NCBI GenBank assembly: GCA_030749725.1
Contig: JASMJM010000135.1
Span: forward strand, 1 to 64,000
Source: Pseudomonadales bacterium
GTDB taxonomy: Bacteria > Pseudomonadota > Gammaproteobacteria > Pseudomonadales > Azotimanducaceae
Length of the DNA: 64,000 nucleotides
Direction: 5' to 3'
Position 1 is the stretch's first letter. The number at the start of each line of letters is the position of its first letter. The notes below the pieces were generated by a model, which did not search any database, was not told the DNA's origin, and was given only the letters and a program-made list of their open reading frames with translations. Made by a program: the position numbers and the translations under genes. This document shows, piece after piece, positions 1 to 64,000 of this stretch.

Positions 1-62
1 ATTGCCGCCAGTGCCACCTGGGCCTTGAATTTCGGGCTGTGGTTTCTACGTGGTCTTTTCAT
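1..62 (-). CDS. IS3-family transposase OrfA, N-terminal part (runs off window)
   Basis: Only the first 20 codons are present. They read MKRPRRNHSPKFKAQVALA, the conserved start of IS3-family OrfA proteins, where NHSP.FK..VALAA opens the helix-turn-helix that binds the element ends. OrfA normally works with a frameshifted OrfB carrying the DDE domain, which would lie to the left of this window. The ATG at 62 is the natural start. Whether the element is complete cannot be judged here. Confidence 0.8.
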   Translation of the reverse strand, partial: MKRPRRNHSPKFKAQVALAA

Positions 63-87
63 TGCTGTGCTCCTGGGCTCTTGCCCA

Positions 88-153
88 TTATGCGCAGATC
101 AACCACTTATCCAAGTGTCCGATTTTCCCGCACCACCTCTCCTGATTTAACAT
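88..153 (-). pseudogene. Truncated IstA start (IS21 family)
   Basis: A strong GGAGGTG ribosome-binding site at about 158-165 precedes an ATG at 153. The frame reads MLNQE, as many IstA transposases begin, then departs from the family (RWCGKIGHLDKWLICA) and stops at 88. The simplest reading is an istA gene cut after about five codons by insertion of the IS3-family element. The assignment rests on the start context and the IS21-type terminal repeats, because too little protein remains to be sure. Confidence 0.4.
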
Positions 154-393
154 GTGCACCTCCTGCAAGGTGCAGATTAATGGAAAGGGGGGTCAGTTTT
201 CAGTTGCCGAGGGGGGGCAGTTTTACATTGCCGCTAACACATTAGCCTTGCGCCCGATTATAATGTGTCGCGGCCCGCTCCAGTCCTCTCAAACCTGACG
301 AGTGGCGCATATGACTAGCGGAGCCACACTTCCCCTCTGAAGACACCAGCAGGGATGCAGCCAAGAGCACAGTACATGGGCCATACCCAAGCG

Positions 394-1632
394 ATGGATA
401 AAGGCGAGTTGCTGCAACAACTCAAGATCGACCGCGAAGCCCCCAGCGGGTCGAAGTGGATGCGTTGGTTCTTATTCCTCCCAGCCGCTGCCCTACTCGC
501 CGGTGGTTGGTTTTATTGGTCAGCATCCGGTGATTTGCTGGTCACCACCGCCCTGGCCCAACCGGTCGAGGCCGTCAGTTCGAGCAGTGATTCCAGCGTT
601 CTGGACGCGTCCGGCTACATCACGGCTCGACGAATCGCGACCGTATCGCCGAAGCTCGCCGGTCGCGTCGTGGAGATCCTGGTTGAGGAGGGAATGTCCG
701 TAGACGAAGGCCAAATCCTGGCGCGACTCGACACGACCACGGCAGACCGTAGTCTGGCATGGTCGGAATCCCAGGTCGTGGCGGCTCGAGCCGTTCTCCG
801 CGAGATAAAGGTGCAGCTCAAGGAAGCTGAGCTCACCCTGAACCGAACCCACGATCTGGTCTCCAAAACCATGGCCAGTCAGGCTGACCTCGACAATGCC
901 GTCATGGGGGTCGACTTACTTCGGGCGCGACTGCAAAGCCAGGCAAGCCAGATCCAAGTAGCCAAGCGGCGCGTCGATATAGAGCGTCAGCGGGTCATCG
1001 ACCATGAGATCACGGCGCCCTTTGCCGGTGTGGTGATCGCAAAGGCGGCTCAGGTAGGCGAGATCATCTCCCCAGTCACAGGCGGCGGCAACACCAATAT
1101 CGGCGTTTGCACCGTCGTCGACATGGACTCACTGGAGGTGGAGGTGGATGTTAACGAGTCCTATATCAATCGGGTCACTCCTGATCAATCGGTCTCTGTC
1201 ATGCTCAACGCGTATCCTGGCTGGGAGATACCTGCATCCGTGATCGCCATTATCCCGACGGCGGATCGTTCCAAAGCCACGGTGAGCGTTCGTATCCGAC
1301 TGCTCGAGAAGGATGCCAGAATCCTGCCGGATATGGGAGTCAAAGTGTCCTTTTTGATGGAACCGACCGCTGATGTAGTAGAACCGACATCGCAACAGAT
1401 CGCCGGCGTCCTAGTGCCTTCAAAGGCGATCCATCGAGACGACAGAGGGCAGTCGTTTGCGTTCGTGGTCGTCGATGCCGTGGTGCAACGGCGTGCCGTA
1501 CGCGTTGGCGACAGGAGCGGCAAACGCAAACGTGTGACCGATGGCCTGGCGGCTGGGGAGCGTGTGGTCACCAATCTCGATCCGACTCTGGTGGCCTCGT
1601 TGCGAAACGGGATAACGATTTCCGAGCAGTAG
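394..1632 (+). CDS. HlyD/MacA-type periplasmic adaptor (membrane fusion protein)
   Basis: The product links an inner-membrane ABC exporter to an outer-membrane channel. The start chosen is the ATG at 394 (MDKGELLQQL, 412 aa); ATGs at 355 and 376 are also in frame. A cytosolic N-terminus is followed by one membrane segment at about residues 23-42. Next come a lipoyl-like half (VSPKLAGRVVEILVEEG), an alpha-helical hairpin rich in Ala, Gln and Arg, the second lipoyl half (HEITAPFAGVVIAKAAQVGE) and a beta-barrel. It is followed directly by an ABC ATPase and two permeases, so all four probably form one MacAB/LolCDE-like exporter. The substrate is unknown. Confidence 0.88.
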   Translation: MDKGELLQQLKIDREAPSGSKWMRWFLFLPAAALLAGGWFYWSASGDLLVTTALAQPVEAVSSSSDSSVLDASGYITARRIATVSPKLAGRVVEILVEEGMSVDEGQILARLDTTTADRSLAWSESQVVAARAVLREIKVQLKEAELTLNRTHDLVSKTMASQADLDNAVMGVDLLRARLQSQASQIQVAKRRVDIERQRVIDHEITAPFAGVVIAKAAQVGEIISPVTGGGNTNIGVCTVVDMDSLEVEVDVNESYINRVTPDQSVSVMLNAYPGWEIPASVIAIIPTADRSKATVSVRIRLLEKDARILPDMGVKVSFLMEPTADVVEPTSQQIAGVLVPSKAIHRDDRGQSFAFVVVDAVVQRRAVRVGDRSGKRKRVTDGLAAGERVVTNLDPTLVASLRNGITISEQ

Positions 1633-1683
1633 CTGAGCGGACCGGCCTGGACCGATATCAACAAACGTGAAACGGGTGGACAG

Positions 1684-2385
1684 ATGAATAACAACGACAA
1701 GACCCTAGTGAAGCTGGATGGTCTGAGCAAGCAGTACACCAGAGGCAAGATCACTGTTGAGGTCCTGGATGGCCTCCATCTCAGTGTCGATCGGGGCGAC
1801 TTTCTTGCCCTCATGGGTCCCTCCGGTTCCGGAAAATCAACGCTCCTCAATCTTATCGGTGGGCTCGATCAACCAACGTCGGGCAGCATCGAGATCGCCG
1901 GCCAGCGCGTTGACAATCTGTCGGCCAGCGAACTGGCGAGTTGGCGCGCCACCCATATTGGATTCGTCTTTCAGTTCTACAATCTACTCCCGGTCCTGAC
2001 GGCCCATCGGAACATCGAGCTGCCGCTGCTGCTGACCCATCTGTCCCGCAAGCAGCGAAAACAGCATGTCGAAGCGGTGCTCGAAATTGTCGGGCTGGCC
2101 GATCGGGCTCATCATCGACCGGCAGAGCTATCAGGCGGCGAACAGCAACGGGTGGCAATCGCGCGGGCGGTGGTATCCGACGCGACGCTTCTGGTCTGCG
2201 ACGAACCGACAGGTGACCTGGATCGCGACACTGCAGATGAGATTCTGGAGTTGCTCGGGCTGCTCAACAGGGATCACGACAAGACCGTCATTATGGTTAC
2301 TCACGATCCCAAGGCAGCCGAGCACGCCAGCCACACACTGCACCTGGACAAGGGCACATTGGTGACCGGGGAGGAACTGGCGTGA
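1684..2385 (+). CDS. ABC transporter ATP-binding protein (MacB/LolD class)
   Basis: This 233-aa ATPase should power the exporter formed with the two following permeases. Walker A GPSGSGKST lies at residues 45-53, the Q-loop in FVFQFYNLLP near 97, the signature LSGGEQQRVAIARA from 149, Walker B LLVCDEPTGDLD from 169, and the switch His in MVTHD near the end. Length and sequence match the LolD/MacB-ATPase family that pairs with FtsX-type permeases. Its stop overlaps the GTG start of the next gene by four bases, which indicates translational coupling. Confidence 0.93.
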   Translation: MNNNDKTLVKLDGLSKQYTRGKITVEVLDGLHLSVDRGDFLALMGPSGSGKSTLLNLIGGLDQPTSGSIEIAGQRVDNLSASELASWRATHIGFVFQFYNLLPVLTAHRNIELPLLLTHLSRKQRKQHVEAVLEIVGLADRAHHRPAELSGGEQQRVAIARAVVSDATLLVCDEPTGDLDRDTADEILELLGLLNRDHDKTVIMVTHDPKAAEHASHTLHLDKGTLVTGEELA

Positions 2386-3533
2386 AGTATTTGATTCTGC
2401 TCTGGGCAGGACTCGCCCGTCGCAAGGTCCGCACTACGTTGACGCTGCTGTCGGTGATCGTCGCTTTCCTGCTCTTCGGGACCCTGCGCTCAGTGGTAGA
2501 CGCATTCAATATCGGTGTGGAAATTGCCGGTGCTGATCGGCTGATAACTTCCGGCAAGTATTCCATTATCGAGCTGTTACCGATCAGTTATCTGAACCGT
2601 ATCGAGTCGATCGAAGGCGTCGAGAGCATTACCCACCAGACCTGGTTCGGCGGTACCTATAAGGACCCCACCAATTTTTTCCCAAGGTGGCCGGTGGATA
2701 TCGATCGTCATCTCACGGTGTTCCCCGAACTAATCGTTCCGCCAGAGGTCGTCCAGGCCTTCAAGAGGAATCGGCAGGCCGCCATCGCCGGACGTGACCT
2801 GGCGGAACAGTACGGTTGGAAGGTGGGGGACCGAATCCCGATCATCGCGGATATCTGGCCTCAAGCAAGAGGTGGCGCCTGGGAGTTCGATCTGATCGGG
2901 ACCTTCGACACTACGCTGGAGGGTTCGCCGACGTTGGAGTTTTGGATGAACTATGACTACTTCGATGAGGCGCGGGCTTTTGCCCAGGGCTTGGTCGGTT
3001 GGTTCACAGTAAAGGTGGCCAAGGGTACTGAGGCGCAAGACGTGGCGCGCAACATCGATGCCATGTTCGCTAACTCCAGCAACGAAACCAAGACCTCCAC
3101 CGAAAAGCAATTCACGCTCTCCTTCGCCAAACAGATGGGTGATATTGGCCTCATCATGACCGGCATTCTGGCAGCCGTGTTCTTTACCATCGTGCTGCTC
3201 ACCGGCAACACCATGGCGCAGTCGATACGCGAACGCGTGCCGGAATTGGCTGTGCTGAAGACGCTTGGCTATACCAACGGCGGCGTGCTGGCGCTGGTGA
3301 TTGCGGAGTCGACACTGTTGACGGCGGTGGGTGGCGCCATCGGTTTGGGATTGTCGACGCTCCTCGTCACCACCATGGGGGATGCGCTTGCCTCATTCGT
3401 GCCCGGCATCACCAACTCGGTGCAGAATATCGCCCTTGGTTTTGCGGTCGCCGTATTACTCGGGCTGGTTGTTGGTTTCGTCCCCGCGCTTCGAGCTATG
3501 CGGCTTCGAATCGTCGATGCCATGCGAGGATAG
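2382..3533 (+). CDS. FtsX/MacB-type ABC transporter permease (first of two)
   Basis: This 383-aa inner-membrane permease starts at a GTG overlapping the ATPase stop. The N-terminus (RKVRTTLTLLSVIVAFLLFG) is the first membrane segment. A long periplasmic MacB-like domain at about 45-260 follows, then three C-terminal segments in the FtsX arrangement, including the cytoplasmic RERVPELAVLKTLGYT coupling helix. It ends four bases before the next permease gene. The two permeases are different in sequence, so the transporter is probably a heterodimer, as in LolCE. Confidence 0.9.
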   Translation: MKYLILLWAGLARRKVRTTLTLLSVIVAFLLFGTLRSVVDAFNIGVEIAGADRLITSGKYSIIELLPISYLNRIESIEGVESITHQTWFGGTYKDPTNFFPRWPVDIDRHLTVFPELIVPPEVVQAFKRNRQAAIAGRDLAEQYGWKVGDRIPIIADIWPQARGGAWEFDLIGTFDTTLEGSPTLEFWMNYDYFDEARAFAQGLVGWFTVKVAKGTEAQDVARNIDAMFANSSNETKTSTEKQFTLSFAKQMGDIGLIMTGILAAVFFTIVLLTGNTMAQSIRERVPELAVLKTLGYTNGGVLALVIAESTLLTAVGGAIGLGLSTLLVTTMGDALASFVPGITNSVQNIALGFAVAVLLGLVVGFVPALRAMRLRIVDAMRG

Positions 3534-3537
3534 CGCC

Positions 3538-4734
3538 ATGTTCAATTGGGTTACTCAGATCGTCGCCATCACCGTCATGAATCTCAGGTCCATCCCGGCC
3601 CGCTGGGGATCGAGTTCGGTTATCATCGTTGGCATCGGCGGCGTGGTGGCGGTGCTGGTGGCGCTCCTAGCTCTCGCCAACGGTTTTGAAGCAACCATGG
3701 CCAATACGGGCCGTGATGACCGGGCTGTCGTGATGCGCGGTGGCGCCACTTCGGAATTGACGAGTACCATTGACGTCCGTCTTGCCGATTACATATCGGC
3801 CATGGACGGGATCTCTAAACGTGACGGAAAAGCTCTGGCGTCAGCGGAGTTCTTTGGTGTCGTGGACGTCCCCAAGCAGGGCGCGGAACCGGGTATGACA
3901 GCGAATCTACCGATGCGCGGCCTCACGGCGCTGGGCGTGTCGATGCGTGATCAGTTCCAAATCATCGAAGGCAGGATGTTCGAAGGGGGCAAACGTGAAC
4001 TCGTTGCCGGTCGAGCCGCAGCCACCCAATTCGCCAACCTACGCGTTGGCGACCGTATCGCCTTCCGTGACAACGATTGGGCCGTCGTCGGCATCTTCAG
4101 CAGCGAGGGCGACGCCAATGAATCGGAAGTCTGGGCCGATGCCCCAGTGGTGCAATCGGTGTTTCGTGGGGAGGGTGTTTACACCTCCATGCGCATGCAA
4201 TTTGACGATCCGAGTTCACTGGATGCATACAAGCAGGAAATCGAAGACAGCCCACGGCTTGATCTCATCGTTCAACCGGAATCGGAGTATTACGCTGCCC
4301 AGTCCGCAGGACTCACATCTCTAATCACGCAATTCGGCTATTCGGTCGCAATTATCATGGCCATCGGCGCCATTTTCGGGGCCCTCAACACCATGTACAC
4401 GGCGGTTTCGTCCCGCAATGTGGAGATTGCGACGCTACGGGCCCTCGGCTTTAGCAGCGGACCCGTGGTCATGTCGGTGATGGTCGAGGCATTGATACTG
4501 GCACTACTGGGCGGTCTGATCGGTGGGCTGATCGCATGGGCCGTATTCAGTGGCGCGACCGTGTCCACGCTGAATAACAGCTCATTCAGCCAGGTATCGT
4601 TCGATTTTCAGGTGTCCGGCGAGTTGTTGATTCAGGGCGTTGTTTGGGCGTGTTTGATCGGCGTGATCGGTGGCATTTTTCCCGCCATCAGGGCAGCACG
4701 ACTCCCGATCTCAGTGGCACTAAGGGGACTGTAG
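3538..4734 (+). CDS. FtsX/MacB-type ABC transporter permease (second of two)
   Basis: This 398-aa permease begins at the ATG at 3538, four bases after the preceding stop. The open frame extends upstream to 3331, but only by overlapping the first permease. It has an N-terminal membrane segment (SSVIIVGIGGVVAVLVALLA), a periplasmic domain at about 45-265, and three C-terminal segments with the SSRNVEIATLRALGF coupling region typical of the family. With the first permease and the ATPase it should make the membrane core of the exporter. A hairpin at 4772-4795 follows the gene. Confidence 0.9.
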   Translation: MFNWVTQIVAITVMNLRSIPARWGSSSVIIVGIGGVVAVLVALLALANGFEATMANTGRDDRAVVMRGGATSELTSTIDVRLADYISAMDGISKRDGKALASAEFFGVVDVPKQGAEPGMTANLPMRGLTALGVSMRDQFQIIEGRMFEGGKRELVAGRAAATQFANLRVGDRIAFRDNDWAVVGIFSSEGDANESEVWADAPVVQSVFRGEGVYTSMRMQFDDPSSLDAYKQEIEDSPRLDLIVQPESEYYAAQSAGLTSLITQFGYSVAIIMAIGAIFGALNTMYTAVSSRNVEIATLRALGFSSGPVVMSVMVEALILALLGGLIGGLIAWAVFSGATVSTLNNSSFSQVSFDFQVSGELLIQGVVWACLIGVIGGIFPAIRAARLPISVALRGL

Positions 4735-4771
4735 CGCACCGCGGCTCTGCGCAACTCGGCGTGCGTCAGTG

Positions 4772-4795
4772 AGCTCAATTGAGAGCAATTGAGCT
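4772..4795. other. Perfect inverted repeat (10-bp stem, 4-nt loop)
   Basis: The arms AGCTCAATTG and CAATTGAGCT surround AGAG, 37 bases after the permease stop and 150 bases before the crotonase gene. No U-run follows on the plus strand, so a classic intrinsic terminator is not clear. The site could be a Rho-assisted terminator hairpin or an operator for the next gene. Confidence 0.45.
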
Positions 4796-4947
4796 GATAA
4801 ACTCTCTGTCTATAGCTTCTCCCATTACTCTTCACTCGGCGTAGTTAGATAACGGATGATATGTCACAACGGCCAGCATTCATGGTTTGACGGCGTGACC
4901 ACAATCATGCTGTAGTGTCTCAACTTTGTATCTACTGGAGTGCAATC

Positions 4948-5757
4948 TTGAACGATCTAGTTCCCATCGATATCAGTGCGAGCGGTGTGGCGGATGTCCG
5001 TCTTAACCGGCCCGAAAAGTACAATGCCCTTTCCTCAGAGATGTTCGATGCCATCTCAGCGGCCGGCGAATCCCTTATCGACGACAGTTCGGTTCGTGCC
5101 GTCGTCCTGTCGGGTAACGGGCGCGGATTCTGCGCCGGTCTGGACTTCTCCGGGTTCCGCAATATGGCAGGCGAAACCGAACGCAGGCCGGTAGCGGGCC
5201 AGGTGCCTCCCAGCAACCGACCGGAGAACTCAGCGCAGCGCCCGGGGATGGTGTGGAAAGATGTGCCGGTACCGGTCATCGCCGCCGTTCACGGAGTGGC
5301 ATTCGGCGGCGGCTTCCAGATCGCCATGGGAGCGGATATCCGTATCGCGGCACCCGATGCCAAATTCTCAGTCATGGAAATCAAGTGGGGACTGATCCCC
5401 GACTGCAGCATATCTCAGACGTTGCGCGATCTGGTCCGTCTCGATATCGCCAAGGAGCTGACCTTTACCGGCCGTATCTTTGAGGGGCCCGAGGCAGCCG
5501 AACTGGGAGTCGTGACGCGCGTGAGCGATTCGCCGCTCGAAACCGCCATGGAAATGGCCGAGACGATCGCCACAAAATCACCGGGGGCTATCCGCTTATG
5601 CAAACAACTATTTGAAGCGAGCTGGCGCGCCGAGCGTGCCACAGGGCTCAAACTCGAAGCCAAGCTGCAGGGCCAATTGATCGGATCAGCGAACCAGGTA
5701 GAGGCGGTGAAGGCCAATTTCGAGGAGCGCCCAGCCAAGTTCGCAAATCCTGATTGA
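4948..5757 (+). CDS. Enoyl-CoA hydratase/isomerase family protein (crotonase)
   Basis: A 269-aa crotonase-fold protein, expected to hydrate or isomerise an enoyl-CoA in the cytoplasm. VRLNRPEKYNALS is the classic N-terminal strand. The oxyanion-hole segments are SGNGRGFCAGLDFSGF and AAVHGVAFGGGFQIAMGAD, followed by FSVMEIKWGLIPD. A TTG start at 4948 is preferred because GGAG sits seven bases upstream; a GTG at 4915 is in frame but has no ribosome-binding site. The usual catalytic Glu pair is not obvious, so the reaction is open. The transcript may end near 5760. Confidence 0.88.
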   Translation: MNDLVPIDISASGVADVRLNRPEKYNALSSEMFDAISAAGESLIDDSSVRAVVLSGNGRGFCAGLDFSGFRNMAGETERRPVAGQVPPSNRPENSAQRPGMVWKDVPVPVIAAVHGVAFGGGFQIAMGADIRIAAPDAKFSVMEIKWGLIPDCSISQTLRDLVRLDIAKELTFTGRIFEGPEAAELGVVTRVSDSPLETAMEMAETIATKSPGAIRLCKQLFEASWRAERATGLKLEAKLQGQLIGSANQVEAVKANFEERPAKFANPD

Positions 5758-5857
5758 TTCAGAAGCGGGGCGAATCCGGCAAGGGTAGATAAGTATCCCT
5801 GCCACTGCCTTCAGCCGAGAGCAGCCCAACGATTGGGGCGCCAACCTGAATCCCGTG

Positions 5858-7417
5858 TCAGCCGTCAGGATATTGGTCCTCTGACAGAGGTCCGGCGTAA
5901 GGCTCAAACTCATAGCGACAAGGTTGCTCCATCAGTCTCGGATCGTTCTGATTCCTCAGAACCGACAACAGTCTCTCCTCCAGCGACTGGCGCACGTTGG
6001 CATAAGCGGGGTCGTAAGCTACGTTGTTCATATAATCGGGATCTTCGTTTAGATCGTACAGCTCTTCACGGGGTCGCTTGCCAAACGCCAGCTCGTAAAG
6101 CGGTTCCACATCCTGTTCTTGCCGGTGATGAATCATCCAGGCTTTGGTCGGGCTGGCATCCAGGTCCGGGTAGGCGACCATGGTCCGATAGGCCAGATCT
6201 TCATAGTCGGGTGCAGGCGTCGCAGGATCGTCCAATCCCTTCGGATCTCCCATCGGCCATCGGTCCGGTTCGAAATTGATGATGTAGAGAAAATCCTTGG
6301 TACGCAGGGATCTCTGCGGGTATGGCAACATGCCCTCGCGAGCGATGTGAACGTGTCGTTCACGTCCAGTCACCACAAAGTCCCGCGCAGCATCCACCTG
6401 CCCACTCACCTCACTCGTTAGCAGCGGCATGATGCTCTTGGCAGTCATGCTTGGCGGTATATCGATGCCACCCGCGTCGCAAAAGGTCGGCGCAAGATCC
6501 ATGAGGTTCACAAAATCGTCGACCTCGCGCCCCGCTTTGATCTTTCCGGGCCAGCGCGCTGCCAGCGCCACCTCACATCCGATATCATAAAGATTGCACT
6601 TGGCCCGCGGCATACCGGGAATGCCGTGATCGCCGCTTACGACAAAGAGTGTATTGTCCAATTCGCCCGTAGCGGTCAGTTCTTCCAGAAGAATACCGAT
6701 GCCGTAATCAACGGCTAGACACTCGCCCAGGTAGTCGGCAGTGTCTTCGCGTACTTCGTGCACATCGGGTAGGAACTCCGGCAACCTGCCCTCGAGCGAA
6801 TCCGGCTCGATGCCCCACAGCGCCTTGCCGGAACCACGCTCCCAGGTACGATGCGTGTTGGTGGGTCCCCACCAGTAGCAGAAGGGTTGCTCATCGGGCC
6901 GCGCGTCCAGAAAGGCACGGAAATTCTGCCGGGTCTCGTCATAGAGCACGTTCTTAGCCGCTTCGATACCCAGTTCCGGCGCATTCGCCGTCACCCAATG
7001 GGAAAACTGGTTGAAGTCGTATCCGGCTGGTTGGTAGCGCGTACGCTTGGCACCAATCGGTGCATTAGCAGTTCGCCCCGGGCTCCAGACCTTGTACTGG
7101 TAGCCGATGAAATAGCCTCCCTTGGATTCCAGCTCCATTGGATACGTCGGTATGGTCTCATCCCATACAGCACCGACGAGGATTGCCCCGAGGCCCGTCT
7201 GCCAGAAGTACTGTCCCGACAAGATGGAACTGCGGCAAGGGGTACAGGTTGGAGCCGGTACCAATGCATTCTTAAGCAGGACCCCTTCGTGAGCAACGCG
7301 ATCGAAGTTTGGTGTCTCGAGTAGTTCGCAGAGAGAAGAAGGGCCCTCATGCTTTGCATAAACGTGCGCATAACGACCCCAGTCATCGGCAAATGCAAAG
7401 ACGATATTTGGCTTCAT
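5858..7417 (-). CDS. Sulfatase family hydrolase (formylglycine type), no signal peptide
   Basis: A 519-aa alkaline-phosphatase-fold sulfatase that should cleave a sulfate ester. DDW at residues 11-13 gives metal-binding Asp residues. CTPCR at 58-62 matches the C-x-P-x-R motif whose Cys is turned into formylglycine, followed by SSILSG. SGDHGIPG supplies further metal ligands. The protein starts directly with the first beta-strand (MKPNIVFAFADDW) and has no export signal, so it is likely cytoplasmic, unlike most polysaccharide sulfatases. It lies between a crotonase and a Nudix/reductase operon on the opposite strand. No maturase gene (FGE or anSME) is in the window. Confidence 0.9.
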   Translation of the reverse strand: MKPNIVFAFADDWGRYAHVYAKHEGPSSLCELLETPNFDRVAHEGVLLKNALVPAPTCTPCRSSILSGQYFWQTGLGAILVGAVWDETIPTYPMELESKGGYFIGYQYKVWSPGRTANAPIGAKRTRYQPAGYDFNQFSHWVTANAPELGIEAAKNVLYDETRQNFRAFLDARPDEQPFCYWWGPTNTHRTWERGSGKALWGIEPDSLEGRLPEFLPDVHEVREDTADYLGECLAVDYGIGILLEELTATGELDNTLFVVSGDHGIPGMPRAKCNLYDIGCEVALAARWPGKIKAGREVDDFVNLMDLAPTFCDAGGIDIPPSMTAKSIMPLLTSEVSGQVDAARDFVVTGRERHVHIAREGMLPYPQRSLRTKDFLYIINFEPDRWPMGDPKGLDDPATPAPDYEDLAYRTMVAYPDLDASPTKAWMIHHRQEQDVEPLYELAFGKRPREELYDLNEDPDYMNNVAYDPAYANVRQSLEERLLSVLRNQNDPRLMEQPCRYEFEPYAGPLSEDQYPDG

Positions 7418-7594
7418 ACGTGCGGCTCGATCGCTGAACGGTAGAGAATTCGTTTGCCTTCGAGTTTATGCGAGATAGTCAGTAATGGAAACGGCCAATG
7501 TGTAATCCCTCCTGGCCCCGGTCACTGGAGTAACCCGACGATAATGATGAGGCGATGCTCGGGGACAGTGCAGGGGTTCATGCCAGCCATCGGT

Positions 7595-8131
7595 CTAAGC
7601 TGAGTTGATGCCAGGTATTGCTTCTGCTATGTAGTGTACAGCTTGAGAAAGCTCCAACCGCGCCTCATGTTCCAGCTTCAAGATCTCCGAGAAGTACATG
7701 AATTTGATATCGGAAATCTCTTCCGGATTGAAGTCAAATGGCCCATTGCAGTGAGCTCGGAAAATCGCCGAGTATTCATTTTCAGTGGCATAACGAAACA
7801 GGAATTTCCCAAGGAACTCGACTTCAACACTCACACCAAGTTCCTCAATTGTCTCCCGAATTGCGGTCTCCGTATACGTGTCGCCCGAACTGACATGTCC
7901 GCTTGTTGAAGTTACCCAGGCACCTGGACAAGTGTCTTTGGTCATACTTCTCTTCTGCCATAGAACCTGTCCCTCGTCATTGTAGATTAGCACGAACACG
8001 GAGCGGTGAATTATCTGTGGATTGGAATTACATTCCATTCTTGAAGCCTGACCGACGACCTCGTCGTCTTCATTGACGACATCGAAAATCTCGTCCAGAT
8101 CGTCAGTCGTGTCTTCGTTGTGTGTTTTCAT
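7595..8131 (-). CDS. Nudix hydrolase, IDI/YfcD-like
   Basis: This 178-aa protein (start at ATG 8131) has the layout of isopentenyl-diphosphate isomerase-like Nudix proteins: an N-terminal strand IFDVVNEDDEVVGQASR, then HRSVFVLIYNDEGQVLWQKRS, and a Nudix box from GHVSSGD to RETIEELGV. The first Glu of the canonical box is Asp here. Family members act on prenyl or nucleoside diphosphates; the substrate here is unknown. A GTG at 8179 in the same frame would overlap the stop of the upstream reductase by one base and is the alternative start. Either way the two genes look co-transcribed. Confidence 0.82.
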   Translation of the reverse strand: MKTHNEDTTDDLDEIFDVVNEDDEVVGQASRMECNSNPQIIHRSVFVLIYNDEGQVLWQKRSMTKDTCPGAWVTSTSGHVSSGDTYTETAIRETIEELGVSVEVEFLGKFLFRYATENEYSAIFRAHCNGPFDFNPEEISDIKFMYFSEILKLEHEARLELSQAVHYIAEAIPGINSA

Positions 8132-8178
8132 TTTCGATCTGTTCAATCTATCTTGCCGTTTTGGATCAAGCGCCCGCA

Positions 8179-8916
8179 CTAATCCAGTGTAATGTATGGC
8201 AGCAAATCCGAGCGAATATTGTCTATGGGCAATCCATTATCCAGTAATACTTTGGCAGTGGCCTGTACCATGGCCGGTCCACCACTGATATACGCCAAAT
8301 GGTTAGAGAGATCCGATACCTCGGTGACGACAGCATCGGCAAGCAGACCTGTTGCACCATCCCATGTGGGTGATTCTTCGGGTTCACTCAACACCGGCGT
8401 ATAACTGAATAACGGGAACTTGCTAGTCCACTTTACGCATAAGTCATGGAGATATAGATCATCGGGTGCGACGATTCCCCAATACAGGGAAATCGGTTTG
8501 CTGATCTCACCATCAAACAGGAACTCCAGCAGGCTCTTCATCTGGGTGATGCCCGTTGAAGCCGCGAGTAACAACAGCGGCTGGTCTGGTACATGATCGA
8601 TGATACAGTCTCCCTTCGGCGCGTTTATTTCGAAGCAACCAGGCTTTCGTATTAAATCCTCGATTTGGCTGGAGTCGTCCGACCCGGGTGTTGGTCGAAT
8701 ATGCAATTCCAGATGCTCGGCGTTGGCAGGGGCACAGGCGATTGAGAAAGGACAGTGTTTGCCTGAGGGTAGGATGATTTCCAGGTATTGACCGGCTTTG
8801 AATTCCAGCCGCCCCCCACTTTCAACCGTTAGCCACACCCTCGACGTGTCATGATTGAGTGGGGTGAGACGATCTACGGAACATCGGTATATCTTCGGAT
8901 CTTGTTTGGTATTCAT
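8179..8916 (-). CDS. NAD(P)H-flavin reductase, Fre/LuxG-like
   Basis: A 245-aa ferredoxin-NADP reductase-fold protein without a ferredoxin domain. It probably uses NAD(P)H to reduce free flavin for a partner enzyme. The flavin-binding segment is AGQYLEIILPSGKHCPFSIA, followed by LELHIRPTPG. The nucleotide domain begins LLLLAASTGITQMKSLLEFL and ends with AYISGGPAMV, as in Fre and LuxG. The ATG at 8916 gives the usual length; the frame stays open with an unrelated-looking 40-residue extension to an ATG at 9036. It sits just downstream of an F420-type oxidoreductase gene, a plausible functional context. Confidence 0.8.
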   Translation of the reverse strand: MNTKQDPKIYRCSVDRLTPLNHDTSRVWLTVESGGRLEFKAGQYLEIILPSGKHCPFSIACAPANAEHLELHIRPTPGSDDSSQIEDLIRKPGCFEINAPKGDCIIDHVPDQPLLLLAASTGITQMKSLLEFLFDGEISKPISLYWGIVAPDDLYLHDLCVKWTSKFPLFSYTPVLSEPEESPTWDGATGLLADAVVTEVSDLSNHLAYISGGPAMVQATAKVLLDNGLPIDNIRSDLLPYITLD

Positions 8917-9073
8917 AGCACCATCGCACGAACCCATCAATTCTTCAATACTACTGTTGGGTACCGCGATTGCATCTAGTAAGTTCAAGTCTGAATTGCG
9001 TGTGAGCTGATTATTGCTGGTATGCGCAGCCCACATCTCCGGTGTTGGCCGCGTCCTGAAGTGTTGCTGCTAT

Positions 9074-9931
9074 CTACGATTTGTTGATAACGGTCTCGGC
9101 AAAATGTTCCAATCCCTGACGGATATCATCCTTGTCTCTGCCCGGTGGTGCCACGGTCAGTCGCATGACACCCCTGTCCTCCATCTCCTTTATGCCATCG
9201 GGCGTCATGTTGGGGGTACCGGTGGTGATTTCCACTTCATCCGGATTACGATCGATCGCCGCGCACTCCTTTCTCAACGTTGCGATCAGTTCATCCAGTC
9301 GATCTATTCGGCCCGGAAAAAAACCATCGCCGAATCGAGCGGCGCGTCTTGCAGCAGCGGGCACGTGACCGCCGATGATGATGGGTATACCGGACGCTTG
9401 AACCGGTTTTGGATTCGACTCCACCTCAGGCCAATTGAAGTGCTCGCCGTCAAACGTGGATGGCCCAGCTTTCCAGAGATCCCGTATGGCCCGGATACTC
9501 TCTTCGGTTCGCGCCACGCGATGTTTGAACGGAACCCCGAGAGCGTTGAATTCCTCCTCCAACCAACCGATTCCCACACCCAGCATGGCACGACCACCGG
9601 ACAGAGAATCCAAGGTTGCGAACTCCTTGGCGACATAGGCGGGATGCCGCTGGGGTAGGATCAACACCCCGGTAGAGAGCTTGATCGTTGTCGTTACGGC
9701 GGCCACAAAACTCATCCACAGGAGAGGATCTGGCATTGGGGTTTCATCGGGGCCGCGCAGTCGTCCCGATCGGTGGTACGGATAAACTGACTGATATCCT
9801 TTTGGTACCAGCACGTGCTCGACCGTCCAGAGCGAATCAAAGCCAACTTCCTCAGCGGCCTTTGCCAATTCTGCAGCATGTTCCGGTAACCCGAAGTACC
9901 CCGTATTGGCGTACATGATCCCAAACTTCAT
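9074..9931 (-). CDS. LLM-class (luciferase-like) oxidoreductase, F420-type
   Basis: A 285-aa TIM-barrel protein of the bacterial luciferase superfamily, resembling the TIGR03619-type F420-dependent group. Typical segments are MKFGIMYANTGYFGLPEHA, EEVGFDSLWTVEHV, LSTGVLILPQRHPAYVAKE, SGGRAMLGVGIGW and PIIIGGH. Members use F420H2 or reduced FMN on varied small molecules. A GGGGAAG site lies before the ATG at 9931. The downstream flavin reductase could supply reduced flavin, so FMN dependence is as possible as F420. No F420 biosynthesis gene is in the window. Confidence 0.85.
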   Translation of the reverse strand: MKFGIMYANTGYFGLPEHAAELAKAAEEVGFDSLWTVEHVLVPKGYQSVYPYHRSGRLRGPDETPMPDPLLWMSFVAAVTTTIKLSTGVLILPQRHPAYVAKEFATLDSLSGGRAMLGVGIGWLEEEFNALGVPFKHRVARTEESIRAIRDLWKAGPSTFDGEHFNWPEVESNPKPVQASGIPIIIGGHVPAAARRAARFGDGFFPGRIDRLDELIATLRKECAAIDRNPDEVEITTGTPNMTPDGIKEMEDRGVMRLTVAPPGRDKDDIRQGLEHFAETVINKS

Positions 9932-9999
9932 AGGGCTTCCCCTTATTACTCTTGTCGCTACAACTTAGTCAGAAAAGGTTCGAGCAAATGGGCAACCAT

Positions 10000-11064
10000 T
10001 CAGCAGAGGTCCTGCACTTGAGCAGCTTCTTCTCGGATCATTTCCGGTGCACCCAACATCTGGCGGTTAAATCCGATCCGTTTGAACCAATAATGCAGTC
10101 CGAGCAGATCGGTGAACCCCATGCCTCCGTGAACTTCCGTCGCCGTCTTGCTGACCGACCTGCCAACCTCGGATAGATGGGCTTTGCTATGGCAGGCGGT
10201 GAGCCGCGCTTCCTCGGGAAGCTGATCCAGCGCATAGCCCGCATACCAGATCATGGCACGACAAGGCTCCAGATCTGCAACCATCTGGGCACACATATGT
10301 TTGACCGCCTGAAACGAGCCGATGGGTCGGTTGAACTGCTCCCGTACTTTAGCGTACGCAACCGACTGGTCGATCATATTCTGGGCTGCACCAAGCGTGT
10401 CCGCAGCCAGCATCACTCGACCCGCATCCAGCACCCTAAAGTATACGTTAGGATCCTCGCTGATTAATTCAGCCGGTGTATTCTTGAATACCAGTTCTCC
10501 GGTGCGGCGTGTTTTTTCAACCGTGGTCAGCGCCTTTCTGCTGAGACCGTCTGCCGCAGAACTGACCAGCAGTATCTTCTTATCACTGGTGGCAACCAGA
10601 ACATAATCCGCCAGATAATCGATGACGAACAGCGCCTTTCCGTTCAGTCTTGCACCATCCCACTCAAACCCGGCATCAGCTCTTGCACCGACCGCTTCAC
10701 CGAATGCCACCCCAACGGTGCTGTCGCCCGCCGCGATGGCGCGCAGCAGATCCTCCTGATTGCCACCCTCAATCAAAGCAACCGGGGCCATGACCACGGA
10801 GCCAAGAAATGGCGCGGGGGTGACATGGTAGCCCAACGCCTCAGCCACGATAGCGGCATCCAGACAGCCAAGACCCACGCCACCGGCAGACTCCGGAATA
10901 ATGAGACCTGGAACACCAAGCTCGATCAAACCCTGCCAGATGTCATCGCCATCGTCACCATCGGTCACGAATTTTCGCACCCGGTCCAGGGGCACCCGAT
11001 CGTCCAGAAACCTGTTCACACTGTCCTGCAGTAACGTTTGCTCTTCAGATAATCCAAATTCCAT
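10000..11064 (-). CDS. Acyl-CoA dehydrogenase, smaller subunit of an adjacent pair
   Basis: A 354-aa FAD-dependent acyl-CoA dehydrogenase-fold protein. The N-terminal helical domain (FGLSEEQTLLQDSVNRFLDD) and the C-terminal four-helix domain (REQFNRPIGSFQAVKHMCAQ, EVHGGMGFTDLLGLHYWFKR) are clear, but it is short and diverged in the middle. The ATG at 11064 has AGGTG upstream; a GTG at 11070 is possible. It begins eight bases after another acyl-CoA dehydrogenase gene. Such adjacent unequal pairs often form alpha2-beta2 enzymes acting on sterol or other bulky acyl-CoAs, in which one chain is catalytically incomplete. The bulky-substrate role is inferred. Confidence 0.87.
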   Translation of the reverse strand: MEFGLSEEQTLLQDSVNRFLDDRVPLDRVRKFVTDGDDGDDIWQGLIELGVPGLIIPESAGGVGLGCLDAAIVAEALGYHVTPAPFLGSVVMAPVALIEGGNQEDLLRAIAAGDSTVGVAFGEAVGARADAGFEWDGARLNGKALFVIDYLADYVLVATSDKKILLVSSAADGLSRKALTTVEKTRRTGELVFKNTPAELISEDPNVYFRVLDAGRVMLAADTLGAAQNMIDQSVAYAKVREQFNRPIGSFQAVKHMCAQMVADLEPCRAMIWYAGYALDQLPEEARLTACHSKAHLSEVGRSVSKTATEVHGGMGFTDLLGLHYWFKRIGFNRQMLGAPEMIREEAAQVQDLC

Positions 11065-11072
11065 AACCACAC

Positions 11073-12239
11073 CTACTTCTTTTCGACTTTAGGTTCGCGG
11101 GGCATATCCAGGCCACGCTCACTGATGATGTTCTTCTGAATCTGATTGGTACCGCCGCCGATGACCAGACCGAGGAAGTACATATACTGGTACTGCCACA
11201 TACCGCCCCCTCGAAGATAGGGGTTGTCACCGAAGGCGAGCCCCAATTCCCCCATCGCATCGATCGCCAGCCCCTCCAACTCATGACGCAGTTCAGTTCC
11301 CTGCATTTTCACGATCATGCCCGCCAGCTTGGTATCCTGCTTCTTGTTGATCCGGGCCGAGAAGATTCGCATCTCATTGAACTGAGCCGCCATCGCCCGC
11401 CCCTGAATCCGCATCAGCCGATCCCGATATGCCGGAATGTCAATCAGACGCTGCCCGTTGATCGTCTCATCCTTCATCAGCGAGACGAGCGCATTGAACC
11501 GCGTCAAGGTCGCATCCGGACTCGCCAGAGATCCCCTCTCATGCCCCAAGATAGCATTGGCAACCACCCAACCCTGACCGCGCTTGCCTACAATCTGATC
11601 CTGCGGTACCCGTACGTCCGTGAAGAACACCTCGTTGAAATTGGCGTTGCCGGTCATATCTACCAGCGGCTTGATTTCGATCCCCGGCGTGTCCATGCGA
11701 AACAACAGAAACGAAATGCCCTGATGCTTCGGCGCCTCCGGTTCCGAACGCACCAAACAGAAGATCCAGTGAGCCGTCTGTGCCGTGCTGGTCCAGATCT
11801 TCTGACCATTCACCACCCACTCATCACCATCCAGCACCGCACTGGTCGTCAGGCTGGCCAAATCACTACCGGCATTCGGTTCCGAATACCCCTGACACCA
11901 AACCAACTCGCCCCGAAGGGTAGGCCCAACAAACTGCTTCTTCTGCTCCTCGGTACCCATCTCCAGCAGCGTCGGAACCAGCATAGAAATCCCCTGCCCT
12001 CCCATCCCCGGACTCACCTGGGACTTGGCAAACTCCTCAGCAATAATACGCGCCTGCAGAATATCCGGTTCCGCACCATAGCCACCATATTCCTTCGGAA
12101 TAGTGCGAGCGGCATACCCATTCTCTATCAATATCTTCTGCCACTCGATCGGCCTCGGAACCTTACCCCGATACTTCTCCAAAAACGTATGAACCTCCTC
12201 CCGAAACTGCTCATACCCCTCACCATAAGAAAGATCCAT
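11073..12239 (-). CDS. Acyl-CoA dehydrogenase, larger subunit of an adjacent pair
   Basis: A 388-aa acyl-CoA dehydrogenase with the full domain set: N-terminal helices, a middle beta domain (WCQGYSEPNAGSDLASLTT, NGQKIWTSTAQTAHWIFCLV) and a C-terminal helical domain ending QYMYFLGLVIGGGTNQIQKN. It oxidises an acyl-CoA to the enoyl-CoA and passes electrons to ETF. A strong GGAGGTAG site precedes the ATG at 12239. It is the first gene of the pair, and the smaller subunit follows. The crotonases and the acyl-CoA synthetase nearby fit a beta-oxidation-like route. Confidence 0.92.
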   Translation of the reverse strand: MDLSYGEGYEQFREEVHTFLEKYRGKVPRPIEWQKILIENGYAARTIPKEYGGYGAEPDILQARIIAEEFAKSQVSPGMGGQGISMLVPTLLEMGTEEQKKQFVGPTLRGELVWCQGYSEPNAGSDLASLTTSAVLDGDEWVVNGQKIWTSTAQTAHWIFCLVRSEPEAPKHQGISFLLFRMDTPGIEIKPLVDMTGNANFNEVFFTDVRVPQDQIVGKRGQGWVVANAILGHERGSLASPDATLTRFNALVSLMKDETINGQRLIDIPAYRDRLMRIQGRAMAAQFNEMRIFSARINKKQDTKLAGMIVKMQGTELRHELEGLAIDAMGELGLAFGDNPYLRGGGMWQYQYMYFLGLVIGGGTNQIQKNIISERGLDMPREPKVEKK

Positions 12240-12356
12240 CCACTACCTCCTGACCCAACTGAATTGCATTAGCCCGGACTATATAAACTATTCAAATCAC
12301 GAGCAACGGCACAGAACGCAGAACTCATCAAAGATTGATTTTCATCAGTTTTCTAG

Positions 12357-12686
12357 CAGATACCACCCTTGTGAGCAGTACGCGGAGGGGATACGACTAA
12401 CGGGATGGAGTCCTCGTCTGCGTCAGGCAAATTGCCGATACCATAACTGCGAGAACTACGGCGAGGGCGTACCAGTTCCGAGACAGTCCCGGATGCGTTC
12501 GCCAGAATTGCTACAACTCACCAACTGATTCTCATCAGCATACCAGCAGATCCCACCACTGCGAGCCGCTGCTTCTTGGGCTCACGTTTCAGATACCACC
12601 ACTGCACGCGGCGCGGAGAGGGGCAACTGCTTGTTGAACCCAACTTGCAGAAACCACCACTGCAAGCGGTGCGGAGAGGGGGTAAC
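12357..12686 (+). repeat. Four degenerate direct repeats (about 26-39 bp)
   Basis: Copies start at 12357, 12547, 12590 and 12648 and share a CAGATACCACCACTGC-like head, mostly followed by GCGGCGCGGAGAGGGG. The last two are closest to each other. Gaps are irregular, so this is not a CRISPR array. The tail of the last copy also pairs with an inverted copy at 12755-12781. The array fills the space upstream of the acyl-CoA dehydrogenase operon and downstream of the carboxylesterase. I see no coding sequence in 12240-12860. Confidence 0.6.
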
Positions 12687-12781
12687 ACTTCCTAGACCGT
12701 CCGGTGGCAGGGATGCCACCGCGAGCCTACATGGATGTACTCGCCGCGTGTCGTGGAAGTGTTACCCCCTCTTCGCACCGC
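12666..12781. repeat. REP/MITE-like palindromic element with 27-bp arms
   Basis: The left arm 12666-12692 and the right arm 12755-12781 are inverted copies with one mismatch in 27. The 62-base interior holds a second perfect hairpin, GGTGGCA-GGGA-TGCCACC, at 12703-12720. The nested palindrome resembles the dispersed REP-type elements of gammaproteobacteria. It could act as a transcript-stabilising or terminating structure between the esterase and the dehydrogenase genes. Confidence 0.65.
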
Positions 12782-12860
12782 GTATTACGACATCTGAACT
12801 TTCAGGTCCGACCAAACATGAAAAACCCATCGTCCCAACAGCTCTCCCGATGGTCGGATA

Positions 12861-14388
12861 TCAACGACGTTGGCTGTTCAACTTGTCGTGAAACTCCCAA
12901 ACCCCCGGCAACAGATCCTTCCCAGCCAACGCCTTACCATCCTTAAATTCCATATACCGACGAGATTTTTCCGTATACGCCTTCCACTTAGGCAATCCCT
13001 TAGCATTGGGATCCCCCCTGCTTGGCAAATGCCACCCAATAATCCGACATCAAGTCAGACAGTGCGACATCGTTAGCAGGAGCGTCCGGACGCAATCGAA
13101 TCACATTGTTGAAAACATACAAGATCTCAGCGGCATGATATGCACCCAGTTCCTTCCCCGAGGGCCAGTGACTGAAGTAATACAGATATGCATCAGTATT
13201 GGTATTCGCCATCATCATCGCCCAAGTCTGCATCCCCCAGGTCGCGAACCCGTCTCTAAAAGCATTCAGGGCAGACCCTCTCAGATCGCTCGCCGGATAG
13301 AGGGTCAGGAATTCATCCGCCAGATCCCCGTAACGCTGCCTCACACCGCCGACATAACTCGCCTGATCCTTAGGAATACGACCCAGTACACCGAGGGTGG
13401 TACCTTCCTCGGCGTTAAAACCCACCATCAATGGAACCGCATTGTATTTACCGTCGCGAAAAACGTTGTAGATCTGATCGGGAAATATCCAGCCATCCTT
13501 GACCGGCCTGAATCGATGCGATTGAGATGCCAGCAACACCTTCTCTGAGGTCATGTTGCGTAGCTCCCGCAGGTATCCAGCCCCCACCGCAGACGCGAAC
13601 TTGACCCCATTGCTTTCCGCGGTAACCTTCCCGGTTTTCAGCTCCAACATGGGTCCGAAGCTGGTGCCGCTTTCGCCGATGGCACGATGGAAAAGACCAG
13701 CAGCCAGTGGCGTCGACATCATGTGGTGAACGCTGAAGGACCCTGCCGATTCACCAAAAATAGTGACGTTGTTAGGATCTCCCCCAAAGGCACTGATGTT
13801 ATCCCGGACCCATCTGAGGGCCATGACCTGATCAGAAGTGCCATAGTTACCCGAAGCACTATGGGGTGACTCCTTGCTGAGTTCAGGGTGAGTAAAGTAT
13901 CCGAAAATACCCAACCGATAATTGATGGTAACCACAACCACACCCTTGCGTGCCAACTCCGTACCATCGTATGCGCCGGTTGATCCACTGCCCCGGGTCA
14001 GGCCGCCGCCATGGATCCAGACCATAACCGGCCGCTTGGTGTCCCCTGATGCTGTGCTCCAGACGTTCAGATAGAGACAGTCCTCACTCGTTGGGGCATT
14101 TGGGCTGGAGAAGAAGGAACCTTCCGGATAGATCGGTTGTGAACAATTCGGGCTGAAGCGGGTAGCCAGACGCACGGCTTTCCAACTGAGGGCCGGTTCG
14201 GCCGGTCGCCAACGCCAGTTGCCAACAGGCGGTATGGCGAAGGGGATACCTTTAAATACACGTACTTCACCGTTGGGCCCCGAAGTGTCGCCAAGAAGCC
14301 TACCCTGTGGAGTCTGCAGCGTTACCGGTTCGCCCTGGACTGACATCGTCGCCAGCAAAGTGATACCGATCATTATGTATCTGATCAT
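12861..14388 (-). pseudogene. Type-B carboxylesterase, frameshifted near the 3' end
   Basis: A secreted carboxylesterase (signal MIRYIMIGITLLATMSVQG) of the alpha/beta-hydrolase fold. It has the oxyanion segment VMVWIHGGGLTRGSG and the nucleophile elbow FGESAGSFSV. The open frame stops at 13000 after 462 residues, just past WVAFAKQG. Removing one base from a six-C run at 13013-13018 restores the family ending DPNAKGLPKWKAYTEKSRRY and an open frame to a stop at 12861 (508 aa). The gene is therefore either recently broken, slippage-prone, or hit by a homopolymer sequencing error. A GGGGAG site precedes the ATG. The substrate is unknown. Confidence 0.85.
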
Positions 14389-14595
14389 CTTAGTCTCCCC
14401 TCCTTACACCAGAATGACGTCCTGCTTGATAACAATAACACGGCGACGATGCAACCGCTTTTCAGGTCATGCCATGACCGCACCCACCGTTCATCTGTGC
14501 CCCATGAAGAACCTGGCCCTCCTCCCCGAAATGATGACTTTGTCTGCCAACTGAAGTAGAGTCCTTGATTCACATGGCGCTCTTTGGACTGTGAT

Positions 14596-16149
14596 ATGAC
14601 CGCAGACAGCACACCGGATATTGGCCTGGCAGCGCTGTTGCTGCGTCGAGCAGAACTCACACCGCACCGCAAGGCAGTGACGTTCGAAGGTACCACCAGA
14701 ACCTTCGGTGGGCTGGCCGATCGTGCCCGCCGGATTGCCGGCGCACTGCTTGAAGGAGGCATCCAGGCAGGGGATCGGGTTGGTTATCTGGGCGTCAATC
14801 ACAGCGCCTTTCTCGAGGCTCTCTATGGCACGGCCGCCATGGGAGGCGTTTTTGTGCCCCTTAACTTCCGCCTTACCGGGGATGAACTCACCTACATCGT
14901 CAATGACGCAGGCATCAAAACCCTGTTCGTCGATGACGCCCTGCACCCAACCATCGCCAAGGTGCGCAGCAATCTTTGCTGTTCCACCTATATAGATGTA
15001 GAGAGCCGACACGAAGATGTGGAGAGCCGGCATGAATCGGATGGCTTCCTTGAGGAGATCATCAAGGATTCCGAGCCGCTGATGGATCCGCACAACGCAG
15101 CCCAGGATGACGACCTTCTCATCATGTATACATCGGGCACCACCGGTTTACCCAAAGGTGCGGTACTGACACACGCTAACCTCTACTGGAATTTCGTCAA
15201 CACCATGATGTCGTTCAACTTCCTCGAAGAGGACGTTACCCTGGTGGCGGCGCCCCTCTTTCATATTGGTGGGCTCAACGTGACCACCCTCGGGACCATC
15301 AATGTAGGCGGTCATGCGATCATCCATCGGTCCTTTGATCCGGGCCAGGCTCTCGCGGATATAGAAGGCTATAAGGTGACCACGATGTTCGGTGCACCTG
15401 CCATGTATCAGTTTATGGCCCTCAATGAAAATTGGCAGGCGACCGATCTGTCCTCTCTGCGCGGCTTGATCTGTGGGGCTGCTCCTGTGCCTGAGCCGCT
15501 AATAAAAGAATACAGTGAACGGGGCATTACGTTTTGTCAGGGCTATGGCATGACTGAACTCTCGCCGTTAGCGCTGATCCTGTCCGGCGAATTCAGTGCA
15601 GTAAAGATCGGTTCCACAGGTAAACCGGCGATGTTCACCGAAGTAAGAGTCGTCGATGAAGGTAACCGGCCGGTTGAGGCCGGAGCGCGGGGAGAAGTCG
15701 TGGTTCGAGGGCCTAACGTGATGAAAGGCTACTGGAATAATCCCGATGCAACCGCCGCGACTATCGATGCTGACGGATGGCTCCATTCAGGTGACATCGC
15801 CTATGTGGATGAAGAAGGTTTCTTCTATATCTGCGACCGCCTGAAAGATATGGTGATCTCCGGTGGCGAGAACGTCTATCCGGCCGAGGTCGAGAGCATT
15901 CTGGTTGGACATGATGCAATCGCAGAGGTCGCCGTGATCGGTGTTCCTGACGAGAAATGGGGGGAAGCGGTTACCGCAATCGCTGCGCTGCATGAAGGCA
16001 AGTCGCTATCGCTGGAGGAGTTGCGGGAATTTGCCACGGGTCATCTGGCTCGCTACAAGCTGCCCTTGCACCTTCACATCGTCGATGAGTTACCCAGAAA
16101 CGCTGCCGGAAAAATTCTAAAATTCGAGCTGCGGGACAGATTTGAGTGA
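14596..16149 (+). CDS. Acyl-CoA synthetase / AMP-dependent ligase
   Basis: A 517-aa ANL-superfamily enzyme that activates a carboxylate to its CoA thioester through an acyl-adenylate. The P-loop YTSGTTGLPKGAVLTHAN lies near residue 180. QGYGMTELSP is the adenine motif, GWLHSGDIAYVDEEGF the hinge region, and LPRNAAGKILKFELR the C-terminal Lys motif. The ATG at 14596 is chosen; a TTG at 14584 is in frame. Residues encoded at 14995-15036 are a tandem DVESRHE duplication. It could feed the acyl-CoA dehydrogenases across the strand switch. The gene ends 87 bases before a methyltransferase gene in the same frame. Confidence 0.93.
   Translation: MTADSTPDIGLAALLLRRAELTPHRKAVTFEGTTRTFGGLADRARRIAGALLEGGIQAGDRVGYLGVNHSAFLEALYGTAAMGGVFVPLNFRLTGDELTYIVNDAGIKTLFVDDALHPTIAKVRSNLCCSTYIDVESRHEDVESRHESDGFLEEIIKDSEPLMDPHNAAQDDDLLIMYTSGTTGLPKGAVLTHANLYWNFVNTMMSFNFLEEDVTLVAAPLFHIGGLNVTTLGTINVGGHAIIHRSFDPGQALADIEGYKVTTMFGAPAMYQFMALNENWQATDLSSLRGLICGAAPVPEPLIKEYSERGITFCQGYGMTELSPLALILSGEFSAVKIGSTGKPAMFTEVRVVDEGNRPVEAGARGEVVVRGPNVMKGYWNNPDATAATIDADGWLHSGDIAYVDEEGFFYICDRLKDMVISGGENVYPAEVESILVGHDAIAEVAVIGVPDEKWGEAVTAIAALHEGKSLSLEELREFATGHLARYKLPLHLHIVDELPRNAAGKILKFELRDRFE
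14995..15036 (+). repeat. 21-bp in-frame tandem duplication inside the acyl-CoA synthetase
   Basis: Two adjacent 21-bp units, 18/21 identical, each encode DVESRHE. All three differences are synonymous, so the duplication is not recent and both protein copies have been kept under selection. It lies in the N-terminal domain between the SKVRSN-like linker region and the ATP-binding P-loop, where a surface loop is likely. Confidence 0.9.
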
Positions 16150-16236
16150 TGCGATCTGCTGGCTCTCACCGACGGCAGCACGTGGCGTGACAAGGGCTAC
16201 ACTATCCCGTACACGGGTCCAGATGGGGATCGACTG

Positions 16237-17256
16237 ATGGCTGATGACCATGGTAACGAAAAGAAGCTGGACACCGTTAGACTACAGACGATGTCACGGG
16301 CGTTCATGGGTTCCGCTACCCTGTTTGCCGCCATCGAGCTGAAGCTATTCACGGCAGTCTCAGAGGGCGACAATACCGTTCAGCGCTTCGCCAAGAAAGC
16401 CACTATCTCAGTCACCAACGCAGATCGTCTGATGACCATGTGTGCTGCCAGTGGACTGCTTGTCTGGCGTGATGACCACTATATTAATGCACCGGACGTA
16501 CAACGATTCCTGGTCGAAGGTGAAGCACGGTACGCGGCGCCCTGGCTGCTGTTTACACGCAGCGGCTGGAATCGTTGGGGAGATCTTGCCAAGCAGCTAC
16601 ACAACGAGCAAGAGCCGCAAGTGATGGCAGCGTCCAAAACCATGTCGGTGGAGTATGCACAGCGTTACCACAAGGCGACAGCCAGCGTGGGTTTTGGTTC
16701 CGGCAGGCGATTCAGCAAACAGGTGGATCTCAGTCAACGAAGGAAGATCATGGATCTTGGCGGCGGTTCCGGCGCCTACTCCATCGTTGCTGTGCAGAAT
16801 TATCCGCAACTGTCCGCTGTGGTATTCGACCTTCCACCGGTGGTCGAGGTGACGCGCGAATTCATCCGGCAACATGATGTTGAGGACCGGGTGACCACCA
16901 TGGCGGGAAACTTTACCGAAGATGAACTTCCGGAAGGCTGCGACGTCGCCATCATGGCCAGCAATCTACCCATGTACAGCCGGCAGATCATTCAGGAGGT
17001 GATCCGGAAATCCTTTACTGCCCTGTTACCGGGTGGCGAGATGCATCTCGTCGGGGAGATGTTGGACGACGATCGCACCGGGCCCGCCGATGCGGCTATT
17101 TGGGGTCTGGCTGAAGTCATGTCGAACAGTACCGGCATCACCCATACCCGAGCGGACTGTGTCGAATATTTTCAGCATGCCGGATTCGACGACATCAGCG
17201 TCGACGACTTTATCCCCGACATCCTGGTGCGAGTCTGTGGCAGGAAACCAACCTGA
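16237..17256 (+). CDS. SAM-dependent methyltransferase, plant-OMT/ActinoR-like
   Basis: A 339-aa class I methyltransferase with an N-terminal winged-helix dimerisation domain (ATLFAAIELKLFTAVSEG) and a Rossmann domain. Motif I DLGGGSGAYS is near residue 172, followed by VVFDLPPVVEV, and ALLPGGEMHLVGEM is the post-motif strand. Bacterial relatives methylate small molecules such as polyketides, quinones or phenolics. The frame stays open upstream to the TGA of the acyl-CoA synthetase, so the start rests on the first ATG and a GGGGAT site. The target is unknown; an oxygen nucleophile is inferred only from family resemblance. Confidence 0.83.
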   Translation: MADDHGNEKKLDTVRLQTMSRAFMGSATLFAAIELKLFTAVSEGDNTVQRFAKKATISVTNADRLMTMCAASGLLVWRDDHYINAPDVQRFLVEGEARYAAPWLLFTRSGWNRWGDLAKQLHNEQEPQVMAASKTMSVEYAQRYHKATASVGFGSGRRFSKQVDLSQRRKIMDLGGGSGAYSIVAVQNYPQLSAVVFDLPPVVEVTREFIRQHDVEDRVTTMAGNFTEDELPEGCDVAIMASNLPMYSRQIIQEVIRKSFTALLPGGEMHLVGEMLDDDRTGPADAAIWGLAEVMSNSTGITHTRADCVEYFQHAGFDDISVDDFIPDILVRVCGRKPT

Positions 17257-17406
17257 CGACAGGGATCCGCTATCTTCCGTTTGCTGTCCTGCTCAAAAAC
17301 CTGAGCGTGATCGCGTTTAGGGCGGATTCGAGCAAATGGCTGCGAGTGGCTAGTCTTTCGGCAAGCAGGCTATAATCACGGCCACTCCCTCTGGCACAAG
17401 AATAAT

Positions 17407-18813
17407 ATGACCGAGGAAAGCACCAGTTCGCAGTTTGACGCTGCGTCCGCAGATTCGACGAAATCGATCGAAAGCAGTTCCCCAAGTGATTTCACCACCG
17501 GCCCGATTCACACCCACCTGATTCGGCTGACCGGTTACATGCTGCTCGGATTTGTTTCCATCATGACTGCGAGTCTGATGGAGACCGTGTACATAGGCAT
17601 GATCGGGACGAACGAGCTTGCTGCTGTCAGTTTTACCTTTCCGCTGGTGATGATCCTGCAAGGTGTGGCGATGGGACTTAGCGTCGGTGCCTCGTCCATC
17701 GTTGCCAGGACCATGGGAACAGGGGATAGGGAAAAGGTTCGTCGCCTGATCACTCACTGCTTCATCCTGGTGATGGTCCTCATCCTCCTCTTTACCAGCA
17801 TCGCATATGCGAATCTGGAATTCTTCTTCGAGCTGCTGGGCGCTCAGCCTCACATTCTGCCCCTCATCATTCGTTACATGGAAATCTGGCTGCTGGGTCT
17901 GCCCTTTTTTACCGTGGCACTGGTGGGTTCGACCCTGATGCGAGCAGCCGGTGATGCAGTGACCCCTGGGTATCTAATGACAGTTGGTTCGGCCCTTCAC
18001 GTTATCATCGCGCCGTTTTTTATCTTCGGTATCGGCCCCGTGCCGGAAATGGGACTTGAGGGAGCTGCCATTGGATTCGTCCTGGCGAGAACGGTGAGTT
18101 TTTGCCTTTACTCCTACTTTATTGGATACAGAGACAAACTACTGATCGCGAGCTTAACCGGACTATGGTCTTCCACGCGGGACATCCTCCACGTTGGGTT
18201 GCCCGCCATCGCATCCAATCTGATCGGGCCGGTATCCATGGGGATCATCACGCGACTACTGGCTGCCCACGGAGCTGAGGTGGTTGCAGGCTATGGGGTC
18301 GCATCGAAAATCGAATCCATGGCCGTCATGCTGATCATCGCGCTCGGCATGAGCATCGCGCCATTTGTGGGCCAAAACTGGGGGGCGGATAAATACCAAC
18401 GCGTCAGAGACGCCCTCAGTTTGTCCTATCGATTATCCCTGCTGTGGGGACTGTTTGCTTTTGTCATGATGGTGTTATTTGGCGAGATTCTGGTCTCACT
18501 GATCAATGTCGACCCCTTAGTGGTCCAGTCTGCCACCACCTACCTCTATATCGTACCACTCAGTATGGGTTGCATGGGTATCATGATGATATCAACACAA
18601 AGTTTTAACGCTTTGGGGAAACCGATGCCGCCACTGGTGATCTCGATTAACCAGACGCTTCTGGTTTATGTACCCCTGGCAATTCTTGGCGACTACCTAT
18701 GGGGCTACACTGGCATATTCATTGCGACGGTCGTTACCAGTATTCTAATGAGTATATTGTCCTGGTACTGGCTCAACAGCGTCGTCAAATCACGAATCGA
18801 AACCGCACAATAG
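17407..18813 (+). CDS. MATE-family multidrug/small-molecule efflux transporter
   Basis: A 468-aa polytopic protein with about 12 membrane segments in two similar halves, as in the MATE (MatE) family of Na+ or H+ coupled exporters. A hydrophilic N-terminus of some 35 residues is rich in Ser and Asp. The first half shows LAAVSFTFPLVMILQGVAMG and GASSIVARTMG, with its repeat in the second half at GMSIAPFVGQNWGA. The gene is convergent with the cyclase gene 55 bases downstream. The methyltransferase before it could make a compound exported here, but that link is only positional. Confidence 0.9.
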   Translation: MTEESTSSQFDAASADSTKSIESSSPSDFTTGPIHTHLIRLTGYMLLGFVSIMTASLMETVYIGMIGTNELAAVSFTFPLVMILQGVAMGLSVGASSIVARTMGTGDREKVRRLITHCFILVMVLILLFTSIAYANLEFFFELLGAQPHILPLIIRYMEIWLLGLPFFTVALVGSTLMRAAGDAVTPGYLMTVGSALHVIIAPFFIFGIGPVPEMGLEGAAIGFVLARTVSFCLYSYFIGYRDKLLIASLTGLWSSTRDILHVGLPAIASNLIGPVSMGIITRLLAAHGAEVVAGYGVASKIESMAVMLIIALGMSIAPFVGQNWGADKYQRVRDALSLSYRLSLLWGLFAFVMMVLFGEILVSLINVDPLVVQSATTYLYIVPLSMGCMGIMMISTQSFNALGKPMPPLVISINQTLLVYVPLAILGDYLWGYTGIFIATVVTSILMSILSWYWLNSVVKSRIETAQ

Positions 18814-18868
18814 AAGGCGGGCAGTAGCGCCCGGTCAGCCCGAGCGTTCTACGCGCTGTCCTGCCGGT

Positions 18869-19864
18869 TCAGAAGGTAGCGATCGGGTTCAGCGGCGACC
18901 CGGTCCCACCAGGCACACGCAGTGGTGCAGCAACGAACAGAAACTCCCAGCGATTGCGCTTACCCGCTTCACGGGCCAACGCATCAAGATCCAGATTGTC
19001 CAGAATTGGCATGCCGAGGCCGACCAGAACCAGTTCGTGCAGTGCATTCACTCTTCCCTCAACACCGGACGGCATGACGTCACTCACCCCGTCGCAACCA
19101 ATCACCGCAACGTCCCGCTCCTTCAACCACTTGGCAACTGACGCATGGGATCCGGCCGCTTTTTCAAGGAAGTTCCACTGTCCTTTTTGCCTGACCATTT
19201 CCCAGCGGCCCGTTCGAATCAGCAGGACGTCGCCGCTGCCCACGGTAATGCCGGTCTTCCTCTCCCACGCCAACAGATCGTCAACAGTGATTGCTGTACC
19301 CGGTTCGAGGTAGTCCACGCCCTTGAACCAGGGCATGTCAACCAGCACACCGCGTGTGAATACGCCATTCTTAAAATTCTCTATGCCAAGCTTCTCGGAA
19401 CCGGTCGGCTTGAGTGCCTTGACTGAGAATCCGTTGTACATCTTGCCGTCGTGAGCAAAGTGAGGCAGCCCGTCCATATGTGAGTGCGCGAAGCCATGGT
19501 ACTCCACCGCGTAGCGATCACCGGCCGTCTCATGTCCACCCCACTTTCCGGTGGACAGCGTATGCTCGAATGGATTTCCGTTGAGCGCGTCTTGTTTCTT
19601 ATTCAAATCCAGGGCAAGTGAAACGGATACGCCCTCGCGGACCAGTCTTGCGGCTGCTATGCGCTTCGCCGGGGTGATTAGATTGAGTGTACCCAATTCA
19701 TCATCCTTGCCCCAACGACCCCAATTCGAGATCTCCTTCAGCCAGCGATTGAACTCCGCCTCGCTTACCTCGGGAACGACGTGGGAGTCCGCTTGCAAGG
19801 AAGGAGCGGAAAGATTCAACGCAAAAGAACAGACAATCAGCCATGACCACTTCTTTTTGTACAT
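18869..19864 (-). CDS. Secreted cyclase-family metalloprotein (kynurenine-formamidase-like fold)
   Basis: A 331-aa protein with a signal peptide (KKWSWLIVCSFALNLSAPSL, cut near QA-DS), so it acts in the periplasm. The Pfam cyclase metal motif is seen as HGFAHSHMDGLPHFAHDG, with later DVLLIRTGRW and VIGCDGVSDV segments. Family members hydrolyse amide or lactone bonds, as kynurenine formamidase and isatin hydrolase do. The ATG at 19864 is preferred because GGGAGGA lies nine bases upstream. The substrate is unknown. Confidence 0.87.
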   Translation of the reverse strand: MYKKKWSWLIVCSFALNLSAPSLQADSHVVPEVSEAEFNRWLKEISNWGRWGKDDELGTLNLITPAKRIAAARLVREGVSVSLALDLNKKQDALNGNPFEHTLSTGKWGGHETAGDRYAVEYHGFAHSHMDGLPHFAHDGKMYNGFSVKALKPTGSEKLGIENFKNGVFTRGVLVDMPWFKGVDYLEPGTAITVDDLLAWERKTGITVGSGDVLLIRTGRWEMVRQKGQWNFLEKAAGSHASVAKWLKERDVAVIGCDGVSDVMPSGVEGRVNALHELVLVGLGMPILDNLDLDALAREAGKRNRWEFLFVAAPLRVPGGTGSPLNPIATF

Positions 19865-20008
19865 CAAGGTATCCTCCCGGGTTGCTTATTTTCAGCTACG
19901 AGCCTACTCTCCGATCTACCTGCATGCAACTGACTTGATTCACTGACGACCAGCCCGTGCAGTGGCTGCATTTTAGGAACTAAACACAGTTAAAAGGCTG
20001 TCGCGTCG

Positions 20009-22339
20009 TTGAATACCGACACTGTTATCCAGAACTATGCCCGCACAATCATTCGCTTTCGATGGTGGGTAGTAACCGCATGTCTGCTCATCACGGCTGC
20101 AGTGGCACCGGGATTACGCTATCTCGAAACCACCAGTGACTACCGGATCTTCTTCGGTGAAAGCAATCCCCAGTTGATGGCCTATGAAACCCTTGAAAAC
20201 ACCTACACCAAAACGGACAACATCCTGTTCGTTCTGCAGCCCGAGGGGAAGAAGATCTTCACACGGGAAATTCTGGAAGTCGTCAGACAGCTGACAGAAG
20301 ACGCCTGGCAGATTCCCTACAGCATTCGCGTCGATTCGATCACCAATTTTCAGCATACCACGGCCGAAGGCGATGAGCTGACGGTGGCTGACCTGGTGGA
20401 AGTAACCGAGTCATTGACCGATGGCGACCTGGTGCGGATCAAGGGGGTCGCCCTCGGCGAACCGGCGTTGGTCAACCGGTTGATCTCGGCCGACGCGGCC
20501 ACAGCGGGCGTACTGGTCACGCTGCAATTTCCCGGCACCGATCACAGCCAACACCTGCCGGAATCGGTGCACTACGCAGAGGCGATGATCGAAACACTGC
20601 GTGCGGAGAATCCGGACATGACCTTGGCACTGACCGGCCTGGCGGTAATGAGCTATGCGGAGGGAGAGGTCTCCCTCACCGATATGCAGAAGCTGATACC
20701 CATCATGTACCTGGTGATGACCCTTTGCATGTTGCTGCTGCTGCGGTCGGTGACCTGCACCGTTGCCATCCTTATGGTGATAACCCTGTCGACGATAATA
20801 ACAATGGGGGCGGTTGGTTGGTACGGGCTCAAGCTCAATACCATGACGTCGGCGGCACCGATTATTGTTATGACCATTGTCGTCGCCGACGCCATACACA
20901 TTCTGATGACCGTCCTGTTTGAAATGCGAGCCGGCCGCTCGAAAAATGACGCCCTGGTGGAGAGTCTGCGCGTCAACACGGAACCGGTATTCCTGACCAC
21001 CCTTACCACGGCCATCGGCTTTATGAGTCTGAACTTCTCCGATTCGCCGCCGTTTCACCATGTCGGCAATATGGCAGCCCTTGGGATCACTACCGCCTGG
21101 TTGTTCGCCATGACATTCCTGGTAGCCATCGTGTCCATACTTCCACTTCGCACAAAATCCAGAACGGGAGCTAAGCGCTTACCCATGGACTGGTTCGGTG
21201 ACCTCGTGGTCAGCAAGCGTAAACCCCTGCTGGTCACATTTGCCGTGATGACCCTGGTGGTCGTCTCTTTTATACCGAGTCTCACCATAAACGATCTGTT
21301 CATCGAGTGGTTCGACGAGAGTGTGCCGTTTCGTGCAGACACCGATTTCGCCAGCGACAATCTGATCGGTCCCTACAGCCTCGAGTTTTCCATCGGCAGT
21401 GGCACGTCAGGGGGCATCACGGAACCTGAGTATCTACGCCTACTGGAGGATTTTACCGTCTGGCTGCAGGCCCAACCGCATGTAATCCAGGTGAACAGCT
21501 TCACAGATGTGATGAAGAGACTAAACAAATCTATGCATGCTGACGACTCCACCTGGTATCGTCTGCCGGATGCCAGGGACCTCGCTGCGCAATACCTGCT
21601 GCTCTACGAGATCTCACTACCTTATGGGCTCGATCTCAACAGTCAGCTCGATCTGGACAAGTCGGCGACCCGACTAACCGTGGCGCTGGACACGATACCC
21701 ACGCGTCAGATGCGACAGATCGCGGACCAAGCGGAGCGCTGGCTGACGCAGAACACGCCCGTCGACATGCACGCCGAAGCTACCGGCGCAACGCTCATGT
21801 TCGCCTATCTCACCGAACGCAACATCCGCACCATGCTGGTTGGTACGGCCATCGCGTTTTTCTGTATCGCGGGGATACTCGTGCTGGCATTGCGCAGTCT
21901 CAGGCTGGGAGCCGTCAGTCTGATTCCCAACTTCGCACCGGTGATGTTTACCTTCGGCATCTGGGCCATCTTCGTGGGTGAGATCGGCATCATCGCATCG
22001 GTTATAGCAGCGACCAGCCTCGGCTTGATCGTGGACGATACGGTACACCTTCTCAGCAAATACAATCGGGCCAAGAGGGAACACTCCCTCAACACCCACG
22101 ATGCCGTTCGATTTACCTTCATCCACGTGGGCATGGCGCTCTTCGCGACTACAACGATTCTGGTGAGTGGTTTTCTGGTTCTGACCTTTGCCAGTTTCCG
22201 CCTGAGCGTGCATCTCGGCATTCTGACGGCCATGACCCTCGCCATCGCACTGGTGTTGGATTTTTTGCTGCTGCCGCCCTTACTGATGTGGATGGATGGG
22301 GATGAGACTTGTGACTGTGCCACGTGTGGCGCCGTCTGA
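20009..22339 (+). CDS. MMPL-type RND transporter (HpnN-like)
   Basis: A 776-aa inner-membrane transporter with the RND two-fold repeat: one segment, a periplasmic loop, five segments, repeated. The first half has VVADAIHILMTVLFEM and the second SLGLIVDDTVHLLSKYNRAK, the sterol-sensing-like membrane blocks carrying acidic residues for proton coupling. MMPL/HpnN proteins move lipids, hopanoids or fatty acids between membranes. The gene starts at a TTG with weak spacing support and ends CDCATCGAV, an unusual Cys-rich tail. No adaptor gene is adjacent, as is usual for this subfamily. Confidence 0.9.
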   Translation: MNTDTVIQNYARTIIRFRWWVVTACLLITAAVAPGLRYLETTSDYRIFFGESNPQLMAYETLENTYTKTDNILFVLQPEGKKIFTREILEVVRQLTEDAWQIPYSIRVDSITNFQHTTAEGDELTVADLVEVTESLTDGDLVRIKGVALGEPALVNRLISADAATAGVLVTLQFPGTDHSQHLPESVHYAEAMIETLRAENPDMTLALTGLAVMSYAEGEVSLTDMQKLIPIMYLVMTLCMLLLLRSVTCTVAILMVITLSTIITMGAVGWYGLKLNTMTSAAPIIVMTIVVADAIHILMTVLFEMRAGRSKNDALVESLRVNTEPVFLTTLTTAIGFMSLNFSDSPPFHHVGNMAALGITTAWLFAMTFLVAIVSILPLRTKSRTGAKRLPMDWFGDLVVSKRKPLLVTFAVMTLVVVSFIPSLTINDLFIEWFDESVPFRADTDFASDNLIGPYSLEFSIGSGTSGGITEPEYLRLLEDFTVWLQAQPHVIQVNSFTDVMKRLNKSMHADDSTWYRLPDARDLAAQYLLLYEISLPYGLDLNSQLDLDKSATRLTVALDTIPTRQMRQIADQAERWLTQNTPVDMHAEATGATLMFAYLTERNIRTMLVGTAIAFFCIAGILVLALRSLRLGAVSLIPNFAPVMFTFGIWAIFVGEIGIIASVIAATSLGLIVDDTVHLLSKYNRAKREHSLNTHDAVRFTFIHVGMALFATTTILVSGFLVLTFASFRLSVHLGILTAMTLAIALVLDFLLLPPLLMWMDGDETCDCATCGAV

Positions 22340-22723
22340 CGTTTGATCTCAGCGGCGCAACCGGCGTTTCAGCACTCAACTTCCGCTGTGCTCCCGCTAT
22401 CAAGCGAGATTCTTCGCTCAATCCTCTTGACCAGGTAAGTCGCCATTGATTCTCTGCAGATACGGTAAGCCGTATTCCACATTGGCAAGGCTGCCTGCCT
22501 GGAGATCGAGGCAAACCGGGCACTGCGTTCATAGCCATCGAGGTCGCCGGAACGAATATCTGGACTGTCCGATTGGGCCAGGTATACCTGGCGCTGGTGA
22601 AGCAGTGCGCATTGACACCGGTGGCCACTGTCTGTACTTTCTGAGGGAGTGCGATCCGAATCGGATTTACGCGCGACACGGTCGATGAATTGAACAGCAA
22701 TAACAGAGAGAGGAAGAACCCCA
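22340..22723. other. Gene-free stretch before the second crotonase
   Basis: About 380 bases lie between the MMPL transporter and the crotonase. I see no convincing coding frame, terminator or repeat. Short frames on both strands lack family resemblance and ribosome-binding sites. A GAGAGGAAG site at its end belongs to the crotonase. Confidence 0.5.
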
Positions 22724-23575
22724 ATGGAGTATAAATCTATTATTTACGACCGCTACGGCACCGATGACCGTATAGGTAGAATAACGCTGAACCGGCCCGA
22801 GAAGCTGAACACGCTCAATCAGGAGATCCTATCCGAACTGGAAGAGTGCCTCAGGCTGGCCGCATGGGACGACGGAGTAAGGGTAATCGTCATTCGAGGG
22901 GCCGGTCGCGCCTTCGGTGCAGGCTACGACCTGGCGCCATCGCCGGGCCAAAAGCCGTATGAAGGCATTACCTCTCGCCTGACCGGATCCCGCAAAGGTC
23001 TTCAGGAAGGTGCTCGCCGGCAGATGTTTATTTTCAATCTTCCCAAAGTCATCATCGCCCAGGTGCATGGCTACTGCCTGGCCGGCAGCTGTGAACACGC
23101 CATGATGTGTGATCTCGTCATCGCTGCTGAAGATGCCAAGATCGGTCACCCCGGCATTCGGGGCTTGGGCCACCCGCGCAATTCCTGCATCTGGCCGATG
23201 GTGATGGGAATGAGGAAGACCAAGGAATTGATGTATACCGGTGATTCCATCAGTGGCACCGAAGCGGCTGAGATTGGCATGATCAACAAGGCCGTACCGG
23301 CGGAGTCCCTGGAAGAGGAAGTTACCAAACTGGCCGAGCGCATTTCCAATCAGTCCGCCGACGCACTCGCCATTCACAAGGAAGCTCTCAACCGTTGGTA
23401 TCAGGCGATGGGCATGGAATCCTCAGTCATGGCTGCGGCGGATTATGACTACACCTACCAGCATACGCAAAGCGCTGCGGACCTGAACAAGAAGATCAGG
23501 GAAGAAGGGCTCAAGGAAGCGTTTACGTGGCGGGATACACCCTACAATGACCTGCGGGGTGCCGGCAAAGGCTAA
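22724..23575 (+). CDS. Enoyl-CoA hydratase/isomerase family protein (crotonase)
   Basis: A 283-aa crotonase-fold protein. ITLNRPEKLNTLNQEI is the N-terminal strand. The oxyanion-hole elements are RGAGRAFGAGYDLAP and AQVHGYCLAGSCEHAMMCDL. Compared with typical family members, the second loop has SCEH in place of GGxE, so the reaction may not be simple hydration. A long region rich in charged residues after residue 225 (YDYTYQHTQSAADLN) matches crotonases used on unusual acyl-CoAs. AGAGGAAG precedes the ATG. VOC-family genes follow on the same strand. Confidence 0.86.
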   Translation: MEYKSIIYDRYGTDDRIGRITLNRPEKLNTLNQEILSELEECLRLAAWDDGVRVIVIRGAGRAFGAGYDLAPSPGQKPYEGITSRLTGSRKGLQEGARRQMFIFNLPKVIIAQVHGYCLAGSCEHAMMCDLVIAAEDAKIGHPGIRGLGHPRNSCIWPMVMGMRKTKELMYTGDSISGTEAAEIGMINKAVPAESLEEEVTKLAERISNQSADALAIHKEALNRWYQAMGMESSVMAAADYDYTYQHTQSAADLNKKIREEGLKEAFTWRDTPYNDLRGAGKG

Positions 23576-23785
23576 GGCAGAAGTGTGCCTCGGGTCGCAG
23601 GAGGGGCATCGCCTTGACACCTTCGACCCGCAAAACGCTTGCCAAGCAGATAACTGCCAGGCGAGTGGGAGAGACTGAATGGATATTGCGGTCCGATAGG
23701 GTAGCGGTATCCGTAAAGGTACAGAAGCTGGCAAAGTCACAGCGGCAGGCCGCCCGAAACTAACGCACTTTCAGGAGTCTTGATA

Positions 23786-24154
23786 ATGATTGGATATGTA
23801 ACCATTGGTACAAACGATATGGAGAAGGCGAAGGCTTTCTACTCTGAACTTTTGGCGCCACTCGGCGCGAAAGTCCTGATGGACATGGGCAGAATCGCGT
23901 TTATCGGATCGGGACCGGACGCACCGATGCTCGGTGTCTGTACACCCTATAATGAAGATGATCCTCAGCCGGGCAACGGTAATATGTTAGCGTTTCCGGC
24001 AGGATCGAGGGAAAAGGTAGACGAACTATACGCCAGGGCGCTCGAGTTGGGTGCTACCGACGAGGGTCCTGCCGGTGAACGGATGCCAACATTCTACGGT
24101 GGTTACTTCCGAGATGCCGATGGGAACAAATGCGTCTTCTATCACATGGGCTAA
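23786..24154 (+). CDS. VOC-family protein (glyoxalase-like), single domain
   Basis: A 122-aa vicinal-oxygen-chelate protein. GYVTIGTNDMEKAKAFYSEL is the family opening with a paired beta-alpha-beta unit, and GGYFRDADGNKCVFYH is its C-terminal strand pair. Such proteins act as lyases, dioxygenases or binding proteins on small metabolites and usually dimerise to form metal sites. An AGGAG lies 9 bases before the ATG at 23786. It opens a run of VOC, macro-domain and VOC genes on the same strand. The substrate is unknown. Confidence 0.85.
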   Translation: MIGYVTIGTNDMEKAKAFYSELLAPLGAKVLMDMGRIAFIGSGPDAPMLGVCTPYNEDDPQPGNGNMLAFPAGSREKVDELYARALELGATDEGPAGERMPTFYGGYFRDADGNKCVFYHMG

Positions 24155-24233
24155 CGGGATTACTCAGGCGAGTTAACGACTCGCCGAGACACTCTCTCCC
24201 CGATGAGCAGGACGCCGAGGCAGCCAAGGATCG

Positions 24234-24707
24234 ATGAAAATCCAGTTGGTAGAGGGTGATCTGCTGGCTCAGGATGTCGAAGTAATCGTCAATGCCTGGA
24301 ACAGGAATATAATCCCTTGGTGGTTGTTGGTTCCGCAAGGTGTCGCCGGTGCGATAAGAAAACAAGCCGGCTATGCGCCCTTCAGAGAGTTGGCCAAAGC
24401 AGGGCCCATTCCGGTAGGAGGTGCTGTCGAAACTTCGGCCGGAAGACTGCCCTTCAAGGCGATCATCCACGTGGCTGGTATCAACATGCTGTGGATCGCG
24501 ACGGAGTCCTCCATTCGATGTTCCGTCAGAAACGCCATTGGGCTTGCCAAGGACAAGGGATACAGGTCCATCGCACTGCCCCTGATCGGTGCCGGAATTG
24601 GTGGAGGCGGCGAAACGAAAGCGATGCAACTGATCAAAACGGAGCTTGAGCGGCTGGACTATGACGGTGAAGTCATCATCGTAACCTACCCTAAGTCCGG
24701 CGGTTGA
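24234..24707 (+). CDS. Macro-domain protein (ADP-ribose or O-acetyl-ADP-ribose binding)
   Basis: A 157-aa single macro domain. It opens with MKIQLVEGDLLAQDVEVIVN, and the ADP-ribose site is shown by VNAWN, GVAGAIRKQAG, ALPLIGAGIGGG and the final VIIVTYP strand. Macro proteins bind or remove ADP-ribose or deacetylate O-acetyl-ADP-ribose. The loop before GVAGAI reads NIIPWWLLVPQ, without the usual GGG, so substrate choice may differ. It lies between two VOC genes with an AAGGA site close to the ATG. It is distinct from the ADP-ribosylglycohydrolase-like protein at 36 kb. Confidence 0.87.
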   Translation: MKIQLVEGDLLAQDVEVIVNAWNRNIIPWWLLVPQGVAGAIRKQAGYAPFRELAKAGPIPVGGAVETSAGRLPFKAIIHVAGINMLWIATESSIRCSVRNAIGLAKDKGYRSIALPLIGAGIGGGGETKAMQLIKTELERLDYDGEVIIVTYPKSGG

Positions 24708-24819
24708 TCCCATCATGGCGTGATCCCTCCGCGGCTGCAGCGGCCCTTGAGTTTCAGGGACGCGCCTGCTCTTGCAGATTCCAACGAAAGAGTCAACAAT
24801 GCGGAAAAGGAGGAGCTGT

Positions 24820-25596
24820 ATGGCCATTCAACTTCGTCAGATCTGTCTAATCGCTCACGAGCTTGACTCAACCATCGAAAATCTCAGCAAGATCCTGGGC
24901 ATTAACAAGTGTTTTGTCGATCCAGGTGTGGGGGTATATGGCCTGGAAAATACACTGCTACCCATCGGTCGTAATTTTCTCGAGCTGGTTGTACCTGTTA
25001 AGGAAGGTACCACCGGGGGGAGATACCTCACGCGGCGCGGTGGAGATGGCGGCTACATGGTCATCTGTCAGGCCGACAACAAGGAAAACCAACAGGCAGT
25101 GCGTCAACGGGCACTCGACAACGGCGTTCGTATCGCCAGTGAGTCCGAACGCGAGACCTGGAATATCTGTCAGATTCACCCGGGCGACATGATCGCCTCG
25201 TTTCTTGAAATCGACTGGGATGTCAACAACGACTTTAATGGCAACTGGCAGCCGGCAGGCGGGTTGGGCTGGGAAGACAAGGTCAACCAGAGCGTTACCA
25301 AGGGCTACCAGGGCGTCGAGCTGCAGGGTCCGGATCCAGTTGCCCTGGCTGAACTTTGGGGTAAGGTGACCGGCCTTCCTGTTGAACGTGATGGATCCGA
25401 ATTGTCCATTGAGCTCAACAATGTGACGTTACGTTTCGTCGAGGCAACGGACGGTCGTGGCGCCGGACTCGCCGGGCTTGATCTTGCCGTCAGCGACAGG
25501 GACCACATACTGCGCGAGGCAAAAGAACGTGCATGTTATGTCTCAGACCGGCAGGTCGATATCTGCGGAGTTCATTTCTACCTGCACGAGACCTAG
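24820..25596 (+). CDS. VOC-superfamily protein, two-domain glyoxalase-like
   Basis: A 258-aa protein with a VOC domain in each half. The first opens IQLRQICLIAHELDSTIENL and the second contains KGYQGVELQGPDPVALAELW. The ATG at 24820 follows a strong AAGGAGGAG site; an ATG at 24772 also reads in frame. The TAG stop at 25594-25596 coincides with the TAGTGT start of a short inverted-repeat element, so the C-terminus (VHFYLHET) may have been set by that insertion. The substrate is unknown. Confidence 0.83.
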   Translation: MAIQLRQICLIAHELDSTIENLSKILGINKCFVDPGVGVYGLENTLLPIGRNFLELVVPVKEGTTGGRYLTRRGGDGGYMVICQADNKENQQAVRQRALDNGVRIASESERETWNICQIHPGDMIASFLEIDWDVNNDFNGNWQPAGGLGWEDKVNQSVTKGYQGVELQGPDPVALAELWGKVTGLPVERDGSELSIELNNVTLRFVEATDGRGAGLAGLDLAVSDRDHILREAKERACYVSDRQVDICGVHFYLHET

Positions 25597-25634
25597 TGTG
25601 CTATTGGGGCCATGGAATTGTGGGACTGCACACT
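25594..25634. repeat. Degenerate short copy of a TA-flanked inverted-repeat element
   Basis: The ends TAGTGTGC and GCACACTG are inverted copies around about 25 bases. The right side, AATTGTGGGACTGCACACT, matches 17 of 19 bases of the right end of the 62809-62990 element. The interior appears deleted. The left end overlaps the stop codon of the preceding VOC gene. Confidence 0.6.
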
Positions 25635-25695
25635 GGTACCAAACTGATGCCGGTTGTCAACGTACACGGTCCGTCCGAGCAAGGGGAGAACATCA

Positions 25696-26976
25696 GTGAC
25701 AAAGCTGGTTGACAGTTATATCGAGAGTATGATGATACTCCAGAAGATTCCTGGCCTGGCACTCGCCGTGCTGCAGAACGGTAGACCTCAAATCCTGAAA
25801 GGTTATGGCTACGCGAACCTGGAACACAAAGTTCCCGTAAGCACAAATACCCTGTTTCAAACCGGTTCATTAGGCAGCCAGTTCACCGCCACTATTGCCT
25901 TGATGTTAGTAGAACAGAAGATACTCGACATCGACGCGAAGGTCGGCGAGTATCTCAGCGTGCCCGGCGAATGGTCAACGATCACGGTTCGTCAACTCCT
26001 TAGCCACACGTCAGGGCTGCGTGATTACGCCTTTGAAATCGATTACCGCAAAGATTATGACGAGGATGAACTGCTGCAGCTCCTATTCGAAATGCCCTTG
26101 GAATTCTCACCGGGAGAAGATTGGAGCTACAGCAGCACGGGCTACGCACTATTCGGGATAATCGTAAAGCGCCTAACAGGCCAACACTGGAGCAGATTTC
26201 TGCAGAAACGCATATTCACCAGACTGGGTATGAAGACCGCCTGCGCTATCGACAGCAGCAGGATTATCCCCAATCGTGCTGCCGGCTACGTGTATGTGCA
26301 GGAAGAGATTCTCAATAGCGACTGGGTAGCTCCTTCAATCCTCACGACAGCGGAAGGGTCGTCTAATGTGTCCATCATCGACATCGCGAGCTGGGAACAG
26401 GGCCTGCGCGGTCGAAAATTGCTGTCGGCAGATTCAAAGAAGACCATGTACACGGCTGCCACACTTAACAATGGCGACTCTGTCGGCTACGGTTTGGGCT
26501 GGCACATCGGAAAAATAAACGGCCAACGGGTTTATGAACACGGTGGTACAACTCAGGGTTTCCAGACGTACATCACTCGTTACGAGGACGGCAAGCTCAC
26601 CGTGGCGATACTGACCAACCAGTTAGACGCGCGGCCTGAAGTGATCTGCCATTCCGTTGCGGCTCTGGTCTCCGAAACGCTACGTATAGTGAAACCTGAC
26701 CCCAAGCCTTCACTGCTCCCCTATGCGGCCCTCGAAGGAGAGTATCGGATGTCCAGGGGTTTTCCCGTCCAGATCACGGCGCGTGATGAAGGCATTCGGG
26801 TTACTTATGGCGGCAGAATTACCTACCAGCTCTACTGCGCCGATCGCGGCATCTTCATCGACGACAGCGGCGAGCATCGATTGGAATTCCTTCTTGACCG
26901 GAACTCCAACGTCAGTGGATTCAAACGCTGGGAGACAGCCGCTGGAGGGGCAAGATCAATAGCGAAACGGATTTGA
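25696..26976 (+). CDS. Beta-lactamase/class C-like serine hydrolase lacking the SxxK lysine
   Basis: A 426-aa penicillin-binding-protein-like fold with C-terminal extension. The start is a GTG at 25696 with AAGGGGAG seven bases upstream. The nucleophile segment reads FQTGSLGSQFTA; relatives have Lys where this has the second Ser, so SxxK is broken. The YxN motif reads YSS in WSYSSTGYALFG. The third motif HGG is intact in VYEHGGTTQGFQTY. No signal peptide is seen, so it is probably cytoplasmic. The fold call is firm, but hydrolytic activity is doubtful. Family members act as esterases, peptidases or amidases. Confidence 0.85.
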   Translation: MTKLVDSYIESMMILQKIPGLALAVLQNGRPQILKGYGYANLEHKVPVSTNTLFQTGSLGSQFTATIALMLVEQKILDIDAKVGEYLSVPGEWSTITVRQLLSHTSGLRDYAFEIDYRKDYDEDELLQLLFEMPLEFSPGEDWSYSSTGYALFGIIVKRLTGQHWSRFLQKRIFTRLGMKTACAIDSSRIIPNRAAGYVYVQEEILNSDWVAPSILTTAEGSSNVSIIDIASWEQGLRGRKLLSADSKKTMYTAATLNNGDSVGYGLGWHIGKINGQRVYEHGGTTQGFQTYITRYEDGKLTVAILTNQLDARPEVICHSVAALVSETLRIVKPDPKPSLLPYAALEGEYRMSRGFPVQITARDEGIRVTYGGRITYQLYCADRGIFIDDSGEHRLEFLLDRNSNVSGFKRWETAAGGARSIAKRI

Positions 26977-27003
26977 CCTGCTAATCAAGACAGGACGCTC
27001 TCG

Positions 27004-28575
27004 TTAGCTATTTGAGGCCACATCCTGAGTGACGTTCACTCCATTGTCTTGCCGAGCCAACTGATAAGCCCAGCGCCCGTAAAGGTAAAGGCCATAAGCT
27101 GATGCGAATCCCACCACTGCCATTACATACCACACCATGCCAATATTGTGCGTCTGGTATAGCAGTTCTGTTAGCTTTGCCGGAGATTCACCGGTAAATT
27201 CTACCAGGTAGGTGAAGGATTCTCCCTGTGGGATCGCGTCGATCCCTCCGGCATCCATGCCGCGATCGGCCAACAACTCTCGCGAGAATCGTTCCTTGGA
27301 GGCCCAAGTATCATACCAATAGGGCCCCAGAAATCCTTCCAGCGTCCAGCCGATACCGAGTGCAAACTGTGAAAAACCCAGGTACATGGCCTTCTTCTGC
27401 GTCGGCGCAATATTGCCGAGGTACTCGGAGAATTTGGGACTGGACAGCATCTCCCCCATGCTGAATAAGAGAATGGCAATGACCATCATCCAGGCCCACT
27501 GAACGCCACCGATCAATATCAGCGCGGCAGTACTGAGCAAGGTGCCGACGATCATACTGTTGATTGCTTTCAGAGTAGCGCTGTAGGCAGCTACCAGAAA
27601 ACAGATCAACATGATCAATCCGGCATTGAGATTCAGCAGGCCCTCCGGTTTTATAAACGTACCGCTTTGATCCATTCCCAGGAAGAAGATCGCAACGCTG
27701 TTACGGGTGCCACCCTCACCGAACAGATCATTGACGATAACTGACGTATCCACCCAGTCGTCGATATGTGCCGGCAGTACATCAAAAAACGCATTGAACA
27801 TGAACCAGAATCCGGAAAACACCAGCAGATACCGCCACAGTTCAGGTTTGGCAAACTCCTTAAGAGAATCCAACCACAGCGCATCCTGTCTGATTTCACC
27901 TGCAAGTACTTTTTGCCTGAATGCCAGTCTGTCTTCCCTGCCCGGCTCCTTATACAAAAGCAGGAGGATAAAATTGATGGAGATGATTGCAGCACAGGCG
28001 AAAAAGACGTACTTCCATTCCAACTGGCGCAACTGGGCCGCCACCAGAGGACCGAGAAATCCGCCTATGTTCACGGTCTGGTAAAAGACTCCCCAGGCCA
28101 TTGACGAGTTCCTACGGTTGGTCGCTTTGACCAGCGTCCCCTGAATGCCCGGTTTAAAGATACCGGTGCCGAACGCCAGCACCACTGCACCGAAGAAAAA
28201 ACCCCAGAATGTTGGGAAAAAGGCCATCAGCAGGTAGCCGAGAATCTTGATCACGGTGGAAAGGAAAATCGTCTCCTTATAGCCAAGGCGATCAGCCAGT
28301 CCGCCGGTAAGCACCGGTACAAAACTCTGAACCAAAGCCCACACACTCAAGATAATGCCGAATTTGCTCAGCGTTATCCCAAGTCCGCCGGCTGAAACAG
28401 GATCCTTGGCATACAAGGTAGCCGTAGCCTTTACACCATAGAAAGCAAGCCGTTCGACCATCTCCATGCCACCCAGAACCCAGAATACATAACTCAAACT
28501 GGCCAGAGCAGCAAACAGACCCAGTTGTTTCGCATCCGTTACTGCAGTCGAGTGGTTTTCTTCCTGGTTGTTCAT
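27004..28575 (-). CDS. POT/PTR-family proton-dependent peptide transporter (MFS)
   Basis: A 523-aa inner-membrane transporter with about 12-14 segments. The ATG at 28575 has GGAAGGA upstream; the frame continues to 28770 without support. POT signatures are visible: ERLAFYGVKATATLY in the first helix, GTGIFKPGIQGTLVK, and FYQTVNIGGFLGP matching FYxxxNxG. The family imports di- and tripeptides, and some members take other small nitrogen compounds. It diverges from the GH127-like gene, with only 52 bases between the start codons, so both promoters must overlap. Confidence 0.9.
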   Translation of the reverse strand: MNNQEENHSTAVTDAKQLGLFAALASLSYVFWVLGGMEMVERLAFYGVKATATLYAKDPVSAGGLGITLSKFGIILSVWALVQSFVPVLTGGLADRLGYKETIFLSTVIKILGYLLMAFFPTFWGFFFGAVVLAFGTGIFKPGIQGTLVKATNRRNSSMAWGVFYQTVNIGGFLGPLVAAQLRQLEWKYVFFACAAIISINFILLLLYKEPGREDRLAFRQKVLAGEIRQDALWLDSLKEFAKPELWRYLLVFSGFWFMFNAFFDVLPAHIDDWVDTSVIVNDLFGEGGTRNSVAIFFLGMDQSGTFIKPEGLLNLNAGLIMLICFLVAAYSATLKAINSMIVGTLLSTAALILIGGVQWAWMMVIAILLFSMGEMLSSPKFSEYLGNIAPTQKKAMYLGFSQFALGIGWTLEGFLGPYWYDTWASKERFSRELLADRGMDAGGIDAIPQGESFTYLVEFTGESPAKLTELLYQTHNIGMVWYVMAVVGFASAYGLYLYGRWAYQLARQDNGVNVTQDVASNS

Positions 28576-28627
28576 GTTATTTTCCTTCCAGCAAAGACTC
28601 AGCCCTTCCAATTGGAGGCTATGTGCC

Positions 28628-30913
28628 ATGATATCATGCGCAATCAGCAAAGCTGGAATGCCACTGGGATGGAGCAGACGAGTGAGCAAAGACAACGATG
28701 ATTTGGTAACGACAGTGCACGGCGAACGCGTCAACGTCCTGTCGACGCGCTTTATCAGCCAGGACAGCATTCTCTATTTCGGCAACTGGCATCATACGCG
28801 TATAGGAGATGTAGACAGCCACGTCTCCAATACGCAATACAACGCCTTTGAGTTTTCCTTCAGGGGCCCTACTGTGAAGTGGATCGGTCGGAAACAAAGT
28901 GATCATGGCCATGCGGATGTTTACATCGACGGGGAATTCCAGCAAACCGTCGACTGCTATTCTGATACTACTTTGAGCGACGTAGTCAAATTCCAAACAA
29001 CCGGGTTAAGTGACGAACGGGTACACACGCTTAGAGTGGTGGTAAGGAAAGACAGAAACCCCGCAGCAACCGACTGTTGCCAGGACGTTAGCCGGATCCA
29101 ATCCGTCACACCGGTAAGCTATCCGGCAGAGATCGCCAGATCCATGGCAGACGAGTATAAACAGATACAAAATGGTGCCAAGGAGTACCTTACGCCGGAC
29201 TCATGGTCGCCTGTGTCAAATGATGCGAATGCACCTGCGCAGGGTGTGGCGATTCTCTCAGGCGTGTTAAGCGATACGTTCAATCGAAACATCGACTACC
29301 TAAACCACTGTTTTTCAAGTTCCACCTATTGCGATGGCATCGGCTGGAGCCGGTGGCTTCCTGCATCCAACCATGGGCGAATGCTCGCAGGAGCTGGCAA
29401 TGCCCTGCGCTGGGGCGAGAGGTTCGACATGCGCAATATAGTGGATAGTATCGTCGTCGCCATCGAGGAGCGCATGCGGGATGACGGATACTTCAATTAC
29501 TACGACGAAGGGAATTCGTATGCCCATAACTCAGGCGGGTACAGTGAACGTAAGAACTATGACCGTGTCTTCTGGACGAGAGGCCTGCTCGCCGCAGGAA
29601 TGGCAGGCAATGCAAGCGCTTATAGGCTGTTGCGTAGGATGTACGATTGGTTTAACGCGTCTCCCTACCTGCCTTGGCTGCTGATTGGCGGCAATGTAAC
29701 CAACGGTCTTCCTGGGGGGCCATTGATGCATTTGTCTCCGGCCGGAACGGACGATGATCTATTGGTCACAGAAAGGTACTATGACCAGGACTACTGGATG
29801 GCTGAGCTAAAAAATAGAGAGCCTCTCTGCCTGAGCCACTACCCTGGTGAACGACCTCACTGCTATGACCTCCTGGCACTGGAGGCGTTCGTCGATGAAT
29901 ACAGGGCTACCGGCGCCAGTAAATACATCGATGCGGCAACAGGCGGATGGGAACTGTACAGAGAGAGTTTCAAGCATATTGGCGGGGCGACTGCCCTTTG
30001 TGAGGACATGAATGGGGGAATGGATGCGCCTTATCCACCCGGATCCTGCTATATCACCAGCGGACACACCGGCGAGTTGTGCGGCAGCGTATTCTGGATA
30101 AACGTAAACAGCAAGTTGCTGCAGCTATATCCCGGAGAAGAGAAGTACGCAGTCGAGATCGAGGAGTCAATCTACAATGTGATTGCGGCAGCCCAGGATA
30201 GCAGGGGCTACAAAAGGTACCATAACAGACTGCAAGGTAAGAAAGACGTACCGCGCTGTTTGAACACCTGCTGCGAAGTATCTTCGACAGGACTGATCGC
30301 GAGGCTGCCCGAACTCGTCTATTCCACCAGCGTGGACGGTCTTCATATCAACCTGTACGCCTCGTCCGAGATCACCTGGAAGCAGGATGGGGATGATGTG
30401 AGCCTGAGTATAACAACGAGCTTCCCCTTCAGCCCTACGGTAACGATCAAGGTATCAGTGCCGACCTCAAAGTCCATGAATATCCGCATCCGCGTGCCTG
30501 GTTGGGCAACGACCGATATGAAGGTGATGGTGGGCGACTCGGAGTATGCATCCGGAACACCCGGAAGCTATCTATCCGTGGCGCGGACATGGTCGGATGG
30601 TGACAGGTTGACTTTGACGCTGCCAATCAGTTTCAGCGCCGTGAAGTATACCGGTCTCGATCAGATCGAGGGCAACTACGACCGTTATGCGCTGATGTAT
30701 GGCCCTATTCTGATGGCACTGCAATGTGAATTGGAAGGACGCGATGGCGTACCGCACCTGGCCGTTGCTGCAGATAAGCTCGCGGACCTGCTGACACCCG
30801 TACAAGGGAGTACGCTGACATTCGATGTAAGGGGATATCCGGGATATCGATATGTGCCATATTGGATGATCGACACCGAGTCCTTTACCTGCTTCCCGAT
30901 CGTCCAACCCTGA
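28628..30913 (+). CDS. GH127-like glycoside hydrolase with N-terminal beta-sandwich module
   Basis: A 761-aa protein whose catalytic (alpha/alpha)6 barrel resembles the beta-L-arabinofuranosidase family (GH127, former DUF1680). The Zn site of that family, E-x-C plus adjacent C-C, is present as E483-L-C485 and C548-C549. E459 is a candidate acid/base. Residues of about 55-165 form an extra beta-sandwich with a VYIDGEFQQTVDCYS core. The ATG at 28628 has GGAGG nine bases upstream; GTG 28682 is an alternative. No signal peptide is evident. It presumably cleaves a furanoside. Neighbours are a POT transporter and unrecognised genes. Confidence 0.82.
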   Translation: MISCAISKAGMPLGWSRRVSKDNDDLVTTVHGERVNVLSTRFISQDSILYFGNWHHTRIGDVDSHVSNTQYNAFEFSFRGPTVKWIGRKQSDHGHADVYIDGEFQQTVDCYSDTTLSDVVKFQTTGLSDERVHTLRVVVRKDRNPAATDCCQDVSRIQSVTPVSYPAEIARSMADEYKQIQNGAKEYLTPDSWSPVSNDANAPAQGVAILSGVLSDTFNRNIDYLNHCFSSSTYCDGIGWSRWLPASNHGRMLAGAGNALRWGERFDMRNIVDSIVVAIEERMRDDGYFNYYDEGNSYAHNSGGYSERKNYDRVFWTRGLLAAGMAGNASAYRLLRRMYDWFNASPYLPWLLIGGNVTNGLPGGPLMHLSPAGTDDDLLVTERYYDQDYWMAELKNREPLCLSHYPGERPHCYDLLALEAFVDEYRATGASKYIDAATGGWELYRESFKHIGGATALCEDMNGGMDAPYPPGSCYITSGHTGELCGSVFWINVNSKLLQLYPGEEKYAVEIEESIYNVIAAAQDSRGYKRYHNRLQGKKDVPRCLNTCCEVSSTGLIARLPELVYSTSVDGLHINLYASSEITWKQDGDDVSLSITTSFPFSPTVTIKVSVPTSKSMNIRIRVPGWATTDMKVMVGDSEYASGTPGSYLSVARTWSDGDRLTLTLPISFSAVKYTGLDQIEGNYDRYALMYGPILMALQCELEGRDGVPHLAVAADKLADLLTPVQGSTLTFDVRGYPGYRYVPYWMIDTESFTCFPIVQP

Positions 30914-30923
30914 ATAGTCGATA

Positions 30924-31904
30924 CTACTTCGAGACGTAGTCTTCCAGGTTGTCGATGGAATAGGTCAATCGATCGCCTTCGATCAGGGTATCGTTGCGTA
31001 TGAACCAGAGGCCCTCGATCCAGGGAACCGTCTTGGGGACCCCCCAGTCAGGCTGCCATGGCACGTCCCGTGCCTCGAAAGCGAAATGGTCTTGCGGGCG
31101 CATGGGCTTGCCCCAGGTGACGCGCTGTTTCAGACCCAGAACGCGCGTCATCCACCAGGGGTTGTTGGGATCGGCTTGCTGAGTGGCCTTTCCGCTGAGG
31201 CGGAACTCGAGGTCGACCAGATCCCTGATAAACTTGTGGTATTGGACCTCGACTCTGCCGCCCGGCAGGGGCAGCGTCAGATCCTTGGCCATCACACTGT
31301 TGCCGTCGAAGTCCAGCCTGTCGACCGCTTCTGCCTGGCCAAAGGTTACGTGCCACTGATAACCCGTGATCCTAGCCGACTCTGCCTCCTGGTGCAGCTC
31401 GAAGGTGACACTGGGAGATCCCCGACGAAGGCTAAGATCCGTATAAATCCTGGCGCCGTTGGGGAAGCTGAAATGGTATCTCATGACCAGCTCATCCGCA
31501 GATTCGGAGATGACTTCGACTGTGGGTTGCACGTGATCCAACTCGGTATTCTGCCAGGGAGATCCTGGCACGAGCGTCATCAGATTCAGGTTGTTCTTGT
31601 TAACGTACCAACGTCCTTCGCCTGGATGATAGAAGTCGAACCAGATGATGCCGACCTTCGATGGGCGAATTCGCAGGATTCCGTTGTGACAGGACATGGT
31701 GTCATCGTTTCGATCCCGGTACCAGATCGGCTGGGGCCAGCGTTGGGTGTTCAGCTTCGCGGGATCGTTAGTCTCGATGGATCTGGCGCTCCCCATTGGT
31801 TCGGTTGTCTCCGTGGTCTTCGCCTGTACAACGAGGTCGCACCCAGCACAAAGAATGCAGGCCAGTAAAGCAGTCCAGCAACGACCTAAGGAGACGAAAC
31901 CCAT
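30924..31904 (-). CDS. Unrecognised lipoprotein, probably beta-sandwich
   Basis: A 326-aa protein I do not recognise. The ATG at 31904 follows GGGAGGAGG. The N-terminus (TALLACILCAGC) ends in a lipobox-like site at Cys22, so it is likely a lipoprotein in the cell envelope. The body is rich in beta-strand and Trp (WYVNKNNLNLMTLVPGSPW, YQWHVTFGQAEAVDRLDFDG), as in galactose-mutarotase-like or lyase folds. It lies convergent with the GH127-like gene (10 bases apart) and upstream of another unknown protein on the same strand. A role in handling the same glycan is an inference from position. Confidence 0.6.
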   Translation of the reverse strand: MGFVSLGRCWTALLACILCAGCDLVVQAKTTETTEPMGSARSIETNDPAKLNTQRWPQPIWYRDRNDDTMSCHNGILRIRPSKVGIIWFDFYHPGEGRWYVNKNNLNLMTLVPGSPWQNTELDHVQPTVEVISESADELVMRYHFSFPNGARIYTDLSLRRGSPSVTFELHQEAESARITGYQWHVTFGQAEAVDRLDFDGNSVMAKDLTLPLPGGRVEVQYHKFIRDLVDLEFRLSGKATQQADPNNPWWMTRVLGLKQRVTWGKPMRPQDHFAFEARDVPWQPDWGVPKTVPWIEGLWFIRNDTLIEGDRLTYSIDNLEDYVSK

Positions 31905-31955
31905 ATCCTCCTCCCGGAGAAAGAACATCATATCCTGAGCGCTAATGACTGTAAA

Positions 31956-32909
31956 TTAATCATGGCCGAGGGGCCTCACGCCAAATGTGAACTGCTGACC
32001 TTCCACGAAAGGCGCCACCAATTCCAGGTTTTCGAAGGAAATCCCACCGGGTATGGGAGACTGGCTGGCCCAATAGCAGGTTCTGCCATTCACCTGCGCA
32101 AAGAGTTCATCAGGCGGCGATTGACACAGCCAATACTGCAGGGCCGATCTACCCTGGTATCGCCAGGGCGGGGCCGTATCTTTACTATACACTGCCGACG
32201 TTGGATCTAACTCGTCACTGATCGCCTCAATCACAACGCCGGTTTCGCCGGTACTGCTCAGCCGATCGCGCACGAATCGTCGATGAGGAGCAAAGCCGTC
32301 ACCGCTGAAATCCGGCCACAGATCCGCAGCCACAACATCCTCGTCGGCAAGCATCAGTCTTCTCAGTCGAGCGTAGTTTCCCATGGTGGCGGTCAGGATG
32401 ACGTAATCCAATTCAACGGAGTCATCGTACGCTGAGGTCGTGAAACTGACTTCGTAGGGTTTGTCCTGACAGAATTCAACCGTCAGGGAAACGTGGGCTC
32501 CGTTATTGAATTCCTCGATCTCAATTCGGGTCGACATATTCTCATCTGTCAGTTCGTAATCATCACCAAACCAGAGTCGTTTGCCGCGCGTCTGATCGGC
32601 ATCACTAAACTCAAGTTCCGAGAATCCCCTTCTCGTCTCTCCCTTGGGGATTGGCTCAATCGCTATGTAATTGATCATCCGCCCCAAGGGATGATCGAGG
32701 TAAGGCGCATAGATTCGAATCAAGCCCCGCGGGCCGGGCATGGGTGCGAGACCAATCTGTAATCCATCAAGGTGACCGCAAACGGGCCTCACCCTCTGCG
32801 AGCCGGGGGGAGTTATAAATGAGCCCCGCGCGACAGGCAGCCCGAGCTTCTCCCATTCTGAATCTAGCGTGCTCACGATTCCACTCACCGATTGTGTTCC
32901 ATCTGCCAT
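31956..32909 (-). CDS. Unrecognised beta-rich protein
   Basis: A 317-aa protein without signal peptide or recognised motif. It is acidic, and the strand-like segments carry many Asp-Glu and Tyr-Trp residues (KRLWFGDDYELTDENMSTRI, GRTCYWASQSPIPGG). The pattern fits a galactose-mutarotase-like or concanavalin-like beta-sandwich, but I cannot name a family. The ATG at 32909 lacks a clear ribosome-binding site. It ends 51 bases before the lipoprotein start and probably shares its transcript. The PQQ dehydrogenase diverges from it 88 bases away. Confidence 0.55.
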   Translation of the reverse strand: MADGTQSVSGIVSTLDSEWEKLGLPVARGSFITPPGSQRVRPVCGHLDGLQIGLAPMPGPRGLIRIYAPYLDHPLGRMINYIAIEPIPKGETRRGFSELEFSDADQTRGKRLWFGDDYELTDENMSTRIEIEEFNNGAHVSLTVEFCQDKPYEVSFTTSAYDDSVELDYVILTATMGNYARLRRLMLADEDVVAADLWPDFSGDGFAPHRRFVRDRLSSTGETGVVIEAISDELDPTSAVYSKDTAPPWRYQGRSALQYWLCQSPPDELFAQVNGRTCYWASQSPIPGGISFENLELVAPFVEGQQFTFGVRPLGHD

Positions 32910-32997
32910 TGTATTCAGACGAGCCTCTGTTTGCTTGGTTTTCTGTTTCTCTATACCATTTATGCAAATTCAAAAAACGTAAGCGAGGCACCCGGCC

Positions 32998-34914
32998 ATG
33001 CGTAGACACTTCTTGATCCTGCTAACCGTGTTATCGACAGCCCACATACAAGCGGACGAAATCGAGTGGCCTGCTTACGGGGGCGGGCCAGGCGGCGGTC
33101 ACTACACCGCTGCCACCCAGATCACCAAGGATAACGTCAACCGATTGGCGAAGGCGTGGACGCATCGCTCCGGAGACTTCCGAGGCGGTACGCAGTCCAT
33201 CACCGAGGGTGGTAGAGGGGCCCCGTCGAGCAGCTTTATGGTAACGCCCATCATGGTCAACGATACGCTGTATTACTGCACACCCTTCAATCGCGTATTC
33301 GCTCTCGACCCGGCTACAGGTATTGAACGATGGGCATTCGATCCAGAAGTCGATATGGATATTGAATTCATGACGAATTGCCGTGGTGTCAGCAGTTGGA
33401 CAGAAGCAGATGCCAGTGATGCACAGTGTCAGCACCGCATAATCTTGGGCACTCTGGATGCGCGCCTCATCGCACTCGACGGTAAGACCGGCAAGAAGTG
33501 CCCGGACTTCGGTACGGATGGCGAGGTAGACCTGACGGAAGGGCTCACAGACCATGGTCCTAACGATTATGGAGTGACCAGTGCACCAGCCATTATTGGC
33601 GACCTCATCGTTACCGGTGCATTTGTCCTCGACAGTAGTCGCCCCGATATTCCTGCCGGTGTAGTGCGCGCCTACGATGTAAGGACAGGCGATTTTGTCT
33701 GGGGCTGGAATCCCGTCCACCCGGATCACGAGCAACTGGATGCGCAAGGTAAATACGTTGCCGGTACCACCAATGTCTGGAGTACCATCTCGGTAGATGC
33801 CGAACGGGGTCTGGTCATCGTACCGACCGGGAATTCATCACCGGACTACTATGGTGGCGACCGGGGAGGGCACCTTGACTACTTCAGCAGCTCCGTGGTC
33901 ACGTTGGACGCAGCCACCGGAAAGGTGGTCTGGCACTATCAAACTGTGCACCACGACATCTGGGATTACGACGTACCGGCGCAGCCGACCCTGGTCGATC
34001 TCACCATCAACGGACAGACCAGACCGGCCGTGGTTCAGGTAACCAAGATGGGGCTGACTTTTGTCCTCGACCGGGAAACCGGCGTGCCGCTACATCCCAT
34101 CGAAGAACGGCCCGTGCCCCAGGAAGGCGCCGTGCCCGGCGAATACCTGAGTGCCACGCAGCCCATACCCCTGAAACCGGAACCCCTGCATCAACTGGGA
34201 ATCTCGCTGGATGATGCATGGGGGCTCACGTTCTGGGACAAAGGCAAGTGTCGGGAGGCACTGGAAGCCATAACCACAGGACCCATTTACACGCCACCCG
34301 GCAGCAAAGGCACAGCATTCTACCCATCGAATTTGGGGGGTAACAACTGGGGTGCGCCCGCAGTAGATCCAAATCGCAAGATCATGATTGCCAACACAAA
34401 ACATATGGCGATCGGAGTAAAACTCACGGAACAGAAGGATTGCCCGAAAGGTCTGCCATTTCCGCAGAACGGCTCACCCTATTGCGTAATCATGAATCCG
34501 ATCACATCACCGTGGGGCGTGCCTTGCACCGCACCTCCCTGGGCGACGTTAGCTGCCGTCGACCTGGAAAGTGGTGATACGCTCTGGAAGATTCCGCTCG
34601 GTACTCTTAAGAATCTGGCGCCCTGGCCCTTCTACCATTTCATTGACAGCAGCGTCGAGATGGGCGGACCCATGATAACCGCCAGCGGCCTTGTCTTTAT
34701 CGCAGCAACGTCCGACAGTTATATTCAGGCGTATGACATCGACGACGGCACGCAGCTATGGCGTGATGAATTGCCAACCAGCGGTAACGCAGTGCCGATG
34801 AGCTATACCTATAGGGATGAGCAATACATCGTCATCGCCGCAGGCGGGCACTTTATCTCGCCCCTGCCTTCCGGGGATTACCTGGTTGCTTTCAAGTTGG
34901 AGAGCGATGACTGA
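32998..34914 (+). CDS. Secreted PQQ-dependent glucose-type dehydrogenase
   Basis: A 638-aa eight-bladed propeller quinoprotein with a signal peptide (MRRHFLILLTVLSTAHIQA). It oxidises a sugar or alcohol in the periplasm with PQQ and passes electrons to quinone or cytochrome. EWPAYGGGPGGGHYTAATQI and DYDVPAQPTLVD match membrane glucose dehydrogenase, the latter holding the catalytic Asp. The five N-terminal membrane helices of that enzyme are absent, so this form is soluble or peripheral. No PQQ synthesis gene is in the window. It sits among carbohydrate genes, where a pentose or hexose substrate is plausible. Confidence 0.88.
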   Translation: MRRHFLILLTVLSTAHIQADEIEWPAYGGGPGGGHYTAATQITKDNVNRLAKAWTHRSGDFRGGTQSITEGGRGAPSSSFMVTPIMVNDTLYYCTPFNRVFALDPATGIERWAFDPEVDMDIEFMTNCRGVSSWTEADASDAQCQHRIILGTLDARLIALDGKTGKKCPDFGTDGEVDLTEGLTDHGPNDYGVTSAPAIIGDLIVTGAFVLDSSRPDIPAGVVRAYDVRTGDFVWGWNPVHPDHEQLDAQGKYVAGTTNVWSTISVDAERGLVIVPTGNSSPDYYGGDRGGHLDYFSSSVVTLDAATGKVVWHYQTVHHDIWDYDVPAQPTLVDLTINGQTRPAVVQVTKMGLTFVLDRETGVPLHPIEERPVPQEGAVPGEYLSATQPIPLKPEPLHQLGISLDDAWGLTFWDKGKCREALEAITTGPIYTPPGSKGTAFYPSNLGGNNWGAPAVDPNRKIMIANTKHMAIGVKLTEQKDCPKGLPFPQNGSPYCVIMNPITSPWGVPCTAPPWATLAAVDLESGDTLWKIPLGTLKNLAPWPFYHFIDSSVEMGGPMITASGLVFIAATSDSYIQAYDIDDGTQLWRDELPTSGNAVPMSYTYRDEQYIVIAAGGHFISPLPSGDYLVAFKLESDD

Positions 34915-35066
34915 TTAGGGCCTCACGACCAAACATCCAAGGAACATCACGCCTGCAAACTCCATTGAGTCTGCCCACCGTGGGCTGAATGAGTCAGGCA
35001 TATTGGAATCGATCCAGGCTATCAGCACCTGTTCACACCGATTCCGGGTAGCGAATAGGTTGACAG

Positions 35067-35666
35067 CTACTTAACCGCTCTCACCTTGCTCTTTCTGCTC
35101 TTGGTAGATTTTCCTTCTACTTTTTCGCGCAGCTTCGCCACCTCGTCAGAGAGTTCTGACAGCTGCTGACAGACCTGCGTCAGCAGGTCGTCACTCGCCA
35201 CCGGACTCTCTGGCTCGCCTTTGGCACGGGTGCATTCATAGGCAGCTTTCAAGAGCAGAAGGCTATCCCGTTCTTCGGCAATGAACCTTCCTAACAGGCC
35301 CGCTGTGGCGGGGTCGATCGTCTTGTCTGCCAATAGTTTCAAGAGCTGATCTTCGCCATCTCCTTCACCTAATTTATCGTAGCCAAGCTGCTCGAATTTC
35401 GCCATATCGCTCATGTCGGACGCGATCATCTGCAACGTCTTATCGAATCCTTCGGCACGCTTTTCCTTTAGGGTAAAGCCCAACTCACAGAGTCTCTTCT
35501 CAAATGTGGCGGCGTGTTCACCCTCCCGCAGGGCCACTGTTTTCAGCATCGATTGGATCTCCGGATCACATACCGTCGACCAGCAATCGAGTAACTCAAA
35601 TCCCTGTCTCTCACCGTTGACGATGGCGTTCAGAGTGCCTATGTAGGTTGGTTTTTTTGCGGTCAT
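35067..35666 (-). CDS. Ferritin-like/rubrerythrin-fold protein with coiled-coil basic tail
   Basis: A 199-aa protein starting at the ATG at 35666 after GAGGAACG. The first 130 residues form a four-helix bundle with possible metal ligands in the pattern of ferritin-like proteins: NGERQGFELL, LREGEHAATFE, EQLGYDKLGE and FIAEERDS. A coiled coil (LLTQVCQQLSELSDEVAKLR) and a Lys-rich C-terminal tail follow. The tail may bind nucleic acid or a partner. It may store iron or act in oxidative stress defence, but a non-metal scaffold cannot be excluded. Confidence 0.65.
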   Translation of the reverse strand: MTAKKPTYIGTLNAIVNGERQGFELLDCWSTVCDPEIQSMLKTVALREGEHAATFEKRLCELGFTLKEKRAEGFDKTLQMIASDMSDMAKFEQLGYDKLGEGDGEDQLLKLLADKTIDPATAGLLGRFIAEERDSLLLLKAAYECTRAKGEPESPVASDDLLTQVCQQLSELSDEVAKLREKVEGKSTKSRKSKVRAVK

Positions 35667-35998
35667 TATCGTTCCTCGAGTCCACTGGATCTGATGTAGG
35701 AAGGCGCAATTATATGCTAAATGGCCTTGGCTGGGCACTTCATCTCACCGCTCCCACACTTCGCTGCGCTCACGATGGGGAGCGACGAGGGACCTCGCGA
35801 CCGGAGCCCATCATGACCAACCTTGGCAAGACGTGGTTCATTCGGTTTATACTCACGGCGCTTTCTGCGCGTTAAGACTGGTGTACACGACAGGCCCTGC
35901 AGCCAAACGGCAGTGACGCTCACAACCAGAACAACGTTGGAGGAGAAGGCTGCAAGGTCGCAGTCGAGACCTAGGCCGCCAAGCCCAAGGAGAAGGTT
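35667..35998. other. Divergent intergenic region upstream of the ADP-ribosylglycohydrolase operon
   Basis: The 332 bases separate a minus-strand ferritin-like gene from the plus-strand operon and should hold both promoters. I cannot pick out a convincing -35/-10 pair. An ATG at 35813 opens only a 20-codon frame. The inverted pair CGCTCCC and GGGGAGCG (about 35750-35785) could be a regulator site. AAGGAGAAGG at the end is the ribosome-binding site for the next gene. Confidence 0.4.
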
Positions 35999-37654
35999 AT
36001 GAAGAAGCTCAGGTTCAAAAGTGTGCAATGGTTCGGCTGCCTCGTTGTCGCCGCATCGATCACAATCGCCGTATCGTCCAACCAAGCGTTAGCTGCAACC
36101 GCTACGACGGAACCGCTTCGCCTAGAAAAGACCGATCTCGAGGACAAGATCCGCGGCGGCTGGGCGGGCCAGATGATCGGTGTCAGCTTTGGCGCACCGA
36201 CTGAATTCCGTTACCTGGGGCGGGTGATCCCCGAAGATCAGTTGCCAAAGTGGACCCCCGATCGAGTACTGAACTCCATCAATCAGGATGACCTTTACGT
36301 CGACATGACGTTCTTCGCCGTCATCGACGAGAAGGGCTGGGATGCCACCACCGATGACTTCGGAGCCGCCTTCCGAGACTCGAAATACGCCCTCTGGCAC
36401 GCCAACTATGCCGCCCGACGTGCGCTGCGACGCGGGGTACCGGCCACCGAGAGCGGCACGCCAGCGGTCAATCCGCACGTCAACGACATAGACTTTCAGA
36501 TCGAAGCCGACTTCGTCGGGTTGCTGACACCCGGCATGCCGAATACGGCGACGGAATTGGCACAGCGGGTCGGGCGTGTGATGAACGGCGGCGACGGCAT
36601 CCTCGGCGGCGTGTTCGTTGGCGGCCTGTACTCCGCCGCGTTCTTCCAGGACGATCCTCGCAAGATCCTCGAAGCCAGTCTGGCGCTGCTGCCACCGGAA
36701 AGCTTGTACGCACGCATCATCTCCGACACGCTGCGGTGGTCGGCCGATAACCCGGACAATTGGCTGGCAACCTGGCAGCTCATCGAGGACCAGTACGGCA
36801 GCAGAGACGTATGTCCACAAGGCGCCGGTGTGGCCTTCAACATCGACGCTCACCTCAATGGCGCTTACATCGCCCTCGGACTGCTGTACGGAGACGGTGA
36901 CTTTGAAAAGACGATCAAGATCTCAACCCGAGCCGGCCAGGACTCCGATTGCAATCCTGCCTCAGCCGGAGGTGTACTTGGCGTCGTTCTGGGTTACGAG
37001 CGCATCCCCGAGAAATACAAGTCGGGTATTGCCGCCATCGCGCAGGAGAAGTTCGCGTTCACCAATTACTCCTTCGAGGACATCGTAACCCGCAACATCG
37101 ACAAGGCTGTCGAGGCAGCCATTCGCAACGGCGGCTCAATCACCAACGGTGTGATTGAGGTGCCGATACAGTCACCGGTACCGGCAAAGGTAGATCTATT
37201 CGAAGACTACGGCCAGGTAAAGGAGCGCATCAAGCCCAATGACCCGCGCGTTAAGCGGACCGGCAACTGGACGATCGAGTCGTCCTCCCCGGGTCGCAAT
37301 TTCAAGTGGACCTTCGCTAACGCCGACGAGGCAGGCGCCGAGGCGCAGGTCGATTTCGAGGGCAGCGGCGTCATCCTGACGGCAGCCCATCGTCCTAACG
37401 GCGGCACTGTGCAGGTCTGGCTCGACGGTGAAAGTCAGGGAGTCTGGGACACCTACTCTGAAGAAGGTGCGGAGAACCGCTGGGCGACCAAGCTCGACGA
37501 AGCAGTCTGGCACCGTTTCGGCCTCGCGGGCGGGCGCCACACTCTTAAGGTCCGAGTCCTCGGCCAACCCTACACCCGCGGCGAGGTAACCAGCGGTGGC
37601 ACCGGATTTTCCATGCAGGACATCATCGTATTCCATCACGAGCCGGCTCGATGA
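35999..37654 (+). CDS. Secreted ADP-ribosylglycohydrolase-like protein with C-terminal beta-sandwich
   Basis: A 551-aa protein with a clear signal peptide (cut near ALA-AT), so it acts outside the cytoplasm. Residues of about 45-370 are an ADP-ribosylglycohydrolase-type helical bundle: KIRGGWAGQMIGVSFGAPTE, the metal-binding QDDLYVDMT, and the second metal site GQDSDCNPASAGGVLGVVLG. Residues of about 430-548 form a beta-sandwich with VWLDGESQG and GGRHTLKVRVLG. Family enzymes cleave N- or O-ribosyl bonds, usually inside cells. Its stop overlaps the next gene, a ribose-type binding protein, by four bases. A role releasing a ribosyl sugar for import is inferred. Confidence 0.85.
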   Translation: MKKLRFKSVQWFGCLVVAASITIAVSSNQALAATATTEPLRLEKTDLEDKIRGGWAGQMIGVSFGAPTEFRYLGRVIPEDQLPKWTPDRVLNSINQDDLYVDMTFFAVIDEKGWDATTDDFGAAFRDSKYALWHANYAARRALRRGVPATESGTPAVNPHVNDIDFQIEADFVGLLTPGMPNTATELAQRVGRVMNGGDGILGGVFVGGLYSAAFFQDDPRKILEASLALLPPESLYARIISDTLRWSADNPDNWLATWQLIEDQYGSRDVCPQGAGVAFNIDAHLNGAYIALGLLYGDGDFEKTIKISTRAGQDSDCNPASAGGVLGVVLGYERIPEKYKSGIAAIAQEKFAFTNYSFEDIVTRNIDKAVEAAIRNGGSITNGVIEVPIQSPVPAKVDLFEDYGQVKERIKPNDPRVKRTGNWTIESSSPGRNFKWTFANADEAGAEAQVDFEGSGVILTAAHRPNGGTVQVWLDGESQGVWDTYSEEGAENRWATKLDEAVWHRFGLAGGRHTLKVRVLGQPYTRGEVTSGGTGFSMQDIIVFHHEPAR

Positions 37655-38589
37655 GCTGCCTTCGCTGGTTGGCGCTGCCGACCCTCCTTTTGCTCGCGTC
37701 CTGCGGCGGTGAAGAGTCTGGCCCCGCCAAACCCCAGGTCGCCTTGATCATGAAGTCGCTCGCCAACGAGTTTTTCTCGACCATGGCGGCAGGTGCTGAA
37801 CGGCATCAGGCCGAGAACAGCAGGCGCTATGATCTGATCGTCAACGGTATCAAGGATGAGCGCGACCTCAGCCGCCAGGTTGCGTTGGTCGATGAGATGA
37901 TCGCCCGGGGCGTTCAGGCGATCGTGATTGCACCGGCTGATTCGAAAGCGCTCGCTCCCGCGCTGGGACGTGCCAGCGAGGCCGGCATTGTCGTAATCAA
38001 CATTGACAACAAGCTCGACATCCAGGTGCTCGAGCAGGAAGGGCTCGCCATTCCCTTCGTCGGCCCCGACAATCGGGCCGGGGCGCGCAAGGTGGGTGAC
38101 CATTTGGCGCAGGCCCTCGAATCCGGCATGCAGGTCATCGTCCTCGAAGGTACACGCAGTTCATTCAACGCCCAGCAACGTCGACTCGGTTTCGAGGATG
38201 CCATGCGCGACGCCGGGATCGTCATCGCCGACTCTCAATCGGCCAACTGGGAGATGGCGCAGGCCAATACGTTCACGACCTCGATGCTGGCCGAATACCC
38301 GCAGGCGCGTGCTGTGCTGGCCTCCAATGACAGCATGGCGCTCGGAGCATTGGCAGCAGTCAAAGCGGCGGGCCGGGAGGGTGAAGTCACGATCGTTGGC
38401 TTCGACAACATTACTGCCGTTCAGGCGGCGATTCGCGAGGGCAGGATCCTCGCGACCGCAGACCAACACGCCGACCAGTTGGCGACTTTCGGCATCGACT
38501 ACGCCCTCAAACTACTGGCCGATTCGAACCAGACACTCGACGACCTGGAAACGCCGGTCGACCTGATAACCGCTTCCTCCCTCGACTAG
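37651..38589 (+). CDS. Ribose-type ABC transporter substrate-binding lipoprotein
   Basis: A 312-aa periplasmic binding protein of the RbsB/LacI-like type. The lipobox LLASC gives Cys18, so it is membrane-anchored, unusual for a Gram-negative sugar-binding protein. The mature protein shows VALIMKSLANEFFSTMAAG, ARGVQAIVIAPADSKALAPA, FVGPDNRAGA and VLASNDSMALGALAAV, the standard sugar-binding features. The ATG overlaps the glycohydrolase stop by four bases, and the ATPase gene begins six bases after its stop. The ligand is most likely a pentose or nucleoside-like sugar, by family. Confidence 0.9.
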   Translation: MSCLRWLALPTLLLLASCGGEESGPAKPQVALIMKSLANEFFSTMAAGAERHQAENSRRYDLIVNGIKDERDLSRQVALVDEMIARGVQAIVIAPADSKALAPALGRASEAGIVVINIDNKLDIQVLEQEGLAIPFVGPDNRAGARKVGDHLAQALESGMQVIVLEGTRSSFNAQQRRLGFEDAMRDAGIVIADSQSANWEMAQANTFTTSMLAEYPQARAVLASNDSMALGALAAVKAAGREGEVTIVGFDNITAVQAAIREGRILATADQHADQLATFGIDYALKLLADSNQTLDDLETPVDLITASSLD

Positions 38590-38595
38590 CCAGGG

Positions 38596-40104
38596 ATGGC
38601 GAGCTCGACAGTGAAGCCACCGATCGTCTCTGTTCGGGGTCTGTCCAAGGACTACGCTGTTAGAGTCCTCGATGGCGTTGACCTCGACCTGGCTGCCGGC
38701 GAGATCCACGCGCTGATCGGAGCCAACGGAGCCGGCAAGAGTACGCTGTGCCGGATTCTCGCCGGCCTCACGCCGGCCTCAAAGGGTGAGATTACACTGA
38801 TGGGCGATGATTTCCGACCGTCCGATAAACGCGATGCCGAGGACCGGGGGGTGCAGATCGTTCAGCAGGAACTCAACCTGCTGCCCTCTCTGACGGTCGC
38901 CGAGAACCTGTTTCTCAATCATTTCCCGCACCGGTATGGCTGGATCGATTACCAGAAGCTGCACGCTGACGCCGAAGTGGCGCTGCAACGCGTCGGCCTG
39001 CAAGCCGTCAACCCGCGCACACCGACCGGCACCCTCGGCGTCGGCAGTCGGCAACTGGTCGAAATCGCGGCTGCTCTGGTGCGTGACTGTCAGCTGTTGA
39101 TCCTCGACGAACCGACGGCGGCCTTGACGCCGGTCGAGATCTCGCGGCTCTTCGATTGCGTGCGTGAACTGAGCGAAGCGGGAGTGAGCATTCTCTACGT
39201 CAGCCATCGGCTCGAGGAGATTCGGACACTGTGTGACCGCTTTATCGTGCTGCGTGACGGGCGCAAGGTAGGAAGTCGCAACACTGTCGACAGCTCAAGC
39301 GAAGAGATGGTCGCTCTGATGGCCGGCGAGGCGGTAACGGCATCAAAGCCGTTCCAATCCCATCGGCAGAATCGGGTTGCTCTTCGCGTCGAGGACCTCT
39401 GCCGCGGCAATCAGGTCCGCAATGTAAGCCTGGAAGTGAAGTGTGGGGAAAGACTGGGAATCGCCGGCCTGGTAGGGGCGGGCCGCACGGAACTCCTGCG
39501 CGCCATCTTCGGCGCCGATCGCGCGGACAGCGGGACCATCCGGCTGGGAGACGACGCATCTATCGAACGCTGCAGCCATCCACGTCAGGCAGTACGCCGC
39601 GGCCTTGCGTTGGTCACGGAAGATCGCAAGCAGGACGGTCTTTTGCTGCCCCATTCGGTCCGCATAAACGCCTCTCTCGCCCGTCTCACGCATTCCTTGG
39701 GCTGGATCGATCGTAGAGGTGAGGTGGCTCGCGTCGAGGCACGTTGCCGGACTCTCGAGACTCGATTCCACAGCGTCGAGCAGCCCGTCGAGGAATTGAG
39801 CGGTGGCAATCAGCAGAAAGTCGTACTGGTCAAGTGGCTCGAATCGGACGCCGACGTATTCCTGCTCGACGAGCCCACCCGCGGCATCGATGTCACTGCC
39901 CGCCAACAGATCGACCGTCTGTTCGAGGATCTCGCACGTCGCGGCAAGGCCTTGCTGATCGTGTCGAGCGATCTTGACGAACTCATGCAGTTGTGTGATT
40001 CAATCGTCGCAATGGCGGAGGGCCGCGTGGTCGCTCGATTCCAACGAGGGTCCTGGTCGCGCCAGAGCGTAATGGAAGCAGCCTTTGGAGATACGTCCCC
40101 ATGA
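38596..40104 (+). CDS. Sugar ABC transporter ATPase, RbsA/MglA-like (two ABC domains)
   Basis: A 502-aa double ATPase of the carbohydrate uptake CUT2 family. The first domain has Walker A GANGAGKST and Walker B LLILDEPTAALTP. The second has a degenerate Walker A region, GLVGAGRTELLRAIFGAD, a signature LSGGNQQKVVLVKWL and VFLLDEPTRGIDV. Degeneracy of one nucleotide site is normal for RbsA. The last four bases overlap the permease start, so the operon is tightly coupled. Substrates of CUT2 importers include ribose, galactose and autoinducer-2. Confidence 0.93.
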   Translation: MASSTVKPPIVSVRGLSKDYAVRVLDGVDLDLAAGEIHALIGANGAGKSTLCRILAGLTPASKGEITLMGDDFRPSDKRDAEDRGVQIVQQELNLLPSLTVAENLFLNHFPHRYGWIDYQKLHADAEVALQRVGLQAVNPRTPTGTLGVGSRQLVEIAAALVRDCQLLILDEPTAALTPVEISRLFDCVRELSEAGVSILYVSHRLEEIRTLCDRFIVLRDGRKVGSRNTVDSSSEEMVALMAGEAVTASKPFQSHRQNRVALRVEDLCRGNQVRNVSLEVKCGERLGIAGLVGAGRTELLRAIFGADRADSGTIRLGDDASIERCSHPRQAVRRGLALVTEDRKQDGLLLPHSVRINASLARLTHSLGWIDRRGEVARVEARCRTLETRFHSVEQPVEELSGGNQQKVVLVKWLESDADVFLLDEPTRGIDVTARQQIDRLFEDLARRGKALLIVSSDLDELMQLCDSIVAMAEGRVVARFQRGSWSRQSVMEAAFGDTSP

Positions 40105-41078
40105 GCGATCATCTGCCAACCCGGCCGGCGCCGTCAGTGGGCAGAGTATTGGCCGAGCGAGCCGGTCTCGCCGGCGCGCTCCTGCTGCTGATCCTGGTCT
40201 TCGGTAGTCTCAGCAGCTCGTTCCTCAGTACGCGCACTCTGGTTTCGATCGCCAACCAGATACCGGACCTTACCGTGATCGCCGTCGGCCTCACGCTCGT
40301 CCTGATTTCGGGTGGCATCGACCTGTCGGTGGGCTCAGTGCTGGCCCTGTGTTCGGCGGTGGTCGGTGTCATGATGGTCGACGCCGGCCTGTCCATCGGC
40401 TCCGCCGCTGTGATTGCGCTAGCCGCGGGCGCCATCTGCGGCCTGGTGAGCGGTTCCATCACGGTGCTGGCCGGGTTGCCTTCCTTCATCGTCACGCTCG
40501 GCATGCTCGAAGTGGCACGGGGTGGCGCCTACCTCATCACCGACTCGCAGACCAAGTACATCGGCTCCTCGGTGGAGATGATGGCGGCTTCCCTGCCTAT
40601 CTTGCGGGTCTCGCCATCGTTCCTCGTCGCAGTCGCAGTCGTCGTTCTAGCGCAAGTGCTGCTGACCCGTACAGTTTTTGGTCGTTACCTGATCGCCATC
40701 GGCACCAACGAGAACGCCGTGCGCATGTCGGGCATCGACACACGTCCCTACCGCATGGCTGTATTCGTGATCTCCGGAGCGCTGTGCGGACTCGGCGCCG
40801 TCATGCAGACCAGCCGGCTCGCCACCGCAGATCCGAACGCCGCCATCGGGCTCGAACTGTCGGCCATCGCGGCTGCAGTCATTGGCGGCACCAGCCTTAT
40901 GGGCGGTCGCGGCTCGGTCGTCAATACGTTCTTCGGCGTGCTGATCATCGCCGTCCTGCAAACGGGCCTGGCGTCAGTCGGTGCAAGCGAGCCGATCAAA
41001 CGTGTCATCACGGGCAGTGTCATCGTAGTGGCTGCCCTGCTCGACGTGTGGCGCAGTCACTGGCAGAGCCGTACGTGA
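40101..41078 (+). CDS. Sugar ABC transporter permease, RbsC-like
   Basis: A 325-aa membrane permease with about 9-10 segments, forming the channel of the CUT2 importer. Family features include LVLISGGIDLSVGSVLALCS, GLVSGSITVLAGLPSFIVTLGM and ALCGLGAVMQTSRLATADPN. It starts in overlap with the ATPase stop. It is followed 24 bases later by the LCIB-type carbonic anhydrase gene, which may be carried on the same transcript. Confidence 0.93.
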   Translation: MSDHLPTRPAPSVGRVLAERAGLAGALLLLILVFGSLSSSFLSTRTLVSIANQIPDLTVIAVGLTLVLISGGIDLSVGSVLALCSAVVGVMMVDAGLSIGSAAVIALAAGAICGLVSGSITVLAGLPSFIVTLGMLEVARGGAYLITDSQTKYIGSSVEMMAASLPILRVSPSFLVAVAVVVLAQVLLTRTVFGRYLIAIGTNENAVRMSGIDTRPYRMAVFVISGALCGLGAVMQTSRLATADPNAAIGLELSAIAAAVIGGTSLMGGRGSVVNTFFGVLIIAVLQTGLASVGASEPIKRVITGSVIVVAALLDVWRSHWQSRT

Positions 41079-41102
41079 GAGGAGTTGGGAGAACTCATAG
41101 GT

Positions 41103-41828
41103 ATGAATTGGGAACATGTCTTAAGTACTGAATTCGTAGACGCAATACCCTTCAATGAATTCGCCATACAGATTCAGAACAAGTTAACAAAACGAGGGTT
41201 TAACGCCGACAACACTCTTTTTGCAAATTGCACGTGTCGTGATGAAATCAATTATCACGATCTTGACATCTTCGCAAAACACTGGGGAGAAAACTTCTTT
41301 CTTGCCGGCCTGGGTGGTTACCCTTCCTCCGGAGCAACAGGATTCCGCGCTTGCCTGGACCATGTTCCTGACGACGGAAATCTGCTCCTCTTGTACGGAC
41401 CTCACATCGGCATCAATGAAAGCGGCAGTCTCGGTAGAGTAAGCAGAGCAGGATTGCAGCACGAAACAAGTGCTTGTGGAGCTCTCATCGGCCTCACACG
41501 GAAAATCGCCCGAGACGATGATTACCAGCCCGTTTTCAATGAACTTGACGCCGAACAGCACCTTCTGGAGAAAGGTATGCAGGATCATTTCTTGGAGATT
41601 TCGGCAGCCGAAAACTCGATAAAGAAAGTGACTGAAGTTTCTTTTTCTCTCATTGACAAGAAGATAAACGAAATCCTGGACTTCCTAAAACCTGCCAAGC
41701 AACTTGCGTTGATCGGGGGTATTACCATCAATACAAGTGCCGCCTCAGAGGATTACTTCTCTCTCCTATCGGCTGAGATCGTTCAGTACAAAACCGACGG
41801 CTCAAATCACAGAGAGGATATTTTCTAG
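41103..41828 (+). CDS. LCIB/C-type (theta-class) carbonic anhydrase-like protein
   Basis: A 241-aa protein resembling the low-CO2-inducible LCIB/C domain of algae and some bacteria, a Zn carbonic anhydrase related to the beta class. Visible landmarks are TCRDEIN with C45, GLGGYPSSGATGF, DHVPDDGNLLLLYGPHIGI with H87, and HETSACGA with C125. C45, H87 and C125 are likely zinc ligands and D47/R46 the dyad. The ATG at 41103 is chosen, with GGGAG 11 bases upstream. Position after a sugar importer is odd. Some homologues are inactive as anhydrases, so activity is unproven. Confidence 0.72.
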   Translation: MNWEHVLSTEFVDAIPFNEFAIQIQNKLTKRGFNADNTLFANCTCRDEINYHDLDIFAKHWGENFFLAGLGGYPSSGATGFRACLDHVPDDGNLLLLYGPHIGINESGSLGRVSRAGLQHETSACGALIGLTRKIARDDDYQPVFNELDAEQHLLEKGMQDHFLEISAAENSIKKVTEVSFSLIDKKINEILDFLKPAKQLALIGGITINTSAASEDYFSLLSAEIVQYKTDGSNHREDIF

Positions 41829-41989
41829 TTTTTTCTTCGCCTGACACTGGCAGAGCCGGCTCAGGGATTGACGCTTTCGTTTTCAGATGAATCTGGGCTG
41901 GACGTATGGCACCACTAGAAAGTGCTGCCAAACTGAGATTGCTCGCGGAACGTCAGAACGAATCATTTGATTGATTTGTACTGCATTGT

Positions 41990-42012
41990 TACACTATGTA
42001 CATAATAGTGTA
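41990..42012. promoter_or_regulatory. Palindromic operator candidate for YefM-YoeB
   Basis: The arms TACACTAT and ATAGTGTA flank a 7-base centre, and the middle reads TATGTACATA. The TGTACA core is the known binding motif of E. coli YefM. The site lies 20 bases before the yefM ATG. TATGTA at 41995-42000 could also serve as a -10, with TTGATT at 41971 as a -35 at 18-base spacing. This fits conditional autorepression. Confidence 0.65.
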
Positions 42013-42031
42013 CGTGTACGGAAATTCGGAT

Positions 42032-42289
42032 ATGAAGAGCATAAGCTACACGTCAGCTCGAGGAAATCTCGCCAGAACAATGGAGCAGGTTTGCGATGAT
42101 CACGCACCAGTCGCCATCACCCGAAAAGGTGAAGGTGCTGTGGTAATGATCTCGATGGCAGATTATCAGTCGCTTGAGGAGACAGCCTACCTTTTGAGAA
42201 GCCCCAAAAATATGCGCCGTCTGATTGAGGCCGTGGTCGAACTGGAGGAAGGAAAAGGACACGAAAAGGACCTGTTTGAGTGCGATTGA
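42032..42289 (+). CDS. yefM: YefM/Phd-family antitoxin
   Basis: An 85-aa antitoxin starting at the ATG at 42032 (MKSISYTSARGNLARTMEQV). The N-terminal DNA-binding half (VAITRKGEGAVVMISMADYQS) and the C-terminal acidic region that binds the toxin (VVELEEGKGHEKDLFECD) match the YefM family. It overlaps the toxin start by ten bases, so the two are translationally coupled. It should neutralise YoeB and repress its own promoter at the upstream palindrome. Confidence 0.92.
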   Translation: MKSISYTSARGNLARTMEQVCDDHAPVAITRKGEGAVVMISMADYQSLEETAYLLRSPKNMRRLIEAVVELEEGKGHEKDLFECD

Positions 42290-42534
42290 TATTTGCGGAA
42301 AAGGCATGGGAGGATTACCTCTACTGGCAAAAGACGGACAAGAAGATACTCAATCGAATCAATACTCTCATCAAAGGCGTACAGAGAGAACCATTTGAAG
42401 GCATTGGCAAGCCCGAACCACTAAAACATGCCCTCGCCGGTTATTGGTCTCGACGCATCAATGATGAGCATAGAATTGTCTATAGAGTCGATGGCAATGC
42501 AATTCTTGTCGCTCAATTGCGTTACCACTACTGA
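42280..42534 (+). CDS. yoeB: YoeB-type ribosome-dependent mRNA endonuclease toxin
   Basis: An 84-aa toxin from a GTG start overlapping the antitoxin gene. It has the length of E. coli YoeB and retains the catalytic set at matching positions: E46, R65 and H83, ending RYHY. KHALAGYWSRRINDEHRIVY is the core strand. It should cleave mRNA in the ribosomal A site when the antitoxin is degraded. No key residue is missing. Confidence 0.95.
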   Translation: MRLIFAEKAWEDYLYWQKTDKKILNRINTLIKGVQREPFEGIGKPEPLKHALAGYWSRRINDEHRIVYRVDGNAILVAQLRYHY

Positions 42535-42697
42535 TTGTATGAAGCCTGCATCAGCACTGCAGTTTCTTGCAGCCGCTGCAACTACTCGTTAGCCGATGCA
42601 TCAACTGACTGCGCATCGGCAAATGCGCTCCCTATCAATGTGTTACCATAATTGTGAATTGGCGCAGCAAGTATTTCATGGTGAAGGAGATTTCGCG

Positions 42698-44764
42698 ATG
42701 AGTGAAGAGATTCTGACGTTTTGCCCCCTGTGCGCAGGCCATTGCGCTGCCAAGGTAACGGTTGAAGACGGAAAGATCATCAAGTGGGACAGGGACACGG
42801 AAAGCGGCATACCTTCCGAGATGTGTCCTCCCATGAAGGGACGGTCCAACATGGAGATATCAACCCATCCCGCACGGCTCAAGTACCCACAAAAGAGGGT
42901 CGGTACGAGGGGTGAGGGAAAGTGGCAGCAGGTATCCTGGGACGAGGCAATCGATGACATCGCGCAGAAGCTGACTGAGATCAAAGAGCAACATGGTCCT
43001 GCCGCATTTGGCGTTGGTCTGGGGGAACCGAAGGGGTTGGAATTCGCCTTTGGTCAAAGGCTGGCAAGCGCCTTCGAAACTCCGAACGTGGCCACACCGT
43101 CCCATCTGTGCGCGGCATCCAAAATAGCCGGTGCCCTTTATACGTTTGGCGGCGGGATTCCCTACGGGGCCTCCGACGCGGAAAACCCACCCCAGCTCAT
43201 TGCCGTATGGGGTGCCAACATCGTGCAGACCGAAGGGGCCCATTCGCGGGAGTGGTTGCGGGAAACCTTGAAGAAGGGTGCCAAGCTGATCGTCATCGAT
43301 CCTAAGAGGATCGACATTGCCGGTAGAGCCGACCTTTGGATTAGACCCAGACCGGGAAGCGATGGCGCCTTGGCAATGGGATTGCTAAAGGTCGTCATCG
43401 ATGAAGAGCTATACGACAAAGATTTTGTGGCTGACTGGACCCTTGGTTTTGACAAACTCCAGCAAGACGTAAAGACGTTTACCCTTGAAGATGTAGCGGA
43501 TGTAACCTGGGTGCCCAGAGCGCAGATAGAACAGTTCGCCCGCATGGTAGCCGAGTGTAAACCGGCCTTGATCCGTATGGGCAATGTTTTCAGTCACGGA
43601 GTCAACAGTCTTCAGGCCGCGAGGGCAATCTGTATTCTGTCAGCCATCACGGGCCCGTCGAATATCCCAGGCTGGGATCTGTCCGTCAGACCAGCCAAGT
43701 GGACGCGACCCGGCCGGTTGATGCTGCTTAGCAGTTTTCCAAGAGAGGCGGAGCAGTCCCTCGGGGGTAAATACAAGTGGGCCATGATGACCGCCTACAT
43801 CCCGTACCAGGCACTGACCCGGGGAATGCTGGATGAAAAAGTGAAGGCAGCGATCTATATACTCAGCAACCCCCTGTCGAGCTATCCCAACGCACGTGAA
43901 ACCCACGCTGCCCTCATGAAGTTGGATTTGCTGATCGTCTCTGAGCTGTTTATGACCCCGACGGCTGCCATGGCTGACTATGTGTTGCCCGCGGCCACCA
44001 CCGGTGAGCATGACACGACCGGTTACTGGGGCGGACCGCTGCGGGCATTCCCGAAGTTGGTGGATCCGCCGGGAGAGGCCTGGCCGGATGTGAAGATCAT
44101 TATCGAACTGGCCAAACGACTTGGTTTAGGGTCGCACTTTCCCGCCAGTGAGAAAGAGGCGGTGGATTTGGTGCTGGAGCCGAGTGGCCTTTCTTGGGAT
44201 GACTTTAAGGACAAGAGACTACTTGGCGGAACGACAACGCATAAGGAACCGGAAGCGCTGAAGGTCGCGACCCCGTCCGGCAAAGTGGAAATATTCTCCG
44301 AGCAGATACGGGATCTCGGCAGCAGTCCGATGCCTGTGTGGAAGGAATTGTCCCGACTTCATGGCGGAGATCTATCGGACGAGTTCCCCCTGCTGCTAAC
44401 GACACGATTGGAGGATGCTTATAAACTCACCGGCTTTAAGCAGCTCGAATCCGGTAGAAGACGTAAACCGGAACCGACCGTAGAGATGCACCCGGACACC
44501 GCTGATTCGTTGGCGCTTGAGGAAGGGGAGTGGGTTTATATTGAAACGACTAAAGGCCGTATAAAGCAAAAGCTCGATCTGGACAAGAATCTTGACCCTA
44601 AGGTGGTATACGCTTCATTCGGATGGTGGTTTCCGGAAGAACCTGACAACCTGTTTGAGTGGGACAGATCTAACGTCAATATTCTATTCGATACTGACCT
44701 GGAAGAGCCGGTAACGGGAACGGTGGAAGTGCGTGGTGTCCCTTGTCGGGTATCCAAGGGTTAA
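42698..44764 (+). CDS. Cytoplasmic molybdopterin (bis-MGD) oxidoreductase with one [4Fe-4S]
   Basis: A 688-aa DMSO-reductase-superfamily catalytic subunit. C9, C12, C16 and C43 bind a [4Fe-4S] cluster. ATPSHLCAASK places C138 where the Mo or W ligand normally sits. Later domains show VWGANIVQTEG, IDPKRIDIAGRADLW and the C-terminal MGD-binding DTADSLALEEGEWVYIET. There is no twin-arginine signal, so it is cytoplasmic. The ATG at 42698 has AAGGAG nine bases upstream. The protein resembles the acetylene-hydratase and thiosulfate-reductase-like branches. The substrate is unknown. No small Fe-S or membrane subunit adjoins it on this strand. Confidence 0.87.
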   Translation: MSEEILTFCPLCAGHCAAKVTVEDGKIIKWDRDTESGIPSEMCPPMKGRSNMEISTHPARLKYPQKRVGTRGEGKWQQVSWDEAIDDIAQKLTEIKEQHGPAAFGVGLGEPKGLEFAFGQRLASAFETPNVATPSHLCAASKIAGALYTFGGGIPYGASDAENPPQLIAVWGANIVQTEGAHSREWLRETLKKGAKLIVIDPKRIDIAGRADLWIRPRPGSDGALAMGLLKVVIDEELYDKDFVADWTLGFDKLQQDVKTFTLEDVADVTWVPRAQIEQFARMVAECKPALIRMGNVFSHGVNSLQAARAICILSAITGPSNIPGWDLSVRPAKWTRPGRLMLLSSFPREAEQSLGGKYKWAMMTAYIPYQALTRGMLDEKVKAAIYILSNPLSSYPNARETHAALMKLDLLIVSELFMTPTAAMADYVLPAATTGEHDTTGYWGGPLRAFPKLVDPPGEAWPDVKIIIELAKRLGLGSHFPASEKEAVDLVLEPSGLSWDDFKDKRLLGGTTTHKEPEALKVATPSGKVEIFSEQIRDLGSSPMPVWKELSRLHGGDLSDEFPLLLTTRLEDAYKLTGFKQLESGRRRKPEPTVEMHPDTADSLALEEGEWVYIETTKGRIKQKLDLDKNLDPKVVYASFGWWFPEEPDNLFEWDRSNVNILFDTDLEEPVTGTVEVRGVPCRVSKG

Positions 44765-44781
44765 CGCGTCTCGATAATATA

Positions 44782-44818
44782 AAAGCAGGCAGGACCGTTA
44801 GGCAACCCTGCCTGCTTT
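44782..44818. terminator. Bidirectional intrinsic terminator between convergent genes
   Basis: A perfect 12-bp stem (AAAGCAGGCAGG and CCTGCCTGCTTT, 44782-44793 and 44807-44818) with a 13-base loop is flanked by A and T residues on both sides. It lies between the Mo-enzyme gene ending at 44764 and the Fe-S protein gene ending at 44840, and serves both. Confidence 0.88.
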
Positions 44819-44839
44819 AAGAGGTTCGCGCGGCGAATG

Positions 44840-45934
44840 CTACGCGAGGCCGGGTATGAATTCCGGTGGACGGGCTTCGAACATGGAGAGAGCTTCTTTT
44901 CCCGACGTCTCACATGCAATCACACAGACGCCACAGCCCCAGCAATTATCAGCAATGACCTCGGCTTTCATTTTCTTACTCTTTTTGCCGGAGGCCGAGG
45001 CTTCAGGCATGACCATCTCGATGGCGTCGAACTGGCAGCGATCCAAGCACTCCTGACATCCACCGCACTCTTCTGCATCGACAACAGCCTGGAACCTGCT
45101 CTTCTCCCAGATCTTGCCGATTGAGGTCCCTGCCATATCCGCGGGGATGTAAATCATGCAGCAATCGCGGCAACACTGGCAGCTGGTCCCAACACCCGCC
45201 ATGGTGGCGTGATTGGCCCACATGTGCAGGAGTCCGTCCTCCTCACACTGGTCACTCAGTTCCAGGGCTTCCTCGGTGGTGACCGTCTTGCCTGAACTGC
45301 GGGCGTCAACGTAATCGGCGCTACGGCCGAATTGGATGCAATTCCAACGGTCTTCTTCCGAGGTATGCTCACAGTGTTCGTCCACTGATGTTGTCCGATA
45401 CCTGCAGGAACAGGGAACGACAGCGATGTGCTCCTGTGCCTTCAAGATTTCTCGAAAATCGTCCTGCGGGAGAATGTTCGGCAAATCCTTGATGGAGCTG
45501 TAGGCCGGCACGATCCGTTGGGAAGGTCTTGGCGCTTGTGCAAAGCTTTTGCCCTGATCCGGGTACCACTCGTTCATAACGAAATCCTGCCACAGTTGGT
45601 AGAACTCCTTGTCAGTGTCAACGTCACGTACGCACGTCGCCTGGGTGCAGTCGTGAAACTGGCCCATGCTCCTGGCGAATCTGAAGAACTCGCGCTTGGC
45701 GTAGTCGCCTCGCGGGAATACGGCGCCCCTGACAAACAAATACTCAAGGTCTTTCTCTATATCGTCAGCATTCAGACCGGTCTTTTCAGCCACGTCCTCG
45801 GCAGTGCCCGGCAACGCCGCTGCTATCCGTGCCCGATCCGGGGTCAGCAGATTTTCCAGAATAGCCCGGAAGCGGTCCGACTTCGGATAGCCCAATTGCT
45901 TCATCAGAAAGGCATAGGATTCACTTGCATTCAT
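44840..45934 (-). CDS. Multi-[4Fe-4S] protein with N-terminal winged helix
   Basis: A 364-aa electron-transfer protein. Residues of about 30-75 form a winged-helix-like unit (GTAEDVAEKTGLNADDIEKD). The middle has PCSCRYRTTSVDEHCEHT, a CxC...CxH pattern seen in anaerobic ferredoxin-type proteins, followed by TSCQCCRDCCMIYIP. The C-terminus holds two ferredoxin motifs, CGGCQECLDRC and CWGCGVCVIAC. GAGGAGACG lies upstream of the ATG. It is convergent with the Mo enzyme gene and shares its terminator. It may be that enzyme's electron donor or acceptor, which is inferred. Confidence 0.85.
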   Translation of the reverse strand: MNASESYAFLMKQLGYPKSDRFRAILENLLTPDRARIAAALPGTAEDVAEKTGLNADDIEKDLEYLFVRGAVFPRGDYAKREFFRFARSMGQFHDCTQATCVRDVDTDKEFYQLWQDFVMNEWYPDQGKSFAQAPRPSQRIVPAYSSIKDLPNILPQDDFREILKAQEHIAVVPCSCRYRTTSVDEHCEHTSEEDRWNCIQFGRSADYVDARSSGKTVTTEEALELSDQCEEDGLLHMWANHATMAGVGTSCQCCRDCCMIYIPADMAGTSIGKIWEKSRFQAVVDAEECGGCQECLDRCQFDAIEMVMPEASASGKKSKKMKAEVIADNCWGCGVCVIACETSGKEALSMFEARPPEFIPGLA

Positions 45935-46092
45935 GGGTAACGTCTCCTCTTACGTGTCTTCCGGCTAATCGATTTACCGGTGGAAATTTGGCATCAAGAA
46001 AATCAGTATGCTGAATGGTCTGGTTTATGTCAACGCACCGCCGGACGCAGGTGAGTTGTGTTGCGATGACCGCTGGCTCGCCTGCTCATATA

Positions 46093-46806
46093 TCATAAAC
46101 CAAGGAATTGTATCGACATTCCGCACAAGAATATCGTTGCACCCCCCAATGCATGTGTGTAGCGCTCCATGCGCGAAACCGGCATGAAACTTATTCCAAA
46201 TGATGATATCAAAACGATACTCAGCATGGTCACAGTGGTAACCACACCAAACGTAATCGTCACCAGTGCCAGACTCCAAAAACTTCCTTGTGCTGCTGGA
46301 TACATCAAGAGGGGGATCAAAGGTTCGCATGGCCCGAACACGAAAATGGCGAATAATACCCAGGGCGTAACATTCTTGTCTTCCTGTTGGACATGTGGGT
46401 GTATGTGCCCTTTATTGTGCGCATGTTGATGTTCGTGATGCATTTCTTTCCGGTGGAAATGAGAATGTTGATGAGTTTTGTTCCTCACGGCTTGCCGCAC
46501 TCCCCAAACAAAATAAACCAGGCCAAAGGCTATCAGGGCCCATGCCGCAATGTTTCCCTGAAATGACTCGAACGCTTCCAGTTCTGTAAGTGCAATGCCA
46601 AACGCAACGCCGATCAAGCCTACTGTAACGGAGCTCAATATATGACCGATACTGCACAGAAATGTAATCAGGGCAGTCTTCCGCAGTGACCAGTTACCGG
46701 ACTTCGACAGGACGATGAAGGGGAGATAGTGATCCGGACCGGACACCGTATGAATAAGCGCGATCGTAGCTGCCGCGGCAAGCAGAGACGACAATTCATA
46801 CGACAT
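46093..46806 (-). CDS. NicO/UreH-type membrane metal transporter with His-rich loop
   Basis: A 237-aa protein with six likely membrane segments. IALIHTVSGPDHYLPFI matches the HxxxGPDH metal motif of nickel and cobalt transporters. A cytoplasmic or periplasmic loop around residues 110-145 has many His residues (KTHQHSHFHRKEMHHEHQH). FGPCEPLIPLLMYPA is the paired motif in the second half. It probably moves Ni2+, Co2+ or another divalent metal. GGGAG precedes the ATG. It lies next to a Mo/Fe-S gene pair, though not on the same transcript. Confidence 0.82.
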   Translation of the reverse strand: MSYELSSLLAAAATIALIHTVSGPDHYLPFIVLSKSGNWSLRKTALITFLCSIGHILSSVTVGLIGVAFGIALTELEAFESFQGNIAAWALIAFGLVYFVWGVRQAVRNKTHQHSHFHRKEMHHEHQHAHNKGHIHPHVQQEDKNVTPWVLFAIFVFGPCEPLIPLLMYPAAQGSFWSLALVTITFGVVTTVTMLSIVLISSFGISFMPVSRMERYTHALGGATIFLCGMSIQFLGL

Positions 46807-46894
46807 GATGGCTCCCTGAGTTTAGTGTCCGGTAGTGCTGTCGACTGGTCAGCGAATTGTCCTTGCGCCTATCCCGCCCACAAGGATCGAGTCG

Positions 46895-48418
46895 TTAGCC
46901 GTCCGGACGCTTGTGAGCATCGAAGAAGTCAAAGATCGGCCCCATGTTCGGTGGCGCAATGTCCGAATGGCCGCCGCCTGGCACCTCGATGAAGGTCACC
47001 TCGGCGCCCACTTTACGCAGGGCATTCACCATCCTCTGCGAGCCGGTGACTGGCACGGTGCGATCGGCATCGCCGTGCACCACGATTTGTGGAATGTGAC
47101 CAATCACTTCAGCCGTACGCGGGTCGCCCATTCCGGCGATGGGACCCAGACCCGCCCATATATCAGGGAAGCGAGCCGCCAGTCGCCAGGTACCGATGGC
47201 ACCCATGGAATGTCCCATCAGATAGATGCGTTGCCCATCGATGGCGTAGTTGGCACGCGTGAGCGCCAACACCTCCAATACGTCCTTTTCGCTCAGCCGC
47301 CCATTGCGAGACGCCGGCCGCAGAGGGTTTACACCGTAACCGCCATCGACTCGAAAGCCCATCGGGGCCACGACGATGTAACCGCGTTCCTCAGCCAGTG
47401 CTGGAATTCCATAGAAATCGCTAAACATAGAGTCCTCGTTGCCGCCCAGCCCGTGCAACGCGACGACGAGCGGATACTGGTTGCCACTGGGGTAGTCCTT
47501 CGGCACGTAAATGCGGTACGGCATGATCTCGCCGGCGTCCGCAAGCAGATAGTGACGCTCAAAATCGCCGCTACGTGCTTTGAAAGGATCCTTGCCTTTA
47601 GCCACCGCCGCCGCGACTTCCTCGGCTGCTGCCAGTTCTTTGTCAACATCGAAGCCGCGGCTTGCCACCCAGCCGAGGTTGACCTTGCGCATGTAATCCA
47701 GCGGATAGAGGATGTCAGCGCGCAGGGATTCAGGCGCAATTTTCGCGCTCTGCCGCAGGCGCGCCATGCGCTCGTCCAGGTTGGCCCGGACATATAGTCG
47801 GGTAAATGCCGCACCGAGTGATTCCTTGTCATCGAGCAGTTCGAAGCGAACGTCGTAATCCCCGTCAGCGATAGACCCGAGATCGATCTGCATACCGATG
47901 GGCGACTCGATCATATCCAGTCCGACATCGGGTTGCTCGCCCAGGTCGTGCAGCTTGTCGCCGGGTTGCCGTCCTCTCCGGGTGCGCTGTCCCGGCTTGT
48001 GCAGTGCCACGCGCACCGTAAAACGACCGTCGCGAGCCAGCTTGGCAGGATAGATCTGTTCCAGTCGCAGCATGACCGGCCGCATCGGGTCCACGAAGGC
48101 CTGATCGGTACGCACTACGAGGGAAGCACTAAAGTCCTGGGCATCACTCCAGCCCTGGCCGCTTGTCAGCGACATGCCACGCGCCAGCTGGCGTCGTACC
48201 TCCCCCAAACGCCCGGCGCGCCATGCTGCCATCTGCTGCTTATCTACATCCGCCAATTGCGCCTTTAGTGCGTCGTCAGTCTCGACACGCGCCTTGGACA
48301 TCCGATAGATGAGACCGAGCATCGAAAGGCTCGGAAGTGCTTCGGCAGCTGCATACTGCGGCAGTGCTACTGCCATGATCAGCAAACCCATGCATACACG
48401 ATTTAGGAAGCGGGACAT
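46895..48418 (-). CDS. Secreted alpha/beta hydrolase, PHB-depolymerase/dienelactone-hydrolase-like
   Basis: A 507-aa protein with a signal peptide (MGLLIMAVALPQYAAAEA). An N-terminal accessory domain of about 280 residues with unknown fold precedes the hydrolase domain. The hydrolase shows YPLVVALHGLGGNEDSMFSD, the nucleophile elbow GHSMGAIG, VHGDADRTVP for the Asp and GGGHSD for the His. GAGGTGAC supports the ATG at 48418; an ATG further out at 48556 has less support. An inverted repeat CGGTCC-TGCG-GGACCG lies about 14 bases upstream of the start. The substrate may be an ester or a polyhydroxyalkanoate-type polymer. Confidence 0.82.
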   Translation of the reverse strand: MSRFLNRVCMGLLIMAVALPQYAAAEALPSLSMLGLIYRMSKARVETDDALKAQLADVDKQQMAAWRAGRLGEVRRQLARGMSLTSGQGWSDAQDFSASLVVRTDQAFVDPMRPVMLRLEQIYPAKLARDGRFTVRVALHKPGQRTRRGRQPGDKLHDLGEQPDVGLDMIESPIGMQIDLGSIADGDYDVRFELLDDKESLGAAFTRLYVRANLDERMARLRQSAKIAPESLRADILYPLDYMRKVNLGWVASRGFDVDKELAAAEEVAAAVAKGKDPFKARSGDFERHYLLADAGEIMPYRIYVPKDYPSGNQYPLVVALHGLGGNEDSMFSDFYGIPALAEERGYIVVAPMGFRVDGGYGVNPLRPASRNGRLSEKDVLEVLALTRANYAIDGQRIYLMGHSMGAIGTWRLAARFPDIWAGLGPIAGMGDPRTAEVIGHIPQIVVHGDADRTVPVTGSQRMVNALRKVGAEVTFIEVPGGGHSDIAPPNMGPIFDFFDAHKRPDG

Positions 48419-48954
48419 AGTCACCTCGATTCGGTCCTGCGGGACCGCGTTGTACTCTAGGGAGTTCAATTCACCGCCCATGGGCGGATAAGACCCCCTG
48501 GGAATGGAAACAGGCCAGAATAAACCATGTTTTTCAATAAGAGTCAAAGCAGACACTATCCCTGGCCTTGGGCACCGAAAACTCTTGGCAGAGCCAATTG
48601 ACGGCTGCCGCGTCTGCTCCTGCTTTGATCCCAGACAACATTATGCAACCTTATGCTTTCCGAAATCATCAAGAAGGAGTGAAGCTCGGCCCTCTAAACA
48701 GACTTGTCAGGCGACGACTCTGTTATGTTGTAATGGAATCCTCGCGGGGAGATAATAAATTCAATCTGAGTGACAACGCACAACGCGCTGCATCGCTCTT
48801 CCAAAATTCTAACTAAACGCAAGTCAATAAATGCCTGCTGAGAAGGCAAGTCGCGCCCTGAAGAAATCGTTTGGGACTGGACTCGGCTTCCTTGGCAGTT
48901 GTGATCTATCCAGTCCTCTAACTATCTAACTAGAGTAGTGAAGGGGAAAAGCAA
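48419..48954. other. Intergenic region with hairpin and 14-bp palindrome
   Basis: The 536 bases lie between the divergent hydrolase and TonB receptor genes. A 6-bp-stem hairpin at 48432-48447 lies in the hydrolase leader. A perfect palindrome, CCGCCCATGGGCGG, at 48474-48487 is a candidate regulator site. Short frames on the plus strand (for example to 48816) have no family resemblance. GAAGGGGA before 48955 is the ribosome-binding site of the receptor. Confidence 0.5.
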
Positions 48955-51707
48955 ATGTCTACAATCAATTCATTTAGCCGGGTAACGGCCATCGGACTTC
49001 TGATGCTCGCCTCGTCGGCGCCCGCTTGGGCCGCGGACGATGCAGAGATCGACGAAATAGTCGTTACCGGTTCTTATATACCACGTCTCATCGAAGAGAT
49101 GTCCACGCCTACAGACGTTCTGGATCGTACCGAGTTCGAAGATCAGGGCTCACCCACCATGGTCGGGATCGTGCAGAATATTCCTGTGATCAAAGGGTCG
49201 ATCAATCGATCAGAACAGTACACATCCGGTGGTGTGATTACCGGACTAAAGAACATCAATATCAGAAATCTGGGTATGGGGCGTACACTGGTACTATTGA
49301 ACGGCAAAAGACCGGCTACTGCCAACGCGAACACCAACTCCGATGAATACGCAGTCGATGTTGGCAACTTCCCAAACATCGCTCTGCAGCGTATTGAATT
49401 ACTCAAGAACGGGGGATCTACCACATATGGCACGGACGCCATGGCGGGCGTATTCAACTTTATTACCCGGGATGAGTTCGTGGGGGCAGAATTCCGCGTC
49501 GCGCACGGTGATATCCGTAACAGCGACGCTGACAACGAGATCGGCATGATCTTCGGTATGGCCACAGGCGATGTCAACTGGGTCACCTCGATCGAGTGGG
49601 AGGAGCGGAATCCATTGCTCATCGTCGATGCCAACCAGGAGGTGGATCCGGCGCCGCTGGATGGTTCCTGGCCAATGGGATTTACCACCATGGGAAATCC
49701 CAGCTCATTCCTGCCCGCTGCCGAAACAGGCGGTCTGGATTGGGGCTATGCATACCGCACAGGGGGCCTGACCTACGAGCCCGATCCACTCTGCGGCATG
49801 AACGTGGGGCAAGCAGGGTCGTTTCCGGTTGCCGGGGACGGCCGTTGCGGATTCTACTATTCCGACTTCACTGGTGTGATCGAACCGCAGAAACGGTACA
49901 AGATCTTCAATCAGGCCAAATTGCGCATCAGTGACAGGGTGGAAGGCTATGGTGAGGTCCTGTATGCACGCTTGGAGTCCGTGTATTACGGATCGCCCAC
50001 CTACCCACCAACCATGGAGATTCCCTATCCATGGGCACCCACCGCGACAATAATTCATCCTGACAATCCGGGCTTACTGGATTTCATCAACACCATGGGC
50101 GCGGGTTACGACGACATCTACCAATTTGGCGCTGTCGCTATCGGCAGAGCATGGGCGATAGAAGGACCGGTTGCCGAGATGCCCAGAACCCATGAAAACT
50201 GGCATACGGTGATGGGTGTGCGGGGTGATCTGACAGACACCATGAGATTTGATGTCTCCGGTACCTATTCGACCAGTACTTCGAATATTGATGGCCAGGA
50301 TGTCCTGACTGCGAACTATGCCAGGGGTAATGCCGGGTTGGGTGGACCGGGTTGTACGCCGGTTTCAGATGATCCGATGGATCCTGCCAATGATGCGTTG
50401 CGTGGCGATACGACCAACGGCTGCTATTGGTGGAATCCGTTTGCCAGTTCCATCAATGCGGCACCGGGTAGTGCCCTCGACAATTCAGAAGCGCTTCGCC
50501 AGGATATGATCGGTGAAAGCTCAGGTATAACTGACAAACGGCAGTATCAGCTGGATGCAGTGATCGACGGGGAAGCACCACTGCAACTGGGGGGCGGAAA
50601 CGTAGCCTGGGCCACGGGCGTTCAGTGGCGTTACTTCAATTCCCTGTATGATCCTACCGGCTACAATCGGGCAGCCACACCTACCGCTCCCAATCCGTTC
50701 CATTTCCTGACAACACAGATGAAAGACGAGACGGAATTCAAACGATGGGCCCTGTTTGGTGAACTATACCTGCCTGTGATGGATACTTTGGCCGTCGATC
50801 TGGGAATCCGTCATGAGGACTATGAAGACGACTCCGTAACCAACCAAGAATCGCTGCTCGCTGGGATGCAACGGACTGGTTGACGGTTCGTGCTTCGTTC
50901 GAACAGACGTTTATCGTTCCCATTGTTCGCAGTCAGCCCGGGCGATCTCTGCAGAAGGTGGGCAATGAGTACATCACCATTGAAGTACCCATCCCGGCCG
51001 CATTGGATCCGGAAGAATCGGATAATTTCAATGTTGGTATTCTGTTGAATCCGATGGAAGGATTACGTATCGGCATCGACTATTACAATATGGAGTTGAG
51101 AGACGCGTTTTCTACCGAGTCAATCTCGTCAGGGACACCCGTCCTCAATGAGAGTGGCAATACAATCAAGATTATCACTGAAGAGTTTAACGGTGGTGGT
51201 GTTGACATATCGGGTCTGGATGTCACGGCTCAATACCAATTGGATACTAAACTGGGCTCCCTTGATTTCGGTACCAATGGCGCGCTGGCGTTGGAATATG
51301 ATGTGCTGGATATTGACGGCAGCTTCCTGTATGACGCGTTAGGCAAATACAACTACCTGGCAGCACCGGTGGTGGTACGATCGATGCCTGAGTTGCATAT
51401 GAATGCATGGGTCGGGCTTGTATCAGGCGCTCACACCGCTCGTTTGTATGCACGCTATATCGACAGCTACAAAGTGGCAGACCCGGGACTGGCAACCATA
51501 ACACCAACCGTGGATAGCTGGACAACGCTTGACTTCCACTACACCTTTTCATTCCTTGAGAACGAAAAGGCGAAGATCGCCGTATCGTTGATCAACCTTA
51601 CGGATGAATCCCCGCCCCTGTCGCCACATGAAGCAGCTTATGACGCGTTTACCCATTCACCTGTGGGTCGTATCATCAAGCTGGCGTTTACATATACGCT
51701 TGAGTGA
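48955..51707 (+). pseudogene. TonB-dependent receptor with one-base frameshift
   Basis: A 917-codon outer-membrane receptor with a signal peptide (ending PAWA-ADD). The plug domain has EIVVTGSYIPR (a TonB-box-like start) and TPTDVLDRTEFEDQGSPT, followed by a beta-barrel ending IIKLAFTYTLE. The first frame stops at 50881-50883 after 642 codons. At 50842-50844 the sequence AAC-CAAGA needs one more C to give the family reading NPRIAARWDATDWLTVRASF, which the second frame supplies. So a single base is missing. It may be real decay or a sequencing error. The receptor probably imports a carbohydrate or other nutrient. Confidence 0.88.
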
Positions 51708-51714
51708 TCACATT

Positions 51715-51743
51715 AATCCTCCGGGATAATACCTCGGAGGATT
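51715..51743 (+). terminator. First terminator hairpin after the TonB receptor
   Basis: A perfect 9-bp stem, AATCCTCCG and CGGAGGATT, with an 11-base loop is followed by TTCCTTTC. It begins seven bases after the receptor stop. Confidence 0.78.
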
Positions 51744-51754
51744 TCCTTTCTAAC

Positions 51755-51790
51755 AATCACCGGATACACAGTATCCGGTGATTTCTTTTG
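51755..51790 (+). terminator. Second, tandem terminator hairpin
   Basis: A perfect 13-bp stem, AATCACCGGATAC and GTATCCGGTGATT, with an ACA loop is followed by TCTTTTG. Two strong hairpins in tandem isolate the receptor gene from the VOC gene at 51851. Confidence 0.88.
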
Positions 51791-51850
51791 CAGATCGTTT
51801 GTTCTATTCTGCCTATCCTCGTCAGGAGAGTCTCATAGATAGGAGAGAAT

Positions 51851-52801
51851 ATGGACAGCCAGTGGGAGCTAAGTCATTCGGGGGTATTCGTTAAGGATTT
51901 TTTCAAAACCCTTGAATACTATCAATCCTTGGGCATTGCCGTTGAACCTTTCGGTCTGTCACGCAAGACGGGTGTATCGCCTGCTGAAATGACCCAGGTG
52001 ATCACCATATTCGGTAAGGAGCGTCCGCCCCCTGATCCCTCGGCGACTCGTTATCTGGAGCTTCTCTACATAGGTGACTTTGAACTCGAGGTATTGCAGG
52101 CGCCTGCAGAGCCGCCCAAGGGGGACGCTTTAGCCTACGGCGAGGGCATCAACCACGTCACTTTCAATGTACCCGACATCGATGGGGAGACGGCCAAACT
52201 CGTTAACAAAGGCCTGCCCATAATCTTCGACCTGACACGGGACGGCATCCGTTTCGAGGACTACCTGGACACGCGCGAGTTCGGCAATATCATCCTGTCG
52301 CTCCGCCCGGCCGAGAGCATCGATGCCAAAGCAAGGAAGGCCAACTTGGGAATAGTCAACTGGCGATTCCTTGGCCATGGCGTAACGGTCGCGGACCTGG
52401 ACAAGACGGTGGAATACTATCAATCGTTGGGCATCGCGACGATTCAACCTGAGGCCATGTTTGACAGCGGATCGATGACGAATCTCGAGTCCTATGGCAG
52501 AACTCCCGATTCCAGCATCAAGGCCCGAACCAGGGCGGCCCAGGTAGGCCCCACGTTATATGAGTTCATCCAGCCTCTTGAAGGAGAGTCCATCTACAAG
52601 GAGTCTCTGGAGAAAAGAGGCGAGGGCATCATCGACATGACGTTCAGCGTGGATGATCTTGACAAAGAGGCTGCCCAACTGGTTGAGAAAGGGGTGTCGA
52701 TTGTACTCGGCGGCACGCCTCAGAGCGACCGTGCCTTTGCATACTTCGACACCCGTGAAGACGGCGGGGACATTATGATAAAGCTCATACAGGCAGGATG
52801 A
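51851..52801 (+). CDS. VOC-family protein, two similar glyoxalase domains
   Basis: A 316-aa protein whose two halves each carry a VOC domain. The repeat is visible as VFVKDFFKTLEYYQSLG near residue 12 and VTVADLDKTVEYYQSLG near residue 178. GEGINHVTFNVPDIDGETAK and GEGIIDMTFSVDDLDKEAAQ repeat the second unit of each domain. A metal-dependent lyase or dioxygenase, or a sensor, is possible. AGGAGAG sits before the ATG. The gene has its own promoter region after two terminators, and a small lipoprotein follows. Confidence 0.87.
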   Translation: MDSQWELSHSGVFVKDFFKTLEYYQSLGIAVEPFGLSRKTGVSPAEMTQVITIFGKERPPPDPSATRYLELLYIGDFELEVLQAPAEPPKGDALAYGEGINHVTFNVPDIDGETAKLVNKGLPIIFDLTRDGIRFEDYLDTREFGNIILSLRPAESIDAKARKANLGIVNWRFLGHGVTVADLDKTVEYYQSLGIATIQPEAMFDSGSMTNLESYGRTPDSSIKARTRAAQVGPTLYEFIQPLEGESIYKESLEKRGEGIIDMTFSVDDLDKEAAQLVEKGVSIVLGGTPQSDRAFAYFDTREDGGDIMIKLIQAG

Positions 52802-52909
52802 AAAAAGGCGGTAAATGGCGCGGGTCAAAGCTTTCGATATATGCGGCTCGGTGTCAACAAATTGGAGGGCCGCTGGTATAATGCCGGTCGGGTCAAAAGA
52901 GGACAGGTC

Positions 52910-53281
52910 ATGAAGAAGAACCTAGTTGGTCTAGTAGTCGTCATGTTGGTTAGTGCATGTGCATCCATGTTCAACACAGGGCCGAACGTAAGCGGTACCT
53001 GGAATGTGGCTATCGACACTCAGGGGGGAGTGCTCGAGCGTTCCTTAGAACTGATACAGGACGGTGATCAGTTGACGGGTACTTACAATACGCAGGCGGG
53101 ACCTGTGCCTATAAAGGGGACCTTTTCCGACAACAGCATCAGTTTCAAATTGACCATCGAGATACAGGGACAATCTGTGGAACTGAGCTATGCTGCCACA
53201 GTTGAAGGCGACAAGATCAGCGGCACCGTGAATGCGGGCGACTTTGGATCGATTCCCTTCACCGGGACGCGTCAGCAGTAG
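52910..53281 (+). CDS. Small lipoprotein, beta-barrel-like, unknown function
   Basis: A 123-aa protein starting at ATG 52910 (a frame from 52841 exists). MKKNLVGLVVVMLVSAC ends in a lipobox with Cys17. The mature part is made of alternating strands with G-D and T-G turns (SGTWNVAIDTQGG, GDKISGTVNAGDFGS), as in lipocalin or META-like barrels. I do not recognise a family. AGAGGACAGG lies upstream. It is probably an envelope protein and may be co-transcribed with the VOC gene. Confidence 0.68.
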   Translation: MKKNLVGLVVVMLVSACASMFNTGPNVSGTWNVAIDTQGGVLERSLELIQDGDQLTGTYNTQAGPVPIKGTFSDNSISFKLTIEIQGQSVELSYAATVEGDKISGTVNAGDFGSIPFTGTRQQ

Positions 53282-53791
53282 CGCCAGCAATACGAGCGGG
53301 CGAATCTGGCCTGCAGGGATTTCTCTAAATGCTATCCACTCGTGCGCCTGAACAGAACAAGATCAAGCAGAGACGTGATTACGAATAACACGAGAGCAAG
53401 CAATACTCGTGCATCACCGGGGTTGTAGAGAGCCTCCACAGGCGAGGGTGCTGTCCACGACAGTAATCCTATCGTCATGCCGTTCTGAAGAGACAGGTTT
53501 GCTGCTGATTTCAATCATGTCCTTGCGATGGCGCATGTTCATCCAGCAGCGCTTCCAGCTTCGCGACACGGTCCCGCTGTTGGGCAGGTCGACGCCATTC
53601 ATTACAGGATCGGTTGGTAGCCGCAATCCGGGAAAACGCAATATACAGGGCAGCGCGATTGACTGGTGCAGGCATCCCGGAGCCCCGGAATTAGGCTCAC
53701 TTGACTAGCATCAGGTGTATTGGATTCTATCCTTGACAGGTTGACAGAATCGTAGTTTATTGATTTTAGCCGCAATCTCCCCAGGTGTAGT
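53282..53791. other. Mostly non-coding stretch with possible gene remnants
   Basis: About 510 bases between the lipoprotein and the cytochrome. On the minus strand, a frame ending near 53519 reads RVAKLEALLDEHAPSQGHD, like the C-terminus of a sulfatase. A 60-codon frame at 53332-53514 follows it and ends in a membrane-segment-like run (RVLLALVLFVITSLLDLVLF). Neither has a clear start or a strong family match, so both may be relics. AGGTG just before 53792 is the ribosome-binding site of the cytochrome. Confidence 0.35.
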
Positions 53792-55888
53792 ATGGAAAAC
53801 AATCACGTAACTGACCGAACTCGCATCAATCGTGTCGACGAGTGGAAATCTCGTCTGGCAATCTTCGTATCTGGCCTGCTAGTCTTTGAGCTGATCTCAG
53901 GCCTTTCCATCTGGCTACTGCCGTTCAGCATACCCAACCAGATCCTGGTGATCATGCACACGGTGGTGGGGGTCCTCTTCCTCGTCCCGTTTCTGATCTA
54001 TCAGGGGCGTCACTGGTTGATCTATCGCGACCGACTGTGGTCGCACTTTATGGTCACTGGGTACGTGGCGTTTGCAGCCGTGGCGCTCAACGCCGTCTCC
54101 GGTCTGATCCTCGCCGTGCAGGCCGTCTTCGGGACCGCGATCTCCTACACCTGGGACACGGTACACATCATTACCTCTCTGGTGGTCCTGGCCTTCCTGG
54201 CCCCACATGTGGCACTTCTGTATGGCCGCGACCGCAAAGGCCGATCAGAGGAGGGGCAGCAGGTACTGGCCGCTGAGAAGCACTGGACTAAGGGGGTCCT
54301 GGCATGGTCGGTCAGCTGCTTCGTGGCCCTGGCGGCCCTCACCTGGCTCTATCAGCCAGTCGTTTGGGATAACGAATTTCCCGAAGGCTACACGATCGAG
54401 GAGGGCAAGACTCCATTCAGCCCGAGCCTCGCCAACACCACCACTGGGGGCGCTTACGACGATCGCTCCCTGACCGATAGCAAGAGCTGCGGCAGCAGTC
54501 GCTGCCACGAAGAGATCTACGACGAATGGGCGGTCAGCGCACATCGATGGTCCTCCATGGATCCTGCCTTTCAGGTGATTCAAGAGGTGATGGCCAAGCA
54601 AAACGGCCCGGACAGCACCCGTTACTGCGGCGGCTGCCACGACCCCGCCTCTCTCTTCGCCGGTACCAAGAATGTCCTCACTGAAGATCTTTCCAGCGTC
54701 CGCGGCTACGACGAGGGCGTCTCCTGTCTGGTGTGCCACTCCATCCGCGAGACCGACCTCAAAGGGAACGCAAATTACCTCATCGCCCAGCCGGAACGCT
54801 ACCTTTTCGAGGTGAGCGAAGGGGCCACCGCCAAGTTCGTCTCGGATTTCCTGATCCGCTCCTATCCGCAGAAGCACCTGGACGTATTCTCCAAGCGACT
54901 CTTCAAGACTCCGGAGTATTGCGCGGCCTGCCACAAGCAATTCATCGACGAGGAGGTAAACGAGGTCGGCTGGGTACAGCTCCAGAACCAATTCGACAAC
55001 TGGCGCAAGAGTAAGTGGAACCCGGAGGGAGAGCCGGACAAGGTGGTTGAATGCCGGGAATGCCACATGCCGCTGCAGGACTCGAACGATCCAGCCGCCG
55101 GCGACGACCTCGACAACAATCGCAACAGCGAAGACGGCAAGCACCGGGACCATCGCTTCATCGCCGCCAACACGTTGATACCCCAGTTGCTCGAACTGCC
55201 TGGCTGGGAGGAGCACCGCGATCTGACCGAAGCATGGCTGCAGGGCAAACGCAACATCCCGGAGATCGAGGACAAGTGGAGCGCAGGGCCGGCCGTTTCG
55301 ATCGAGATCCAGTCCAAGGACGTAGTCCGGCCGGGAGAGAAGCTGGATATCAGCGTGGTCATCTCAAATAATAAGGTTGGCCACGACTTCCCGACAGGTC
55401 CCCTCGATATCATCCAGTCCTGGATCCATCTGGAAGTGCAGGACGACAGCGGCACGACGTTGCTGGCCAGTGGTGCAGTGGATGAGGATCACTTCATCGA
55501 ACCCGGTGCGTTCATGTTCAAGGCGGAACCGGTGGATCGGTATGGCAATCTGATCGATCGACACAACCTTTGGGAGATGGTGGGGGTGCGATACCGACGT
55601 GCCCTGTTCCCCGGCTTCAGCGACGTAGCCCGTTACAGTGTCATCTGCCCGTCGACCGCGGAGCGTGATCCGGCGCCCGACGAGGAGAAAACGGAACGCG
55701 TTATCAAGAGTGACTTCACCGTAGATGCACCACCGGCTGGCGGCACACTACGGGTGCGGGCGTCCCTCGACTACCGCAAGATCGACCAGTACCTGATGAA
55801 CTTCGCCTTCGGCGAGGATACTGAGCTCACGGCACCCGTGGTAACGATGTCCGTCGACGAGAAGACGATCAGAATAGAGGAGGGCTAG
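53792..55888 (+). CDS. Membrane-anchored multihaem cytochrome c (c554-like)
   Basis: A 698-aa protein. Residues of about 20-150 hold four membrane segments with His residues (VIMHTVVGVLFLVPFLIY, WDTVHIITSLVVLAFLAPH), possibly binding haem b. A fifth segment follows near residue 175. The periplasmic part carries five haem-c motifs: an unusual CX4CH (CGSSRCH), then CGGCH, CLVCH, CAACH and CRECH. The segment EEIYDEWAVSAHRWSSMDP is typical of c554/NrfA-like proteins. A beta-sandwich C-terminal domain ends the chain. The gene abuts the following ASPIC/UnbV gene with no gap. It probably transfers electrons between the quinone pool and the periplasm. Confidence 0.85.
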   Translation: MENNHVTDRTRINRVDEWKSRLAIFVSGLLVFELISGLSIWLLPFSIPNQILVIMHTVVGVLFLVPFLIYQGRHWLIYRDRLWSHFMVTGYVAFAAVALNAVSGLILAVQAVFGTAISYTWDTVHIITSLVVLAFLAPHVALLYGRDRKGRSEEGQQVLAAEKHWTKGVLAWSVSCFVALAALTWLYQPVVWDNEFPEGYTIEEGKTPFSPSLANTTTGGAYDDRSLTDSKSCGSSRCHEEIYDEWAVSAHRWSSMDPAFQVIQEVMAKQNGPDSTRYCGGCHDPASLFAGTKNVLTEDLSSVRGYDEGVSCLVCHSIRETDLKGNANYLIAQPERYLFEVSEGATAKFVSDFLIRSYPQKHLDVFSKRLFKTPEYCAACHKQFIDEEVNEVGWVQLQNQFDNWRKSKWNPEGEPDKVVECRECHMPLQDSNDPAAGDDLDNNRNSEDGKHRDHRFIAANTLIPQLLELPGWEEHRDLTEAWLQGKRNIPEIEDKWSAGPAVSIEIQSKDVVRPGEKLDISVVISNNKVGHDFPTGPLDIIQSWIHLEVQDDSGTTLLASGAVDEDHFIEPGAFMFKAEPVDRYGNLIDRHNLWEMVGVRYRRALFPGFSDVARYSVICPSTAERDPAPDEEKTERVIKSDFTVDAPPAGGTLRVRASLDYRKIDQYLMNFAFGEDTELTAPVVTMSVDEKTIRIEEG

Positions 55889-58549
55889 GTGTCCCGGCGG
55901 ATCCGGTTGATCTGGACCACCTCGATCGTCTGTACGTTCTTCGTCCTAATCGCAACCTTCCTCCTCCTGCAATGGCAGGAGGAGGACGCCCCTTACGTAG
56001 CCGGTCAGGAACAGGAGGGTATCACCCGAAGTCTCGATCGCAGTCTCCAGCGGGCGTCCTCTGACATCCGATTCACGGAAGTCACCGAGCAGGCAGGCAT
56101 CCGTTTCGAGCACTTCCCGTTCACTCGCACCAGCCAGCTTCCGGAGGACATGGGATCGGGCGTCGCCTGGGGGGACTACGACGGTGACGGACTCGCCGAT
56201 CTCTTCCTGGTCAATTTCGCTGCACCTGTGGGCGTCTCCGAGGCGGAGATGGCGGCCGGAGCTGTCACCGATCGGCTCTATCGCAACCGAGGCGACGGCA
56301 CTTTCAAGGACGTGACCGAATCCACCGGTGTAGGCGCCGCACACCGGGGAATGGCAGCGGCCTGGGGAGACTTCGACGCAGACGGCGACCTCGACCTGTT
56401 CACGACCTCCTGGGGAGAAAACCTGCTGTGGGAAAACCTCGGAGGAACGTTCCGCGACGTGACGGCGAAGGCCGGCCTAGGTGGCGAGGGGTACTGGGCC
56501 GGAGCGGCCTGGGCGGACTTCGACCAGGACGGCGACCTGGATCTTTACGTCTGCGGTTATGTGCAGTACCTGCCGGAGGAGCCCGGCTCCAGCCGAACGC
56601 TGGCAGGAGACGCGCAATTCCCCTATACGCTCAACCCGTCGTCCTACGCACCTCATTCGAATCGTTTCTACGTTAACCGGGGCGATGGCACCTTTGACGA
56701 ACTGGCGGAGAGCGCCGGTGTCCTCGGTGAGAACGGCCGCAGCCTGGCTGCAGCCTGGGCGGACTTCGACCAGGACGGTCTTCCCGACCTCTACGTAGCC
56801 AACGACGTATCAGACAACATGCTTTTCCGGAACCGCGGGGACGGCACGTTCGAGAATGTCAGCTACCAGGCGTTGGTGGCCGACTACCGCGGCTCCATGG
56901 GAATCGCCGTCGGTGACTGGGACGGTGATCTGGACCTCGATCTGTTTATCACCCACTGGATAGCCCAGGAGAATGCGCTCTACTCCAATCTGACCTTCGA
57001 TCTCAAAGAGGTGGAAGGGTCATCGGGGGCGCTACTCTTCGAGGATGCAGCCGATCGCGTCGGTCTCGGCCAGATCGCCCTCGATATGATCGGCTGGGGA
57101 ACGGCCTTCGCCGATCTTGACAGCGATGGCTGGCTGGACCTCTTCGTCGCCAATGGCAGCACCTTTCAGCGTAGAGACAATCCCGCCCTGCTCGTCCCAA
57201 TGGATCCCCACATCTACTGGAACCAGGGCGCCACACAAGGCTTTTATGAGGTAGGCGAAACGGCCGGTATTCGCACCAATCCACCCGGCGGAGCTCGCGG
57301 TGCGGCCTTCGCCGATTACGATCGGGACGGTGATCTCGATTTGGCGATCGTGCGGCTCGGAGGGAAAGCTCGTCTGCTACGCAACGACTCGGATGGTGGC
57401 CATTGGGTGGCTCTCCGTCTTCAGGCGATGTCCGGTCACCCCTCGGGACTCGGTGCACGCATCACGGTACACGCCGGTGACCGAGCACAGCTACGCGAGG
57501 CAGGATCCGGTGCGTCCTATCTCTCACAGAACCACTCGGACGTGGTTGTGGGGCTCGGCTCCGCAACCCGCATCAACCGCCTCGAGATCACCTGGCCGGG
57601 CGGCAGCCAGCAGGTCTGGCAAGATCTTGCTGTCGATCAGATATTTAGCGTCGTAGAAGGGGGCGAGCCCCAGGTGATCGCTTCCGCCGACTCCACTGCG
57701 GGAGACGCCTCGGCCACTGACGCTCAGTCAGCCGGTCGCAGTGCCGCACCGCGCCGAATCTCGAACGTTTCGAATCACGCATTGGTGGCGGACCTCTCCT
57801 CGAACCTGAGCCAGGAGCAGAAGATCCGATTCTGGGAGCTTCGTAAGAGCGCCGGTCGCCTGTTCGGAAATGGCAAGTGGGCTGAGGCAGCGGATCTGTT
57901 CGAACAGATGATCCAATTGGAACCCAGCCACAAGGACGCCCTTTACTATCGCGGTAACTCCCTGCTCGAGCTCGAACGCTATGCCGAGGCGAAATCAAGC
58001 TGGGAGCGACTGATCGAGGTAAATCCAGTCAGCTCAAGAGCCTGGGTCCAGATGGGGATTCTGCACGCTCTACCCGCCGCGACGGAAGTCTACGATCTGG
58101 AGGCGGCAGCCACCGCATTCGAGAAAGCCCACCAGATCAATCGGGAGGAAAGCCGCCCGCTGGTGCTCTGGGGGGAAGCGGCCGTCGCCCTCGGCAGGGC
58201 TGAGCTAGCCGCAAGGGTACTCGCGTCCGCTTACCGGATGAACCCGCGAGCCACCTCCGCCCTTTACCTGAGCGCCTACGTTTCGTGGAAACGCGGGGAT
58301 GCAGATCAAAGCCAGGAACTCCTCAGGCGTGCCCATCGCTCCTTTCAAGCACCCGAGTCCGCCGGCGGGCTAATCGGCGAGGGCGACACGCGATCCGCTT
58401 TGATGGCGGAGACGCGCAAAAAGGCTGCCCAACGCAGGCTCTTTTCCGGGTGCCTTGAGGATCTCCGTCAGGCCGAACCACCGCTGGTACCGGATCTGGT
58501 CTTCTCCTGTGTCGATCGCGCCCGGGCAGAGCTGCCCCAGCCCGACTGA
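55889..58549 (+). CDS. FG-GAP/VCBS repeat, ASPIC-UnbV and TPR protein
   Basis: An 886-aa protein from a GTG start directly after the cytochrome stop. An N-terminal membrane anchor is followed by at least seven calcium-binding propeller repeats (DYDGDGLADLFLVN, DFDADGDLDLF, DFDQDGDLDLYVCG, DLDSDGWLDLFVANG, DYDRDGDLDLAIVR). The ASPIC-UnbV domain (GSGASYLSQNHSDVVVGLGS) is next, and a C-terminal TPR array runs from about residue 650. It lies outside the cytoplasm. It may bind partners or surfaces. The pairing with a multihaem cytochrome suggests shared function, but none is established. Confidence 0.87.
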   Translation: MSRRIRLIWTTSIVCTFFVLIATFLLLQWQEEDAPYVAGQEQEGITRSLDRSLQRASSDIRFTEVTEQAGIRFEHFPFTRTSQLPEDMGSGVAWGDYDGDGLADLFLVNFAAPVGVSEAEMAAGAVTDRLYRNRGDGTFKDVTESTGVGAAHRGMAAAWGDFDADGDLDLFTTSWGENLLWENLGGTFRDVTAKAGLGGEGYWAGAAWADFDQDGDLDLYVCGYVQYLPEEPGSSRTLAGDAQFPYTLNPSSYAPHSNRFYVNRGDGTFDELAESAGVLGENGRSLAAAWADFDQDGLPDLYVANDVSDNMLFRNRGDGTFENVSYQALVADYRGSMGIAVGDWDGDLDLDLFITHWIAQENALYSNLTFDLKEVEGSSGALLFEDAADRVGLGQIALDMIGWGTAFADLDSDGWLDLFVANGSTFQRRDNPALLVPMDPHIYWNQGATQGFYEVGETAGIRTNPPGGARGAAFADYDRDGDLDLAIVRLGGKARLLRNDSDGGHWVALRLQAMSGHPSGLGARITVHAGDRAQLREAGSGASYLSQNHSDVVVGLGSATRINRLEITWPGGSQQVWQDLAVDQIFSVVEGGEPQVIASADSTAGDASATDAQSAGRSAAPRRISNVSNHALVADLSSNLSQEQKIRFWELRKSAGRLFGNGKWAEAADLFEQMIQLEPSHKDALYYRGNSLLELERYAEAKSSWERLIEVNPVSSRAWVQMGILHALPAATEVYDLEAAATAFEKAHQINREESRPLVLWGEAAVALGRAELAARVLASAYRMNPRATSALYLSAYVSWKRGDADQSQELLRRAHRSFQAPESAGGLIGEGDTRSALMAETRKKAAQRRLFSGCLEDLRQAEPPLVPDLVFSCVDRARAELPQPD

Positions 58550-58617
58550 AACGCGCAGATGATGCACTTCGCATCGAACTTTAGGCATTAAGCGTTCGAA
58601 TGCGACAGGTCCACGTA

Positions 58618-60711
58618 CTACCAGATGGACACCCGTTCTTCGGGTGGGAGATAGAGTGCATCTCCTTCCTTAACGTCAAACGCGCTATACCACTCATCCA
58701 CATTTCGTACCACACCGTTGACACGGAATTCAAGCGGCGAGTGGGGATCAGATTTCAAGCGCTGCAAGGTCGTTTCCGCTCGCACCTTGGTACGCCAGGA
58801 TTGCGCATAGGACAAGAAGAATCGTTTAGCGGCTGACATGCCGTCAATTACCGGCGCTTCTGCCCCCTCAAGGGATAACCGATAGGCGTGATAGGCGACG
58901 GACACCCCTCCCAAGTCGCCGATGTTTTCGCCCATGGTGAATTTGCCATCCACGAAGTTATCCGCTACGGCTTCGTAGCTGCTGTATTGCTCCCCCAGTC
59001 GCGCCGTCCTCGTCTCGAATGATTTGCGATCGCTTTCCGTCCACCAATTGCGCTTGACGCCATTGGCATCGGACTTGGATCCCTGGTCGTCGAAGCCATG
59101 ACCCATCTCATGACCAATAACAGCCCCGATTGATCCGTAGTTAACCGCTGCATCGGCATTGGGATCAAATTACGGGGCCTCCAGAATCGCTGCGGGAAAT
59201 ACGATTTCATTGAAGGATGCATTGTAGTAGGCGTTGACGGTCTGAGGCATCATGAACCATTCGTCTCGGTCCGTCGGTCGCTTCAACCGGGCAACATCGT
59301 AATCCTCAAAAAACTTGCTGATGCGCCGTGCGTTTCCAAACAAATCGTTGCGCTCGATAACAATCGCGCTGAGATCCAGCCACTGATCCGGGTAACCGAT
59401 CTTGGGTCGAAAAGTGGCCAGTTTCCTTCGCGCTTCTACCTTAGTTTCTTCTCCCATCCACTCCAGCGCATCTATTCGCTCCCGATACGCGGTCCGCAAG
59501 AATTCCACCAGCTCGTCCATCCGGGCTTTTGACGATTCCGGAAAGTGACGCTTGACGTATACCTGCCCGAGCGCCTCGCCAAGACCTGTCTTGGCACCGA
59601 CCCGGGCGACTCCTCGTTTCCACCTTGCCAGTTGCTGCTGCTGACCTCTCAGCACTTTGCCCCAAAACTCAAAGTTCGCATCATCGATCGCCGCGGACAG
59701 AAGACTCGCGTTATTTGAGATCGAGTGATAAGTAAGGTAGGTTTTCCATACGCTGAGAGGTTCGCTGTTGATGAGTTCGATAAGCGGATTGATGGTATCG
59801 GGATGGTTAACATTGACCTCCTCCAGATCATGGACATTCGCTGCTGACAGAAACAGATCCCAATTGAAGTTGCCGTAATCTTGCTTCAGCTGGGAGACGG
59901 ACGTCGGGTTGAACGTTTTATCACGGTCTCTGCGGTCAGCCCGGACCCACTGATATCCGGCAATTTTGGTTTCCAGCGCGAGGATCTGCTCAGCTTTTGG
60001 GTTGCTCGCTTCGATCGCCGCGAAGTCCAGCATCCGCGCAATATGGTTTTTGTAGGCTTCACGAATGCCCTTAAACTGTTCAGTATCATCCAGGTAGTAG
60101 TCCCGGTCCGGTAAACCCATGCCGCCAAGGCCTACGTTGAAATTGAATCGATCCGGGTTTCTTGGGTCGATTCCCAGTCCAGTAGCCAACGGACTGATGC
60201 CGTTGACATAGTAGAGCTGACCGAATTCTGCCGTTAGTTCGGCTACGTTGGAAATGCCTGCAATACGATCAAGATCGGGTTGCAGCGGCTTGATCCCCAG
60301 TTCATTCACAGTCACCGTGTCCATCCAACTGGCGTAATAGTCACCAACCTTTTGTTCCGGAGAGCCCTTGCTGCCACCACCTGCTCCCAGTTCTTCGATA
60401 ATTGCTTTGACCCTCCCTTCAGCCCGTTCGTGGACGATAAGAGAAACACCATAGCTGGTCCTTTCCTCCGGGATCTCGTGCGCCGCAAGCCAATTGCCAT
60501 TGGCATGGCTATAGAAATCATCGCCGGGATTCACAGTCTCGTTCCTGGCATCAAGATCCACTCCCCAGGACCCATAGACTGGTTTGCTCTGACCGGCCTC
60601 ATCGGGTGGACTCGTCACTTCAGTCTGTCTTACTGTCCGCTCGTTGTCGCAAGCTGCGAGAACGAATACCAACAACATTAGGGTTACTTTACTCTTAAGC
60701 ATATGCCTCAT
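58618..60711 (-). pseudogene. M13-family (neprilysin-like) metallopeptidase interrupted by TAA
   Basis: A secreted zinc endopeptidase with a lipobox (LVFVLAAC). The ATG at 60711 has GGAG upstream. The frame contains VNAYYNASFNEIVFPAAIL, then an in-frame TAA at 59170-59172 where family members have an aromatic residue. Translation in the same frame then continues FDPNADAAVNYGSIGAVIG-HEMGHGFDDQG, with the catalytic HExxH, and GENIGDLGG to a stop at 58618. Restored length is 697 codons, normal for M13. A one-base substitution thus removes the whole active site. Readthrough is unlikely for TAA. Confidence 0.9.
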
Positions 60712-60875
60712 TTTTTCTCCAAGAGGGAAACCGATCGCCCCTGATTTATGACTCTCCATCACACCTGTTGCTGTCACCAAAATATCAGACTGAAACTATC
60801 CATGGAAGAGAAGATCATCTCTCTCAGAGTCAATGGGGTCCGCACTGGAAACGTCAATCAGACCCGATGTGTGTC

Positions 60876-61604
60876 TTACAGTTCTCGTCGGGCTGCGTCT
60901 ATCCACTCCCTATGGGACTTTGTGTAGAACTTTGGGGAATTTGCTGCAGTTGTTATGATCTCATTGAAAAGCGTATCAGCCAAACTGTTGCGACCACGCT
61001 TCTTGCACAACAGTGCATACCTGTATTTTGCTTCCGGGCCGGGATAGTAATTGGCGACCGCCTCATATTCGTCAAGAGCGTCATCAATCTTATCCAGTTG
61101 CTCCAGTGCCCTGGCATACAGTAGGTGACCTGACGAGGACTTGTGATCCGGATTGGCTGCGATCAGAAGATCCAGAGTCGATAGAACTCGACTGAAATCA
61201 CCGTTACCAAACAGAGCCTGTGCCAATCCCATAAGCAGTTTCGGGTCATCTTTGTATAATCCCTGCAGTGACGACTCGTAGATCTCTATGGCTTCGCCAA
61301 AGTGACCTTTTTCTGCACACTGCTCGGCCAACCGAATTGCATTATCGACATTATGGGTCATTTCTAACAGTTGAGCTGAGTGTCTCATATCCCGATTCGG
61401 ATCCAGTTTATCAGTCAACGTCTTGCCGGCGGTTCGTGCCGGCTTACCCAGCAACTCGGGTATCAATTCGACAATCGCATAGACGACGCAACCCACCAGG
61501 GGAAACATAACGATGAAATACAGCCACTTCGTATCCCTGCCGGACTTAACAACATGTACTGCAAAAGCTACCTGTATGATCACTGACAGAATGATTAATG
61601 GCAT
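60876..61604 (-). CDS. Membrane-anchored TPR protein with PLDc_N-like N-terminus
   Basis: A 242-aa protein. Residues of about 1-50 are two hydrophobic segments around KSGRDTKWLYFIVMFPLVGC, the PLDc_N pattern seen at the start of cardiolipin synthases and some regulators. A series of TPR-like helix pairs follows (EIYESSLQGLYKDDPKLLMG, HLLYARALEQLDKIDDALDE). It should hold a partner at the inner membrane. GGGGTGG precedes the ATG. The adjacent genes are unrelated in function. Confidence 0.78.
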   Translation of the reverse strand: MPLIILSVIIQVAFAVHVVKSGRDTKWLYFIVMFPLVGCVVYAIVELIPELLGKPARTAGKTLTDKLDPNRDMRHSAQLLEMTHNVDNAIRLAEQCAEKGHFGEAIEIYESSLQGLYKDDPKLLMGLAQALFGNGDFSRVLSTLDLLIAANPDHKSSSGHLLYARALEQLDKIDDALDEYEAVANYYPGPEAKYRYALLCKKRGRNSLADTLFNEIITTAANSPKFYTKSHREWIDAARREL

Positions 61605-61715
61605 TCAGCCACCCCGGAAGACAATTGCTGGATCTCGAGGAGGAGATCCTCAAGTATCGAGCACGTCGTCCCTGTGTGCTATCGTTAGCTGGAAGCTAAT
61701 AGAGATTGACCATCC

Positions 61716-62588
61716 TCACTCGAGTATGATGGTCTCACCCATGCCACCGCTATTGATCGACTCAGTTTTGGTTAACGAAGCGCCAACGATTTTCTTCACT
61801 TCCAGATTGGCAAGTCCATTGACTGCCTGGATGATCGTCATCGGCAGATCTCGCCAGGTCCCTTCGTTAAACTGAACAGTCCCGTCACCCGTCCAGACAT
61901 CGATGTTCTTCACGTCTGGCACCGGTGCGTTTCTGCTGGTACTCATCGTCAGATAATCAGCATCAGCTTCATCGGTGGTGCCGGTTCGACGGATATACTT
62001 CCAGTGAATCGAACCCTCACTGACAGAACCTGCCGAGGCCTGCTGACGAGATTGCAGTTCTTCCTGGCTGAGTTGCCGCATGTTATCGAGTGCGATCTCC
62101 ATGAACCTGTAGCCATACCAGCCTGCCACGCCGTGAGCACGGGTCCTGGTGATTCTCAACGGCTCGATATCGGCGTATACCTTCGACCATCCAATCCCCT
62201 CTCGTCCTGCAATAATGGGGTCCGTCAGGTTTTCCCAGATCACCGGCGCGAATTCACCGTGGATTTGTCGTTCCTTGCCGTTGAACGTAACCGGGAACGT
62301 CACCATGATGATTTCGTAAGTGCGACCGCCCCACATGCGCAGATCACCCACATTGTAGTTGGCCGAAACTGAGACGACCGGGTCGCCTCTCAATTCAAGA
62401 CCTTTTCCTTCCGGCAGTATCAGTTCCAACTGCTCCTTATCAGTTTCGAAACTAACGGCCAGGCTGGTGGTCGTTCGTGCGTAAACTCCATCACCGAACT
62501 GTTCCTTGGTCGCTTCGTTTTCGCCAAATGGCGAACCGAACTCTACCGGCATGATCCAGCCCTTCGATCGTGTTAGCAATTTTGCCAT
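61716..62588 (-). CDS. Acetoacetate decarboxylase (ADC)-fold protein
   Basis: A 290-aa protein. The ATG at 62588 has AGGGAG seven bases upstream. The ADC fold is shown by LELILPEGKGLELRGDPVVS, the region FAPVIWENLTDPIIAGREG and GWSKVYADI, where the Lys in SKV aligns with the Schiff-base Lys of ADC. Many relatives decarboxylate, dehydrate or aldol-cleave other keto acids, so the reaction is uncertain. The C-terminal half is longer than usual and ends with a strand-like tail. It lies near a CoA-transferase gene on the same strand. Confidence 0.82.
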   Translation of the reverse strand: MAKLLTRSKGWIMPVEFGSPFGENEATKEQFGDGVYARTTTSLAVSFETDKEQLELILPEGKGLELRGDPVVSVSANYNVGDLRMWGGRTYEIIMVTFPVTFNGKERQIHGEFAPVIWENLTDPIIAGREGIGWSKVYADIEPLRITRTRAHGVAGWYGYRFMEIALDNMRQLSQEELQSRQQASAGSVSEGSIHWKYIRRTGTTDEADADYLTMSTSRNAPVPDVKNIDVWTGDGTVQFNEGTWRDLPMTIIQAVNGLANLEVKKIVGASLTKTESINSGGMGETIILE

Positions 62589-62691
62589 GATTAATCTCCC
62601 TATCTCTGCAATCACGATTGCACTGGCTAAGGTGCAGGTTTCAGTCTGTTATGAGGTCCATAAAACTTCTGACGGCTGACGAGACTGGACT

Positions 62692-62808
62692 TCACGCCAA
62701 GACCGCAATGATCCTGTCGGCAGTCATTATTTGCTTGCCATAAACCCTTGTCAACGAATCCGAGGCGTCGACTGCATCGATTGCCAAGTGTGTGCCTGAG
62801 CGTTTTGC
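62692..62808 (-). pseudogene. Possible 3' remnant of an unrecognised gene beside the MITE
   Basis: The minus-strand frame immediately beyond the inverted-repeat element reads KRSGTHLAIDAVDASDSLTR and then TADRIIAVLA before a stop at 62692. The composition is protein-like, but I cannot name a family. It looks like the end of a gene whose upstream part is gone, perhaps through insertion and deletion at the element. Confidence 0.3.
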
Positions 62809-62990
62809 TAGTGTGCTGTCCCGCAACTGAGTGGTCGTTATTCGGTCGGCATATTTTGTTCCTGGCGAGGCGCGAGGACGCCGTAGGTTGGGCACCCTCG
62901 CCGGGCGCCCCTCGTCGGGCACGCCCAGTCGAAGTCCAGGGACCAAATAGGCCAGCGAATAAGGCCAGGTAATTGTGGGACAGTACACTA
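62809..62990. mobile_element. MITE-like element with 20-bp inverted ends and TA flanks
   Basis: The ends TAGTGTGCTGTCCCGCAACT (62809-62828) and the reverse complement of 62971-62990 are 17/20 identical, and TA flanks both sides. The interior (about 140 bases) is GC-rich and has no open frame of note. TA flanks and TAGTGT-type ends suggest an IS630/Tc1-related non-autonomous element. The right end supplies the TAG stop of the CoA-transferase gene. A shorter relic lies at 25594-25634. Confidence 0.72.
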
Positions 62991-64000
62991 ATACACCACC
63001 TTTGCGTCGATAAGCCTCTGCACCTCGTTCTGCGCGAGGCCGAGAATGTCACCCAGGACAGCAAAACTGTCCTGGCCAAGATCTGGAGCCGGGTTCACCT
63101 TGGGCCGAGGTCCCGGCCGGAATTTCCATGGCAGCCCGGGCAGCCTCAACACCTCTCCCTGGTTCGTCTCGTGGCTTACAAAAAAACCGTGCGCAGCCAG
63201 GTGCGGATCGTTGTATACGTCGACGCCGTTCATGGACGGACCGGCGGGGACACCCCGTGCCTGCAAACGCTCAACGGCCTCGTCAACGGACAAATCGTGG
63301 CTCCATAAGCTGATCAATTCATTCAACTTCTCTGCGTTCGCTTTACGGTCGGCCAGGGAGGCGAACTTCGGATCGTCGGCCAGACCGGGCTGCTCGACAA
63401 TGCTGCACAGTGATCGCCACTGCTCGTCGCTGGTCACGGCGATCGCCACCCAGCTGTCATCACCCAGGCAGGGATACAGTCCGTGTGGCGCGTACATTGG
63501 ATCGGCGTTGCCGAGGGGGCCGTGCTTGCGCCGGTTCGTGCTGAAGTCCATCAACGCCTCCGGCAACATGGTGCATATGACCTCGGCCATGGCGAAGTCA
63601 ACATATTGGCCAACACCCGTTTGCGCTCGGCTGTACAGCGCGCTGACGATGAGGAAGGTCTCAAACATGCCGGTGACCGGGTCCGTCCAGACGCCACCTG
63701 GCAGCGGCCGCCCGCCGGCGTTGCCGGTAAGACCGCTCCATCCGGTAAAGCACTGTATCAGCGTGCCGTAGGCCACGTGATCACGATCCGGACCGGTGTG
63801 CCCCAACCCCGATGAGGAGACCACGATCAGGTCCGGGCGCAACGCCTTGAGGACGTCGTAGCCAAGCCCCAGACGCTCGAACACGCCGCTAGCAAAATTC
63901 TCAATCACCACGTCGCTCACCGCGATCAGTTGCTTGGCGAGTTCCAGTCCCTCAGGCGCGGCGAGGTTCAGGGCGAGTGAGCGCTTGCTCTGATTCAGCA
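62988..64000 (-). CDS. CaiB/BaiF-type (class III) CoA-transferase, 5' end outside window
   Basis: At least 336 residues of a family III CoA-transferase, which moves CoA between carboxylic acids via an enzyme-bound acyl-CoA. The frame is open to the window edge and includes NQSKRSLALNLAAPEGLELA, DVVIENFASGVFERLGLGYD, SSSGLGHTGPDRD, GNAGGRPLPGGVWTDPVTGM and APHGLYPCLGDDSWVAIAV. Family enzymes are typically about 400-440 aa, so perhaps 60-100 residues lie beyond. The TAG stop at 62988-62990 is inside the inverted end of the MITE-like element, yet the protein ending (LIDAKVVY) looks complete. Confidence 0.93.
   Translation of the reverse strand, partial: LNQSKRSLALNLAAPEGLELAKQLIAVSDVVIENFASGVFERLGLGYDVLKALRPDLIVVSSSGLGHTGPDRDHVAYGTLIQCFTGWSGLTGNAGGRPLPGGVWTDPVTGMFETFLIVSALYSRAQTGVGQYVDFAMAEVICTMLPEALMDFSTNRRKHGPLGNADPMYAPHGLYPCLGDDSWVAIAVTSDEQWRSLCSIVEQPGLADDPKFASLADRKANAEKLNELISLWSHDLSVDEAVERLQARGVPAGPSMNGVDVYNDPHLAAHGFFVSHETNQGEVLRLPGLPWKFRPGPRPKVNPAPDLGQDSFAVLGDILGLAQNEVQRLIDAKVVY

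Follow-up and report, generated by a model that had tools for sequence, protein, structure and literature searches.

In carbohydrate esterases of family 2 (CE2), an N-terminal jelly roll (CE2_N, PF17996) is partnered with an SGNH esterase domain. As far as the accessible parts of the sources go, this jelly roll lies against the catalytic domain and contributes to the substrate site (PMC2661963); by a different account, it helps carbohydrate binding (PMC9487903). The same fold, as seen in the CE2 structure 2waa, is predicted for two modules of the locus described here, where the accompanying domains are instead GH127 domains in one protein (A) and an ADP_ribosyl_GH domain in the other (B). CBM35 and CBM6 modules are also alike in fold, but without sequence membership in Pfam: neither CBM_6 nor CBM_35 gave a match as good as E 1 in either protein. 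A further counterpart is the C-terminal domain of BT_2959 (PDB 3nqh, 'glycosyl hydrolase'), which resembles both modules in fold at about 20% identity; among the literature matches listed, no paper named 3nqh.

Relatives of B occur in ribose/nucleoside salvage clusters of Bacteroidota that carry a gene of the ADP-ribosylglycohydrolase (ADPRH) family. A ribose-scavenging system of B. thetaiotaomicron is reportedly the subject of work by Glowacki in 2020. Judged by title and the start of the abstract, none of the literature matches listed treated module-bearing ADPRH proteins.

Organization of the locus

A and B are encoded in the window (the whole stretch of DNA analysed, 64,000 nucleotides), which contains the following features.

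27004..28578, minus strand: MFS transporter gene, divergent from and adjoining A (PF07690, 100.4 bits for a longer reading; presumed start)
28715..30913, plus strand: A, GH127-like gene (open frame 28568-30913, presumed start; Pfam PF07944 and PF20736)
28745..29104 (about), plus strand: N-terminal jelly-roll module of A (profile A5 match 28760-29098, E 4.8e-30; structural model)
35999..37654, plus strand: B, ADP-ribosylglycohydrolase-family gene with a hydrophobic N-terminus (PF03747)
37190..37651 (about), plus strand: C-terminal jelly-roll module of B (profile A5 match 37223-37567, E 2.3e-18; structural model)
37651..41078, plus strand: monosaccharide-type ABC importer, whole, directly after B
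37651-38589, plus strand: importer binding protein, overlapping B by ATGA (nearest types allose and ribose, below cut-offs)
38596-40104, plus strand: importer ATPase (nearest type arabinose, below cut-off)
40101-41078, plus strand: importer permease (nearest types multiple-monosaccharide and ribose, below cut-offs)

The open frame of A gives a 781-residue reading from 28568, in which the module spans residues 60-179; the GTG at 28715 is the likelier start. Both GH127 domains score above their cut-offs (PF07944, 34.4 bits against 24.9; PF20736, 72.9 bits against 24.2). E-x-C and CC stretches of A align with 4qjy in a comparison that covered part of the zinc ligands, and these stretches may supply the cysteine nucleophile and zinc ligands of GH127 enzymes. 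A scores 86 bits for aceric acid hydrolase (NF049879), for which the equivalog cut-off is 950 bits. Inspection of the region around the presumed start revealed no export-type N-terminus, while the relative L106 has a hydrophobic one. Among 299 genomes of the phylum, A as query returned its own match and three core-only matches at E 1e-20, and a plasmid search gave no place covering 80% of A. The adjoining MFS gene scores 69.5 bits for the oligopeptide:H+ symporter subfamily, below the cut-off of 130.2.

In B, PF03747 scores 121.4 bits (cut-off 26.2) and is covered over positions 1-286 of 287. The hydrophobic N-terminus appears to be of export type. The third-position GC content (GC3) is 0.74 for B versus 0.62 for A, and the plasmid search with B returned one place covering 80%. 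Unlike the Bacteroidota salvage clusters, this locus couples B to genes of an ABC importer, and a survey of 21 kb of the window found neither a ribokinase nor a nucleoside hydrolase gene beside B. A ribokinase-like gene lies on another contig of the same genome (211.6 bits, below the cut-off of 299.65).

The two modules are homologous

The initial annotation had noted a common order of motifs (DGE-Q, D-x-YS and HTL) in A and B, and proposed that two proteins with dissimilar catalytic folds carry a related module, one at the N-terminus and the other at the C-terminus. The motifs are present in both sequences, and the two modules are homologous versions of one small beta-sandwich domain. The distance had been given as 6 kb; in fact the genes lie 5.1 kb apart and the modules 8.1 kb apart.

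Direct comparison of the proteins by blastp gave 31% identity over 72 residues (E 0.002), and the Smith-Waterman score was 60 as compared to 27.4 ± 4.7 for shuffled sequences, with 0 of 2000 shuffles scoring as high. When A was searched against 150 genomes of the family, its own included, the C-terminal modules of four B relatives were recovered at E 2.5e-13 to 9.1e-7. B itself was not recovered from its genome when a single sequence served as query, be it A's module (E up to 10) or the whole of A. Profile-profile comparison of row-disjoint sets, namely 43 non-ADPRH modules headed by A and 15 ADPRH modules headed by B, yielded a probability of 99.8% and an E value of 5e-30. Seven of ten control comparisons gave 0.7% or less; A3 against CBM_X2 gave 90.7% over 36 columns, probably because adjacent CBM_X2 domains overlap its edge, and a CBM35 set of two rows gave 45% and 19%. 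A profile built without rows from the genome under study detected exactly two copies in its 3.84 Mb, those of A and B.

A chance match, or convergence on a common fold, would be in line with the modest direct similarity and with the absence of B from the single-sequence searches. It is contradicted by the shuffle test and ruled out by the 150-genome search, the profile-profile match and the two-copy profile scan, which leave such an origin highly improbable.

Structure prediction pointed in the same direction. Models of the single modules had mean pLDDT values of 95.6 (A) and 86.2 (B), their predicted folds agree, and 3nqh was the top solved match for both. Against 2waa, the A module gave Z 12.9 (108 residues, 2.4 Å) and the B module Z 13.3 (116 residues, 2.6 Å); the values for the CBM35 structure 2w47 were Z 12.0 and 11.1, respectively. 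Sequence searches of the PDB were weak, with a best value of 0.053 for the A1 profile and 1.7 for the A module alone, and full-length B retrieved only 6dre (0.28). The A4 profile matched 3nqh at 0.0027, and the A5 profile matched 5aa7 at 0.0005 and 3nqh at 0.012.

A widespread family of jelly rolls

Both modules belong to one widespread family of jelly rolls of roughly 120 residues, CE2_N-like and within the CBM35/CBM6 fold group. Members are borne by many carbohydrate-active proteins and by other secreted ones, and they accompany six or more kinds of catalytic domain. A locus scan, which used one degenerate peptide pattern and is thus biased toward modules with that motif, led to 80 loci kept out of 98. 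Their host reading frames formed clusters of 46 members, 14 ADPRH members, 1 GH127 member and 19 others; three members of the largest cluster were sampled with Pfam (L071, L073 and L088) and all were GH27-type. Of 17 host proteins scanned, 7 scored above the PF17996 cut-off across the module. With the same model (cut-off 27.9 bits), A reached 15.7 bits, B gave nothing as good as E 1, and the best six-frame match in their genome was 19.1 bits.

Relation of the A module to ADPRH modules

The A module shares only 20% identity with that of B, but 31-33% with the ADPRH modules of four gammaproteobacterial loci (L004-L007) and 34% with the nearest non-ADPRH row. By sequence identity, some ADPRH modules are as close to it as any other module is. 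In the best tree it lies among non-ADPRH modules, outside the ADPRH group, while the AU test left three other placements unrejected: one that unites it with the whole ADPRH set (p 0.42), one that joins it to B and L003 (p 0.41) and one that joins it to L106 (p 0.47). The first two placements, together with the identity to L004-L007, would be compatible with one module having been copied between the genes of B and A, in either direction, within this lineage. The low identity between A and B, the best tree and a Clostridia relative of A with the same N-terminal architecture all argue against such copying, which we consider very unlikely.

Relatives of B and their gene neighborhoods

The module is present at the C-terminus in 11/11 close and 16/19 remoter relatives of B. 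The latter are the fetched loci of a second ADPRH subfamily, in which the module is diverged (domain E 4e-11 to 0.004), and L168, L170 and L175 are those without it. The description of the modules as accessory hence fits A better, B's relatives keeping theirs as a standing domain.

Of 26 B-type loci, 6 have a ribokinase gene close by, and two gene orders occur among them; in the other 20 none was seen in the fetched flanks, some of which are short. In Parabacteroides distasonis, genes for a ribokinase, an ADPRH protein, a nucleoside hydrolase and a GRP transporter are consecutive, and a B-type locus of Spirosoma has a ribokinase and a GRP transporter. Several B-type loci lie with GH27, GH31, GH38 or GH43 genes.

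In 3/11 loci, a close B relative has a GH127 gene no more than 10 kb away, where random placement, which ignores the clustering of sugar genes, predicts 0.19 (P 0.0007). In L114, the GH127 and B-type genes overlap. The GH127 neighbors in L187, L189 and L192 gave no match in a module search. For the second ADPRH subfamily, 0/33 places had GH127 within 10 kb, not counting four weaker places (E 1e-31 to 1e-34), whose contigs held no GH127 match.

Discussion

The initial annotation took the common module as a hint that A and B recognise the same polymer or surface. The hint is weakened by the number of catalytic kinds that carry the module and by the differences between A and B in export-type N-terminus and GC3; it retains the two sole copies found in the genome and the GH127 genes beside some B relatives, and a functional link between the two proteins is possible. 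As the module is a widespread add-on, its presence in both enzymes is no proof in itself that they meet the same material, and the common motif probably reports a fold family rather than a common ligand.

The explanation that we favor, and hold to be fairly likely as a whole, combines homologous, widespread modules with pentose release by B and a cytoplasmic A. From sequence and gene context, B most likely serves pentose salvage. By analogy with the CE2 jelly roll, its module would pack on the catalytic domain and shape the substrate site, and outside the cytoplasm B would split a pentose off a small glycoside, for uptake by the coupled ABC importer; ribose is the likeliest sugar, and arabinose may also be considered. 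In A, the module would be appended to the N-terminus of a GH127-type enzyme acting on an imported oligosaccharide, probably in the cytoplasm since it has no export signal. Several observations tell against this explanation: both modules fall short of the PF17996 cut-off, most B-type loci show no ribokinase and several adjoin other glycoside hydrolase genes, the importer components point to different sugars, the CE2 jelly roll is also held to aid carbohydrate binding, and the start of A is presumed while its relative L106 has a hydrophobic N-terminus.

Joint action of A and B on one glycan or surface recognised by the common module would fit two sole copies 8.1 kb apart, the excess of GH127 genes near close B relatives, the overlap in L114 and the arabinose-type affinity of the importer ATPase. 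Such action is unlikely: the module sits on many unlike proteins, B has an export-type N-terminus and A none, their GC3 is unequal, the GH127 neighbors in three loci gave no module match, the random null disregards sugar-gene clustering, and none of the 33 places of the second ADPRH subfamily has a GH127 neighbor. A bolder proposal, quite unlikely in our view, is that exported module-bearing ADPRH-fold proteins are exo-glycosidases that remove furanosyl pentoses (ribose or arabinose) from extracellular glycans or nucleic-acid debris jointly with GH127 enzymes, that the module recognises furanoside material, and that A with B forms a pair of this kind; its odds are raised slightly, and those of the favored explanation lowered slightly, by the ATPase being nearest to the arabinose type and by A's module being as close to some ADPRH modules as to others.

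The resemblance of motifs has thus become a firm domain assignment, with the caution that a common substrate should not be concluded from a common add-on domain. The exported ADPRH subfamily with its standing C-terminal jelly roll, whose relatives adjoin genes for ribokinase, nucleoside hydrolase and sugar permease and in some cases for GH127 enzymes, offers a candidate, open to testing, for an activity that frees pentose outside the cytoplasm.

Homology between the two modules

The N-terminal jelly roll of the GH127-like protein (A) and the C-terminal jelly roll of the ADP-ribosylglycohydrolase-like (ADPRH) protein (B) are homologous. The matching motifs described in the initial annotation are both present, and direct comparison of A and B gave 31% over 72 residues (E 0.002), a modest similarity that is above chance, with an alignment score reached by none of 2000 shuffles. 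When used as a query against 150 genomes of the family, A matched four B relatives in their C-terminal modules, at E values between 2.5e-13 and 9.1e-7; B itself was not among the matches, nor was it in a search with the module of A alone. The profile comparison proposed in the initial annotation gave a match at 99.8% between 43 non-ADPRH modules, including A, and 15 ADPRH modules, including B; the two profiles share no rows, but all rows were gathered with a profile containing A and B, so that the comparison is not wholly blind. Seven of ten control comparisons reached at most 0.7%, while CBM_X2 reached 90.7% over 36 edge columns and two comparisons with a CBM35 set gave 45% and 19%. The A5 profile employed in the genome search contained neither A nor B, though it was drawn from the same collection.

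AlphaFold2 models of the single modules had mean pLDDT values of 95.6 (A) and 86.2 (B). The predicted folds agree, as the initial annotation had anticipated: for both, the best solved match was the C-terminal domain of BT_2959 (3nqh), with Z = 17.5 over 114 residues at 1.4 Å for A and Z = 15.3 over 125 residues at 2.2 Å for B. It was followed, for both modules and largely tied, by the CE2 esterase 2waa, a two-domain mannan esterase, the insert of a cycloisomaltooligosaccharide glucanotransferase, MiXBM and CBM35 domains. Matches to the B module also include unrelated Eph receptor domains (Z about 10).

Distribution of the module

This A5 profile of 37 outside modules, searched at E 10 or better against the 3,842,708 bases of their own genome, found exactly two places, A (E 4.8e-30) and B (E 2.3e-18). 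These sole two copies found in the genome are truly close together, a closeness that was spotted after the fact. A weak PF17996 match (14.4 bits) lies outside the window, on contig 14 of the same genome (90439-90657), and was missed by the A5 profile.

The module scan over the genomes of 84,980 species retained 80 of 98 relatives, whose host ORFs fell into one cluster of 46, 14 ADPRH proteins joining B, a single protein related to A over its full length (L106, from Clostridia) and 19 others. In 17 chosen host proteins, Pfam identified GH27-, GH29- and GH36-type enzymes, GH127, ADPRH, subtilases and a LamG protein, while several of the 17 had no named catalytic domain; PF17996 (CE2_N) was above cut-off in seven, below it in five and absent in five. 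This host range and the PF17996 matches indicate that the module belongs to a known and promiscuous type, of which A and B carry diverged relatives.

Genes A and B and their relatives

Pfam confirmed the catalytic parts of both A (GH127) and B (ADP-ribosylglycohydrolase), and the GH127 core of A could be aligned to GH127 enzymes of solved structure, with the E-x-C and CC stretches in the alignment. Since the divergent MFS gene probably begins at 28578, A likely starts at GTG 28715. The only full-length match to A in the 150 family genomes was A itself; L106 is 35% identical to it over 754 residues. Ahead of its GH127 core, L106 (5764-8937) carries a tandem pair of recognisable modules, perhaps joined by a degenerate third. 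Between A and the PQQ dehydrogenase gene lie two genes that matched nothing in Pfam at E 1 or in NCBIfam at 0.01:

30924-31931, minus strand, lipoprotein-like N-terminus by eye
31956-32909, minus strand

B relatives at E 1e-30 or better were found in 32 of 295 genomes of the order of L114, an ADPRH locus. The module was present in 11/11 first-subfamily ADPRH loci and, in diverged form, in 16 of the 19 second-subfamily loci fetched. In the module tree, 15 ADPRH modules group together (SH-aLRT 83, not starred) with A elsewhere, although a placement of A among them is not rejected (p 0.42); A is 31–33% identical to the ADPRH modules of loci L004–L007. Within the bacterial family, further ADPRH-type proteins (L012, L014, L016, L020 and L024) have a different C-terminal stretch, beta-rich-looking by eye. 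In locus L201 (5938-8568), from the Cnuibacter plasmid NZ_CP020717.1, an ADPRH-type match lies within a protein annotated as CBM35 domain-containing, adjoining a sugar ABC transporter.

Neighbourhood of B

An ATGA overlap joins B to the gene for the binding protein of an ABC importer. The nearest types, all under naming cut-offs, were allose and ribose for the binding protein, arabinose for the ATPase, and multiple-monosaccharide and ribose for the permease. Further genes lie downstream, of which the first may belong to the permease transcript:

41085-41828, plus strand, LCIB_C_CA family (beta carbonic anhydrase-like, 193.7 bits), 6 bases after the permease
42596-45934, molybdopterin oxidoreductase and 4Fe-4S protein genes
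53792-55888 and 55889-58549, plus strand, two large neighbouring ORFs of 698 and 886 aa, no NCBIfam match at E 1e-10

Across 26 B-type loci (counting the window and leaving out the duplicate L192 and the second-subfamily L193 and L194), ribokinase-like genes occurred in six, nucleoside hydrolase in five and a ureide/sugar permease in six. Annotated records agree: Parabacteroides distasonis has a ribokinase, an ADPRH-family protein, a nucleoside hydrolase and a GRP transporter, and in Spirosoma an unlisted B relative is flanked by a ribokinase and a GRP transporter, with no nucleoside hydrolase annotated around it. Other B-type loci have GH27, GH31, GH38 or GH43 genes alongside. Pentose salvage is the likeliest candidate theme of B-type loci.

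Possible joint action and role of the module

At three of 11 first-subfamily loci, a GH127 gene lies no more than 10 kb from the ADPRH gene, two of them within 5 kb, versus 0.19 expected from random placement (P 0.0007), an expectation that takes no account of sugar-gene clustering; none was found near 33 second-subfamily genes (Fisher 0.012). One of the three neighbours, at a distance of 7.4 kb, matches GH127 weakly (E 4.9e-10), and at L114, another of the three, the GH127 start coincides with the ADPRH stop. Of the 14 ADPRH loci that the genome scan yielded, L114 was also the only one with GH127 in the fetched flank. The link between GH127 and B-type genes is suggestive. The interpretation given in the initial annotation is partly borne out: related modules do sit at opposite ends of proteins with unlike catalytic folds, and recognition of the same polymer or surface is a less likely possibility. 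Against a shared target, no neighbouring GH127 gave a match to the module, and the module occurs on many host types.

Near the start of A, 12-residue hydropathy peaks at 0.43 if translation begins at GTG 28715 and does not exceed 1.63 with the farthest upstream start, compared with N-terminal peaks of 2.65 for B and 2.52 for L106. If A remains cytoplasmic, A and B would lie in different compartments.

The CE2 jelly roll is described as resembling binding modules and abutting the cleft in CtCE2, where it is not the part that binds cellulose, and a single mutation in CjCE2A is reported to have raised the KM (PMC2661963); a review credits it with facilitating carbohydrate binding (PMC9487903). 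A and B are further members of this already known kind of module, and by analogy with the CE2 jelly roll, that of B most likely shapes the substrate site.
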